Shown one piece after another: positions 1 through 64,000 of a stretch of DNA of 64,000 bases. This DNA is from Zygnema cylindricum (Eukaryota; Streptophyta; Zygnematophyceae; Zygnematales; Zygnemataceae). Position 1 is the stretch's first letter; the number at the start of each line of letters is the position of its first letter. Location: contig JBBHKE010002691.1 of the NCBI GenBank assembly GCA_037447655.1, positions 49,039 to 113,038 on the forward strand, given 5' to 3'. A program made the position numbers and the translations under genes. The notes beneath the pieces are model-generated. The model was given only the letters and a program-made list of their open reading frames with translations. It was not told the origin of the DNA and searched no databases.

Positions 1-837
1 CACTTTGCATGTCATGCTAGTGCGTTATTCTCTAAAGTCGTTAAAACCTGTCAACGTATCCTTTGTGAGACATAAGTATCCTGAATCTAAATACCTGTAA
101 AACTCTTTTGATCGTTTAACGAATTCACAACGAAACCTCCACATATAGAAACACAGGAAAACTCGTAAAACATACTCTGTTAAGGTTCAGCAGATGTGGA
201 CGACGAAACTACTTCGTCGCTGGCACTTCAAATATTCAGCGACGAAAATACTTCGTCGCTGGTCGTCGCTACTTTAGCTACGAGAATGTCTCGTCGCTAA
301 ATGAGTTCTCAGTACTAAATCCTAACAACAGACTGCAACAATTTGCAGAATATAGCAGGTGTAGACGACTTGGAATTGTCTCATACAAAATGCTCAAAAG
401 GACACAAAGATATACACCTCCAAAGCAACACTTAAGCAATTTGCTAGTTTTCTCAAAATGTCCATAAATCTAAGTCCTATGAATACAGAGTGTTTCCTAT
501 GCAACTGTCCAAAATTGCTGAAATCTCTTATTGCGTGATCGTACTGTACGTTTCACGTAAATAATACACCCGAGGTACGTCCAAATATTGCATCAAATAC
601 GCTAAGTTGATTACGTTCAAAACACTAATTAGATGATGATCAGATCGAGTGGTATTCATAAATTGTCTGTATAAAACCATTATATAACTCTATATTTTGA
701 TTGATCACTTTGCGGACGTTGCGGATTCATACTAAATCTAGTTCATACTGAAACGAGACGATCCTGAAATTGTCTAAGTCCCCTAAGCCTTCTCTCACAC
801 CCTTTCTTATTTAGAGACTAAGGCCTTCAAAACAACA
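1..837 (-). mobile_element. Copia-A 3' LTR (left end outside or undefined)
   Basis: On the minus strand the RNase H reading frame of Copia-A is followed by a purine stretch (843-838, reading GGGGAG) and then TGTTGTTTTGAAGG from 837. That is the usual PPT-then-TG start of a 3' LTR, so 837 is taken as its inner edge. The outer edge is not visible. Inside it, positions 200-298 hold three imperfect palindromes of the type CGACGAA-spacer-TTCGTCG. No coding capacity is seen. Confidence 0.55.
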
Positions 838-860
838 CTCCCCTAAGGCCTTAGACTTTG

Positions 861-1283
861 CTAATCACGTAGGCCGCATGCTTCCCTACAAAACTTTAAC
901 TTAGGTGTTGGGAGTGCTTTGGTCAACATATCCGCAATCATTTTCTCATCAGGCAAGTAAGTCAATTTTATTATTTTTGCAAGCACTTTCTCCCTCACAA
1001 AATGCAACGTGACATCCATATGCTTGCTCTTAAAATGATGACTAGGATTGGACGCAATGGAAATTGCTGCTTCGTTATCACACCGTAGAATTTGAGGACC
1101 GGATTGCATAAATCCTAATTCTTGAAGAAGGGACTTAACCCATAGAAGTTCCTTCACGGCTGAGCTTGCAGCCGTATATTCTGATTCCATTGTCGATTGA
1201 ACAGTTACCTTTTGTAGTTTACTGTAGCATGTTCTGTTTCCGATCTGTAATACGAACCTTGTACTAGACCTTCGGCTAGGCAT
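861..1283 (-). pseudogene. Copia-A RNase H domain and pol C-terminus
   Basis: Ty1-copia RNase H at the end of the polyprotein, which removes the RNA strand during reverse transcription. Visible hallmarks are VQSTMESEYTAASSAVKE (the usual ST-E-EY/AA block), LRCDNEAAISIASNP (DN-AI) and the terminal DMLTKALPTPKLKFCREACGL common to plant copia elements. The expected upstream ADW motif falls in a broken stretch (1284-1430). The frame stops 23 bases before the LTR edge, as expected for the end of pol. It is part of the element interrupted by the chromovirus at 4550-11871. Confidence 0.85.
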
Positions 1284-1430
1284 GTCGCCGTAGCTAGCAT
1301 GTATTCAGCTTGACTTCATTCCCACCGAGAGTAAGCTTGAGATTTCTTGTATCTGCAAGATATCTCATAACTCTTTTTGTTACTTCCCAATCTGACTTCT
1401 TAGGGTTTTGTAGACTTCTGCTCAACACTC

Positions 1431-2447
1431 TTACAGCTGCACTCCTACAACTGCAACTTTATCGGGCCTCGTGCAATTCATAAAATAGATTAAACTCCCA
1501 ATCATTTGTCTGTCAGGAATTTTAGACATAAATTCAACCTCCCCTATCTCTAGACTGTCTTCCACCATAATTCCACCATGCATTTCTCTTCCCTCTAATT
1601 TTTGTATGACTTCAATGGAAGTGACACTTCCCTTTACATCCGCCATCTCAAATTTTTCTAACATGTTTCCTATTGCCTCTTTTTGGGTGAGTTTTAAAGT
1701 TCTAATTTTCCTATCCCTTTCAACCTCAATTCCTAAAATGTACTTTGCTTCCCCCAAATCCTTCATTTCAAATCAGGATTTGAGGGCTAATTTCACCTTG
1801 TTGATGCCTGCAATAGTTTGACCTATGAGAAGTAAGTGATCTACATAAACAACAATAATTACAGTTCAATCTTCTCCTTCTAATATGTAAATTGAGTTAT
1901 TCTCCTTCTAATATGTAAATTGAGTGATCTGAACTAATCCTAGTAAATCCTTGACTAGTTAAGAACTCATCTAGTTTGAAATTCCACTGACAAGGGGATT
2001 GTTTAAGCCCATAAAGTGATTTAAGCAATTTGCAGTCAAGATTTTCATTTCCAACTTGGACATATTTTTCTGGTTGTTTTATATAGATTACCTCATCGAG
2101 ATCTCCATCTACAAACGCCGTCTTCACATCCATTTGGTGCAACTCCATATTTTCAATCGCTGCAAGAGCTAAAAGTATCCTTACCATTGGGAAACGGACA
2201 ACCGGAGAGAAGGTTTCATCAAAATCAATGCCCTCTGGTAAGGTTTCCTCAAAATCAATGCCCCTCCTTCTTGTTGTAGCCCTTGGCAATGAGCCGGCTT
2301 GTACCTTTCGATGGTATTATTCGTGTTTAATTTGACCTTAAAATCCCACTTGCTACCAATAGCTTTGCGATTTTGAGGATGCTCTACCAGCTCCCATGTT
2401 TGGGCCTCGATTATGGAAATCATCTCTTCATTTGCGGCTGAAATCAA
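1431..2447 (-). pseudogene. Copia-A reverse transcriptase (frameshifted)
   Basis: RVT_2-type reverse transcriptase of a Ty1-copia element, broken into three frames. In order on the minus strand: WELVEHPQNRKAIGSKWDFKVK (2.4 kb), ETFSPVVRFPMVRILLALAA, HQMDVKTAFVDGDLDEVIYIKQP, LYGLKQSPCQWNFKLDEFL and MKDLGEAKYILGIEVERDR. The catalytic YVDD box near 1.83 kb reads YVDH, so the second aspartate is lost. Around 2211-2270 a roughly 33-base segment is tandemly duplicated and changes the frame just before the SPV block. Both changes would inactivate the enzyme. Confidence 0.85.
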
Positions 2448-2759
2448 ATGCTATTTTTCGGGAAGCGAGAAAGCTTCTTCAATGGTGAGAGGTTTTCTTG
2501 TAGTGGCTGATAGTGCATATAGACTTCCGACTTCAATTATCCGAGTGCTCGGTGATCTTGTTTGGTTGATAGTTCGTCTTCCCCCCGGAAATTATGAGGC
2601 TCGAACTCAAGGATCCTTGTTGTTTGAAGCACGTTTGACATTTTCTTCTTCAGTTACGTCCACCACCGCTTGGTCCGGAGATGGAACATTAGGAGTTGGT
2701 GTGACTTGGTGAGGGTTAGCTATCTCTTTAAATAAGTTATAATCCAGGATTACATATTC

Positions 2760-3294
2760 TTTTTATTTTCCTTTCTTCTCGTCATCGGTCAAATTGAAGA
2801 CATCAATGGATTCTGCTTCATTTTTGACCATAATGTTCTTAGCAACAACCATCTTTGACCAAAATGTTCCTAGCAACAACCAGTCTATTATTGGGTAGAT
2901 ATACTCTATATCATTTGGATTGATCATCATAACCTACTAGTATGCCGTGTAAGCCTTTTGATTCCATTTTCCACTTGTATGTATTATCTAAGATAAATAC
3001 TCTACAGCCAAAAAAAAAAAAGTAGCTAACTTTTGGTTATGTCCTGTCAAAAAATCATAGGGAGTTCTTCCCTTTATAGATCGAGATTCTATTCTATTTT
3101 TAATATATGTAGCACAATGCATTGCTTCAGCCCATAATTTCCTAGCTATTCCCTTATTGGCTAACATTGATCAGGCACTTTCGATTAGGGATGTATTGAG
3201 TCGTTTTGCAACTCCAGTCTGTTCAAGTGAGTATGGAAAAGGTAAGTGATGACTGATGCCATTCTCCTTTAGATAAATGATAAACTCGGTTGAC
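2760..3294 (-). pseudogene. Copia-A integrase C-terminal half and linker
   Basis: Minus-strand translation gives recognisable copia integrase C-terminal text in several frames: KLWAEAMHCATYIKNRIES, GRTPYDFLTGHNQK, and GCRVFILDNTYKWKMESKG followed by GILVGYD. These match the region after the catalytic core of Ty1-copia integrase. Stops and frame changes interrupt it, including a run of 12 A at 3010-3021 that breaks the frame. The stretch 2448-2759 between this and the RT is the variable linker and shows no motif. Confidence 0.65.
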
Positions 3295-3346
3295 TTATAT
3301 TGCATCATTCTCCTTTAGATAAATGATAAATTCGGTTGACTTGTAT
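3261..3346. repeat. 46-base tandem duplication inside integrase
   Basis: A 40-base segment starting ATTCTCCTTTAGATAAATG occurs at 3261-3300 and again at 3307-3346 with three mismatches. It lies inside the integrase core of Copia-A, shifts the frame and creates the end of the 3295-3672 reading frame. Confidence 0.9.
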
Positions 3347-3672
3347 TCGCCGCCATTATCCGATCTGAGAGTCAAAATAGAGGATCCGCGGAGTTTCTCG
3401 CTCCAAGCTCGAAAGGTTTTGAAGTGAGTAAAGACCTCACTCTTCTCTCTCATAAAGTATACTTTGGTAATCCGGGAGAAATCATCTGTAAATATTACCA
3501 TGTACTTGAGCCCACCTGTAGAAAGATTTGGGGATGATCCCCACACATCCGAATGGATGAGTTCTAATACTTTGGTGGACTTATGACTACTTTCGAAAGG
3601 AAAAGGCAATTTGTGAATTTTTCTGAGAGCACATCCGTCACATAATTTGTTTTCCTGTTTAGTTAGTTTCAT
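3295..3672 (-). pseudogene. Copia-A integrase core
   Basis: The zinc-binding end (LCDGCALRKIHKLPFP) is followed by the catalytic core of a Ty1-copia integrase: LELIHSDVWG carries the first Asp, YMVIFTDDFSR the conserved strand, and LRSDNGGEYKS the second Asp. The third acidic residue would lie beyond the tandem duplication at 3261-3346. Integrase inserts the cDNA copy into the genome. The frame is open for 125 codons, which is only a fragment of the domain. Confidence 0.85.
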
Positions 3673-4085
3673 ACCTTCAATAATTCACTCTTTAGCCATC
3701 CTTGCAAGACTATAAAAATGCACACGGTACTACAATCAACTATACAATTAAAAGAAACTATATTATGCCGCCTGCAAATGAGGTAGAACATAGATTCAAT
3801 GCACATGGAAATTTCCAGAGAGGGTACATAAAGGAAAGGTAATGGAAATGACAATTCTTTAACCATAGACATCCTCTATGGGCATTATAGTATCAAAAGG
3901 TTGGACTTCTTTAAATGTTACGCAAGGTTATGCGATGTCACCTAACCTTTTGTGCCACAAATTATTTTCAAAAATAACAACCGAGTAGAGAACATCTTTT
4001 GTATTCATTTTGGCCAAATCAAACCTATACATCCGATTTGTATTTCTAGTTCCTATCTCTAGTTCTTGAAGCAGCTATTTTACCA
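3673..4085 (-). pseudogene. Copia-A GAG-pre-integrase domain, interrupted
   Basis: Minus-strand text at 3895-4045 reads RNTNRMYRFDLAKMN followed by LWHKRLGDIA, the gag-pre-integrase signature of copia polyproteins (LWHxRLGH). The next expected block, LARMAKE then a stop, then IIEGMKLTK, resumes near 3670-3715. In between (about 3730-3880) lies sequence unlike copia, possibly a small insertion. The order is as expected for pol reading right to left. Confidence 0.7.
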
Positions 4086-4089
4086 TTCT

Positions 4090-4485
4090 TGCTAACTATC
4101 TATTTTCCATTTTTGAGCAGAAATTCAAATCCTTTGCTCTCAGCTAAAGATGTGGAAAAAAGGTTTCACGTCCACTTGCCAAATAAGACGCTCCGTACTT
4201 GCGGCGTCTTTTTTCATAATTGCGCCTATCGCATTATGTTTCGTACGAGTGGCATACTTTTTCAGTATTTCAAATATTTCGAATCGGATCGCTTCGCGAT
4301 CCGCCGTCCATTTCTCAACGTATTACGCGCCACGTCTTTTTAATTTCAATCGTACAAATACTCCCCCAATCCGCAAATCCATTCGAACCTCCATTCGTAC
4401 CACCACATTACTTGCGGTAAAAATTTACGCACAAAACGTTGCGTTCGCACAGTGTCGCATACGCACAAAACTAACTTTTAAAAAC
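4090..4485 (-). repeat. Dispersed repeat R1, copy 1
   Basis: The reverse complement of this stretch matches 12840-13210 over several blocks: GTGCGT-rich start, GGAGGTTCG, GGACGGCGGATCGCGAAGCGATC, TACGAAA-ATGCGA-AGGCG, AAAAAGACGCCG, GGAGCGTCTT and GCAAGTGGACGT. It interrupts Copia-A between the protease and GAG-pre-integrase parts, so it inserted into that element. A hairpin of 8-base arms with a TTC loop sits at 4285-4303. I see no coding capacity and could not define its ends. Confidence 0.6.
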
Positions 4486-4544
4486 AAAAAAATAGATTGA
4501 AGATTGTCGAAGTATGGGCGATTCCAACACATATGCTGAGATGC
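4486..4544 (-). pseudogene. Copia-A protease, downstream half
   Basis: Reading the minus strand out of the chromovirus into this flank gives GASQHMCWNRPYFDNL, the part following the catalytic Asp-Thr-Gly of a Ty1-copia aspartic protease. The upstream part (WIMDTG) lies on the other side of the chromovirus at 11872-11900. The interruption falls within the active-site codons, so the protease was split by the insertion. Confidence 0.85.
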
Positions 4545-4549
4545 GCCAG
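4545..4549. repeat. Target-site duplication GCCAG (left)
   Basis: GCCAG directly precedes the TG of the left LTR and is repeated directly after the CA of the right LTR (11872-11876). Five-base duplications are typical of LTR retrotransposon integration. Confidence 0.93.
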
Positions 4550-5054
4550 TGTAAAAGGGGGTGACAAAACACCACAACACGTTAGAGTGCACAGCGGAAA
4601 AAACCAAGGATCTTCCCGTAGCAACAGCAGGAGTACACAGAACTCACAGACAAGGTTACGCTTTATTACTTGAAAGAGAGTACAAGGTTGCGCTAGCTGT
4701 GTAGGTCTACTTCAGGTCCCATTCACTAAGTCTACTCGACTATTTAAACTAGCTAACTGCTAGTCAACCTAGTACTATATAGCTGTACACGTGGACCTTC
4801 GCGGTCAACCGGGATCTATCCAAAACTTCCTTCTAGAACTATACAACTCAATCTACATTCTGCGGCGTTGCTATGCTGCGCTGCTACGCTGCTGCGCTAC
4901 TAGTTGCTACGCCCCTAAGTTGCTATGCTGCTATGCTGCGCTGGTATGGAATCGCAGCTGCGCTGCTCTAGAATCGCAACTGCATTGCTCTGAAATCGCA
5001 ATTATAGCAGCCTAGCCCTAGCCACTAAGTACCCAATTCTGTAACCTTGTTACA
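4550..5054 (-). repeat. Chromovirus 3' LTR (505 bp)
   Basis: Begins TGTAAAAGGGGGTGAC and ends CCTTGTTACA; pairs with 11375-11871. The interior (about 4860-4970) is rich in GCTGCG and GCTATGCTG short repeats, where the two LTRs differ by an 8-base indel. Confidence 0.93.
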
Positions 5055-5075
5055 ATGCCTCCCACTAAGGATTCA
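5055..5075 (-). promoter_or_regulatory. Polypurine tract
   Basis: On the minus strand the bases just before the 3' LTR read CCTTAGTGGGAGGCAT and then the LTR starts TGTAAC. The AGTGGGAGG core is a plausible plus-strand primer for reverse transcription. Confidence 0.7.
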
Positions 5076-5156
5076 GCGTCCCGCTGAACTTTGAGTAACT
5101 CAGGGAAACTGCAATTGCCGGAGTATGTCATATGTTTCCTTGCGATACTTTTCGAA

Positions 5157-6272
5157 CTACTGGGGAAGGGCGTCGAGGTTCTTTTGGAGCTGTTCACATC
5201 GAGTCTCCTGTAACGCGATGTGATGATCTACAGGTGCCAACCGCCTCCGAGTGATTTGTTCCCTAACTCGATCTTCCCCTTCCTCAACCTCGGGTACTTT
5301 GGGTCGCTGCGGAACGTCTACCGGTGTAGGCTCCTCGGGTGCCGGAATCTTGGGTTCTTCGGGTTCAGCCACTGGGGGAACTTCCTCTGGTTCCTCGTTC
5401 GCCGGTTCCCACCGAGGTTCCTTCCGTAATTTGAAAGACACGTGTTTCCTTGCAGCTCGGGCACGCTGTAAAGCATTCTTTCGAGCCAGCTTGAGTACTC
5501 GCACCTCAGGGGTAACCTGCGCTCTAGAGATGAAGTCGTGGAGGCGGATATCCCACGGGTGATAATGACGGAGTAACCCGGGAACATCAATCCTGTAACT
5601 GTAGTTGTCCTCTACCACTTCCACGAACGGAAAGGCGTGAGGGTTTAGCTGCATATAACCCTTATGATTATTTCCCAGGTCTTTTGTCCGCATGAAACTC
5701 CACGCTGGGTGTGACGGAACGTCGGCAGGGATACGGATAGGATCTCCAGGCCTCCCTATACGCCATTCCTCGGGCCACTCCAAGGGGTTCCAATAAAACC
5801 TTTTGGCGAAGCTGAAGGCGAGGTCCGGATGCTGGGTGTCGACCGGTAGTGGGAAGAGGTAGTCGGGAATTTCCTCTCCCAGTTCACTCTCCTCCTCCGA
5901 ATCTCTTTGGTTTCCTCGCAGGAGGAACACATCGTCGCCACTGGGGTATTGTGCCTCTGCCTTCCTCTTCGCGCTTTCAGACGACTGCTCGTCCGCGGTG
6001 CTCTCCTTGTTTGGGTACCGCATCACCTCTAGATCTGAGGCGCGCTCCTCAATTGGCGGAGGCGTTGGTTCTCGTTCTGGTTCCTCCGCCTCCGATAGCT
6101 CATGATCTTCTTTGAATTCCTGATCACCTTCCCGGGTTGGGGTGTATTCAGGGTCCTGTGAGTTTTCTGACCCCTCCCTTGCAGTGGTCTCTGCTGGTCC
6201 TGCCTCGTTACTGGCTGTTTCCTCAGGTTCCGGCTCAACTTCTACTTCTCTTCGCCTGCTTGCTTCCACCAT
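5157..6272 (-). CDS. Extra 3' ORF of the chromovirus, 371 aa, unknown function
   Basis: An uninterrupted sense-strand ORF between the chromodomain and the 3' LTR, in the position where some plant LTR elements carry env-like or accessory ORFs. The start chosen is the first ATG (6272), in good context (GCC before, G after); the open frame extends eight codons further without ATG. The N-terminal third is Glu/Pro/Ser-rich and acidic. The middle (about residues 125-270) is rich in Trp, Pro, Tyr and His, with blocks DYLFPLPVDTQHPDL, KRFYWNPLEWPEEWR, DVPSHPAWSF and RHYHPWDIRLHDF, and looks like a folded domain. A basic KLARKNALQRARAARKHV segment follows, then a Pro-Glu repeat. I see no signal peptide, membrane segment or zinc knuckle, and no family I recognise. 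It has no stop although gag-pol has several. Confidence 0.75.
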   Translation of the reverse strand: MVEASRRREVEVEPEPEETASNEAGPAETTAREGSENSQDPEYTPTREGDQEFKEDHELSEAEEPEREPTPPPIEERASDLEVMRYPNKESTADEQSSESAKRKAEAQYPSGDDVFLLRGNQRDSEEESELGEEIPDYLFPLPVDTQHPDLAFSFAKRFYWNPLEWPEEWRIGRPGDPIRIPADVPSHPAWSFMRTKDLGNNHKGYMQLNPHAFPFVEVVEDNYSYRIDVPGLLRHYHPWDIRLHDFISRAQVTPEVRVLKLARKNALQRARAARKHVSFKLRKEPRWEPANEEPEEVPPVAEPEEPKIPAPEEPTPVDVPQRPKVPEVEEGEDRVREQITRRRLAPVDHHIALQETRCEQLQKNLDALPQ

Positions 6273-6680
6273 GGCCTCCGCCGCCCTTATCAATCTCTCG
6301 GGACAGTTCGCATCTTCTTGTCACACCCGTATCAGTCTCCTCCTTTTCGGTGGTGGAGAGGACGATGACGCCATAGACACTGCTGAACCAGACAATTTCG
6401 GTTATTCCATAAGCGAAGGTAAACTGACTGTGTAGAGAGATGCAATTTCCAGGCTGCCGAGACTAGGTTGGTCGTGAGGACAGATGGGGGCTTTATTCAC
6501 GGGGGTTGAGGGTTTCACTTTTGGACTGTGCCAAGCGTCGCAGCGTGCGAGGGTATCGCACCGTCCATCATTTATAAAACTGCGCTGCTGCGGCGGAATC
6601 GAGGGTTCGTCGTCACCCACATAGTGAAACACAATTTCGCTGTTGCGCTTTCCTGTCAGCGCATCAGTGGTGCTGTGATC
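6273..6680 (-). other. Spacer between chromodomain and extra ORF
   Basis: No reading frame of note on the sense strand; contains short GCTGCG-type repeats like those in the LTR. It could hold the leader of a subgenomic or spliced transcript for the downstream ORF, but no signal is clear. Confidence 0.4.
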
Positions 6681-6962
6681 CTATGACGTCATCGTAACCA
6701 TGTTGCGCTGCGGTGGCTGCGCTGCTACAGCGCTGCGGTGTGGTAACATCGCCGCTGCGGTCCTTTGCCGCGTCCCCAAGATGATTGCGATGGTTGCGAC
6801 ACTGCGATTCGCTCGTTTGTTGCAGTCGCTGTGATTGCCCCTCCGGTAAAGCTGAGTGTCCTCACTCCGCTGAAACCGGCGCAGCAACCCCGGGGAATGC
6901 AGATCCCCCTCGTCCACCCAGGAGTCGTCCTCAACACCGTAACCCTTCCAACGCACCAAGTA
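6681..6962 (-). pseudogene. Chromodomain at the end of integrase
   Basis: After an in-frame stop (TAA, 6963-6965) the frame continues YLVRWKGYGVEDDSWVDEGDLH, the core of a chromodomain, with YEVEEILQSRHSRN just upstream of the stop giving its first strand. Chromodomains of plant chromoviruses steer integration toward marked chromatin. The stop splits the domain, so this copy could not make an intact one. The frame runs on to 6681 with no further motif. Confidence 0.88.
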
Positions 6963-8516
6963 TTAGGTGGAGTTGGAATTCCGAGAGTGACGTGACTGAA
7001 GGATCTCTTCCACCTCATACTCGTCTGATGTTCCTTGAACGGGCGGTAGAGGAGTTTGCCGTCGTCGTTTAAGGAACATTGAATCAAGATCGCGAAATGG
7101 TTTAAGAAGGGAAACATGGAAAACATTGTGGATATGCCAGTCCGTCGGGATATCCAACTTATAAGCGACATCGCCCACACGGGAAAGAATTGTGAATGGG
7201 CGCGTGAATTTTGGTGCTAACTTCTTAGAGAGGGCACCCGGCAAGGAGAGATTTGCCATATTAAGGCGAACCTTATCTCCCACGCTAAAGACGGTGTCCC
7301 TCCGGTGAGCGTCAGCCTGCGACTTTTGACGATCCTTTGCCATTTGGAGCGCCTTGGCCGCCTGTTCTAGGTTTCCCATCAGCGTTTTGGCAAAGTCAAG
7401 AGCTGCCGGTGTTTGGCAGTCCGCTACCAATAAGTTTTGGGGAAGAGTGGGTTGTCGTCATTTGAGGGAGAATGGCGTAGCATTGGTTGACGAGTGCACT
7501 GCACTGTTGTATTCTACCTCGATTGCCGTTAAATGGTCCACCCAATCGGTTTGGTGCACCGAGACATAAGCCCGCAATGCTTCCTCCAAATTTCGATTCA
7601 CCTTTTCAGTCTGATCATCAGTTTGAGGGTGGTAGGCTGTGGACATGGCCAGCTGCGTGCCACATAATGCAAATAGATTTTGCCAAAAGTGGCTCACGAA
7701 TTTACGATCGCGGTCGCTGACGATCCTTTTTGGAAGTCCGTGATGGCGGAATATCTCTCGAAAGAATAGGTGCGCGATATCTCGTGCAGTAGCTGTGGTG
7801 GACGTGGGTAGAAAATGTGCCATTTTCGTTAGGTAATCCACGACGACGAAGATTGAGTCGTAGCCCTCCTTCGTCCGGGGAAGGGCCACGATGAAATCCA
7901 TAGAGATCGCCTCCCAAGGAACATATGGTATTGGAAGGGGTTGTAACAGACCTTGTTGCCCTGAATCCGATTTGTTCCTATTACACGAGTCACACGTCCG
8001 GACATATTCTGCAATGTCTCGAGTCATGTTTGGCCAGTAATACGCCTCAGCGACACGTGCGGTTGTTTTATCCCGCCCAAAATGTCCACTGAGCGGCTCG
8101 TCGTGACTCATTTTAAGAATCGTGTGACGAAGTTCCGTATTTGTTGGCACATAAAGCCTTGTTGTCTTACTCGGTATGTACCGCCACATACCATTGGCGG
8201 TTCGAACGAGTACCTTCTGTTTGATGAGTTCCTTTGGTGAATCATCGTCGCCATAGGCAGCCTTTATCTGACTTAACCACCGTTTGTCCACTTGCACCGT
8301 ACTGTTGACTGCGTTGAGATTCGGATCTTGCGCTGCGGTCGACGTTGCTGTGTTCCCTTTCATAGAGTCTCCGTACCCTTGCTGCGGTTCTTGCGGTCGT
8401 TGCTCCGCTGCCGATGCAGCGACGTTGGGTCTTCTTGACAGCGCATCCGCCGGGTTTGTTTTTCCCGGCTTATATTCTATAACAAGTTCTGGACGGAAGG
8501 TTTGCAAGAACGTCAT
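6963..8516 (-). pseudogene. Chromovirus integrase
   Basis: The frame covers the RNase H to integrase linker (KTNPADALSRRPN), the HHCC zinc-binding domain (H-x-SGHFGRDKT...CDSCNRNK), and the catalytic core with MDFIVALPRT (Asp), RIVSDRDRKFVS (Asp) and HPQTDDQTEKVNR (Glu). A GPY/F-like module (APKFTRPFTILSRVGDVAYKLDIP) follows. A TGA at 7458 splits the frame after PFSLK; the expected text resumes in the same frame, so a 3-base deletion there would explain it. All three catalytic acids are present. Confidence 0.92.
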
Positions 8517-8965
8517 CTAGCGCACCTGTTTCTTGGACAACTTCGGCTGGGTTTGGAGATATTGTAAGGTGTGGTGATCCGTGATAACCGTGATCCATTT
8601 CCCCTGAACGTAACACTTCCAAACCTCCAGCGCATTGATGATAGCTATTGTCTCCTTCACATGGGTGTTCAGTTCAACTCTGCTTCCTTTAGTTTGCGGC
8701 TGTCGTAGGCGATGGGTTGAAGGCATTTTCCTTGATCTTGCATAAGGATCGCTCCAATAGCCATATCGCTAGCGTCGGTAATTATCGTCCAAGGTAAGTC
8801 CGGATCAGGAACAGCTAACACAGGGGCGGTAACCAACCGCTCCTTTAGCGTGTTAAAGGCTGCCCCTTGCGATGCTTTCCAATCATAGGGCGCATCATTC
8901 TTGAGCAATTCTGTGAGCGGTGCAGCGATTTTTGCGAAACCTTCGACAAAACGTCGATATAAGGA
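8517..8965 (-). pseudogene. Chromovirus RNase H
   Basis: Contains WTIITDASDMAIGAILMQDQG with the first catalytic Asp, then after a frameshift near 8670-8680 the block HVKETIAIINALEVWKCYVQG (catalytic Glu region) and VITDHHTLQYL (Asp). A TAG at 8517-8519 stands where a Trp is usual in the QVRW motif, so a single substitution explains that stop. The preceding RT frame ends at a TAA (8966-8968) in the FLGLYxxYRRF motif, again one base from Tyr. Confidence 0.9.
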
Positions 8966-10396
8966 TTATAGTCCTAGAAAGCTCCGTAACTCCGTGATAT
9001 TTGCCGGCTGCGGCCACTCCTTAACGGCCTTTGTCTTGTTTGGATCCACTGCGATTCCGTCCCGGCTCACCACATGGCCTAAAAAATCAATCTTCTCCTT
9101 AAAGAAGTCACATTTACTTCTTTTTGCGTATAACTTCTGCTCCCGAAGAACTTGTAGGACCGTCCGTAAGTCCTTCATATGCTCTTCCTTCGTTTTGCTA
9201 TACACCAATATGTTATCTAAGAAGACGATCACGAACGCGTCCAGATATTGCCGAAAGATGGAATTCATTAAATGCATAAAGGTCGCCGGTGCGTTAGTCA
9301 ACCCGAACGGCATTACCCGAAACTGGAAATGACCGTATCGAGTTCTGAACACCGTCTTCTCCACATCCTCCTCGGCAATTCTGATCTGGTGGTAGCCGCT
9401 CCGCAAGTCTATTTTCGAAAAGTATTTGGCACCTCGAAGTCGATCCAACAATTCGTCTATCCTCGGTAGGGGGTACGCATTTTTCACCGTTAATTTGTTC
9501 AGCGCTCGGTAGTCAATGCACATACGGAAACTTCCATCTTTCTTGTTTAGAAAGAGAACGGGAGCTCCATACGGTGACTTGCTTGGTTCAATTGCTCCGG
9601 CTTCAACCAACTCCGCGAGTTGCTTTTTTAATTCGTCCAACTTGGTGTAGCTCATCTTGTACATCCGATTAGCCGGAGGTATCGCTCCAAGAACAAGCTC
9701 TATTATATGGTCTACTTCGCGCTTTGGAGGTAATCCTTCGGGGAGCTTCGGGGGAAATACATTTGCGTACTCCTCGAGAAGTTTTGTCACGACTTCCGGG
9801 GCCTCTTCGGAAGTCTTTCCAATGTCGTCACTTTCTTTGGAGTCGAAGTCGGGGTCCTTCTTCTTCCATTCTTCCAAGATCTCCTTTTTCGCCCCCTCCA
9901 TTGGCTGGACGACCGCCATACAGATCGTTTCCCCTTTCTTGAGTGCCCTCTTAAGCTGTAAGGCCGAAAGCAGGCGTCCCTCTTCCGCTCCCTTACCAGC
10001 CGCTCCCGCTTTTACCTCGAACTCTTCTTCACCTTTCTTTACTCTCATGGCGCCACTTCTCCAATCGATCGTCGGATTCCATTTTTGCAGCCACGGCTTC
10101 CCCAAGATTAACTCATTGTCCCCAAGAGGTAATACATGAAGCGTGTCGTACCATCGGAATTTCTCAATTCCGACGCGTAACCTCGGGGTACGATGGGTAA
10201 TGGATAAGGAACTTCCGTCGGCCAATTGTGCCGACTGAGGATCATTGAGTACCACAAGAGGAAGTTTCAACCTTTTCACCGTCGCCTCGTTAATGAAGTT
10301 CCCCGAGGCTCCGGAGTCCACCATGAAGTTAGTTGCACTCACTCCTATTTGACCCCGAAATATCAGAGGGTCTCCTCCTTCACTGGCTAACCTCAT
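8966..10396 (-). pseudogene. Chromovirus protease and reverse transcriptase
   Basis: The aspartic protease (about residues 15-110) has the active site [12 protein letters not shown]. Reverse transcriptase follows, with [51 protein letters not shown] and [19 protein letters not shown]. The catalytic box reads [11 protein letters not shown]: the second Asp of the usual LDD is Asn, which should abolish polymerase activity. The frame is continuous with gag across 10396, so gag and pol form one polyprotein frame. Confidence 0.95.
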
Positions 10397-11340
10397 AACG
10401 GTAAGTTTTTCCTTTTTGGGGCCTTTCCATTTTGGACACTCTCGAGGATTGTGATCTGGAGAACCGCACTGGAAGCATAAGCCATGTTGCCTCCTCCGCT
10501 AGATTTCCTCGGGGGACAAGTCATTGGTCTTGGTCTTTGTAGTTTTCTTCTTTTTCCGCAGGACGTTGACCGCTTCTTTGTCCTCATTAATTGCACCGAG
10601 CTCCATGGGGGTCGGACAGTCGTCTCGTCGGTTTCCTCCACTACTGCTCGACCCATAGTGATACGGTCTCCGGAGGTTAAAGTCGATTGAATCGGTCCGC
10701 TCCGCAAACTGGATGATCGCTGAGAGAGGAGGAGTCGTGTTTTCCCGAGCAAGCCATTGTTCCACATCTCTACAAATAGACGACTTAAGCCCTTTCACGT
10801 AGCGATCCACGGCTTCATCTTCCGTCATCGTAGGTATTTGAACTTTGCACTCCAAGAACCGCTGCGTAAACTCCATCACTGAAGTTCGTTGCTTCAATAC
10901 TGCGATCTTATCTCTCGCCGCCTTCATCGTGTTGACGGGCTGCCAAGTGTCTCGGAGGAGTTGAACGAAGAGCGCCCAGACGGTCGGTAACTCGTTGTCC
11001 TCTACCAATGTTCTCCACCAAGCCCCCGCTGCCCCTTTAAGAAGACCACCCGCGTAGTGAATATTCTCACGATCCGTTGGCTAAGGAAATTCTCGAGATA
11101 GTTTGCAACGGAGAATAGCCATGAGACAAGGTTCTTGTGTCGTGCAGGATCAAACTCGTCGATAAGTCTTAATTTTGGTCTCCGGAAGTCTCGCTCTATG
11201 CCTCCATGAGGTCGCTCCTCTAGACGCGACTCCAAGGTTGTGACGGTGTTACTCAGCTGCGCGTTCTGTAATCTCACACTTTCCAACTCCCTGAGAACTT
11301 GTGCCGACATTTCTGTAGTGGATACGCCGTGTTCATCCAT
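10397..11340 (-). pseudogene. Chromovirus gag (capsid and zinc knuckle)
   Basis: Starts with an ATG at 11340 (a MDEHGVSTTEMSAQVLREL coiled-coil-like start). The retrotransposon gag capsid motif is at 11.1-10.7 kb (GAAGAWWRT, VEDNELPTVWALFVQLLRDTW, VMEFTQRFLECKVQIP). The nucleocapsid knuckle [14 protein letters not shown] (CX2CX4HX4C) is at about 10.45 kb. Two lesions: a frameshift near 11.03-11.10 kb, just before GAAGAWW, and a TAG at 10499-10501 a few codons before the knuckle. The TAG is in frame with what follows and is one base from Glu. Confidence 0.92.
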
Positions 11341-11354
11341 GTTGTCGAGTCACG

Positions 11355-11374
11355 GGTAAACGCTTTGATGCCAG
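11355..11374 (-). promoter_or_regulatory. Primer-binding site (initiator Met tRNA type)
   Basis: Immediately inside the 5' LTR the minus strand reads C then TGGCATCAAAGCG, close to the TGGTATCAGAGC complement of plant initiator methionine tRNA used by most plant LTR elements. Confidence 0.75.
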
Positions 11375-11871
11375 TGTAAAAGGGGGTGACAATACACCAC
11401 AACACGTTACAGTGCACATCGGAAAACACCAAGGATCTTCGCGTAGCAACAGCAAGAGTACACAGAACTCACAGACAAGGTTGCGCTTTATTACTTGAAA
11501 GAGAGTACAAGGTTGCGCTAGCTGTGTAGGTCTACTTCAGGTCCCATTCACTAAGTCTACTCGACTATTTAAACTAGCTAACTGCTAGTCAACCTAGTAC
11601 TATATAGCTGTACACGTGGACCTTCGCGGTCAACCGGGATCTATCCAAAACTTCCTTCTAGAACTATACAGCTCAATCTACATTCTGCGGCGTTGTTATG
11701 CTGCGCTGCTGCGCTACTAGTTGCTACGCCGCTAAGTTGCTATGCTCCTATGCTGCGCTGGTCTGGAATCGCAGCTGCGCTGGTCTGGAATCGCAACTGC
11801 GCTGCTCTGAAATTGCAACTATAGCAGCCTAGCCCTAGCCACTAAGTACCCAATTCTGTAACCATGTTACA
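11375..11871 (-). repeat. Chromovirus 5' LTR (497 bp)
   Basis: Starts TGTAAAAGGGGG and ends CCATGTTACA; partner of 4550-5054. It would carry the element's promoter. Confidence 0.93.
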
Positions 11872-12706
11872 GCCAGTATCCATAATCCATCCGTAATCGA
11901 GGTCTTCTTCTATCGTATTTGATAGTTCAAAGAGCACTTTTTTAGATGTCTCTCGAAACTTGACTATGTCGTCCTCTTGTGGCTTAGATGTGGTAGAGAG
12001 GGCCGCTAATTTCGACGGAGTCTCCAACCTGTTTTATGGGATCCTTGTTCCTCTAATTGGTCTCGGCTGCCAAAGCTTGTCCACTCTTACCTCCCCTCCG
12101 GATCTCTATCGTATTCTCTTGTACGAGAATCATTCCTACCAGAGAATTCCAAATCCATCTGGAGTCCGGCAAATCTTACACACGGTTGACTATGTTCTCA
12201 TAGTCATCGGGTAAATTCATGAGGAGAGAGTTAACCTTTATCTTTTCTGTTTCTATTTGACCATCACTCTCCAGCTATGTAAAGAGAGTTGCAAGCTTAT
12301 TACAAAAATTTAGCATTTTTCCCCCTTTAGATGCATATGCATCTATCTTCTGATTAGCCAATTGTTGTTGCTGAATTGTACCACTTTGGTACATCTCTAT
12401 AAGAGCAATCGACAGATTGGATGCCCTCTCTACCTGCAAATGAGGCGATGCAAGTCCTTGAGTGAGATGACAAGAGATCAAGTGCCTTGCCCTCATTTTG
12501 TTGTAGTCGCACATATCAACATCATTCTGATTGCTAAAGGTGTTGCTTTCGGTGTGATTGTATCTTTTTCTTTCCCTTTTTCCATCACAATGCTCCCTCT
12601 GTCCTTTGAATCCTCTGGTGGCATTGGATCTGCTGTTTTGTCTGGTAAACCTGCTTCTCCTAACCCCTAGAGAATTGTTGAACTGGATGGACGCTTCACT
12701 CATCAA
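11872..12706 (-). pseudogene. Copia-A gag and upstream half of protease
   Basis: On the minus strand the frames read, in order, a gag-like LIEMYQSGTIQQQQLANQKIDAYASKGGKMLNF, then KVNSLLMNLPDDYENIVNRV, then ILVQENTIEIRRGGKSGQAL, and finally EEDLDYGWIMDTG, the start of the aspartic protease active site. The chromovirus cuts the gene directly after this point. Several frameshifts are present. The ILVQENT block recurs at 60.99 kb, showing a second member of this family in the window. Bases 11872-11876 are the right GCCAG duplication. Confidence 0.75.
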
Positions 12707-12839
12707 CTAACTATCCCCCAAAACCATTTTTTACATAGAGATCTTGTCATTATCCTCTCCCGATATATGAATCTAGTTCTGTTAAAGATGGGCACCCTAG
12801 AGGGTGGGCCTAAAACCTGTTGTTTTTGAAGATTTAGTG

Positions 12840-13340
12840 TCGTGCGTACTCGTCGTTTCGTGCGTTTGCGATGTTTAGTGTGTACGCGGTTTTTAGTGCG
12901 TACATGTTCACCAAGTGTAGCGTGGAGGTTCGCATGGTTTCATTGATTGGTTGAGATGTACAAAAGTATTAATTGAGTGACGCAAACAAACATATGTAAA
13001 AGTACGGTTCGCGTTAGTGAAATGGACGGCGGATCGCGAAGCGATCTGATGTATGAAATTCGAAGTGTATATAATTGTACATTGCACGTACGAAAAAAAA
13101 TGCGACAGGCGACATTTATTAAAAAGGACGCCGTCGCTACGGAACGTCTTCTTTTGCAAGTGGACGTTAGATTTGACATGCGTCATTTATGGCGAAGTAC
13201 GTAATTGCGGTAAGGACAAATTTGGATGGTTTGACGTCGTTTCGTCAAGTGGACTTTGGGACCACGTGGCGCGACATCAAGGGTGCCGAATAATAACTAC
13301 GGACAGCGGACAAAGGCCGCCGTAATTTTTCAAGTAGCGG
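12840..13340 (+). repeat. Dispersed repeat R1, copy 2
   Basis: Homologous in segments to the reverse complement of 4090-4485. The shared core includes GGACGGCGGATCGCGAAGCGATC (13025-13047), a CGTACGAAA block and AAAAGGACGCCGTCGCTACGGAACGTCTT. Abundant CG and GTAC words set it apart from its AT-rich neighbours. No ORF of substance; ends undefined. It lies just beyond the gag end of Copia-A. Confidence 0.6.
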
Positions 13341-14240
13341 GAACACAAAATCGCGTTAAATCACAAGATGTATGTTTTGGACGTCCCAGATTCTTTGACG
13401 AAAATCAAGGAGTTACGTTGAGTGACTCAGCATGACTCAACATACGATTCTGTGCGATTGTGTGTACTTGTAAATATTTGGAACAACATTGGTTTGTCTT
13501 ATTTGTATTAATAAATTAGTGTTTATTATGACAGTTTTTATTTATGTAATCATTTAGGGTTTGAATACTCTAAATTGTGGGTGTTTATGTGTCGTACTTG
13601 TAGACAAGTGTACGCTTATGATTGCTTGACTCTCAGGTGTACGCTTACAGTTAGCTGATTCTTAGTAGCAGTTTATTATGGTTAAATAGGACTTAATGAC
13701 AATTACGTAATTTACGTTGGTTATATTGACACTTAGTGATTCGTTGACAACTCACAAGTGTATATATAGGAATGAGCTTTGTTAGGAATTAATCATCAAT
13801 GCTGGTTAGTAAAGTGGGGACCAAAGATGTCGTATTTTAGGGTTGTCGATTAGGTCATGCACTTTGAGTGATAAATTGATTATTTGATTATACATTTTTT
13901 TATGTGTGATGCATTCATGTGTTATTATTTATATGCTTGTTTGTTATGCATTGTTAATGCATTTGTCCTAGGGTTTGTTTATGTTGATTATTCCATCAAA
14001 CCTTAGTTGTGTTTGTTATGTCATGCATTGTCTTAGGGTTTGTTATGATGATGGAGATATATTAAGCTTTTATTCCATGAAACCCTAGATGATTTCATGC
14101 GTCTGTGTATGCATGCTTGCTCCGTCTGTGTGCGGATGAATGATTGCATCTGTGTATGCATGTATGTTAAATGGAGGATGCATTTCAAATAATTGTTCAT
14201 TGGCCTAGCTTTGCTTAACATTTTGTTTGATAGTTTGGGT
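13341..14240. other. AT-rich sequence, nothing recognised
   Basis: No reading frame, RNA gene or repeat that I could support, apart from loose direct repeats of TGCATGC/TGTATGCATG words at 14095-14165. Confidence 0.5.
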
Positions 14241-14252
14241 TGCTTCTGCGGT

Positions 14253-16440
14253 CTATTTTAGACCAAAGAACAACAGTCCCCCCCTCCACTGATGAAGGTC
14301 TTGCTCTTGAAGAAGATGGTTGGTCGTCTGCTCCTCTATATTCAGGAGAGGCTTGTTTTTCATTGAGAACGGTCTCCACCGAGGGGATCTGAAGACAAGG
14401 TCAAGGTCCCCGGGAACGGATGGCAGCGAAGACGGTGACGACTGGAAGCTTGGAGGAGAAGGTGTTTGTCTCTTGAAGGATGTTTCTTTCCTGGGCCGCC
14501 TTTGGGAACCCTCGGGAGGAGGAATTCCAGTACTGGAAGATGGGGATCGCCTATTAGAAGGTGAGTAAGCGGTGTATTTGTAAGGTAAGACAGGCGGATT
14601 TGGTGACCCGCGGACTGCTGTAGGAAGAGAAAAGGGTGGCAAAGGAGAAGAGGTAAGAGCAAGGGATTGTGGTGATTGTCTAGCTGGAGAAGTGGGACGA
14701 GTCGATGCCCTCAAGGGAATGTGAACCCTCTCGTCTGGTCGTAATTTCACCAAGGCTTCTTCTATGAAAGCGTCTTCCACCGAAACAACAGTTGACACTC
14801 CTAGAGGAGAAGCGTCAATGTTAGGAAGTATATCTGCACCCAAACCCTTCCCATTAGGTCATGTGGTTCCACCCCTTTCCCACTAAAGACGGGTATCTTG
14901 GTCAGGCTCCGAAAGAGGCATCCCTAGTGGCGTTTTCGAGATAGATGTGGGTTCCTGAACTGGTGCTCCGGGGTATGGTACTGTCCCAAGAAAAGTGAAC
15001 ATCTTCCCACTGGGAAGTCCACGAGACCTACGCCTTGCTTCTTGTATAAGGTTCAACTCCTGTTCCCATAAATCCCGCCTTTTCTTTTCCAAAGCCTCCC
15101 AATCCACCGTAACTAGTCCACCCCCCCCAAGGGCCTGATCGGGTGCTTTCACTATTTCCACCAACTCCTAAGTCTTGCTAACCACCTTAGTCAAATCTGC
15201 TATCTCTATGCTCGAAACTTCTGGATCTGTTTCTATGGTCCTCCACAATCCTCCCGGAGGTCGAACAATTTGGGCAACTAGAGGAGGTTTTTCTGGTGCG
15301 GTTGGCCCGGTAGGAGGTAACGTTTCTTCCTTAAAAACCAGCGTGAACTTGCCTTTACTGTCACGCTGGTCAAACCGGTGCACTCTCTTGGGCTCTGGTA
15401 ACCCGTGTTTGTTGGTTCCTTCCCTTGCCCAGTCCCGAGAGGTCGCCCTGCTCCCCGACGGTCTGCTGGTGGTAGTGTCCTGAGATCGGATGGGCTGCTG
15501 GTGTGAAGTCGAAGGCATCCCATGTTGCTCCTAGACTGAGGTTGAAGAGCCACTCTTCGATGAACTGCTCAATATTACCACTACACCTCCCACTGGGCGT
15601 ACGATCCTGGCTTGGTCTGACCTTGCTATCCGCTGCACCAACTACTTAACCTTCAACTCATGGAGATTGTGAAGGGCTAAGATTTCTTTTTAACCTAGCC
15701 GATTAGGATCTTTTAAAATTTCGGGGATCCCTTTACATCTCCGCTATCGCAGCCTTAGATCTCGTATGGCGTCCCACTTCGAGAGGGTGACCGGGGACCG
15801 ATTCCTTATGTGCCAAGCCCTTCCTACGTGATCTAAGAGATAAGGTCGGTCTCTCCCCCTTCTCCGTGGCCCTATATCTGGCAGCCTCGGACAAAGTTGG
15901 GAAATTCTCGGGAGAGAAGAAAGGTGGAGGTGGAGGAGAGGGTTGCTTCACTTGCTGTTTCGGAGGATTCTCAACTGTAACAGCCTCAAGCATCATTCCC
16001 TAAAGAAATTTCTCTATGTTCAGCAGACAAAGGGAACTGTTGCCTCGAGCACCTGAGACTCTTACTTCGTGCTACTGCTTCTTGCCTTTCCTGCTCTTCC
16101 GGTCAGACTCCCGAAAGATCCCTAGCCTGATCCTCCTCCCATAGCTGACCGGACAGAGGAGCTAAATCCCTTTTTGAAAGTATTCCGCCCTAAGCACCTA
16201 TCCTCTTTAACCTAAAGAGACACGTTAATTTTTCAGTATTGTGCTTATCCGCCGGAAGCCCACTAAATGTTACACTCATGAATTCTATCCAAAGGATGGA
16301 AAGGGAATACTAATCGTTCGATCCGGCCCACCAAACTCCAGACAGAAACCAAGGACTATCACAACAGTGCGCAAATAACTCCCACGCAGAAATATAGGAA
16401 CAATATATATCGGCTCTTTCAGATTAAACAATATCACCTT
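14253..16440 (-). pseudogene. Decayed Pro/Ser-rich ORF, possibly LINE ORF1
   Basis: A chain of minus-strand frames (about 16440-16200, 15996-15733, 15518-15168, 15164-14883, 14843-14253) with stops between them reads like one decayed protein-coding region. The upstream part contains CDSPWFLSGVWW followed by WIEF and SGLP, which recalls the DUF4283-like domain of plant LINE ORF1 proteins (PWFL...W...W...PVWI-F-GLP). The rest is proline-, serine- and arginine-rich (QPSPPPPPFFSPENFPTLSEAARYR, TSPARQSPQS). No reverse transcriptase was seen downstream. The family assignment is inference from weak similarity. Confidence 0.35.
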
Positions 16441-16989
16441 GCCCAGAAAATAGAAATAAATATAGAAATCAATGAAAATGGTGAAGCAAGCTCACATACC
16501 CGGAGTGCAACGCAAACAAACTTAGAAGAAGAAACCTCTCCAAATTGCCCAAAAGACTGATATGATTCTCCCTCAACCCTCGGTTCCGCCGTACGGATCC
16601 GACCAGACTCTTCTAAGTTTCAAATAGCGAAAGTCCAAACCGCCCAAAGAGAGGATAGTGCCAACCACCCACCCGAGCTACGATTTCCACAAAAGACAAT
16701 CCAAAACAAAGATGGCAAAAGAGTTCACGACCCAATGCAACAGTTCTCCAACAGAAAGATTGATTGTATTTCTCTGGGGGGTTTCTCAGGAGACAGTACT
16801 GAAAAAACAACCTGTCTCCTTCGGCCCCAAGTGCCTTATAACAACCAAGTTTGTCCTACGGCAAGTGCCAAAGTCAAAACAATACTGGAAGCCAATCAGC
16901 GGCTAGAAATTGTTATCGTACGCACATCAGACCAAACAAGTTGTACTACACTTCGGGAAAAAAGTTAGGCGGCTAGCTCCGGCTGGATT

Positions 16990-17600
16990 TTGCGGCGACA
17001 GTGTCAGTTGTTAGTCATTATTGCAACGCTCCAAAATAGAATCATTCGGAGGCAGTGAAACGAATACTGCGTTATTTGGTTGGTACGATCGACTTCCGTT
17101 TGGAGTATACGTCCTAAATGGACTATTTGCAGTGTATCGGTTATTGTGACGCAGATTGGGGTGGAGATTTCGACAGTGGAAAATCCATGTCAGGGTACGC
17201 TTTTATTTTGGGCGGCGCATCGGTTTCTTGGAGTTCGCGCCTCCAACCTAGGGTTGTGTTAAGTTCCACGGAATCTGATTATATGTTTACGTGTCATATT
17301 GCGAAGGCGTCTCTGTGGATCAAAGAGATGCTCAGCGAGTTGGGAGTTTTGATTGGTTGTTTTAAGATTTTCACTGACAGCATGAGCTCGATGGCGCTTG
17401 TGATAAATCCGGTCTTTCACAAGCAGACAAAATATATCTAGATACAGTGGCACTTCGTTCAAGACTTGGTCGTTGCGAAGGAAATTAAATTTTTATACGT
17501 GTCGACGTTGGAGGAGGCCGCAGATATATTAATGAAAGCGGCGGTCTATGATGTCCTATTACGGGGTAGACCTAAACTAGGATTGTTTTCAGTTTAAGAG
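16990..17600 (+). pseudogene. Copia-C RNase H and pol C-terminus
   Basis: Ty1-copia RNase H on the plus strand: YCDADWGGDFDSGKSMSGYAFILGG, SWSSRLQPRVVLSSTESDY, AKASLWIKEMLSELG and IFTDSMSSMALVINPVFHKQTKYI, then a stop and a continuing frame with VAKEIKFLYV and EEAADILMKA. Upstream fragments near 17040-17110 give the RILRYL region in another frame. It ends in a polypurine tract (17597-17624) next to the LTR at 17625. Everything upstream of the RNase H is missing or unrecognisable, so this is a 3'-end remnant. Confidence 0.85.
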
Positions 17601-17624
17601 GGGGTTTCACAAAGAGAGGGGGGT

Positions 17625-18077
17625 TGTTAGGTTCTTTTTGAAACGACCTCTCAATTCTGTTGAGCGTCGTAATATATATGTTATTTGGTTAGCGTGTGAT
17701 TTGTGTGGCGTGGTGTGATTCGTTAGATATAGTTTGGTATATTTTGTTTGGTGTGTATGAGAGACTCTTGTTTTGTACGGCGGTATGTTGTTTGGTACAG
17801 TACCGCTTACTTTATGTTGTTTCGGCATTACTTTGTTGTGATTGGTTCGAACGCGTACCTTTGTATGTCGCGGGATCCATTTGTAATTTACAGTACTTGT
17901 TTGCTTCGTATGAGAGTAGTTAGGACTTAGTCGTTTAAGGGAAAAGTTAATCTTTTGTAAGGGGAAAACTTCCGGTGAAATATACTTGTCTTTTGCTGGA
18001 GTGTCTTCTTCTTGCCATATCTTGCTTCCGCACTATATTCTGTCTTTCTTCTATCCTTGTGTGAATCGATCCTTACA
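17625..18077 (+). repeat. Copia-C 3' LTR (453 bp)
   Basis: Follows a G-rich purine tract, begins TGTTAGGTTC and ends TCCTTACA at 18077, giving the TG...CA ends of an LTR. No second copy is present in the window, so the right border rests on the CA end and the change to copia-B coding sequence at 18.12 kb. Confidence 0.65.
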
Positions 18078-18124
18078 GTTCAAACAAATCCAAATTCGGT
18101 AAGGACGGAATGTAGGCGTAAGTA

Positions 18125-18541
18125 CTAAGTACAAGGGGCTTGCTTTAAGTCGTAAAGAGACTTTCGCAGCCGCCCTACCTTCCCTTCCTTCGACACAACT
18201 CCTTCCGAAACCTTCATGTAAACTTCTTCTTCCAGTTCACCATTTAAGAACGCCGTCTCAACATCCATTTGATGGATGTTCTTTTTACCGGCTGCCGCAA
18301 TTGTCACAATCATCCGTAAATAGTCAAATTTCACTACAAGCACATATGTCTCCGTGTAATCTATTCCTTCCTGTTGCTGAAATCCTTTGCAAACTAGCCT
18401 AGCCTTATATTTTATCACCTCTCCAGAAGCACCAGTTTTGGTCTTAAAGATCCACTTCGCGTCAATCGCCTTTTTCCTCTCTGGTAAATCTACTTCCTCG
18501 AATGTACGATTTTCAACAATGGAATTGAATTCTTTTTCCAA
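18125..18541 (-). pseudogene. Copia-B reverse transcriptase, N-terminal part
   Basis: RVT_2 start of a Ty1-copia polyprotein: KAIDAKWIFKTKTGASGEVIKYKARLVCKGFQQQEGIDYTET, NIHQMDVETAFLNGELEEEVYMK and LRKSLYDLKQAPC. It ends before the YVDD box, next to the Copia-C LTR, so the rest of the RT and the RNase H are absent. The domain is otherwise open for 138 codons. Confidence 0.88.
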
Positions 18542-19074
18542 AGTCGGTTACCATTTTGACTCCCAATCTTTTGAATTTCTTGCTTCAGTATAAGATTGAG
18601 GGTCACCGGCGGAATTTTCACATAGTGATTGCTAGAGGAGGAAATCCTCCTCTCTCGCCGCCGAAATAAAGTAGTGAGTATTTTCGGCATTTCCCCCTTT
18701 TTTATCATACGACAAGCGTGTCGGTTTCCTTCCCCTTGTATCTCTTGTAATCCTCCGTAATTGAACATCTTCTTCAACATTCGGTTCCATTTCAGTCACA
18801 CTCGGCAAACTAGATTTAGAATTTTGAGAATTTCGAGATTCGGAGGACATTCGGGAATTGACAATTTGAGATTCAATGTCAATGTCCCCAGTGTCATTCT
18901 TAATGTCCAGTTTTCTTTTCTTCCTCTTAACTTTAGACCCCCACTCAGGCTCATTTTCTAAATCCGATCCTTCAATGTTCGGAAATTGAGCAATTTCGTC
19001 TTCTTCAAGAAAATCAAGATTTTTGTGAGATTTTGCCGATCCCTCCATTGCTGATTTTAAGTCTTCATGGAAAT
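18542..19074 (-). pseudogene. Copia-B integrase-RT linker
   Basis: A charged Ser/Lys/Asp-rich linker typical of the stretch between copia integrase and RT. It includes SWIGIFVIYSSKGNLYRIYDP (the usual GY-xx-KGYR block), then NIEGSDLENEPEWGSKVKRKKRKL and VQLRRITRDTRGRKPTRLSYD. The frame overlaps the integrase frame by about 200 bases after a frameshift near 19.1-19.2 kb. Confidence 0.7.
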
Positions 19075-19908
19075 CTACATTCCGGGATTCAGTAATTGTA
19101 CTATAAACCGGATCATAGATTCGGTATAGATTTCCTTTTGAACTATAGATGACGAAAATTCCGATCCAACTCTTTGCCGCAAATTTTCCTTTTTTCTTTT
19201 GCGATTCCACATAGACGGTCGCTTGGCATCCCCAAATCCGAGGTGATGAAGTGTCGGTTTTCTGCCGTACCATAACTCGTGAGGATTCATATCACCTAAA
19301 ATTAAAGTAAGCCGCCGATTACAAATGGTGTTGGCGGTTAAAATCGCATCCCCCCAAAATAACATTGAGAGATAGAATGTGTGCACCATGAAGCGGACCA
19401 TTTCTTGTAGTGTCTGGTTTTTCTGTTCAGCTACTCCATTAGATTCTAGGGAGTAAGAAGCCGTCAACTGATGCTTAATTCTCCATTCTCGACAATATTC
19501 ATCAAATGCGGTGAATTCTCCACCATTGTCGGGTCGAATTGATTTCAATTTTCTTTTGCATTGTCTCTCCGCCATGACAGGCCACTCCTTAAATCTCTCA
19601 AGAGCTTCAGATTTTGAACTCAAAAGGATTACCCAAGAAAATCGTGAGTAATCATATACTATCACCATTAAATATCTATTTTCCCCAATACTCTCCAGTT
19701 TAATGTGTCCGCATAAATCGACATGAACCAAATCGAGTGGTTTTTTGGATCTGAATTTTGTATCCTTAGCCGGGTGAGGCTTCCGAATTTGCCTCCCTCG
19801 GCTGCACCCTTCGCATCCATTTACTTTTTCTCCCGATGTCAAATCCAAACCTCTCGCACATCCCACTTTAATCATCAGCCTCAAACTACCCTCGGGTGTG
19901 TGGCACAT
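19075..19908 (-). pseudogene. Copia-B integrase
   Basis: Zinc-binding CEGCSRGRQIRKPHP precedes the catalytic core. LDLVHVDLCG holds the first Asp, LMVIVYDYSRFSWV the central strand, and LKSIRPDNGGEFTAF the second Asp. SLESNGVAEQKNQTLQEMVR has the catalytic Glu in the usual position, followed by WGDAILTANTICNRR and ELWYGRKPTLHHLGFG. All acidic catalytic residues appear present. The frame is open for 277 codons, the best-preserved copia pol piece in the window, but it runs out of frame into the linker. Confidence 0.9.
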
Positions 19909-20634
19909 CTAATGGTGCCAAAGAGTTAAGTCACCCTTAAGTTCTTAAATCTGACCAATCAAACCATCCGGTTGAATTTTTGATTTTAGTCGGCGCCAAA
20001 TTAGACAACTATGCAGATTTTCTGTCACCTCTCTTTCACCAATGACAACTCCTTTTGAGTTTTAATTTCACCTCTCTTTCACCAATGACAACTCCTTTTG
20101 AGTTTTAATTTGAATTGTAGAGTCACTAAGTGCAAGTACACTTCCACCCGCGCTCTGAATTTGAGGCACACTTAGGGAATTTACATATCCGTCCGGAAGG
20201 TATAAAACATTCACTAGACGAGCTTCTGTGAAGTGTTCCATACCATCAAAACGATTTCCGTACCATCAAGATAATAACTAGGCAGGTCAATTCGGACCGT
20301 GCCTACTTTTCCAACCGTATTGACTTGCCCACTTGCCACTGTAATTAATATACATTAATGAGCAGAATCGTGCTTCAAAAAAAAAATCATGAACTGCGGG
20401 CGTACAAGTTTGCATAAGGCGAGTATAGGCTACGACATTCTTTCGTTTCCATCTATTTCTAGCCTTTCGATAAAAAATCGGCATGGACTCCTCTCCAATA
20501 ACAATTTTCCAAAGGTGTCGAAGTTCAAGTTGTCTTTTAATGCATCTCTTCCAAATATAGTAATTCGTCCCATTGAAGAGGACAACTTTGCCAGGCATCT
20601 GAATCAATTCTTCCTCATCACTGTCCTCCTCCAA
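19909..20634 (-). pseudogene. Copia-B gag remnant and degraded protease region
   Basis: The frame at 20634-20287 begins EEDSDEEELIQMPGKVVLFNGTNYYIWKRCIKRQLE, the gag N-terminal block (F-GTNY--WK--M) of copia elements, and continues AYTRLMQTCTPAVHDFFFE. Between it and the integrase only about 400 bases remain, too few for the rest of gag and protease, so a large internal deletion is inferred. A perfect 43-base tandem duplication (20026-20068, 20069-20111) lies here. Confidence 0.7.
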
Positions 20635-20959
20635 ATCAGACTCATCTTCAGCTGCGAATTTCCCCTTTTGAATTCTTTATCTCCTCTCTTCTTCAGTTTC
20701 ATAGTAACCATTATCATTGCCAATTCGCAGCCTGTCCCCCTGAGGGGCAGCTCAGAGCTCACTCTGAAGTACACACTTTGAAGAACAGAGCACATTTTGA
20801 AGAACTCCAGTCAACAATGTCTGAAGTCTCTCCTCCGTCAGAAACACCCCTGCTCTTCCTACTTCCTTGTGTTCATAATTATCTGTAGGAAACGTGTCTT
20901 CATCTTCTTCAAACTGGCCACACTGATAGTGACTTGTGTCACAAAATGACTACTACTGG

Positions 20960-20985
20960 GAGCATCTACCAGCTCCGATACCACT
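20960..20985 (-). promoter_or_regulatory. Copia-B primer-binding site
   Basis: On the minus strand, directly inside the LTR end (TAACA), the sequence reads AG then TGGTATCGGAGCTGG, one mismatch from the TGGTATCAGAGC initiator-Met primer site. Confidence 0.75.
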
Positions 20986-21240
20986 TGTTATAAAAAGGAT
21001 CATTTTATGCATACATTTTCAGCGGAAGCATTCAAAAATTGCCAGACATCAGAATAATTTCAGAATCATAAATAGAGAGAAAATCAACCACATAGAAAAT
21101 ATATTCAATCGAATTCTACATCTTTATTTTCCCCTCAACTTCACTTCTTTTTGATATATAAGGCTATACAGTTGGATTTGTGCGATCTCGGGCGATACAA
21201 TTCGATATATTTTGGTACGGACGAACCTACCCTGTTTATA
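20986..21240 (-). repeat. Copia-B 5' LTR (outer end undefined)
   Basis: In plus coordinates the LTR starts TGTTATAAAAAGG at 20986, next to the primer site. The outer end was not located; the stretch to about 21240 is given as a minimum. No partner LTR remains because the 3' half of the element is gone. Confidence 0.5.
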
Positions 21241-22179
21241 TATGTGACGTCACGGACTCACACGTGCGGAATCTGACGGACGATTCCATGAGAAAAAGTA
21301 CAGAAAACAAGACAAAAGAAAAACGGTTGTTTGTGGCTGAATAGTGACACGTAGCATTATATGATAAGACCACTCAAATAGACATTTCACAGCATAGTGA
21401 ACACACGGAGATATAAAATGCATCCAGGCATTAGAAAAAGGCATCTCACATAGACATTACAATTCATAGAATTCATGGAATTCAGACATGACATTCATTC
21501 TGAGTCCTATGTAAAGAGATAGATGAGATTAGTCCTTAGGAGGATGAATCAACTTTATTAGACTAGAAAGTTCAAGAAACAATTGTACTTTGTTGTTCTA
21601 TAATATTAATGAAATCAACAATTGTACTTTGTTGTCCTATTATATTAATGAAATCAAAGCTGTCTAAACCTACCTCTCTCTAATCTACCTATCTATGCCT
21701 TTTCCCTTCTCTGATCTACTACCGTGACTCTTTAAGGTCCACCCAAGCGGTGTATGTTTGGGACGCGACTACTTTAGCTTGAGGCCACGGGCTACGGTGA
21801 TTGTCCTAAACCAATATATACTACACTCCTCATAAAATATTCTCTCTCAAAGCACCAGAAGACAAAACTACAAATTCCACACAAACTCCACTTAGGCGAA
21901 ATTGAAACTTAGGCCCTGAATATGATGTAGGGGTCTAATAAAACATTAGTGCTCCCAACTTCCACGTTACCTGGACATAAAACCGTACCACGGTTCTACA
22001 CACTAAATAAATTACCAATCGTACAAGACCGAAGATCGTACAGGACCAAAGAATAGTTGTACAGAAACAGAATAATAACCTGACGCAACAATAATATGAA
22101 ACTGAACATAAAACGTCACTCAAACAATAATCGCGCCAGAACGTAACTAGACATAGATTTACACATTGATATCCAACAA
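21241..22179. other. Noncoding, with a 39-base tandem duplication
   Basis: No gene seen. At 21580-21657 a 39-base unit (CAATTGTACTTTGTTGT...ATTAATGAAATCAA) is present twice with a few mismatches. Part of this stretch may belong to the Copia-B LTR. Confidence 0.5.
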
Positions 22180-23919
22180 TTTATACACCTAACACTAATT
22201 TCGATACACATTCCCGTGTTGTAGCGGCTATTGGCGGCGTTCTCATTTTCGACTTTTAAACATGTGAGAACAAGTTTGTGTGATTTTCTCCCGTCTTTAT
22301 TAATATGAATAAAGTTTGAGGGCATTTTTCCATGGCAGTGCCAATCACTTTCGCATTTCGATGTCGTTTTCTAACACATTTTTTGTATGGTTGTACGTTT
22401 TCCGTAGCAGCTTTAGTGTGGACTAAGACATTTCGTACACTACATTATTTAAAAATCGCCTAAATTAGAGTTATTGAAGCTAATAAAACCGTAAATTTTT
22501 TAGCATGAAGGAAAAAAAATAATTATTAATTCTATTTGAGGTTCGAGGGTCAAAATTTGGGGGTGCCGAATTAGTGTTATTAAAAATAATAGTGATTTAT
22601 GGTGTAGCGTAAATTTGTTTACGTTGCTAGCGCAACATGACTGTACTACATTCAAATGTGTAATCGACCCACACGCTAATGCTAATTTTTTTGAGCTTGT
22701 TGTTTAGTTTGGTTCGCTTTGTTTTAGCCTAAGGGTTAAAGTGCATCAGTCTCATAGTGAGATTATTCACTTAAAAACAGTTCATTTCCGTACGAGGCTG
22801 TACTGTTTTTATTTTGTAACATCTTTAATGGAGATTCGGCAAGATTCTCCAAACATTTGGGCGACAATGTCAACCATCCAATTCGTTGTTTTTGAAGCCA
22901 AAGCTCATTTTAACCAGTGTCAGGCTACACTGTTATTCGCTCATGGTGTTAAAAACGATATATATGCGCCCCTAAATTTCAACCCTTGAACCCAAAATCG
23001 AACTAATAATACTATTTTTTTCTTTACTTAAATCTAGATATGGTTTAAGTAGCATCAATGATTATAAAATGGGTGGTTTTTAATAGTGCGGTGTACAAAA
23101 TTTGTTAGTCCGAACTAAATTTGCTAGTTTTCATATACATTCGCATAGAAAAAGAGTATCAAATATAAGAGTCTACACGCGGAAACGAGCGCGTAAACAC
23201 AAAAAGCGCACTCAGATTTGACTCCCAATCATAAAGAAAAGAAAATCGCGTGAACCTAATCTCAAATGCTCAAACGTCAAAAGTGTAAACACAGGCAGCT
23301 TCAACAATGGAATAAGTATCAAATGTATGTTAGATGGAAAAATTATGTATCTACACTACGTTTTGATTTCTCTACCAACTTTAACCTTTGATAAATAACC
23401 TAATGCCTTGTCTTTTGGCTCATTGTGTAGTCATGCTCTATTGTTGGAAATTTGTGGTGTTGAGATTGATCTGTGTCACTTGTAATGGCCGATGCCGCCT
23501 ATCAAGAGAGTAAAAGATAACAAATTTGGGTTGCTTTTCAAGCGATAGGTGCGATCTACCATTTGTTCTCCTTTTGCGATGGTGATTCCCTCTCGCATTA
23601 TTTTGATTATGCATCCAATACACCACAATGAGGTGATGCTAGTTTCTTAAATTTGAAGAGTGGAGTAGAGATTCTTCTTGAAATTTGCAACATAGAGTAT
23701 GTTTTTTGCTGTCTAAATTCTCAACTTGCCATCTTCTAATGCTTTGCTTTATGTGTCACCAATAATTTTAATTAGCATGGTAAGAGTTCTTTTCCCATAT
23801 AAATGGAAGAAGGTGTAGTCTCGATGAAGTTTATATAGCACTTGTGGGTGGAGGAGGCAGTGTCGATCATTCAAGCGTAGGCGCAAACATGAGAGGACAA
23901 TGCCACCACCGCAAGTAAG

Positions 23920-25172
23920 CTAACAATTTCTTTTTCCGCTTGTCTTTCCCCTTCCTCGTTTTCTATTTGCAAACGTTATCGTTTTGCTTATCATACGTGT
24001 ACTTGCGACACATAGAAATAGAGCGTAGTGGAAATTGAAATTTCTTGGAGTGACAGAATTTGGGATATGATGGGCAACATTACCATATCCAAATTCTGGT
24101 GAGGGAGGGAGGGTTAAAAGGGAAACTACTGGAGTGGGATAATTAGAGGGAAAATGTGGGAAGAAAGCGGTCGACCAGGGCAGGTTAACGGAGTTTGAAG
24201 AGGCATAGTGCGATGCGGCGTTAGAAGATTGTGGAAGGGATGGAGAAGGGGAATAATGGTGAGGATAAGGAAAATTTGGAGAGAAAGCAAGGTGTGGAGG
24301 GAGAAGGGGGGTGGGAAAAACTGGTGGGTTGGCATGGGCAATTTTGGCATTCTCTCCAGTTTTAGGGGGATTGGAAGCCTCAGCTGCCTTCCGCCATGCC
24401 AATTTTCGACAGTCGTCAACGGAATGTCCTTTTGTTTTGCAGTAGGCACAAAACAAACGCTGCATCCCCCTTGAGTTAGTCTTCTGATTTTCAGCGATAA
24501 AGGCATTTGCATGAGAGAGATTTTGAGCAGAAAAAGAGAGAAGTTTTGTCTCTTCGTGTAAGAGTTTGGTACAAAGTGAGTGAAAGGGAATGGATTGGTT
24601 TAGATTGTCAAACGAGGAAATGAAAGGGGAAAAGGTTTCAGGGAGTCCTCCCAAAAGGGTTGAAGAGAGGTCCTCGTCGAAAAGATGCACGCCGATCATG
24701 GTGCATTTTCCGGCCGACAATTTGATTGTGCTAATCCAATCCTGCATAGATTCCGACGGCTTTTTCATGGTGTAAAAAACGCTTGTTTTTGAATTCGGCG
24801 AGCGGCCCATCCGGTTTGAATGTAAGCTGCTTGAAGACGACTCCAATCCTCGGCGGAAAAGGAGGCGCCGCAAATAAGACGAGTGCGCTCTGTAGTAAGT
24901 GACATCATTAGGCAAGCGTGCGCATCCTCATCCTTTTGTTTCCATGTAGCGATTGCCAACTCTTTTGTAGCTTTTTTTTCTGGTGTATCAGTAGAATAAA
25001 GGATAGGAGGTTTTGAATTTCCTATAAAATGGTCCCAAATCTTCTTGTGTTTGAAAAAATGCATGGCTGAAAATGACCAATCATAGAAGTTTTGGCCATC
25101 AAACTTCTGAATACTATTAGAAGTGGCATGGGTGGGCCCATAACCTATTGGAGGTGGATTGGCGGAAGCCAT
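23920..25172 (-). pseudogene. Copia-D gag
   Basis: Ty1-copia gag on the minus strand in two overlapping frames. The likely start is MASANPPPIGYGP (25172), followed by IQKFDGQNFYDWSFSAMHFFKHKKIWDHF, the UBN2-type gag N-terminus. A frameshift near 24.78-24.90 kb leads to the second frame with MQDWISTIKLSAGKCTMIG, LLGGLPETFSPF and the zinc knuckle CAYCKTKGHSVDDC (CX2CX4HX4C), then a Pro/Ser-rich tail. No protease or pol follows. The last 30 or so codons run into block A sequence, so the element is truncated at about 24021. Confidence 0.85.
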
Positions 25173-25179
25173 GAAATTG

Positions 25180-25592
25180 TACACAAGAGAAAGATTAATG
25201 CATTGGAGAAGAGAATTGATTTGTATTTGGGATGATTTCATTAAGTGAGAAGAGTCACTTATATACAAAATATACAATGCTAATTACTGTGGAGTTTAAG
25301 CGCTCTACGGTGTGCTATAACAAAGGGATCCTAGTCTAGATTCTAACAAATTTATGTAAGACAAAAGACTGGACCGTCGCCCAAAAGACTGGACCGACGG
25401 TCAAAGGACTTCTACGTAAAAAGACTTGACAGACGTACGTAACAAAAAAGTACAACTGATTGGACCGACGTATGGAAGTACGGACAGGACCAAAAGTGAG
25501 ACGTCCAGAAAAGACGGTCAACAAGACTTGATCGACGTAAGAAAAAGTACGGACAAGACAAAAATAACCTGACGCTAAATGTCCCTTAACAT
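25180..25592 (-). repeat. Copia-D 5' LTR or leader (borders uncertain)
   Basis: This stretch separates the gag start from the resumption of block A homology at about 25593, so it should be the 5' LTR and leader of Copia-D. It contains repeated GGACCGACG, GACGTACG and GACTTGA words. TG/CA ends were not unambiguous. Confidence 0.4.
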
Positions 25593-26700
25593 ATAACTGA
25601 TAATTGGAGCCAACAAACATATCTTGGGCGCCAAGCGGGCCCATGACGAATTGACATCAGTTGTTCCAAGCCATCTTAACTTATTTACTTAAGTCACTCA
25701 TTTTGAGTATCCATGTGGATTGTTGGAGCCACTCACGTTTTAATCATGACGGGATAGTTGATGACAGAATATTACAGGAGCGACACATAAATAAGTCAAG
25801 AAATATGAATCACATGTTAATAGGGATAACATCCACAAAAAATAGGCATTCAACTAGTATGTTCCGTTTTAAATAGGTTGCATAAAAACGTATGATTTAG
25901 ACTTTGTTTGTCCAATAAAATTGATTTTGGTTTTTCCTATATGCTGTGAGTGGATGCAAAGTGATGGGCAAATGACCAAGGTGTAGTTTTCTTCATTCCA
26001 TTACTCTAATGGAAACATGGAGAGCGTTCAAAAACTCTTCACTAGACTTTTTCGAAAGCTCCCAAAGGTCGCCAATGGTTTCGCCTGATTCAATTTCACT
26101 AAACAATCAAACTCGCAGGTATCGCTTAATTGGAATTTTTTCCTATAATCGCAAGAAAAGTTAATATTTAGATACTTGATGTTTTTTATATCACAATCTG
26201 ACGGATTTAGTTGATGCTTGCTTGCTTTTTTCTCCTATTTTTTTCTATCTTTAGTTACTAAGATTTTTTCTCGTTCGTTCTCTTTTAAATTGTCTTTTTG
26301 TGATCCAATCATATTGCCGTCTGATATGGCTAGGAAACTATCCTTTTTTGCTTATTAGTGTTACTATCCTTTTTTGCTTATTAGTGTTCGTCCTCAGCTT
26401 ACAGGTTAGTTTTAGAGTAAGGCGGACTATTAGAGTAAGGCGGACTATTAGTGCATTAAGGGCAGCTTAGCGTTGAAGATTAGTGATGTTGTTTACCATC
26501 CTTCAATGACACCGTCACAATAGCCGTCTCGTCACAGTTGCCAAGAGTTTTTATCTAGTGTGTTAAATTAATATAGTAAGTGTGATTTTTATTACAATCT
26601 GGTTGGAACTTTAACAACCAAACAACCAATCAACCAACCTGGTTTAGTGCTTTACTTTTACAATTTGGTCGCAAATATGTTTGGTTCTTTTCATTTGAAA

Positions 26701-26880
26701 ATAATTATGGAGGGAGAGAGAGAGAGAGAGTGGAAAACGAGGAGGGGAGGTGAGAAGGAGAGCGTGGGAGAGCGGGAGAGGGAGGGGGACAAGGGAAAGA
26801 GAAAGATAGGGCGAAAGAGGGGGAGAGAAGGGCAAGAGGAGGGAGTGAGAGAGGCAGAGAAAAAGAGGAGAGTGTGAGAA
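26701..26880 (+). repeat. Purine tract (GA-rich) in block A
   Basis: Almost pure A/G on the plus strand (GAGAGG, GGGAGA words), homologous to 34310-34475 in block B. The low-complexity ORFs read from it on either strand are not genes. Confidence 0.9.
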
Positions 26881-27170
26881 CGGGAGACGTTTCGTTAAAG
26901 CAAGGACTTTTTCCTCAAGTCCGAATGCGAATCAAAGCATAGTAGCAAGTTACAATCTTATGAACCAAATTATTATATTTACAAAATACGCTTCAAACCA
27001 AAATAATTAAATCGAGTTGTTCATTAAACCCTTCATAGTGGAACTCAATTAGATACACGTGCATATTGAATTTCAAAAATATAAATATGCTTCAATATAC
27101 ATATTCTATATAATTTGTTTAATGCAAAATAACCATGGTGATTCTCACATGCACATATTGGCATTTCTTA

Positions 27171-27610
27171 AAAGAACACACATGGTTTTTTTTCAAGTAA
27201 GCTGAGCAAAAGTTGTTCTCAAAGATCTTAAGTACAAAAATCTCACAAAAATTCGAAACAAAGATAAAAAATAACAAAAAAAACAATTAGCTCACGCCAA
27301 AATTATAAAACACTCGTTTAGTAAAATTTCCAAAATTGTGAATTCTTGTCACGCTAAACAAGGTAGGGGCCCAAAGAGGTTTTACGCTCGTTGTTTATGT
27401 GACTCATTGTCACGCTATACAAAAAATAATGGGGGCCCAAAAGAGAAAAAATCATTGTCGGTAAAATTCTAAAATTGTGACTCCTTATCACACTAAAAAA
27501 AGGGTAGTCTGTTTTGGAGGCACAAAGAAGTAAAAAAAAAAAATGTAAAAGAAAAATGAAAAAGGTAAAACCCTTACGATGAAAATTGACACTATCTTCT
27601 TGAAAATGCA
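27171..27610. other. Noncoding sequence between block A and the secreted-protein gene
   Basis: AT-rich. A phrase close to TTGTCACGCTAAACAAGGTAGGGGCCCAAAGAGG is repeated in degenerating form three times (27346-27385, 27409-27445, 27477-27530), again a short tandem array. Confidence 0.5.
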
Positions 27611-27624
27611 TCAAATGTGCTTTT

Positions 27625-28026
27625 CTAAATCTCTCTTTCGTCTTCTAGTCTCTCGTTCGAAAAATTCTCCGAACTGTTCGGGGTTTTCTGACCCTTTGAA
27701 ATTGAGATCCAACACCCAAAAGAAAAGGTAAAAAAAATACATAAGAAAGAAAAACAAAAAAACCACAAAACGGACTAAAAGAATTGCAAATCTCTACAAA
27801 AACGAAACAACTTTGGAATCTTGATGCACTTGACAGTTTCGCAATTTGAAATATCACAGAAGTCAAAACATTTTGCTCAAGCGAAAAAAAAAAAAAAATG
27901 TTTCTTTATCACCTCTTCAAGATCCTCTATTCCATCCTCGAGAATTTTTCTGTCATCTTCCAGTATCTCTCGTTCAAGAAATTTTAGAAACCGTTTGGGA
28001 TTTTTTGGTCCTTCGTGTTTGAGTTC
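27625..28026 (-). pseudogene. Two decayed downstream exon copies of the secreted-protein gene
   Basis: Two further copies of the repeated exon of the upstream gene: 28026-27913 (ELKHEGPKNPKRFLKFL then EREILEDDRKILEDG) and about 27709-27625 (DLNFKGSENPEQFGEFF then ERETRRRKRDLEKH). At both, the position of the acceptor AG seen at the two good exons reads GG (TTTTGG, GTTGGA), so splicing into them is unlikely. They lie downstream of the in-frame stop at 28192, so they appear to be exon relics. Confidence 0.65.
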
Positions 28027-28191
28027 CAAAACCAAAAAACAAAATTACACGAAAAAAAAAACAATATATAAAACCAAAAATTACGAAAATCTCAAAGGTG
28101 AACAAAAAGTAAAAATCTTTAGAGCCTGGTTGATATAGTTGACATATTCAAAATAAAATGTTAAGCTCTATTTTGTATTCTTTTCACCTCT

Positions 28192-29082
28192 TCAGTCTTG
28201 GAGATCCTCTCGCCCAATCTCAAGAATCTCTCTTTGGTCTTCTAGTGTCTTTCGCTCAGAAGAATACCCTCGTCCGCCGTACTCTCGTTCGCCGTACCCT
28301 CGTTTGCCGTACCCTCGTTTGCCGTACCCTCGTCTGCCATACCCCCGTTTTCCGTACCCTCGTTCACCGTACCCTCGCTTGCCGTACAGTTCTACAACCG
28401 AAAAAAAAAAAAAAAAAAAGAACAGCAAAAACAACCACAAAAAGTGCAAACTCTTTAACAAAGGTTAACAAATACAAAACCCATTTAGAGCTCGTTTGAT
28501 GTATTTGATATGTTCACAAACAAGGTCAGCAATTTTTTCTGAAGAAACAAACAATGTAGACAATTTATTTTTCTTTTCACCTCTTCCGTCTTGCAGATCC
28601 TCCCTTCCCTCCTCGAGAATCTCTCTTTTGTCTTCTAATATCTCTCGTTCGTCTTCTAGTGTCTTTCGTTCAGGTGAATATCCCTTTCCGGACCATTTTT
28701 CTTTTTCCCATCCCTTTGGTTTATATCCGGCCCATTTGTGATGAAGTTCTATGACCAAAAACACAAGAAAAAAAAAACCCATTAAAAGTAGAAATATAAG
28801 AACAAGAACGTCAACAAAAACAACAAAAAAATGGAACCCATTTGGTGTTTTTACGTAGTCACAAACAAGCGACCAATATTGCTAAAAAAAAAAACATTTT
28901 TAACCGGTTATTCCTTTATTTACATTTCGCCCCTTTCATTCTCTCGAAGTAGCAAGTGAACAAGATAGACAAAACCAGACACAAAAAGCGCATAATGACT
29001 ATTCAAAGACGAGTAGACATGTGTGTATGCATGTATGTACATATATAATATATCAATATATACATACATATATAATATATCA

Positions 29083-29132
<50 letters not shown>

Positions 29133-29778
29133 GCACAAGTATATGCATACATGTTGAGAGAGAGATTATACATAACAAGAAAGGATTATAGTCAGATTCT
29201 TGTAGGAAACAAAGAAATAAACAATGCTGGAAGTAAAAGAAAAAAAAAAAACTAAAAATGATGTTTACCTCGTCCTTCTTCCAGTAACGTCCGTCCAGTT
29301 TGGACGCCAATTCCTAACAAAAAAAATAAAAAAGTTGTTACCAATTTGTTCCATGTCAGGTTGTAAAGCAAAAACAGAAAAATAAGAGTTTTTTTAATGC
29401 ATGAAAGTTGCTTATATAAACTAGGATTTGCAATGTGTTAAGAGTCAATGAAGGACAAATCAAAAACCTTCACCAAAGAATTACAGTTCAATATGTTTTA
29501 AACAATATTAATTTGAAATTGATGGTCCCAATAAGCGGTAAAAAAAAGAGAAAGCAAGAAATTTATGCCATGAACCCAAAACCATTAAACACGAACAATC
29601 GAAAACCAAAAACAAACACAAACAACATACTTCCCAATAAACTATGATCTATTTTCTTACCAATATCCTTTCCTTCACTTCCTTTTGAATCAACTGAACA
29701 TTGAGTGGCCGTCAAAAAAGTGAAAAGAAAAACCCCAAAAAGGATGACACAAGCACGAGAAAATGAAATCGTCGCCAT
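28192..29778 (-). CDS. Predicted small secreted protein built from repeated exons (four exons, 176 aa)
   Basis: Model: exon 1 29778-29661, exon 2 29309-29265 (approximate), exon 3 28748-28581, exon 4 28391-28192 (stop). All junctions are GT-AG and phase 1. Exon 1 encodes a classic signal peptide (MATISFSRACVILFGVFLFTF then TATQC). Exon 3 carries a charged, probably helical repeat (ERKTLEDEREILEDKREIL then EEGREDLQDGR). Exon 4 has eight GYGKR/GYGER-type pentapeptides followed by the same ERKTLED block. The exons look like serial duplicates of one another. Exon 4 ends in TGA where exon 3 has GGA (QD-stop-R versus QDGR), so the protein may once have been longer. No family is recognised; a cell-wall or extracellular role is only a guess. 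Confidence 0.55.
29090..29130. repeat. (AT)n microsatellite in intron 2
   Basis: About 20 AT dinucleotides within the intron between exons 2 and 3 of the secreted-protein gene, beside a duplicated ATATATAATATATCAATATATACAT unit (29040-29090). Confidence 0.9.
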
Positions 29779-29881
29779 TTTTAAAATAAATCTCAAAAAT
29801 CTCTACAGAATTTTGAGTTTCTCCCAGATCCCAAAGTCTCTCTACTCCTGTAGGTCTGAAAATTTGAAGAGAATATGGTTG

Positions 29882-29889
29882 TATTTATA
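29882..29889 (-). promoter_or_regulatory. TATA box of the secreted-protein gene
   Basis: TATAAATA on the minus strand, 104 bases upstream of the proposed ATG at 29778, a normal distance allowing for a short 5' leader. Confidence 0.5.
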
Positions 29890-29949
29890 TGAAGAAAACG
29901 GCAGGATAAAGACAAAAGCGTCAAAAGTCAAAGGTCAAAGGGAATAAAG

Positions 29950-30446
29950 ACAAGGTCAAAGCCAAAGTTACGCCGCAGATCGAGCGAAGTCGGGTTTCAG
30001 ATCCCGACGATCAGAAGTTTCGGTTCGTAGAGTTTGACGCCAAAATTTTGCCACGCGGCGATTTGTGTGTAAACTTAAGTCAGAGAGTGTTTAAAACTAC
30101 GATTCCCGGTTCAGGCGGCCACACCTTGGAAAAGGTACAATCGTTCGTTGATTAGGTTCGTCCGTACGGTACGGTATCTTAGAGTTCCGTATGTTCGGTT
30201 GCATCGTGGAGTCGGGCGCTGTCAATTCGGCGCTTTATTGGACCGGCGAAATTGTCTGGTTCGCTGAGTGCGTTGTTTTGGTTCGAGTCTCTACTGATTT
30301 TTTGTGGACAGACAAGCTATTTAGATTTGTGGGACTACACCGTGAATAACTATTAGTGTTGAAAAAAAGATTAGTGTAAAGGAACAATTAGTGTTATTAA
30401 CTCTATTATAGGTTCAAGGGCCTAAATCCAACAAAACAATAACGCA
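29950..30446. other. Upstream region of the secreted-protein gene
   Basis: No ORF supported. GC content is higher than in its surroundings; a short palindromic pair (GTTTCAGATCCCGACGATCAGAAGTTTC) lies at 29994-30020. It may hold regulatory sequence for the minus-strand gene. Confidence 0.35.
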
Positions 30447-30540
30447 AATTTATACATCTAACACTAATTTGGATACACATTACCGTGGTGTTGCGGCTAT
30501 TGCCTGCGTTCACATAGTCGACTTTTAAACATGTGAGAAC

Positions 30541-30846
30541 CATAGTTCAAAAGTAGGTAAAAGTAGGCCCATACAATATGCCTATTGTAAGCAAAACATA
30601 CAATATTACCTTAAGACCCATATTGTATTCGGACCTATTCGGACCAATTAAAACATTCGGAGCAAAAATTGGACCAATTAAAACATTTTGACCAAAAAAA
30701 ATTATTTACACCGTTAGATTCGGACGATCTGACGGTTGCTGATCAAAGTAGCGATCTAAGAAGATCACATGAAAAGCCCATAACCCAACTAACGATAAAG
30801 GCGCCGACCAAAGGCCTACCATAAAAACGGCTACTTTTGAACTATG
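30541..30846. mobile_element. hAT-like MITE (306 bp) with 8-bp target duplication
   Basis: Ends are perfect 16-base inverted repeats CATAGTTCAAAAGTAG / CTACTTTTGAACTATG. It is flanked by GTGAGAAC on both sides (30533-30540 and 30847-30854). Block A keeps the empty site: ATGTGAGAACAAG with a single GTGAGAAC at about 22263-22270. An 8-base duplication is the hallmark of hAT transposons. No coding capacity. Confidence 0.92.
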
Positions 30847-32739
30847 GTGAGAACAAGTCCGTGTGATTTTCTCCCAACTTTATTACTACGAATCAAGTCT
30901 AAGGGCACTTTCCCATGGCAGCGCCAATCACTTTCGCATTTCGATGCCGTTATCTAACACATTTTTTGTACGGTTGTACATATTCCGTAGCATTTTTAGT
31001 GCAGACTAACACATTTCGTACACTACACTATTTCAAAATCGCCTAAATCATAGTCATTGACGCAAATTAAACTGTACCTTTATAAGCGTAAAGGAAAAAT
31101 TAGTATTACTTATTCTATTTTAGGCTCGAGGGTCAAAATTTGTAGGCGTCCATTAGTCTTATTAACACCAATAGTGATTCACGTTGGAGTGTAAGTTTGT
31201 TAGCATTGTTGGCGCCACATGAAAAGTGTTACGTTCAAATAAGTAATCGGCTGATGGGCTAATGAACATGTTTTTGAGCCGACATTTTACTTCAGTTCCC
31301 TTTTTGTTATCCTTAGGGTGAACATCTATTGGGCTCAAAGTGAGGTGTTCACTAGAAAATATATCATTTTCGTACGAGGCTGTACAACTTTTTTTTTTTT
31401 CAAATATCTTTATTGGAGATTCGGCAAGATTCTCCAAACATATGGGCGACAATTTCAGCCACCCAATTCGTTGTTTTTGAAGCCAATGCTCATTTTATCT
31501 AGTGTATGGCTAAACCTTTATTCGCTTATGGTGTTAAAAACAATATATCCGCGCACCTAAATTTTGACCTTCGAACCCAAAATAGACCTAATAATAATAG
31601 TTTTTCCTTACTTTAATGTAGGTACGACTTAAGAAGCATCAATGACTATAAAATGTGCGGTTTTTAAATAGTGTGGTGTACAAAACTTGCTAGTTTTTGT
31701 ACATTCGTACAAAACTTGTAGTGTTTTGTACATTCGTACAAAAAGAGTATCAAGTAAAGGTGTCTACAGAAAATGAGTGAGTGCATCAACACGAATAAGG
31801 AGTCTCAAATTTGACTTCCAATCATTAAGACAAGAAAATTGCGCGAACATAATTTCATATGTTCAAACTTCAATAGTGTGAACACAAGCTATGGTAGCTT
31901 CACCATTGGAATGAGTATCCAAATTAACGTTAGATGGATAAATTTTGTATCTACTCTACGTTTTGATTTCTCTCCATACTTCAAACTTTGATAAATAGCC
32001 TTGCGCCTTGTCTTTTGGCTCTTGTGTAATTCTGCTCCAGTGTTTGAAATCTTGGGTGTTGAGATTCATATTTGTCACTCGTAATGGGTGATGCTATGTA
32101 TTAAGAGAGTAAAAGATATTTAATTTAGGTTGTTTTTCAAACGATATGTGCGACTTTTGTTCTCCTTGTGCCATGGCAAGTCCATCTCGCATTATTTTGA
32201 TTACATATCCAGTTTACCACAATGAGGTGATGCCACTTTCTTCAATTTGAATAATAGATTAGATATTCCTCTTGAAATTTGCGACATAGAGTATGTATTT
32301 TGTTGTCTGAAATCTCAACTTGCCATCTTCTAATGCGTTGATTTCTATGTCACGAATACACTAGGTTAGCATCGTATGATATTTTTCCCATCTAAATGTA
32401 AGATGATGCAGTCTCGATGAAGTTTGTATCGCACGTGTGGGTGGTGGGGGCAGTGTTAATCATTCAAGCGTAGGCATAAACACAAGAAGACAATGCTACC
32501 AATGCATGTAAGTTCACACTCTCTTCCCGGTTGTCTTTCCCCTTCCTCATTTTTACTCTCCAACTTTATTGTTTTGATTTTCTCACATAGACTTGCGACA
32601 CATAAAGAAAGAGTGTACACGTTTGTCGCCGAAAAACACGTATTACCTATCTTTTTGCCTTTAATATGTAGTTGTGTCTATCTTTGTTGCAATTTTCTAA
32701 TTTTCACATTGAAACGCCTATGCCTATTAGTGAATTTTC

Positions 32740-32997
32740 CTAGTTGGACATGATTCGCACATTTAACTCGTCTTGTAGGAGCAACTCCACGGCTTCATTC
32801 CAATTCAAGAGTGCAACTTGGCGCCTTTCAAGTGTCATGAGATTGTGTTTATTGTTGACTAGGAGGGATAGCATAAAAAGGGTAAATTTAGTATCCATTA
32901 GGAGGGTGAAACCGTCGTTGTCTTCATCAGCCCGCCAATTCGGGTAGTGGGAGGTGTAAACTACCAGAGGAGTCCCATCTTGGTATACAATTGCCAT
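32740..32997 (-). other. Unassigned 85-codon ORF in the private part of block B
   Basis: An ATG-initiated frame (MAIVYQDGTPLVVYTSHYP) in a segment absent from block A. Composition looks protein-like rather than low-complexity (WRADEDNDGFTLLMDTKF, LERRQVALLNWNEAVELL). I do not recognise it, and no adjoining exons or motifs were found. It could be a fragment of a captured gene or chance. Confidence 0.25.
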
Positions 32998-34309
32998 TGT
33001 TTTTTACACAAGTTTCATGCGTGATATGACTCATGCTGGATTGTGTGTTGTTTTAAGTGTCTACCTGATTTTGAATGAAGTCTTAAATTTCTTCACGTCA
33101 CTATCCTGATTACCTTCCAATCTACGAATCAATGTGTTTTCTACACGAATCTCTCACGTACCCCAATCTTTGATTGGCTTTATCTTATCATTCTTCACAA
33201 TATTTGCGTGTGGATTGACTAGAAGCAATTTTGCTCTTTTAAGAATTCCCGAGGAATTCATCTCTTTCATTGCAGCTTAGTCCTTGCTGCTCTATAACTG
33301 ATAATTGGAGCTTTCAAATTTATCATGGGCGCCAAGCGGGCCCATGACCAATTATCATCAACAATATCTATGAATCTTGAACCATAAGTATTGTTGGAGC
33401 CACTGACGTTTAAATCATAACGGGATAGGTGATGACCGAATATTACAGAAGTGACACATACATAAGTCAAGAAGTACAAATCAGATTTTAAAAAGGGGAA
33501 GTAGGGATTACATACACAAAAAATAGGCGTTTGACTTGTATGTTCCATTGTAAATAGGTTGCATAAAAAAGTATGATTTAGACTTTGTTTGTCAAATAAA
33601 ATTGATTTTTGTTTTTCCTTTATGCTCTAAGTGGAAGTTAAGTGGCTGGCAAATGACCAAGGGTTACTTTTCCTCATTCCATCACTCTAATGGAAACATG
33701 GAGAGCGTTCAAAAAATATACAGTAGACTAGATCTAAAGCTCCCCGAGATAGCCGATGGTTTCGCTCGATTCAATATCACTAAACAATCAAAAACCCAAG
33801 TAACGCTAAATTGGACATGTCGCAAGAAAAAAATATTTTTTTATAATTCACAATCTGATGGATTTACTGGATGTTTGTTCGTGTTTTTCTCCTTTTTCAT
33901 TTCTATATTTAGTTTTTAAGATTTTTTCTCGTTCGTTCTTTATTAAATTCGTCTTTTGTGCTACAATCATGTCGCCGTCTGATATGGCTAGGAAACTATT
34001 GGTTTTTGCAAATTAGTGTTTGTCCTCTGCTTATGAGTTAGTTTTAGAGTAAGGTGGACTATTAGTGCATCAAGGGCAGCTTAGTGTTGAAGATTAGTGA
34101 TATTGTTTGCCATCCTTCAATGACACCGTCACAATTACCGTCTCGTCACTGTTGCCAAGAGCATTTATCTAGTGTATTAAATTAATTTTGTAAATGTGAT
34201 TTTTATTACAATCTTGTTGGAACTTTAACAGCCTACTAACCAACCTGGTTGAGTGCTTTACTTTTACAATTTGGTCGCAAATATGTTTGGTTTTTTTTAT
34301 TTGAAAATC

Positions 34310-34475
34310 CCTTTAGAGGGAGAGAGAGAGAGAGTGGAAGGGAGAGTGAGAAGGAGAGCGAGGGAGAGCGGGAGAGGGAGGGGGATAGGGGAAAGAGAAG
34401 ATAGGGCGAAAGAGGGGGAGAGAAGGGCAAGGGGAGGGAGTGAGAGAGGCAGAGCAAAAGAGGAGAGTGTGAGAA
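34310..34475 (+). repeat. Purine tract in block B
   Basis: GAGAGG/GGGAGA-rich tract homologous to 26701-26880. It ends in the same GAGAACGGGA-ACGTTTCGT sequence as block A. Confidence 0.9.
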
Positions 34476-34768
34476 CGGGACACGTTTCGTAAAAGTAGGG
34501 AATTTTTTCCTCAAGTCCGAATGTTAATCAAAGAATAGTAGCAAGTTATAATCGTATGAACTAAATTATTATATTTTAAAATATGCTTCAAACCAAAAGA
34601 ATTAAATCGAGTTGTTCACTACCATCTTCACCGTGGAACTCAATAATATACAAGTGCATATTGAATTTCTAAAATATAAATATACTTCAATATATGCATT
34701 TTATATATATTTTTTAATGCAAAATACCCATTGCGATTCTCACATGCACATCTTGGCATTTCTTAGCA

Positions 34769-36330
34769 GATGTGCCGCCCTAGCCAAACTCCCCATTTGA
34801 CAATGTTTTCCACCTGGATCGACGGACGTCTTAATGCTAGAAGCAGGGGCAGAGCCCCGCCTCCACCTTATGGAATAAGTAAAATAACGTTAAAAGTAGT
34901 GGTATTTCACTTGCGGCAAAGCCTCCCACTTATGCTACACCTCTTAAGTCATTTCACAAAGTCAGACTAGAGTCAAGCTCAACAAGGTCTTCTTTTTTTG
35001 ACGTGGCATGACATGGCGTGACTTAGTGATACGTGGCAAGATTGAATTGAGCAGCGGGGATCCCGGACGACATAAGGACGACTTAGTCGGCGACACGCGT
35101 CTACTCTATGATCTTGTCGTACAGAGGTAGTACATAAAGTACATCGGCTACAGTAATTCTTAGTACTTTATAGTATTTTGATTGGAGCGTACTTTGGTAG
35201 ATAGGGTTTGTGAGAGAGATGTAGGACTTAGAATATTTTAGACAGCCACCTCTCCTTTGGGAGTTTTGTATAAATTGGCATCTTTGCTGGCTAATAACTT
35301 ATCGGTTGGTTGGCCGTTTTAGTGATTTTTTTTGCTACAGACTCAGGGGAGTCCATGCTTCACAAGGGTGCAGTTAAACTGTCTGTTTGCCTTCCTGGAC
35401 AGCACTGGATGTGGCTTGAAGTGGGTTAGCTAAATACTACAGCAGTGGTTGTGGCTTGAAGTGGGTTAGTTAAATACTATCTAGAGGCTGGTTGTGGCTT
35501 GAAGTGCGTTAGTTAAATACTATCTAGAGGCTTCCTGTATTTGGTCTAGTGGAGGACACAGAATTTCACATATAACTCAATTCAAACCAGCAAACCTTCG
35601 ACCAACTGAAGGGGAATTGAATTAGATCCCTCAATAACTATAGAACCTGAGGTTCACAGATGGGTAATAGACTGGGTTAGTCAACGGTTTAATGTCGAGA
35701 ACACTATATTCTAGCAAGTGCATTATCTAAGAATACCGGAAAAAGAGTTGACTTTAGAAGATAAAAATTTTGAGTTTTTACAAAGGTGTTGGAGGGATAA
35801 TTATTTAAAAGTTCCGTCTTAAGAGGAGAATGTGTTTTACCTCAAGTTAGTTAAAATAAAGGAGGGGATTATATAACAGTAATAAGGGATCGATTTTTTT
35901 TCTAAATGGGTAATTATGAGTGTAGAATATAAATTTATGAATGTTGTAGACGTCCACGAAAGAATCGCACGAATTTGAGTTGTATTAAGAAAGTTATAGC
36001 GATTAGTATATTTAAGTGAGAGCGCGAGGTCAAACTACTGAGTGAGTGTTCGTTGAAGCGGGTTAACGGTCAAATCGGTAGCGGAATTTCAGGCGTACGG
36101 TTGATAAAGTATTAAAAGAATCAATAGTCCGATTGGTACGCACAATGGTTTGTTTTGTACAATTTTAGTACAAAACTTCATTTTCACTTTATATAATTTT
36201 GTAGGTAGTTTCGCACGTGAAATTTGAGACGAGCGTTCGTGTCAAGTCGCGTTTCAATTCGCGCCCTCTTTTGAACGTAAATGTTACGTAGTGATAGGTA
36301 GGGTTTCATCGGTTAGAAAATGCTACGTGG
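34769..36330. other. No gene recognised; 40-43-base tandem repeat
   Basis: At 35408-35532 three copies of a unit containing GTGGCTTGAAGTGGGTTAG-TAAATACTA follow one another (unit starts 35411, 35451, 35494). The rest, to 36330, holds no supported gene. Confidence 0.55.
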
Positions 36331-36747
36331 TTAGTTAGAGATTTCGCACGCTTTTACATTAGTCTGTCGTAGTTGCAGCTGATCAATAATTTGCCAAGGT
36401 GAAAACCTGTTCAACCGAGCGTTGACTCTGGCTTGGCTGGTCCAAGGCATTGATGGATAAATAGTGAAGTCGAAAAGAAAGGAAGCATCTTTTTCCTTTG
36501 GTGAAAGGTTTGTGGAAATTCGTGACGGAACTTGGTCTTGAGCAGATAATCCCAAAATGGAGTAATGGCATATCTGCATTGAAATCTCTAAATAACTATT
36601 TGTGTTTTAGTAATTAAGAGAGAGAATTACTTAAAAGTGGAGCGTAGTGGAAAGAGACTTTAAAGGAAGGGATAACCAAGAGAGCAAGAGACCAAACTAT
36701 ATGTTATGAGGACAAAAGAGCTACTTTTGAATATAAGTTGATCCTTA
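36331..36747. other. Stretch upstream of the Copia-E fragment, nothing assigned
   Basis: Short frames on both strands, none with a motif. It may be a decayed continuation of the copia pol that follows. Confidence 0.35.
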
Positions 36748-37308
36748 ATGTTAGTGCTTTCAATGAGAAAGTGTGTTTTCCAATTGATAGAATGTATGGT
36801 TGAGAGTGGTTCCCATTTTTTGAGAGGCATGGAATCCTGTTACATAGAGGAAGGCCTGCGTCAAAATACATGGTTTTACTGCCATCTTGTGGAATTCACG
36901 TTTGCCATCTTGTGGAATTCACGTTTGCTGCCTATTATGGCAGTCTCATCTACAGAGGTATAGTGTATGGGTGAATGCCATGCTCCGAAGACTGGCGTAT
37001 GGATTAAGGAGTTTTTATCGGAAGTTGGAGCGAAAATGGAATCCATGGAGATATTGAGTGATAATTTGTCTTCTATTGCTCTTAGTAAAAATCATATTTT
37101 ACATAAGTGCACAAAACACATTAAATTTAGTGGTACATTGTACAAGACTTAGTTTCAGAAGAAGAGATAGAATTTGTATTTGTACCTGCATAAGAACAAG
37201 TTGTTGATATGTTAACTAAAACAACATTCAAGGAAGTATATGATATGGGAAGTGAATTTGTGTGCATGGAGCAAGAATGGGCTTTGAGTGACTTAGTAAG
37301 AGGGAGAA
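36748..37308 (+). pseudogene. Copia-E RNase H remnant
   Basis: Plus-strand frames contain LLPIMAVSSTEV, a stop, then MGECHAPKTGVWIKEFLSEVG and ILSDNLSSIALSKNHILHKCTKHIK. This corresponds to the STE-Y, K-x-WI-FL-E and DN-S--L-K-P--H-R-KHI motifs of Ty1-copia RNase H. A 23-base tandem duplication (36881-36903, 36904-36926) disrupts the frame just before SSTE. A purine tract AAGAGGGAGAA precedes the LTR. Confidence 0.75.
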
Positions 37309-37460
37309 TGTCTGTTTTAATACTGAGCACTCGTTTGGAGACGAGACGATCTAGTTACAAAAACAGCAGTGACCACCGACGAAGTGATATCGTCGCTAAA
37401 TTATCGAGGAAGTGGTTTTTTTGCTAAATTAGCGTCGAACTGACATCGTCGCTAAATATT
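37309..37460 (+). repeat. Copia-E LTR start
   Basis: TGTCTGTTTTAATACTGAG follows the polypurine tract. As in the Copia-A LTR, it holds CGACGAAG-x-ATCGTCGCT palindromes (37378-37396) and further CGTCGCTAAAT words (37446-37456), linking the two LTRs structurally. The right end was not located. Confidence 0.5.
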
Positions 37461-38293
37461 TGAAATGACATCAAATTGTGGTTTGTTTTGTTTCTCCATT
37501 AAATTGTAGTGGTACCGCGTAGGTTTGTTCAGTTGAAGGTTCATTAGATTTGTCGGTCTTTAAGGTTAGGTCGGTTGACTTTTGTTGTTCAAATTATATT
37601 GAAAAGGGTAATTTGTACCTGTTCCTTCTTTGCTAGTGTACTAAGATTATCTGCTGACTTACCAGGGCGTGAGAGAGAGAGAGAACGACGGCTGCTTTCT
37701 TGGTAGCCAAGGTGAGAGGCTAAAGAAAGACAGAGAAAGAAACATAGTTGTCTCTCACAAAAAAAATTTAGACGGACCAAGATGTGATCCTTGGTCCTAC
37801 AAAGTCCAAAGTTGCTGCCGTCCATATCCATTACTATTGAAGATGCCGATACCTGCATGGAGTATGATTCGGTAATAAAGATGTCCAGCGCGTAAATTCC
37901 ATCAAACGGAGTGAAGTAAACTATCAGATACACAACAAAGGAATATTACGGGCGTAAGAAACATTCTGCGCGCCGCATAAACGAACGGACAATAATGAAG
38001 GAAATGTTTTGATTAGACAACTGCAGCAAGAGCTCATAATGGTTATTTTGGCGGATTACGCCGAAAGAGCTACAAATTGACACGTGGCAGCACCCCAGTG
38101 GATACCAGAGGGGAAGGAGAAAAAACCATGGCGTCGGATATGGAAGGTACACCGTTTTACTAGTGTTGTAAAAAAGCCGTACAAGAACTATGGCGGCTAG
38201 GGTACCTTCAAGTTGTGCATACCTGTACTACACAGTTTTTTGATTGGTGGAGAGCATTGTAGATAGGGTTTGTGAGCCGATCAACAAGGAACA
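37461..38293. other. No gene recognised
   Basis: Contains short frames only. The end of the Copia-E LTR should lie here. Confidence 0.4.
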
Positions 38294-39340
38294 ATGACCA
38301 GAAAAGACGAGTCCTTCCCTCCGAAAGCCACCCGAGAGAAGGAAACTCCAGCGGAACTATTAAAAAGGGAAAAAAGGAAAAGGAAAAAAAAGGGAAGTTT
38401 GCAATCGGGAGGACAGTGTGAGTTTGCGTCATCCTTAAACATTGAATCCGACTTCTTCGTTCAAGCTGAAGAGTTCACCAACTAGGAGTACAAATACGAT
38501 ATGATAGCGGTTGTACTGATGAAACGTTTGGAAAATGAGAGGATTGACATTTTTTGTAGACCCCACATAATTAAACGAACCTCAACCACTGATAGGAATA
38601 AATCCAAAAGAACGGGAGTGGGTGAGAAGGGAAGTACGTCCTCAAACTAACACCATATTTTTTGAAAAATATCTCTTAAGGCAAAGAGACAATAACTCCC
38701 ACAACATTTGTCATAGTACTAGGATTTTGAGGATGATTCAATTGATCATGGGACTTTAGAGCTCCCCCGAAAGCATTTTGCATACTCAAATGAAGAGATA
38801 GACTTGATAGGCCAACTGAATTAGAGTGGAAACCCAACCATACAGAGTGTGGAAAATTGTGAGCACAAATTGTGGACAGTTGAGCTGGGTTTAAGCTGGC
38901 CTAAAACCTCAGAGATAAGGGACCCAGAAAGAAAAAGTGAAAACCAGCCCAGAAATGGGACCGAGGAGGTGAAAAAAATTATCGAAATGGTGGATATAGT
39001 GTTGACCACTAGAGGCAATTTGAAGGGCACAGATGAGTCAGGGAAACTTACAGGTAAAAACGGGACATTATCGTCGAAAAATCCTATATCAAAGCAAATA
39101 TTAAAGAGAAATAAAGAGAAGAGAGGACGAGAGGAGAGGAAGAGAGGAGAGGAGAGGAAGAGAGGAGAGGAAGAGAGGAGAGGAAGAGAGGAGAGGAAGA
39201 GAGGAGAGGAAGAGAGGAGAGGAGAGAGGAGAGGAAGAGGAGAGGAGAGAGGAGAGGGCCTTCTGGACACGAGGACCAGAGGAGTCGTTTTTCCAGATGG
39301 TTTCATCACTGGAGGGAGAATCATTAGTCGAAAGTGGTAA
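38294..39340 (+). pseudogene. Decayed Lys/Glu-rich ORF of unknown origin
   Basis: Two open stretches in the same frame (38294-38485 and 38849-39340) are joined by a stretch with several stops that still reads protein-like (MIAVVLMKRLENERIDIFC, EDDSIDHGTLELPRKHF). The composition is basic and acidic (ATREKETPAELLKREKRKRKKKG). The second half is dominated by an AGAGGAGAGG array (39115-39260), so its EERKRGEE residues are microsatellite-coded. It may be a broken retroelement gag or host gene; I cannot tell. Confidence 0.25.
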
Positions 39341-40191
39341 GAAAAGTACAAAGAGGAAAGACCAAGAGGTTTGTTTTTTCTTTTGTTGTCTTTTTGTGGG
39401 CTTTTTGTGGGCCTTCAATAATGTCAATATATAAGAAAACAAAAAAGCGGAGAAACAATTTACAGACATGGTAAGATCCAAACAAAAGAAGATTTTTTGA
39501 AGGAAAGTTTCGAAGAAAAAAATTGAAAAAAAATAAAAGTTTGAAGACGTAAAAATTCTGAAAGCTATTTTCAAACCGAGATCTTAAGGAAATTTGCGAA
39601 ACACACAAAAAATGAAAAAAAAAAAAAAAGAGGAAAAAAAAGATAATAATTTAATAAAGAGAAACAAAATTTTAAAGAATTTTTTAAAAGCGAGATTTTA
39701 CAGCAAATTGTTTAAAAATGAAAAAAAAAATATTCCTATCACAATCCTCAAAAAACATTTTGAATCCCATTATCAGCCGAAAAAAAAAAAAAAAAAAATT
39801 ATCTTTTTAAAATCAGAGACTTAAAAAAAAAAAAAAAAAAAATTTGTAAACGCAAAAAAACCCCGACAACTAAATCGCCCAATGGCATTCGAAATAAAAA
39901 AAAAAAAAAAAAAAAAAAACTAAAGTCTCCATAATAAGCAAAAAATTCATATACGTCGGCTACAATAAGACTGGCTCTCTTTTATAAACCTCTCCTCCCT
40001 CTCCCTTCTCTCCCTTCTGTCCCTTCTCTCCCTTCTCTTCTCTCCCTCCTCTCCTCTATTTTAGAAAAAACAACTACTTAATCCGACAGAGCTACCCTCG
40101 CTTAAAAAAATTCAGCAGTACCTAATTGTACCGGGCAGTTTGGGAAAAAAAAACTATTTGAAAAAAAAAAACAATATGTTACTTTTTCAGT
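39341..40191. other. Low-complexity sequence downstream of the SPP gene
   Basis: Poly-A runs on the plus strand (39780-39841, 39896-39919) and a CTCCCTTCTCTCCC pyrimidine stretch (39988-40062). The 3' UTR of the minus-strand SPP gene must lie within the right part. No other gene is supported. Confidence 0.5.
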
Positions 40192-41776
40192 CTAATCGTT
40201 CTTTTTGTCTCCCTCTCCCTCTCCCTCTCCCTCTCCCTCACCCTCTTTTGACGTTTTTCCCTCCCCTTCCTTCTCGTGCTCCTCTCCCGTCGATTCGTCG
40301 TATTCTAAAAGCTGTCAGGAAAAATACCATCAAAAACAAAAAAAAGAAAAAAAAAAAAAGAGGTTTAACATCCTCATCATAAAGGGGGAAAATATTTCGA
40401 CAAACGTGAACCCGTTACCTCTAACGGAAATGGTTTATACTTTGGGATTCTTGGGTAAAAAAAGGCACCGAAATGATGATTGTTTTCTAACGTTAACAGC
40501 AATAATCTGTACTTTTGTCCTTTTAAACTTTTGTAGTTTTCCACTTTGTACTTTTGTACTTTTGCATTTTGGTGCTTTGTACTTTTCAAGTATTGCAATT
40601 ATGTACTTTTGTATTTATATGCTTTTGGCCTTTTGTCCTTTCGTACTTCTCAAGCAACAGTACACAATCGCGCACGAAAAAAATAAAAACCAATTCATAT
40701 TTTTTGCCCCACTTTGACACTTGTAGGACTCTAAGATGCCGGTTGTTACTCTCTCTCTCTCTCTCTCACTCTCTCTCTCTCACACTCACTCTCCCTCTCC
40801 CTCTCTCCCTCCCTCCCCCCCTCCCTCGCTCCCTCTCTCCCCCCCACTCCCTCTCCCTCTCACCTCTTTTTCTCTCTCTCCCTCTCTCTCCCTCTCTATC
40901 CCTCCCTAAAATCTGTTTCGCGGGGCACACTATATTGTACCCTCCTACAAAGAGATACGAATTGTTTTTTTTTTTTGTGCGCGATTGTATACTCCTGCTC
41001 AAAAAGTATAAAAGTACGAAAGGACAAACGCACAAAGGACAAAAGCACGAAACTGCCAAAGTACAATAAACAAGTACAAGAAAAGTACACTATGTGCCCC
41101 GAAATTTTACCCTTGAACCTAAAAATGTGTCACCGACACTATTTTTTATTTTTTTTCTTAACGATAATTATTTAAACGATTAAAACAGAAGTCACGTCAT
41201 TGGGCACCGAATTAGAGTGAAAAAAACGGTAATAGATATATAAATCCCATGGTAATAATTGTCCACACCAATAATGGTAGACAGTGTCCCTCTACAGAAG
41301 AGTTTGTCATACGGTAAGTAATATCAATATTGGAAATGGGGAGGAGGGAGAGGAACGTGGGAGGGAGAGAGAGGGAGAGAAATGAAAGAGGGTGAAAAAA
41401 ATGCGGGAAGGAGAGGTAGAGGACAAAGGAGAGGACTAGGGGTAAAAGAGAGGAGGCAGAATAGGAGAGGGAGAGGGAGAGGGAGAGGGAGAGGGAGAGG
41501 AAGAGGGAGAGGGAAAGGGAGAGGGAGAGGGAGAGGGAGAGGGAGAGGGAGGGGGAGAGGGAGAGGGAGAGGGAGAGAGAGAGGGAGGGAGAGAGGGAGG
41601 GAAGAGGGAGAGGGAGAGGGAGAGGGAGAGGGAGAGAGAGAGGGAGAGGGAGAGGGAGAGGGAGAGGGAGAGGGAGAGGGAGACTTCCCACCTTTGAATT
41701 CCCCTTTAATAAAGGCATGAATCGCCACGGCTCCCACCACCCCCGGCACTATGTAGAGAAGGGCCGGCTGAATAAG

Positions 41777-41823
<47 letters not shown>

Positions 41824-43291
41824 AAAAAAAAAAAACAAAAAAAGAGACAAAATAAGAGGCATTACTGCTCTCTTGTGACACTCAGGGCAACGCAAGCTGA
41901 AAAATGCAAAAAAAAAGGGTAAAAATAAGGCGAAAAGAAGGGCAAAAAAAAGGGCAAAAAACCGAAAAAAGACGAAATAATAAATAAATAAACTTCCTTT
42001 TTTTTACCTGGGCCGCTTGAAACCAGTTCATAACAATAATAGTGGCGATAATCCCCCCACTGTACCCCCCAAAGGCGCTCCAAAAGTACCTCACTCCCTT
42101 CCCTCTATGGACGTCAAATCGGAGGGCCAGGGCCAAAAATATCCCTAAAATCCCCAGAAAAACAAAGAAAACCCCAAAATTAACAAAGAAATCCGAAATA
42201 TTACAAAGAAAACCTCCAAAATGATAAATAAAAAGACAAAAAAAAAAAAAAAGTTGAAAAGAAAAAATGAACATATAAAAACACGTTGTGGCATTGTTGT
42301 TTCTGTTGGACACAAATTGAAGAGAGAGGCAGAGGGAGAGGGAGAGGAGAGGCAGAGGCAGAGGGAGAGGGAGAGGCAGAGGCAAAGGGAGAGGGAGAGG
42401 GAGGCAGGGAGAGGGAGGAGGCAGAGGGAGGGGAGGGGGAGAGGGAGGGGAGGGAGAGGAAGAGGGAGAGGAGAGGGAGGGAAAAGGAAAGGGATGGAGG
42501 GGAGAAAGGGAAAAGAGGGAGGGGGAGAGAGGGGGAGAAAGGGGGAAGGTAGAGAGAGAGAAGCGAAGAGAGGAAGAAGGAGGGCTATGTTTTAAATCCA
42601 TTTTGTTTACTAAACATTTCAGTAATTTCTCGACAACACAGATTTCAAAGCAATAAAGTATTATTTTATTGTATCTATTTAATATATATTGATATACAAT
42701 CCAACAATATACAATACAATACAAATACATAACATAATATATTTTTTATATGTATAAAGAGAGAACAAAAGAGAGAACAATATATATCCGTACATATATA
42801 GTATAGTACCTGGGATGACGATATCTCCCAGGCCCAAAAGAGAGAAAGGGCGTGCGACGTCACCGGTGGGAAAGAGAAGCTACAGAAAGCATTTTGTCGG
42901 ACCACAATAAGAATAAAAGAAGAAAAAAGAAAAGAAGAAAGAAATAAAAGAAAAAAAAGGAAAAGAAGAAAAGGAAAAAAGGAAAAACGGAAAAAAGGAA
43001 AAAAAATAAAAAGAAAAAAGGAAAAAAGAGAAAAAAATCAGAATAAAAACGAAGAGAAAAAGGCATGAGATAAGAAAAATAAGAAACACTCAAAAAAAAT
43101 ATATACAAAGATACATAATACAGACATACAAACACACACATATACAAAGAGAAAGAGAAAGAGAGAGAGAGGGGAGAGGGAGAAGGGAGAGGGGAGGGGA
43201 GGGGAGGGGGAGGAGAAGAGAAAGAGGAGAGGGAGGGGGGGGAGGGGAGGGGAGAGGGGGGAGAGGAGAGGAGAGAGAAAAAGAGAGAGAG

Positions 43292-43350
<59 letters not shown>

Positions 43351-46300
43351 CACCTTAATAGGGGCGTCAAAGGACTTGGCCACACTGACCATCACCGGAG
43401 TACAAAAAACCCAAAAAATGTCGTAAAAAAATAACCCTCCCTGCATTCATAAAAACAGGAAAAAGAAACAAAAAAAAAACAATAAATAGATAAAAAATAG
43501 ATAAAAAAACTCAATCAACGGATAAAAAAAACGATAAATAAAGAGAAGTAAAAATCGCCAAAAATACCCCTTTCTCTCCCTTCTCCCCTCCGCTCTCTCC
43601 TAAACCTTACCCACTCTGTCTCCTTTAATATTCCTCGCCCATATTCAAACTCCGTCGCTCCCCTCTCCTCTCTCCCCTCTCCCCTTTCGATTGATCTTTG
43701 AATTTATTTGATTTGTTGATGAGGAAGAGAGAGGCAGAGGGAGAGAGGGAGAGGGAAAGTGAGAAGGAGAGGGAAAGGGAGAGGGAGAGGGAGAGGGAGA
43801 GAAAGAAGGAGAGGGAGAGGGAAGGATGCAGAAAAATAAGCTCACCAATAAGATTGCTCCAATTTTGAAAGATCCCAAAGAAAGCAATTCAATACCCTGT
43901 ACCGGGAAAAAAAAACAAAAAAAAAGGGAGAGAAAAAAAATAAAAAGAAAGGCACCACAAAACCTTTGCGTCAATTTCAAGTTAGGCCCAAAAAACTTCC
44001 ACCATTTTCAAATAAAAAAAAGAAAAAAAAAAAAACAAAGACAAACGATAAACGACTTGTGTACCAAAAAAAAATATTTGAAGATCCGAATATCCAAATT
44101 TATAATAGGTTTTTTCATTTATTCACAAATCGCTCTGTTAGTGTTTTCCTGGTGTTTTGATGGCGTTTTTTAGGTTGTTTGGAGGAAAGGCTTTTCACCT
44201 GTATCGTGAAGGCAAGACAGACATGTTGTAAGATCTCTATCGACAATGTTTTTAGAGTTCCTTTGGCACTTCAATACTATTTTCAGGGTGTTTTTTCAGC
44301 ATTTTAACAGCGATTTAACAGCGTTTTAACAGTGTTTTAAAAGTGTTTATAGGTTGTTTCAGAGGTATTCAAAAAGGCTTTTCACCTGTATCGAAAAGGC
44401 GAGCCCCAGTGTGTTGTTGGCGAGCCAATGCTTTTTCAAAACGTACCAGGCACAAAAAACAGAAGCCGGTACTCCGGCGACTACTTGGGCGCGATTAAAC
44501 TCCACATCTAAACCTGCCACGTGCTACAACTCCCAATTCAGGATGAGATGACAGCTGGCTGTCGTCACAACTTGACTTCAGTTGACTTGACTTGACTAGA
44601 CTCGACTCGACTCGACGTGATGTGACTCGACTTGACCTCAACTCGACTTGGCTCGACTCGACTTGACTCGACTCGACTCGGGTGTTACTACAGAGTTTCT
44701 GATTCAGGATGGAATGACAGGTGGCTGTTTTTACAAGTAAGTTTTACTTGACTTGACTCGACTGACTCGACTCGAGTGTAACTAAAGCGTTCCCGATTAA
44801 GGATGAAATGACAGGTGGCTGTGTTTATGAATTGAATTAAATTGACTCAGTTGACTTGACCTGACTTGACTCAAATCAACTTGATTTGACTTCGCCTTGA
44901 CCCAACTTGACTCAAGAATTACATATTGGCTATAACAGAATTCCCAAACCAGGATGAGATGAAAGGTGGTCGTTTTCACGAGTTAATTCCATTTGACTTG
45001 GCTTGACTCAGCTTGACTTGACTGTAGTGTTATTATTGGCTATTGTACATTCTCCATTCTGGACGAGATAATAGGTGACAGTTTCCAAGAGTTAGTTTGA
45101 CTTGACTCGACTCGACTCACTCGACTCTTCTTCACTTGACTTCACTTCACTTCACTTCACTTCACTTTCTTCACTTGACTTCACTCGCCTAGACTTCCCT
45201 TTATTTCACTATATTTGACTCAACTCGACCTCACTTGACTCGAATCAAATGTTACTAATAGCTACTGTTCAATTCGCTATTCAGGAAGAAATGACAGGTG
45301 GGTGTTTCAGGAATTAAATTGAACCGTAAAACTGAAACACAAACGCAAAACTGAAAGTATGAACTGTAAAAACGGATCGGTCTCTTTTATTCCACCGTGA
45401 TGATACCAAAATAATATAAGATATTAAACCGTTTTTATCAAAAAAAACGTTGAGAAATCACACACCATTAATGTATGGAGCTTTCCATACAATACTTTCC
45501 GTACTCCACAGTTTTGGGAGAAATCCTGCGATAAGGGGAAGGATAGAAGCCCTAAAAAAAAAAAAACCAACAATCAAGAGAAGAAAAAAAAAAAAAAAGA
45601 GGAAACAGAATCAGTTCAGTTACAGTTCAGTTATAGTTCAGGTATAGATCAGTCATAGTTCATCAGGTATGAGGAAGACTGAAAGGATTCGCTTGATATG
45701 TTTATAAAACAAATAATTGAAAGAAATTATTCAATATTAACATTAATTTACTAAACCAAATTTGTTGAAATTTGCAAAATCTTCTCATAATAATTTATTA
45801 TAAACATGTCTCTGATCATAAAAAAAAAAAAAACCAATAATCGAATATTTAATGTTAAAAATGCATTAAACTCCAACGACAGCACACCAAGTATGACGAA
45901 GTTATACAAATATATATAAAAATATAAATATATATATATAATGATAAGAATATTTTAAGTGTCAGAACTATGTTTCGCAACGGCAGCACATAAGAATACG
46001 ACGAAGTAAACTGTCACTATTGTCAGAAAAAAATATTAATAAACAAATATACACATATACACACATATAACATATACATGAAAGCAATTATGATTTTCAA
46101 CCCTGTTAAACAATACGACGTACCCCAATGCCAACATACCAAGTATGACGAAGTAAACTGTCACTATACATATACAAATGCTACTTATATACATATATAT
46201 ACATACATTTATAAAAGCGATTATGAGACATAAAACTGTTCCAGTGTGTCGTATTCTAAGGCTTACCCTGAGTACGACAAAGTAAACTGTCACTCAACAT

Positions 46301-48347
46301 ATATAAATATAGATATATATATACATATATATACATATAAATAAAAACGCAATTATGGTTTTTAAAAACGTAAAAAGTGTGCCAAACCTTAACACCAGCA
46401 CCCCGAGCACCACGAAGTAAACTGTCATGATACATATATACATAAACATATTTATATACATACATACAAATACATATACACAATTCCGAAACATAAAACC
46501 GTCAAAATTTTGTCATACCCTAACCCCAATACCCCGAGCACCACAAAGTAAACTGTCACTATACTTACATATCAACACAAAAATATCTATAGACACATAC
46601 ACATACATATACACCTACACATACATATACACATGCATATACATATACATATGAAAGCAATTATGGTTCATAAAACCACCAAAAGTTTGTCATACCCCAA
46701 CGCCAATACCCCGAGTACAACAAAGTAGGCCGTGAGGACGGCGTTGACGAGGTCTTTTGGGAGAAACTTGAAGAGGAGGAAGAGAGAGACCAAAACCGCA
46801 CTCCCTATCAACGGAAACCGCATCGCATGCTCCTTCGACATCGTCTCCTGGAAGAAAAGGAACAAAAACAGGGGGAAGACAAAAAATGTAAGTGAGGATG
46901 AAGAAACTTGAAGTGGAGAAGAGAGAGAGAGAGAGAAAGAGAGACCAAAACCGCACTTTCAATCAGCAGAAAACTGCAGGATATGCTCCTTTGACATGGT
47001 TTCCTGGAAAAAAAGGAACAAAAACAGAGGAAAAAGACAAAAATTGGAAGTGAGAATGAAGAAGGTTGAAGCACAGGGAGAGAGAGAGACCGGCACCAGA
47101 CTGCCTATGGGAGGGAATGGGAAGGCGAGATCCTGAAGAGGGGGGATCGCAAAGAGCAGGAGCAAGGAAGGGAAAAGGAGAGGCAGAGAGCGAGAGAGGG
47201 AGAGGAAGAGAAGATGAAGGGAAATTAAAGGGAACTGCAGGGCGAGATCCCGAAGAGGGAGGATGGTGAACGGCAGGAGCAAGGGAAGAGGAGAGAGAGA
47301 GAGAGGGAAAGGGAGAAGAGGGAGAAGGAGAGGGAGAGGGAGTGGGAAAGGGGGAGAGAGAGGGAGAGAAGATTAAGGGAAACTAAGGGGAATCGCATGG
47401 TGTGCTCCTTCGTCATTCTCTCCTATTCCCATCTCACGAAAATAAATAAATAGAAAATAATATATATACATATATATATAAAATTTAAAACTGATAGTTT
47501 ACATAAAGACAGATTGGAGAAATGTTAGAGACACAAAATCTCAGTAAAAAAAGGACAAAACGGAAAAAAATCATGAGAAATCAGGAAATGTCAAACTTAA
47601 AAACTGTCAAAAACTACAAATAAAAAAAAAAAAAAAGCAGAAATTTAGAGAAAAAAAGAAAACAAAAAAAAACAAGAAACAAAAAAAATGAAAAAAAAAA
47701 AAAAAAAAAAGTACAAATCACGGGAAACGTGAGAAACGTAAAAAATATTAGCCTGTCGAGCCTACATCTTCCTTAAAGATTTAAATAACAAAGATACATA
47801 AAAAAAACCCAAAAAACAAATAAATTGAACACCTCTCTTTCAGATCTCGCAACACAACAGGTTTCGTAGTACCCCTCCCTCTTCACCTTCCCTTCCTCCC
47901 TCCTTCCCTCCCTCCCTCAAATTTCGGTATTATCTCTCCCTCTCAAAGAGGCAGAACCAGAAACGTGAAAGAGTAAACCCCAAAGTTTTAAAAACCCCAA
48001 ATAGGCAAAATCCAAAAACTTCAGACCTTAAACCCGAAAGCTTAAACCTTTCAATCAGAAGTTAAAACAATAAACCCGCAGGTTTAAACCTTAAACCCAA
48101 AAGTTCAAACAAAAGTTTAAACTCAAAATTTTAAACAACCAAAAAGTTTAAACCTTAAACCCGGAAACACAGACCCAGAAGTTTAAACAGAAGTTTAAAC
48201 AGTTTCAAAAGGAATAACCAGGCACGCTTACCATGGGAGCAGTAGTTTTAACGGAGCGCCAACTCCCGACAAAAACGGTGAGACAGGCGGTGAGGACAAC
48301 ATTCACATTGGGATCCACTCTAATAAAGAGAGGAGCCACAGCTAGTC
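40192..48347 (-). CDS. SPP: Signal peptide peptidase (exons 2-11; first exon not found)
   Basis: Intramembrane aspartyl protease of the ER (family A22B) that cleaves leftover signal peptides within the membrane. Exons in gene order: 48347-48232, 46847-46696, 45551-45466, 44513-44386, 43896-43846, 43440-43354, 42879-42810, 42144-42008, 41767-41692, 40304-40192. All junctions are GT-AG, phases agree, and 337 codons are open to TAG. Catalytic motifs: FFYDIFWVF (exon 7), GLGDIVIPG (exons 8-9), QPALLYIVPG (exons 9-10). Other plant SPP blocks are ETMSKEHAMRFPLIGSA, GIELLSLGSFKIGAILL and FDAPIK. The C-terminus is a variable acidic tail EYDESTGEEHEKEG with an (EG)n run coded by a GAGGGA microsatellite. 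It ends KKND, a KKxx ER-retrieval signal. Plant SPPs are near 340-350 aa, so only some 15 N-terminal residues are missing. The last acceptor was chosen by phase (TTTTAG at 40305). Confidence 0.96.
40497..41110. repeat. Imperfect foldback in SPP intron 10
   Basis: The left arm (40497-40690) has GTACTTTTGTCCTTTT words and ends ACAATCGCGCACGAAAAAAA. The right arm (40970-41110) is roughly its reverse complement (TTTTTTTGTGCGCGATTGTATAC ... AAAAGTACGAAAGGACAAA). They enclose a TCTCTC/CCCTCT tract at 40748-40910. In the transcript this could form a long hairpin. Confidence 0.7.
41460..41690 (+). repeat. (GGGAGA)n array at the 5' end of SPP intron 10
   Basis: Nearly pure GAGGGA hexamers on the plus strand (CCCTCT on the SPP sense strand). 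It starts within ten bases of the exon 10 donor (GTGGGAAGTCTCCC). ORFs read from it are artefacts. Confidence 0.95.
41777..41822 (-). repeat. 46-base T run before the exon 10 acceptor
   Basis: An uninterrupted A run on the plus strand, poly-T on the SPP sense strand, about ten bases upstream of the CAG acceptor. It is an extreme polypyrimidine tract for intron 9. Confidence 0.9.
42320..42590 (+). repeat. GGGAGA-type array in SPP intron 8
   Basis: GAGGCAGAGGGAGAGG words, purine on the plus strand and pyrimidine in the SPP transcript. Occupies the middle of the 665-base intron. Confidence 0.93.
43155..43345 (+). repeat. GGGAGA and (GA)n array at the 5' end of SPP intron 7
   Basis: Begins directly after the exon 7 donor; on the sense strand the intron starts GTGACAGGTCTCTCTCTC. 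The first 34 bases are pure CT repeats, then CCCTCT-type hexamers. Confidence 0.95.
43730..43830 (+). repeat. GGGAGA array at the 5' end of SPP intron 6
   Basis: Starts about 20 bases inside the intron on the sense strand (GTGAGCTTATTTTTCTGCATCC then CCTCTCCC units). Confidence 0.93.
44160..44385 (-). repeat. Ladder copy of the exon 5 3' edge
   Basis: The plus-strand sequence around the exon 5 donor (GGTTGTTTCAGAGGTATTC then AAAAAGGCTTTTCACCTGTATCG at 44352-44393) recurs at 44170-44210 as GGTTGTTTGGAGGAAAGGCTTTTCACCTGTATCGTG. The copy therefore includes the last bases of the exon and its splice donor, about 180 bases further into intron 5. Between them GTTTTAACAG is repeated several times. 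Confidence 0.75.
44514..45310 (-). repeat. Ladder of exon 5 acceptor-side intron units
   Basis: The acceptor-adjacent segment of intron 4 (CAGGATGAGATGACAGCTGGCTG, 44538-44560) recurs in variant form at about 44707, 44795, 44950, 45058 and 45283. The units are separated by TTGACTCGACT and TTCACTTCAC short repeats. Unit spacing is roughly 90-225 bases. Confidence 0.85.
45890..46695 (-). repeat. Ladder of exon 3 3'-edge copies
   Basis: Six degenerating copies of the last 50-odd bases of exon 3 plus its donor follow the intact exon into intron 3. The word AAGTAAACTGTCA (AAAGTAGGCCGTGA in the exon) marks them near 46546, 46415, 46280, 46151 and 46004, with a weaker one near 45898. Spacing is about 130 bases. 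Each copy still reads roughly TVYFVVLGVL on the minus strand and several keep a GTATGA-like donor. AT-rich CATATATACATA repeats fill the rest of each unit. Confidence 0.9.
46848..47426 (-). repeat. Ladder of exon 3 5'-edge copies
   Basis: Upstream of exon 3, copies of its first 50-60 bases recur near 47003-46940 (ETMSKEHILQF, with a CCAG acceptor), 47140-47090 (FPFPPIGSLVPVSL), 47262-47220 (LALQFPLISL) and 47425-47365 (ERMTKEHTMRFPLVSLNL). The copies are separated by GAGAGG-type tracts. Reading frame is lost in most of them. Confidence 0.88.
47427..48231. other. Remainder of SPP intron 2
   Basis: Poly-A tracts and, at 47975-48200, a run of TTTAAAC-CC-AAAGTTTAAAC-type repeats (about 10-15-base period, AAACCC/GTTTAAAC words). 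No exon. Confidence 0.6.
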
Positions 48348-49190
48348 CTGTTAAAAAGGAAAAAAAAGGGAAAAAAAAGGAAAAAAAAGGGAAAAAAAAG
48401 GAAAAAAAAAGGAAAAAAAAAGGGGAAAAGAAGAAAAACAGAGACATCAAAATTGTTGAAATCGGTTAAATAAAAAGAGATGTAACAGATTGGATCCACT
48501 CTAATAAAGGGAGGAGCTACAGCTAGTCCAGTTAAAAGGGAAAAAAAAAGAAAAAAAAAAAGTAACATGGAAAGTATTCGATTCACTTTAAAATTTTGGA
48601 TCCACTTTAATAAAGAGAGGAGCGACAGTAGACTGTCGTCAAGCCCATAAGAAAAAAAAAGATAAGAAAAACATAAGAATTAAGGATACATTCTACTAAA
48701 ACAAAGAAAAGTGACAGCTTTCCACAAGATAGAGGCATTTTATTAGCCAGACCTGTCCTTAAATAATGGAAGAAGGATACTTTGACTGAGAAGAATGAAA
48801 AAACAGGAAAAGATATAAAAAATATAAAAAGGTAAAAAGATATTGGACTCGCTGTAATAAAAAGAGATGTGACAGCTGATCCTATTCAAGTCAATCAAAA
48901 AAGGAAAAAAAACAGAAAACAACAAAAACCCAACGTGAATAGCTTTTACTAGCAATAATAACACTAATTCGATTGCGATTTTTTCGACCGCTATTTTTGT
49001 TGTTCTTCAAACACAAAATAGAGTTACTAATACCAAATTTTTTCTTCTTAACGAGTGGTTCACTATCATCCACGTTATTTGCACCGAAAATATAATTATC
49101 AACATTGAAACAGTCCTTCAAATTCATAATACCGATTCCCTTTATTCCCTTTATTCACTTTAAGAATATGAGAGATGACAGCCTTCCATT
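48348..49190 (-). repeat. Ladder of exon 2 5'-edge copies
   Basis: The first 35-45 bases of exon 2 (GACTAGCTGTGGCTCCTC then TTTATTAGAGTGGATCC on the sense strand) recur upstream at 48528-48492, about 48638-48598, 48724-48683, 48882-48844 and 49188-49150, progressively more diverged. In the nearest copy the acceptor CAG has become CTG. AAAAAGG-rich sequence separates the copies. Confidence 0.9.
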
Positions 49191-49829
49191 CAACCCGGTG
49201 AGGAATGAAAAAATAGAAACAATAAAAATTATCGGATTAACTTTAAAATTGAAATTCGCAATTGAAAATGAATAAACAAAAAAAACAAAATAATTGAATT
49301 CACTAAACGCACACTGAAAAGTACACTGTAAAATACTGAAAAGTACACCGTGAATGGCTTTAAGTGTTAACAACACTAATTCAGTGTCGATTTCTAAATA
49401 GCGTCGAATCATAATTTATTTATTTTAATTCATAACACTAATTGGAAAAAACATTTACATTCCCCCGTCCCCAAATTAGAATTAATAGCACTTAAAATTA
49501 AACCCCATGTTATATATCAAAATTTAAACACCACACTAAATAATATTTATAAATATAGTTCTCAACTCTAATAATCTTAGTGTTAACAATATAATAATAA
49601 TATACTGCGTACCCCTTTAAGGGATTAAATATAAACTCTCTCTTATGGATTACCTAAACTACCACTTACGTCACTCGAAGAAAAATATATAAAAATAGTG
49701 TAAGAAAAATAAATAACATAAAAATAAAACTAAAAAAAAGACTCCAGAGGACTCTAATTCGAATGAATATATATATTTTTTTTTACCCAAAATTATAAAT
49801 TAGGAGTACTAAGACTGCGTGCTTCCGTG
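49191..49829. other. AT-rich region upstream of the exon 2 ladder
   Basis: No exon recognised; the missing SPP first exon (about 15 residues, ending phase 1) could lie here or further right. Words AACACTAATT and TTAACACTAAT recur, as in the dispersed repeats elsewhere in the window. Confidence 0.4.
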
Positions 49830-49839
49830 GCCCATCATG

Positions 49840-49924
49840 GAAAAGGAAGGGAGAGAAAGAGGGAGGGAGGGAGGAATGGGGGGACGGAGGAGGGAGGGGG
49901 GGAGGGAGGGGGGGAAGGAGGGAG

Positions 49925-49962
<38 letters not shown>

Positions 49963-50165
49963 GGGAGGGAGGAGGAGGGAGGGAGGAGGGAGGGAGGATA
50001 GGGAGGGAGGGAGGGAGGGAGGAGGGAGGGAGGGAGAGAGGGAGAGAGAGAGGGAGAGAGAGAGGGAGAGAGAGAGGGAGAGAGAGAGGGAGGAAGAGAG
50101 GAAGAGACGGAGGGAGAGGAAATGAAAGTTGGAGGGGGGGAGAGAAAGATGGAGGGAGACAGCCA
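49840..50165 (+). repeat. GGGA/GAGA array with a 34-base G run
   Basis: GGGAGGGAGGGAGG units on both sides of an uninterrupted G run at 49928-49961. The strand could form G-quadruplexes. It lies upstream of the visible SPP exons. Confidence 0.95.
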
Positions 50166-50359
50166 GTCGGGAGGTAAGAATCGTGGCTTTCTATCACACT
50201 TATCGGATTTATAAAATGGTGATAATATGGATTAAAAATATAATAGTATATATAATATTAATGCATAAAGAAATATGAACTTCAAACGAGTTTAGAGGTT
50301 GGAAAAAAAAAAATCAAATAAACTTCTCTCCATGCACACGTGTCAAGTTTTCATTCAAA

Positions 50360-50640
50360 GACCCTTTTCCCCCCTTCCCCCCTTCCCCTTTTACCCCCTT
50401 ACCTCCTTACCCCCTTGCCCCTTTCCCCCTTTTACCCCCTTCTCCCCTTCCCTTCTCCCCTTCCCTTCCCTCCTTCCCTTCCCCTCTCTTCCCTTCCCTT
50501 CCCCTTCCTCTTCCATTTTCCTCTCAGAATCGAGTAGGCATTCTTTTAATTTCTCCCTTTTCCTCTGATCTCCTTCATCTCCTTCCTTCCTCCCTTCCTT
50601 CCCTTCCTCCCCCTCCCACTGGGCTGAGATGACGTCCATG
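50360..50640 (-). repeat. Pyrimidine-rich tract (plus strand CCCTT)
   Basis: CCCCTTCCCC/CCTTCC words on the plus strand. The minus-strand Lys/Glu/Gly-rich frame read across it is probably a by-product of the repeat, although the segment ATGGACGTCATCTCAGCCCAG at its right edge (about 50618-50638) is not repetitive and could be a short exon. Confidence 0.6.
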
Positions 50641-50884
50641 AAAATCTGCAATTTCCCATTGGTACTTAAAACTGCTGAAAAATTATCCTCTCTCTTCTCC
50701 CCGAAGATAAAACGAAAGACTTAAAAAAGCAAAATCAATGGAGAATAAATCGTTATTTTGAGGAGTCTCAAGGATCTTGTAGATCTCGTAGATCTGTTCT
50801 CAAGTTTTGTCGTTATTCGACTCTTCAACTTCTCTGATGATGGCCATCCGTATTCATTCCCGCGATGCGTCTAAGAGAGACAGG

Positions 50885-50889
50885 AGGGG

Positions 50890-50921
<32 letters not shown>

Positions 50922-50956
50922 AGGGAGGGAGAGAGAGAGAGAGAGAGAGAGAAAGA

Positions 50957-51010
<54 letters not shown>
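50885..51010 (+). repeat. (GA)n microsatellite
   Basis: Long runs of GA with two GAAAGAAGGGAG interruptions. CT-rich on the SPP sense strand, possibly in its 5' leader or promoter. Confidence 0.95.
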
Positions 51011-51011
<1 letters not shown>

Positions 51012-51094
51012 TAAAATCGAGGCAGTAATGAGCTCTTTCCGGAGCCAAGCGACCAACCGCGGAGAGGTACAGTAGAGACGAGGGAGCCGTACAA

Positions 51095-51166
51095 ACTGCA
51101 AACTGGAAACTGCCAACTGCCAACTGCCAACTGCCAACTGCCAACTGGCAACTGCCAACTGCAAAA
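51095..51166 (+). repeat. AACTGCC heptamer array
   Basis: About nine units of AACTGCC or close variants (AACTGCA, AACTGGA, AACTGGC), next to the TGACGTG cluster. Confidence 0.93.
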
Positions 51167-51187
51167 ATTAGGTCAAAAACTGGAGCG

Positions 51188-51211
51188 CACGTCACGTCAC
51201 GTCACGTCACA
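51188..51211 (-). promoter_or_regulatory. Four overlapping TGACGTG boxes
   Basis: On the minus strand (SPP sense) the sequence is TG(TGACG)n-like: four overlapping TGACGTG motifs at 5-base spacing. TGACGTG is the core of plant bZIP sites, including those of the ER-stress factors bZIP28/bZIP60. The cluster is 2.8 kb upstream of the first identified SPP exon. Linkage to SPP is inference, because the transcription start is unknown. Confidence 0.4.
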
Positions 51212-51299
51212 GGGACGCTACAGTATGTGACGCTCGGTTACAGCAGCGGTCAGGCGACTCCCCTCTCCCTCGGAGACGCTACGACCGTGAATCGCTATG

Positions 51300-54200
51300 G
51301 GTAGTGCTGGGTATCGAGGACCAATTGCCGATATTCGATATGTACCTAATTCTAAGTACATGATCGCTTTTTTTTATTTTTATTCTCCATTAGCGTAGTT
51401 CATTCTATTTTTTTCTTTACTCTATGTAGGGTTAATTTTTTAGTAACGTACAAAACGGAAGTACGTCGTCTTTTAAATAGTGTGGTGTACGGTCAGATTC
51501 AAACCGTACAAAAACGTACCTTTAAAAGAAAAAATGTACAATTCGTTCTGTTTAGTAGCCACGGACGCATTATGTGCGATCTAAAAAGGGGATCAAATCG
51601 GGTTGTCAAATATGACGTTCGCATATATTCGTCGAGCAACCACGTTTCGACTGTGTGAACGTACGATTTGTGTACGATTTGTCAGATTTTGTACAAATAC
51701 CTATATTAGTGTAAGCATGTTTGCGACCGACATGTACTTTTTTCAAAGACCCAAAATTAGAATTATTAAACAATTAGAATGTATGTTTTTTTTCAAAATT
51801 TTCAAATTCTTAATTAGCGTAAACCACGGTAATTATTCATATACGCTAAAGAATTTTCTACGCTAATAGCGATTGGCGGGGTACAGTTCGTGTACTTTAC
51901 GTGACAAAATGTCGCAATTGGAAACGGAAATTGTGCATGTAAGGTACATGCTTCGTACGAGGAAGTGTACGGTTTGAGTAGAGTACTGTACTTTATAAGT
52001 GCGACAATGCGACTCACCAAAAGTGCGTGGTGACATGTGTAGTCGTACGGCTCCGTAGCGATAACTGGCCACGGTACGGTTTTCAATGTTCAACAGTTAA
52101 AAAAATTCAAGTCTTCCAATCAGAGTCATTTTGACTTTTAGGTAAAAGACTACAGTACAGTACAGTACCTTTAAACTAAGCACGGACCACACTATTATAA
52201 AATCACTGAGAGGACTATTTTGAGGACGTTCGTACACCGTATTATATGTAATTCTAGTTTAATGTGGAGTACGTCAGTTTTAATTGTAAGTTTATGATGT
52301 TAACAAAGAAGAAGACAAGTTTCCATAAGTGGTCAATCCGATCTAGTGTGGCCGGCGGTTCCACTTTTCGGCTTTCGTTTCCGGCAAGGTGAAGTACGGA
52401 AAATGTCGATTCTGGGCTGATGATTGGATTAACAGCTCGGATCGTAAAAATATAACTGCCGGCCGGGGAAAATCTCAGAAATATCTGAAGACAGTTGACC
52501 ATGCCGAAAATGCACACGGTTTTCAATGGGCCGGCGGGAGTATCGTACGGATGACATCGATTATTGTACGAAATGGCTTTTAATCGAATGTAAATTCGTC
52601 AACGAGCGCCGGTCAACGTACGACATGAGTTGTCGCATGTTGCAGCTTTCCGTGCGAACATTGAAATCATACTGTACCATTGGTGTACTAAATTTATAGT
52701 TTAGTTCACAGCATAGTTGTTCAAATCGTGCGATTATTTCAATTTTTACGATTGAAACGTATAATTCGTGACTTTTGAAAAAGATCGCAAAAAAACGTGA
52801 TGTACTTTCTGTCCGGTAAACTGACGGACAGTTTACGGGGAGAATACAATAGTTTCCTTAAAATGTACGTTAGTTTTTGGAAATGTACGCAATTTGAGGA
52901 AAAGATAGGGAATTGCTAATCGCAGAGACGATTTTTGCTGCGCGCAGATAGTTGTCAGAAATTGTACATTTGAAGTACAATTTCGTACAGGCTACGTACC
53001 TTTAATTTCAGATCTGACGGTCAATCCGTCAACAACTTTGACTGGCGGAATATTGTACCGGCGGTTAAAAAAAAATTCAGGGTATGTGCTCATGCATAAA
53101 AGTACGGGGTTTTAATTATATCTGTCAAAGATTTTCTCGCGGCGTGCGCTAGCCTCGCATCGCATATTTTTAGATAGTGTAATGTGTCACTCCGTACTAA
53201 AACTGCTCATTATTTCGTACATACGTATAAAATATGTGTCAGGTAATTGCGTCGACAGGGGAAAATTGAGTGCGTCGAACGAAAAAGCGTACTCATTTAT
53301 TGGTCCTGTACTGTTTCAATAGCGTTAGTTACTAATTTCGATTTTGTTAAAATAGTGTAGCGTACGTAATATGTCAGTCCGTACTAAAGCTTTTAATTAT
53401 TTTGTACAGACGTACAGAATAAGTGTAAGATGAAAGCGTCGTCAGTGGCAATTGAGTGCGTCGCACAGAAAATCGTACGCAGATTTGATTCCAAGTCATA
53501 AAGACGAAGGAAAATAGCGATAACCTGTTCTTACATATTCAGGCGTCGAATATGTGAACACAGACTTTTGCGGCTAACCCTAAAAACATGGGAATGTGTA
53601 TCGTTTCCTTAACTTTAATAGCGATTTACGGTGTACTTTCAATCTTTTTCTGCTAATTCCGTACGTTTTTTCCGTACATTATGTCCGTACACGAAAAGTA
53701 TACGAATTTAACGAAAACTTCAAAATCTTAAAAAATTAACGCATTTTCGTAAAAAAGTGAAAATACGTACGTTTGGTACCTCTATGAATTAAAGGTACAT
53801 TGCTTGTACGAAATTGTAATTCAAATGTACAATTTCTGACAGCTACCTGCGCGCAGCAAAAATAGTCTCTGCGATTAGCAATTCCCAAAAGATAAGTCGC
53901 AGTTATTAGTACTTTCTGTCCAGTAAACTGAACAGAAATATCACGGAACCTGTACGTCATTTCATCGAAATTGTACGGATATTTTCGAAAAGAGACGTTG
54001 AAACGTCACACTATTTTCACGTAGTAAGTTTGAAAACTGTACGGGCGTCTTCTTCAATTTTTTTTGAAAGAAGCCGCCCTGGAATGTTGAAAACGATACC
54101 GTAGGGAAGCCGCCTCCCTATAACCTACAATGGCTGTCAATCACATCAAACAGACGGACTTTGACAAAATGTTTCCTTGGACAATATTCGAACCAGGACT

Positions 54201-54498
54201 TGCAACATTTTGATATAAACTATTTTCACATACTCCGCTACCAGTTGATCAAGGAAGTCGGATACGAACGAGGAGTGTGACATGTATTTAAATAATAATG
54301 ATTGTTTACCCCTCATTTAACGGAAACCTTACAAACTGCGCTATATTTAATTTTTTGTTTTTTTTAAATGTACGGAATTGTATGGATGAAAATTCATTAA
54401 CGATTTTTAGCGATTTGTTCAAAACGTTCAATGCGTTCGTTACATATAATTCGTCGCGATTGAATCGTTCGCACTGAACGTTATGAACACTTATGGTT
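51300..54498. repeat. GTAC-rich dispersed repeat region
   Basis: No gene supported. CGTACG, GTAC and TTAGTGTT words are abundant. The stretch 53340-53600 is a diverged third copy of part of blocks A/B (matching about 23080-23310 and 31680-31900: AGTCCGAACTAAA, AGATTTGA-TCC-A-TCATAAAG-AAGAAAA, GTGAACACAG-CTT). An inverted-repeat pair lies within it. Confidence 0.6.
52908..53886. repeat. Inverted-repeat pair with ~100-base arms
   Basis: 52908-53006 (GGGAATTGCTAATCGCAGAG ... GTACCTTTAAT) matches the reverse complement of 53788-53886 with few mismatches, leaving about 780 bases between. The same neighbourhood holds TTCTGTCC-GTAAACTGA palindromes at 52806 and 53914. This looks like a foldback or non-autonomous element without coding capacity. 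Confidence 0.8.
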
Positions 54499-55110
54499 CA
54501 TTGTTCAAAAGTAGGTGAAAGTACGCCCATACAATATGCCTATTGACCCAAAATATACAATATGGCCTAAAGACCCATATTGTATTGGTCGCAAAATGAA
54601 AAATAATAGTAATAGGGTTGAGTTACACATTGATCGATAGAGAATTAAATGTCATGTCTAAATTTTGAAAAACATTCGGACAAATTTTTATTTTTCCGTG
54701 AGTTTTGAGGTATTTTTTATTTAAACCGTCAGATTTAGACGATTGAACGGTCGCCGATCAAAGTAGCGATCTAAGAAGATCACATGAAAAGCCCATAACA
54801 CAACTTTACGTCCGCGTTTTATTTTTCCTGGGTTTTTTTTTTTCACGGTTTTTTTTTTCGGGTTTTTTTTTTCGGGTTTTTTTTTCCCGGGTTTTTTTTC
54901 CCGCGGAATGTCATCCTACGCCGTGTCAGTTCGCTAAAAAAAATCGTCCGGCAGCGTGCGTTGTACTATGATGATACATCAGATTCGTACGTTCGTACAA
55001 GAGTGTGCAAAACGCACACCCATACAGTATGATTACTCTACGCGAGTTTTGTGCCAAGTTTTGTGCGCCTACCAAAGGCCTACCATAAAAACGCATACTT
55101 TTGAACGATG
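54499..55110. mobile_element. Second hAT-like element, 612 bp
   Basis: Related to the MITE at 30541-30846: ends CATTGTTCAAAAGTAG and CATACTTTTGAACGATG. It shares AGCGATCTAAGAAGATCACATGAAAAGCCCATAAC and GCCTACCATAAAAACG internally. It is twice as long, with a (CGGGTTTTTTTTT)n array at 54829-54903 and extra sequence after it. The 8-base flanks (TTATGGTT / GTTTAGTT) match at only five of eight positions. Confidence 0.75.
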
Positions 55111-57200
55111 GTTTAGTTTGAGCGTTAAGTTCGAAGATTATGTGTCAATTTTCTTTCATGTACGATGTTAAAATAACAACAAATATTCATTGTACTAAAA
55201 TTGTGGAAATTTTAGCTATTCTCCACGAATGAGTGGACGCAGCCTATTCTGCGCCTAATTCTAGGAAACTCCCTATTTTTTGGAATTTTCATTCGTCCGA
55301 AAAATGGAATATTCAACAAGCTAGTCTAACAATTTCTAATGGTGGTCAAGACTTGATTTCCGTCGCCAGCATTGCGCCAACGACATATCTGGGCACTTAG
55401 GCTTTGGTGGCGCTTACCATTACTGTTGGTTTTATCATTGATGATGTCCTTATTCTAGCTTAGGATGTCTCTAAGGTGGAGAAGGTCACTTACCATTTCA
55501 ACAAGCCCTCATTTCGGCTCGTGCACTTTTGCCCGCCAACGTTGGAAACCAGGCTCCACCTTTTCAATCTCTCAATATCTCATTGTTGAAAATAAATTTC
55601 ACCAACAGTATCAAACATTTGAACAAATAGTTGTTCTCGAATTTGAAACCTCTTAGGCGCTACATTTTTCTCAATCGAGTGCTCACTTACGTTTGTGTTT
55701 TATACCTGCTTTACGCTTATGTTTAGGTTTGTCTCACCCTCCACTATTACGAGAGGGGGCATTTGGTTTCCAACTAACCTATCGACTGAGGGATACATCT
55801 ACTTCAAAGCTCACATGGTGGGGAACGTAATGTTGCCCATAATTTAGTGTGAGATGCAATTATTGCCATAGTCGTTGAGGCGGGCTACATAGCCAAATGA
55901 GAGGTTCTCATTTACTCCCTCCTCCCCCCCATTTTATGGATTTTCGAAGCCCTCGAGTTTACTTGCTTTTCCACCATGGTGGTGGGAGTATCCTTGGTGG
56001 TGTGGTCCTCACGAATCCCATTGGGATGCACGTTTTATCTCAAGGGGCAATGCATATAAGTGTGGTGGCGCGAGAGGCAATGTCTACCAAGTAAAAAGAC
56101 TACGCTCAACAAGACCAATTGCATTTTTTGTCGCATTTGCAATGGAAATTTTCAGATACATAGACACGTTCTTCGATGAATTCCTCTACCACTGTGCGAA
56201 AAACAAGTTTGAAGCCAGGGTCTAAAGGAGTCATTGGGAGAGCCTTTTAGCCACCTTCTACCGCGAACGTGTACGGATTGCCCTTCAACTAGTGTAAGCT
56301 ACGCGCATCCCTTGATAGAGCACGGTGGTAGATGATATAAGGGTCTTCCACGTTTCCCACCGAGTAACCTGGCCCACATCCATGATCTACACGGCTGTGC
56401 ACCTTGACTTTTTTCGGTTGTTCGTAGACTCTTAACTTGGGCTAGCTCTTTTTGTAGGTGGTCGTGTTTGGTACTTTTGTTTTAAACATTGTTTTTGTCA
56501 ATCTTAGTTGTTTATTTCAATCTCTTATTTAGTCTTTATATATTTCTTTAGTTTTACCTTTTTTCTAGGAAAATGGTTTTACCATTGCTAATTTTGCAAT
56601 AAGGTTTTCCACTTCAAACTGCCTACTAAAAAATACTCATTGTACTCGGCAAAAGGATGGAACCCTAAAAAATGCGGAAAATTTTCCCAAGGATGGGAGG
56701 GCGCGGCCAAATATGCAAGTAATTTTTTGAATCTTTGCTACTCCCGATGATTATGCTCAAGACTATCTAACTAAGCGTGAACTAGTTATAAAATAGCAAA
56801 TGCATGGAATTGTTGCATTATTCACATGCGATATTTTGGTGAATTGTTCAAGGCATTCTTTTTGTGAAGTCGTTTTAGAAAAAAGACTATCAAGCTAAAG
56901 AGATGCAAATTGTTATCAAAAAGCTTAGATCTCGATCAAAAATGTCCACCAACTCATAATATTGAACGCCATGAATTGATACAAAGAAGAATGGTTGAAG
57001 TTGTCCATCCGTCTTCCATACCTAAAGTAAAGTCATTTGGAACCTCGACATCTTATGTTTCTTCACAAACCGGGTTTATGCGCAATACGCATAAGAAGAG
57101 TAGTTAATGGAAATGGTCTAATCAATTAGGTGAAAGTTCCACCAAGCACTTGAACTTGAAGGCCTACTACTTGATGTTTATTCTAAGTTCAAATTGTACG
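55111..57200. other. No gene recognised
   Basis: Short frames occur on both strands (e.g. 55897-56094 plus) but none has a motif. The sequence is less AT-rich between 55.2 and 56.5 kb and could be decayed transposon coding DNA downstream of the gypsy pol at 57.2 kb. Confidence 0.4.
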
Positions 57201-57285
57201 AGCCAATGTGGTTTATTTTCTTTTGCGTATGTTTTTTTCAGACTAGAAGGCTCTTTCAAGCAAAGATTTGTATGATTCCCAACCT

Positions 57286-58178
57286 TCAATGTATTAGCGA
57301 AAAAAGTACGGATAACAGTTTACTAACCTGACGACCTCCCATTTCACAAGACAACTTCAAAAGGTCTATGAGATGTTGACCCCAATTGAGTTTAACCCAT
57401 GTAGTTTTAACACCTTTGCGATGTGCATTGTGGATAGCGTACTCAACAAATGGTAAAAAGTCATCAGTGTTTTGATAATTTGGGCTTGGGATATATGTTG
57501 ACTTAGATCGCTTCGTTCTCAAATTTTCCAAATATCATCCTAAAATAGTGCAGTGAACTAAACATCATCGTCAATCGGAACCCCTTATCGCAATTCATGT
57601 ACCTTCCAGACGTTGTTCACATATAATGGGGTTGTCTCAACTATCGACAAAACCAAATACCTTGAAAAACGATGCATTAACTAATCAAAGTTATTGCAAA
57701 ATTTCACGACCATGAAATCAGTTACAACTAGATTCCATGCATATATTGGTCAGCAATCGTGGAGGATTCAATAAATTTTATGTTAATCAAAATTTCACTA
57801 AATTTGTAGGTATTTTACATTGTTATGCGTCAAAGGTACGTACAAATTACTTAACACCCATTGCAGTGGACGGTTGAATAATCAACAATTGGATGTGGTT
57901 TGTGTCCATGGATAACTAAACCTTGAGCTAATGAAGTGTCATCAAACTCTTAAATAATGGTTTTATGGTGCCCTCACTACCTTGGCGCAAATAACAACTC
58001 GTCAAACTAATGAATGCCCACTTTAATGTCGATCCAACATGTAGTGCTTGGTGCACAACTCCCTTGGGCAAATGAGTCTCAATATTCCGAATCTTCGCGT
58101 TATATGGATACACCTCTTTAGGTCAATCAAGTGAAGTCATTGAAGTAAAAGGTTGATATGTATCTTCTTAAACAAGGC
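57286..58178 (-). pseudogene. Gypsy-2 integrase remnant
   Basis: DDFLPFVEYAIHNAHRKGVKTTWVKLNWGQH (57.35-57.48 kb) corresponds to the late integrase core of Ty3-gypsy (LPFVEYAYN-AxH-xT-TPF-L-YG-xP). Upstream, LPKGVVHQALHVGSTLKWAF resembles a damaged zinc-binding region. No intact frame longer than 81 codons. Confidence 0.65.
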
Positions 58179-59194
58179 CTTAATCCAACGAAGATGTCGG
58201 TTGAGGTGAAAGAATGTGCTCTTCTTTTAAACATTGCAACTTTTTAGGTCGGACCGTCAACGGTGTTAACACAACGCTTAACATTTGCTTTATGTTGAGT
58301 GGATTTTCAACACTCGTCCGTTTTGTACAATATTGCAGCTCAAAAAAAAGACGTTGGATAAAGTGATTCGATTTATCTTTTTGACGAAATACATTTTCGT
58401 GTGCAAGAACAAATGTGTTAGGTTTGTGATCGGTTTTGATCACAAAACCTTGGTACAATTCCAGAAAGAATTGGCATACTCTCAAAGTGTAAACAATGGC
58501 TAAGAATTCTTGTTCAGTAAAAAAGTATGTAAATTCAATCAAGTTTTGGGTCTCAATTCAAAACCAAGGTGGCGACCATACTACAAAAACAAGCTATTTG
58601 GTGCATAATTGGAGATATTAACAATGCACTCATAATACTTCGATACATCCGCGGGGCGCAATGTTATAGCGTGAGTGAAGTTTTCGAATGTCTTTGTATA
58701 GTTGGCCGTTCATTCCCACGTGGTACTAGAACCTGTCAACTTTGTGAAGGATAGAACAAAAGTGGTGTAACCTTAGATGAAAGTCCTAAAATAATTAGCA
58801 AATCCAACGAGCGACCTCAACTTAGGACATCATTTTTAAATATTACAAATTATGTACAATTAAAAGCGTCTTTACATCTAGGCAAGTACAATGGCGTGTC
58901 AAGGTATAAGAGTTCAATCTTTTTAGAAAGCAGAGTAGCATTTATTGTTTGAAGAAAGTGATTCTTCTGCAAAATCTCTGGTACTTTTCTTTCATGTGCG
59001 TTATGGTCCTCCGCTGTGCGCCTAAACTTTAAGATTATGGGGCTAAATGAGCATAAACCTCCACGGGAGCGGCAGAACATGTTGTTCACCGCATTGTGGA
59101 ATGTTGCCATTACATTTGTGAAACCAAAAGAGAAGATCTTAAAATGAAAATGTTCAATTGACTTTTTGAGCCCGTTTGTTTGCATTTCAACCAT
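58179..59194 (-). pseudogene. Gypsy-2 reverse transcriptase and RNase H remnant
   Basis: On the minus strand: HFHFKIFSFGFTNVMATFHNAVN (RT, usually [13 protein letters not shown]), then a damaged catalytic box, TAEDHNAHERKVPEILQKNHF (RT thumb), LVGFANYFRTFI (RT-RNase H connection), and FTEQEFLAIVYTLRVCQFFLE plus VIKTDHKPNTF (RNase H). It is spread over several frames with many stops and is far more decayed than the chromovirus. No LTRs could be assigned. Confidence 0.8.
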
Positions 59195-60317
59195 CTATTA
59201 TCGAATCATAGAACAGCCCTACGCTAAGTCAAGGGACTTAAAGTATTAATTAACCTTGAATCTCCTCTAGAAAGTAAACTAGTTGTTGGTATTAAAGGAA
59301 AACCGCTTAGGATAGCCGATGGCCTTCCAATTGGTTATTCTTAGTGGAAGCTTAGGATATGTGGAGGGATTTAGAGATTCTTTGTAATAATCACCCCAAA
59401 AAAGGGTTTGCCATCGGTTGCCTATAGAAGAGGATAGTCTCTGGAGAAAGGTACGGAAATCAGGTAAACGCGAAAGAAAAAAAAAGGCTAATATTTTAAG
59501 CGAAACACGATAAAAAACTTGACTTATATGTAACTTCATATTTGTAGATACTTATGTGGAAGAATTTAGGGACGTGGTAAGTGAATTACTTGGGATTTAT
59601 AACATTTATGGGATTGTGAAGAGCTACATTGAAGGAAACAATGTATTGGTCATAGTGAAAGATTTTGAAAGATAGCTCAACATATTAATATTTGTCAAAT
59701 TAGTTAAAGTATTATCACAATTTGTTGATATTTTTGTTTTAGAAGGTTTAAATTTCAAACTTTCAGAATGAAAATTGATACTTTTTAAAGTGTCACATAC
59801 ATTATTTTAAACCTTATGAGATGCATACTATATCCAAAGTCGACCAAGTTCTTCCATTCTCTTCCAATTTGTTAAACTTTTCTTTTTCTATTTTTATATT
59901 CTTTTCGATGGTTTAAGTCATCGGGAAGCTGATTCGGGCGGTAGTGTCCTGTCGGCTAAAAGATAATGGAGAACGGGTTCTCCAAGAAGTCGAGATTCGT
60001 TGAAACGGTCCTTTAAGTGACAGGCGTCACAATGTCTTCTTGTGTGTACACTATTGCAAAAAAGAGTAGTGTTAAAAAGAATGCATGCAACTGGTCTAGA
60101 CTTCGGAAAAATGAGAAGACGATTCATTTACATCAACGATTTTGTGATTGCAGTTGAACAGTTAGCCAATCAACACATCACGTAAGTAACAGGATGCAGA
60201 TTTAGTTTTGCTTAATGCACATTAATGTCATAAATTATGTCATAGTTAATGTCATTAATGCCATGTGTCATAGGCATAAAATCACGTTTAAAGAAAAAAG
60301 TTGACTCTATGCAAGCA
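59195..60317. other. Unassigned; probably includes a copia LTR at the right
   Basis: No gene supported. Since a primer site and gag follow at 60318 and 60.8 kb, an LTR ending TGCAAGCA near 60317 is inferred. A short array of AATGTCAT words lies at 60223-60270. Confidence 0.35.
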
Positions 60318-60331
60318 TTATATCAGAGCAA
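60318..60331 (+). promoter_or_regulatory. Degenerate primer-binding site of Copia-F
   Basis: TTATATCAGAGCA resembles the TGGTATCAGAGCA initiator-Met primer site with two changes. Confidence 0.4.
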
Positions 60332-60679
60332 CCACTGTTCAGTTACTTCATCTTTGCAATCACTACTTCATTTTTTTTGTCTTTGTTATGCTTGATGACT
60401 ATTCTTCCTCATTCCTGTAGGATCTTAAGCAAAATAGTTTCACTTAAAATAATTCACAAAATAAAAATCATTACACAGCGGAAGCTCATAAAAGACAAGA
60501 AGAATATTCAGCCAAAAATATTTATAAGTGTTCTTGGCCGAAGCCTCTTTACATCATGTCTCTTCTCTTTCTTCTCTATCCTCTTTAAGTAATCTCTTAC
60601 TCCAATATCAAATCCTCTATGATTCGATAATGTAAGAGCGATTAATCGAATTTGATTTATTCGATTCGATACTCTGCAC

Positions 60680-60793
60680 ATGTACACTGTGTTGTTTTGA
60701 GACAACTGCTGGTAGTGAAGATGAAGAAGATGCAGCATGTACACTGTGTTGTTTTGAGACAACTGCTGGTAGTGAAGATGAAGAAGATGCAGC
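60680..60793. repeat. 57-base perfect tandem duplication
   Basis: The unit ATGTACACTGTGTTGTTTTG ... GATGCAGC occurs at 60680-60736 and 60737-60793, apparently without mismatch, so it is recent. Confidence 0.95.
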
Positions 60794-61187
60794 AGTAGTC
60801 ATCGTAGAACAAATCAAGAGAGGAAGCTTCCACAAATACCGATGGCTGAACAGCAACTTTGACAGTGCCGGATGGATAGGTATAATAAAAATGAAAGTTA
60901 ACACTCTCATCATGAAGTTACCAGACGAGTACAATAACATAGTGTACGGAGTACACAAAATGATTGGTAGTTCATAAAAGTTGAATACTGTGGTCCAGAT
61001 GATACTTGTGCAAGAAAATACCATGGAGATTAGGAGAAGAGGGAAGAGTGTTCAAGCTCTATTAGCAAGAGGGGACCGATGGGGGAAAAACCCGAAGAAA
61101 CCGTACAAAGGGGAAAGAGATCAGTCTCGAGGACCAAGGCCCCCAAAAGGCCTTTGTCATTCTTTGATTAGCAAACTCGTACTGTAA
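60794..61187 (+). pseudogene. Copia-F gag fragment (same family as Copia-A)
   Basis: Plus-strand frames give MKVNTLIMKLPDEYNNIVYGV and then MILVQENTMEIRRRGKSVQALLARG. These parallel KVNSLLMNLPDDYENIVNRV and ILVQENTIEIRRGGKSGQAL of Copia-A at 12.1-12.25 kb. The tail is basic (KNPKKPYKGERDQSRGPRPPKG), as expected before a zinc knuckle, but no knuckle or pol follows. This is a 5' fragment only. Confidence 0.7.
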
Positions 61188-61259
61188 TCAACCAGGGACA
61201 ATCAAAGAAGCAAGAATCACAAATGCAACAACATAACAGGGCACCTAAACCAACACTTC

Positions 61260-61800
61260 ACCGCGAATCGCTAATAGCGTTTATAACGCTATTTGCGCGC
61301 CCCAAAATTTAGACCGAAGTTCTCAAATAGAATTAATAAAAACCCTTTAAAAAACAAATTAGAGTAAATGATTTCCTTGAAAACCCCCAAATTCCCAAAT
61401 AGCGTTCATAACGCTATTTGTTTTTTGACGCTATTTATTTTATAACGATAATAGCGATTCACGGTGTACCTAACCAAATACAACATGTGGTCCATCGAGA
61501 TAGAGGTCCAACAATGCTCCCATGGACGGCGGCATCTCACCTTCCTCGAGTGGCCACTCCAAACTACACCGCCCATCGTTATTAGTGTAAAAGATTAATT
61601 AGTGTTCATGCGAAATGAAAATTAATAATACTAATTTATTGTAGGGTGACGTGGCGGATTTTGGTCCACTTCCTTAAATAATGTTTTTAACTCTATTTTG
61701 TGATTTTGGCCAAAAAAAGTTGCGACAAAATGAGTGTTATTAACACTAATAACGATGGGCGGTGTACTGAAGAGGTAAATTATAGTGAAATGAGGGTGGA
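61260..61800. repeat. Fragments of the ACACTAAT dispersed family
   Basis: Phrases such as GCGCCCCAAAATTTAGACC, GATAATAGCGATTCACGGTGTAC and TTATTAACACTAATAACGATGGGCGGTGTAC resemble parts of blocks A/B (22560-22620, 22970-23030) and of intron 10 of SPP (41095-41215). They look like pieces of one widespread repeat. Confidence 0.45.
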
Positions 61801-64000
61801 ACCTCCAGTTGGTATAAGGCATCTCCCACGTCGTTGGAGTGGATCCCCCTATTCGGCTTGTTGTCACTAGGCGAGGTGACGTCACAAATCAAAGGGGGAA
61901 CATTGCCATTAGTAATAAATGAACCTACTCAAAATACATATCGAAGCCCCGAGCATCCGATCCAAGGGGGAAAACATTGCAAATAATTCGTAGACCGTGC
62001 TAGATGGACCCTTTGGTGAAAGATGGGAGGAAGTGGTAAGTGCCTTAATGAAAGCATCTCGATCGAGGATAAGATACTCCGAAGGCTCAAACATGTGGAT
62101 AGGAGGGGACAAAGGGGTGGGAGTTGGTGGATGAAGAGGTCGAAGGACCTATATCGTAGCAAAGACCGAGGAGCAAAAGACCACAGAACACTGGTGGATG
62201 TAGGACCCAAACCGCCTAAGAAAACTCACCAAACTGAACAAGTGCCGAAAAGTGGATAGGACATCCGAAGGCTTAGGTGGACCACGACATGTAAAGGAAG
62301 GAGTAGCAAGATGACGCACGGAGGGCACAACTCATAATTTAATACGGCTAGATTCTTTTTATTACCGACAATTAACACAACGGCAAAATGGAACGATTGA
62401 TGTGGAAAATTTAGTTTGGAGCTGTTGTAGAAACTTACCTTTTTTTATTTTACTGATGTGGTAAGCATCTCGTCTGAGGAGTACGCTTGCAAGAGTGAAA
62501 CTCAAAGGAATTGTCGAAGGCCGGAACAAGTGGCGGAGCATCTGGTTTAATTCGATGTAAATGCGAAAAATCTTACGAGGATTTGACATGCCGTGAATCA
62601 TCTTAGAAAGGGAAGAGTGACTCAGGGAACGTGGACGTCTACAACATGCCATAGTTTCATGAGCCCCACTATCACCCCCGCGACTTAGTAGGGCAAGTAT
62701 CGAAAGAGAAAACATCAAAAAGATCTACCGAGGAGCGACATTGGCTAGATCCAGGGTAATATGGATCAAGGTAGGAAAGTGGTGTCTTGTATGAAAGTTC
62801 GCATGACCAAAAAGGTACGAGTGTGCAGTTGAGGACGAGGGATTTCCAAAACCTGGGCCCCTTAGGCATTGCGATCACGACAAAAGTCCAATCCTAGTCC
62901 TTGCTCAGAGGACCAAATTTAATTGAGTCATGGAGAGTGGAAGGTTTCAAAGGGATACTTACAAAGGGTTGCCAAGGATGACCAAATGACGACAACTCTA
63001 TTTATGAGGGACACAACCAACACCGGCCCCAAAACTGTTTTGACATTTGAAACATGCGTAATTTTGTTTAGGAGATTTGGGTGAAAGGAGAGGGAGAAGG
63101 GCGGAGAGGTGGTGACTAACATGGTCGAATCAAGAGGAAAATTTATGAAAGATGATACGTGATAAGGAAGTGAAATATATGTAACGGACAGTGAAAAGAA
63201 TGGTGTGGGAGGAAGAGAAAGTCCATCTTTTCTCAAGTTTCATGTCCAATTAGTACATTATAGAACGAAAGTACAGAACTCCACTTGAGACTGTGCAACA
63301 ACTTATATACAAATATTCCAAAAAGTACAATATTCTTTACCGCAATCCACATTTTAGCGGTAATGTACAAAACATTTTTTTTTTATTGGCAGAATGTGCA
63401 CCGTAAACATATAAACAAAAAAAAAAAGTGTTAAACCAATACATTCATTTTCGATAAGTCAAAAAAAGGTACATATTTGAGTAACCATAAGAGTGTACTG
63501 TTACACAGCTCTAGAAATTTGCATCAAACCATCTAGTGGAACTAGTCTTGAAGGAAAATCGAAACCATATTTAAAAAACACACCCAAAAAACTACACTTG
63601 TGATGAAAAGTTGATACTTCTCCTCGAAGTCCACTATGATGATAAGATTTTAATAAACAAGAATAAAGAAAAGCTAACTAAAATCCAAAAACACATGAAA
63701 AAGCATGAAGACACTAAGACAGGATTCACTACTGGAGAGAATGCAAAATTGTGGAGGAGAAGTCAAACTAAGTCAAACGCAGAGAGCCTCGCTTTCAAGC
63801 ACTAGAAATTCCTAGGGGGCAAATTGTTTAACAAAACTATATTACTTTTCTAAAAATTTCAATTTCTTTCTCGAAATTTCTCAAAAAAGTTAAGCTGTTT
63901 AACCCAGATACCGAAGCAAAACTCCATCATTTCCTAAAACAAAGCCTTGCTTCTCTCCCACAAACCTGCAAAGAAAAACAAAAAAAAAAACATAAATGGG
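61801..64000. other. No gene recognised
   Basis: Several overlapping short frames (61.9-62.9 kb minus, 62.02-62.26 kb plus) have no motif. At 63611-63805 a plus frame with NKNKEKLTKIQKHMKKH faintly recalls the copia RT stretch after YVDD, too weakly to call. Confidence 0.4.

Follow-up and report, generated by a model that had tools for sequence, protein, structure and literature searches.

Introns of what is probably a signal peptide peptidase (SPP) gene in the streptophyte alga Zygnema cylindricum carry partial copies of the edges of neighbouring exons. How did such copies arise, from which template were they made, and what do they mean for the growth of introns? These questions are addressed here in a window of 64,000 nucleotides, the whole stretch of DNA analysed (assembly GCA_037447655.1, contig JBBHKE010002691.1, positions 49,039 to 113,038), and all coordinates below are positions within it.

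The gene lies on the minus strand, where an open frame across nine exons gives a spliced product of 301 amino acids. This product matches the Pfam family Peptidase_A22B with 270.7 bits and is at most 77% identical to any of the 120 public proteins listed. Exons were placed with the guidance of homologs, and one search for exon 1 yielded no candidate. In a tree of 25 proteins, the land-plant clade (11 rows, support 99/98) does not include the product, which groups with Mesotaenium, Closterium and unnamed sequences in a part of the tree that is not resolved. A reading of this DNA from sequence alone (hereafter, the sequence-only reading) had called the gene a plant SPP gene; the family assignment agrees with the Pfam match, but an origin in land plants does not agree with the tree. 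The exons are as follows.

41680..48347, minus strand: SPP gene, exons 2-10, defined by GT-AG junctions and the open spliced frame
48232-48347, 46696-46847 and 45466-45551, minus strand: exons 2, 3 and 4
44386-44513, 43846-43896 and 43354-43440, minus strand: exons 5, 6 and 7
42810-42879, 42008-42144 and about 41680-41767, minus strand: exons 8, 9 and 10 (end of exon 10 approximate)

Each of the 17 edges of exons 2-10 that border readable intron was searched against its own intron, with 100 dinucleotide shuffles for comparison. The 5' edge of exon 2, both edges of exon 3 and the 3' edge of exon 5 score above the best shuffle, and the 5' edge of exon 5 does so narrowly (best match 21/24, score 36 against 34.5 for the best shuffle; the next matches, scoring 34, are just below). 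Matches to the exon 2 acceptor cover 67/74, 66/78 and 58/80 bases, and those to the exon 3 acceptor 82/98 and 31/40. The exon 3 donor is matched at 58/70, 60/82, 52/67 and 49/72, with a further 31/46 barely over the best shuffle, and the exon 5 donor at 53/63. No copies of exon sequence were found at any other of the 17 edges tested. Three further edges exceed their shuffles on the intron side only, through about nine bases plus a T run (exon 4 5' edge, 21/22), GA runs (exon 7 3' edge) or a 21-base sequence repeated three times in tandem (exon 9 5' edge, 27/33), and a T run at the exon 10 5' edge scores the same as its best shuffle. The exon 4 match, at 45821-45842 on the minus strand (GATTATTGG and a T run), is perhaps simple sequence, perhaps a very small sixth series. 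The copies form five series, here called ladders, whose units share one orientation.

48490..49190, minus strand: ladder A, exon 2 acceptor edge (edge probes, alignment, shuffles); units A1 48490-48532, A2 48595-48636, A3 48680-48726 (weak), A4 48843-48885, A5 49151-49190 (weak)
46938..47424, minus strand: ladder B, exon 3 acceptor edge (TRF period 156, probes, self-BLAST, shuffles)
46938-47089, minus strand: B1, a unit of 156 bases in which a polypyrimidine tract and AG precede about 95 bases of exon
47090-47134 and 47209-47272: B2 and B3 (both weak)
47373-47424, minus strand: B4, nearly all exon-derived, with hardly any intron
45846..46550, minus strand: ladder C, exon 3 donor edge (TRF period 131, spacing about 131 bases); units U1 46485-46550, U2 46354-46419, U3 46222-46284, U4 46089-46155, U5 45937-46008 (weak), U6 45846-45903 (weak to exon, closest to U4)
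44160..44226, minus strand: ladder D, exon 5 donor edge, with one copy, D1 (53/63 aligned, z 9.7)
44675..45301, minus strand: ladder E, intron side of the exon 5 acceptor (five of five units above 200 shuffles); units E_1 44675-44724, E_2 44769-44818, E_3 44920-44969, E_4 45039-45078, E_5 45261-45301

Individual copies were judged with a fixed core for each edge and 200 mononucleotide shuffles per unit. The sequence-only reading had counted 21 extra copies. Fifteen of these lie above every shuffle (A1, A2, A4, B1, B4, U1-U4, D1 and E_1-E_5) and are identical to the core at the exon site over 63-91% of core positions; A3 ties with the best of its 200 shuffles, and A5, B2, B3, U5 and U6 fall under theirs (z 1.9-3.6). 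A masked self-BLAST of 38-51.5 kb gave 31 direct matches and one inverted match, and 27 of these 32 lie within the five ladders, the remainder being simple sequence or the inverted pair. That pair, at 40595-40700 and 40955-41056, forms an inverted repeat whose arms, about 106 bases long, are 75% alike. The copies therefore exist where the sequence-only reading had placed them.

Since the introns are filled with simple repeats, such copies might reflect chance similarity of low-complexity sequence, or else copies of transposons. Against this stand the 15 units above 200 shuffles and the single inverted match among 32, and the rest of the window offered the ladders only three short weak matches (16-40 bases, E 0.004-0.044, all to ladder A), so that they showed no transposon source within it. 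For the 15 strong units both origins are rejected on the shuffles, the self-BLAST and the rest-of-window search; these include the comparison with shuffled sequence that had been set beforehand as a test capable of refuting the claim, and the search also agrees with the expectation that ladders would not match transposons elsewhere. Chance or transposon origin may still apply to A3, A5, B2, B3, U5 and U6, and as an account of the ladders overall we consider it very improbable.

Transposon sequence is present in the window. Seven open frames outside the SPP gene were compared with Pfam, and six have retrotransposon domains and one has no domain; further frames were judged by eye only. The window offered no recognisable second gene with exons that could have acted as a control. 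Aspartyl protease, reverse transcriptase and integrase domains of a retrotransposon lie at 7458-10396, and SH3-like, integrase and copia-type gag pieces at 18632-25277, all on the minus strand. Two adjoining minus-strand frames at 28195-28881 contain the similar stretches EDQREILEIGREDLQD and EDKREILEEGREDLQD, and beside them is an array of 15-base repeats (28265-28387). The only Rfam match in the window is a 186-base fragment of eukaryotic large-subunit rRNA on the minus strand at 34788-34973 (RF02543, 155 bits). A 57-base tandem duplication, 98% alike, occurs at 60675-60794.

What the units contain bears on how they were made. Those of ladders A, B, C and D include both sides of a splice junction, and those of ladder E are intronic only: in alignment they end before the AG, contain no exon sequence and are set apart by GACTC-type pentamers. 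Tandem duplication across each junction, as the sequence-only reading had it, is thus upheld at four edges and not at the exon 5 acceptor. In B1 the decoy acceptor is complete, a polypyrimidine tract and CCAG leading into about 95 bases from the exon, and B4 reads ERMTKEHTMRFPLV where the exon has ETMSKEHAMRFPLI. D1 shares 21 identical bases with the exon 5 donor, CGATACAG before the junction and GTGAAAAGCCTTT after it. The AG or GT is kept at the homologous position, or no more than 2 bases from it, in 9 of the 12 copies assessable by hand and is lost in A1, U3 and U5; this count leaves out A3, A5, B2 and B3 as not assessable, and ladder E as ending before the AG. Each ladder also has its own simple repeat close by. 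As had been proposed, the intact copy is always the one contiguous with the exon, and the open spliced frame uses no ladder unit.

The ladders had also been described as losing similarity with distance from the exon. Rank correlations between order and similarity bear this out for ladders A (rho -0.9) and C (-0.94), and do not for B (-0.4) or E (+0.3); the combined permutation P for the four is 0.029. Ladder B is not monotonic, its outermost unit B4 being nearer the exon than B2 and B3.

Some of these features would be expected of ordinary intronic minisatellites that happen to overlap exon edges, whose units are copied from one another and whose old copies stay recognisable wherever conserved exons provide the comparison. 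Tandem repeats abound in the gene region (coverage is 28-48% between 40 and 52 kb and 0-12.5% in the other 4-kb bins), ladder E has neither exon sequence nor gradient, and TRF reports short-period arrays confined to introns at 48025-48112 and 42161-42222. How strongly the ladders favour edges depends on what is counted. A random segment of 95-156 bases in the SPP gene spans exactly one junction 20-25% of the time, which gives P 0.0015-0.004 for four ladders of four, P 0.007-0.016 for four of five with ladder E as a miss, and P 0.03-0.07 for four of seven with both intron-only arrays as further misses. Because exon sequence makes a copy easier to recognise, this enrichment, and with it a preference of duplication for exon edges over intron interiors, is suggestive only. 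However, the masked self-BLAST of 38-51.5 kb found no long-unit intron array away from the edges, which speaks against minisatellites. Nor are simple repeats sufficient, since introns 6-9 are rich in them and have no exon-bearing ladder.

The template of the copies is best addressed in ladder C, each unit of which combines some 34 bases of the exon with the donor region and a TA-rich filler. We aligned 32 exon-derived bases by hand, allowing U3 a gap of 2 bases and leaving out one inserted base of U5; given these, the block can be read in the frame of the exon in all units. Columns informative among the six units only number 2, 1 and 7 at codon positions 1, 2 and 3 (binomial P 0.013), and eight of the nine that can be assessed are synonymous, one further column not being assessable. 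States private to a single unit are distributed differently, with 9, 3 and 4 (Fisher P 0.043). We simulated neutral unit-to-unit copying on the tree of the units, in 1500 runs under two transition biases. Simulated changes were 28-33% synonymous; at least eight synonymous columns appeared in 0.5% and 2.9% of runs, and a synonymous fraction of 8/9 in no run of 1500. At least seven third-position columns were reached in 3.6% and 6.7% of runs, so the third-position count is weak when taken alone. The 12 exon-unit pairs of ladders A-D differ at 23, 13 and 49 sites by codon position, an excess at third positions that is partly expected, since selection acts on the exon irrespective of the units.

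Where the differences shared among units are mostly synonymous, the simplest reading is that a coding lineage connects the units, and that this lineage is the exon itself. Exon 3 has the shortest branch in the unit tree (0.05 compared with 0.15-0.25; bootstrap supports 38-71%) and is the closest sequence to U1-U4, four of the six units. U5 and U6 are closest to other units, and U6 and U4 agree in 26 of the 32 exon-derived bases. From their codon pattern, the units of ladder C seem to be copies that the live exon gave off at separate times.

One part of these units had another source. The sequence TGACAG/TTTACTT is identical in U1-U5 (46004-46558, minus strand) and absent from the exon, and the remainder of the units has diverged; therefore the left ends, at least, went from unit to unit. 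This common left end is what minisatellites would show, and it would also fit unequal exchange in which the left end came from an older unit and the remainder from the exon. The same sequence resembles a splice acceptor ahead of a 34-base mini-exon. TGACAG was considered separately as an element common to several ladders and rejected, as it has opposite orientations in different ladders; it occurs 38 times in the window against 26.7 expected, and 2 of 100 shuffles contain as many. On balance, with the shared differences mostly synonymous and the exon the nearest relative of four of the six units, we regard an origin as ordinary minisatellites as unlikely.

Some units might instead be under selection as alternative exons, poison exons or splicing decoys. 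A second-position T never varies in the units of ladder C (0/41 cells); in the four gapless units the count is 0/28, compared with 26/90 T cells of the intron part (Fisher P 0.0004). This constancy is not readily explained by neutral decay, but the test was devised after looking at the data. The unchanged TGACAG/TTTACTT of U1-U5, the 21 identical bases spanning the donor in D1 and the complete acceptor of B1 point the same way. Against selection, the mini-exons of ladder C would be 34 bases long by hand count and would shift the frame, and first-position divergence is consistent with neutral decay (a hand estimate). Frames read through the true exon 3 donor, extended to the D1 donor or entered from the B1 acceptor soon reach a stop; from B4 the frame is open for 65 codons and then meets a stop. 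Selected units are accordingly a quite improbable explanation, and decoy isoforms, if used, should mostly be degraded, judging from these predicted reading frames.

The explanation that we favour, and think fairly probable, is that the ladders are repeats of the kind named "mirages" in lancelets: tandem duplications straddling splice junctions, with the exon copy left intact, with ladder C as a set of snapshots of its exon, and with simple repeats assisting. Segments of about 95-190 bases that straddle a junction would be duplicated in tandem, repeatedly at the same edges. Each event would leave intact the copy contiguous with the exon, which we infer to be kept by selection, and would push a truncated exon edge with its intron flank deeper into the intron, to decay there. 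At the exon 3 donor, the live exon would have acted as template for one unit after another over time; extending this model to the other edges is an extrapolation. The intron-specific simple repeats between units probably assist slippage or unequal exchange, and use of decoys would presumably be rare or end in nonsense-mediated decay.

Although the sequence-only reading knew of no named description, precedents exist. Mirages are tandem repeats spanning junctions in lancelet genes; those of the globin genes have units of 150-160 bp at acceptor or donor edges, and many copies keep AG or GT. The SPP units resemble them in spanning junctions (ladders A-D, not E) beside an intact true exon, in occurring at 5' or 3' boundaries (the acceptors of exons 2 and 3, the donors of exons 3 and 5), and in that many copies, not all, keep AG or GT. 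Similar, imperfect repeats, again like those of the SPP ladders, occur in lancelet PGBD5, and a gene model annotates part of them as exon (PMC3902484). The SPP case differs in its setting, a streptophyte alga with five edges of one gene involved, one of them intron-only, and whereas splicing of lancelet mirages was checked by RT-PCR, the SPP ladders are known from DNA sequence. Lancelet mirages leave regular splicing undisturbed and vary in copy number from one haplotype to another; for the SPP ladders a single sequence was analysed. Units of lancelet BflGb6 share 81-100% of their sequence and have been homogenised within their cluster; the strong SPP units match the exon at 63-91% of core positions, and their shared differences suggest serial copying from it. 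Concerted evolution with edge units excluded, which is reported for BflGb6 and does not enter the definition of a mirage, is not found in ladder C, the sole ladder examined, because U1-U4 are nearest the exon and only U5 and U6 are nearest other units. The SPP case is therefore a mirage in structure, with a history that looks layered, not homogenised, in ladder C.

Two other systems share single features with it. According to PMC4974935, a tandem duplication over an intron-exon boundary of a potato gene likewise affected a plant gene, but as one recent event that made a new intron used in mRNA; the SPP gene has many copies, its intact frame needs none of them, and existing introns grew. The Rogers model, with its Drosophila cases (PMC2891723), also has local tandem duplication altering exon-intron structure. 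There, however, intron gain comes from duplicated segments with AG/GT inside coding exons, unlike the SPP duplications across existing junctions, which lengthen introns. No report of ladders at several edges in algae was found in the open-licence papers searched, and the word 'tandem' is absent from the main text of a Zygnema genome paper (PMC11096116). What may be new is the lineage, a streptophyte alga, the involvement of five edges in a single gene, the low degree of homogenisation and the codon signal.

A related alga offers a possible parallel. The SPP model CLOM_g13407 of Closterium sp. NIES-68 (P0120) contains AYFVFLGVMAIG twice in tandem at residues 92-115, and this repeat ends at the position of intron 3 in the window, which is the edge of ladder C. 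When 126 SPP-family proteins, the 120 listed and 6 more, were scanned for repeats of 10 residues matching at 8 or more, internal repeats appeared in two, P0120 and P0020 (in a C-terminal tail); another Closterium SPP model (P0033) has no AYFVFLGVMAIG repeat. The repeat in CLOM_g13407 is possibly a decoy unit annotated as coding, and a repeated exon 3 donor edge in this predicted protein would suggest that such duplication is recurrent or ancient in these algae. There is a practical warning here that gene finders can mistake ladder units for exons, as happened in the lancelet PGBD5 model and possibly in CLOM_g13407 too.

The proposal that the duplications lengthen introns agrees with the dimensions. 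Ladders span 850 of the 1144 bases of intron 3, 788 of 952 in intron 4, 577 of 1384 in intron 2 and 226 of 489 in intron 5. The ladder-free remainders (294, 164, 807 and 263 bases, in the same order) are of similar order to the introns without exon-bearing ladders (405, 474, 665 and 240 bases).

The structure is real and of a known kind, and the claim of serial snapshots comes from a small sample of one gene in one genome. That exon edges in this lineage are persistent sources of outward duplication, each shed copy lengthening the intron and preserving a dated snapshot of the living exon, is a tentative idea that we would not yet expect to hold. If true, the stacked copies would be a fossil record of past synonymous states of the exon and of the timing of intron growth. 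If the pattern is genome-wide, it would offer a testable route of intron lengthening other than transposons, would extend lancelet mirages to the algal relatives of land plants, and would supply an internal record, with units keeping the look that the exon had when they were shed.
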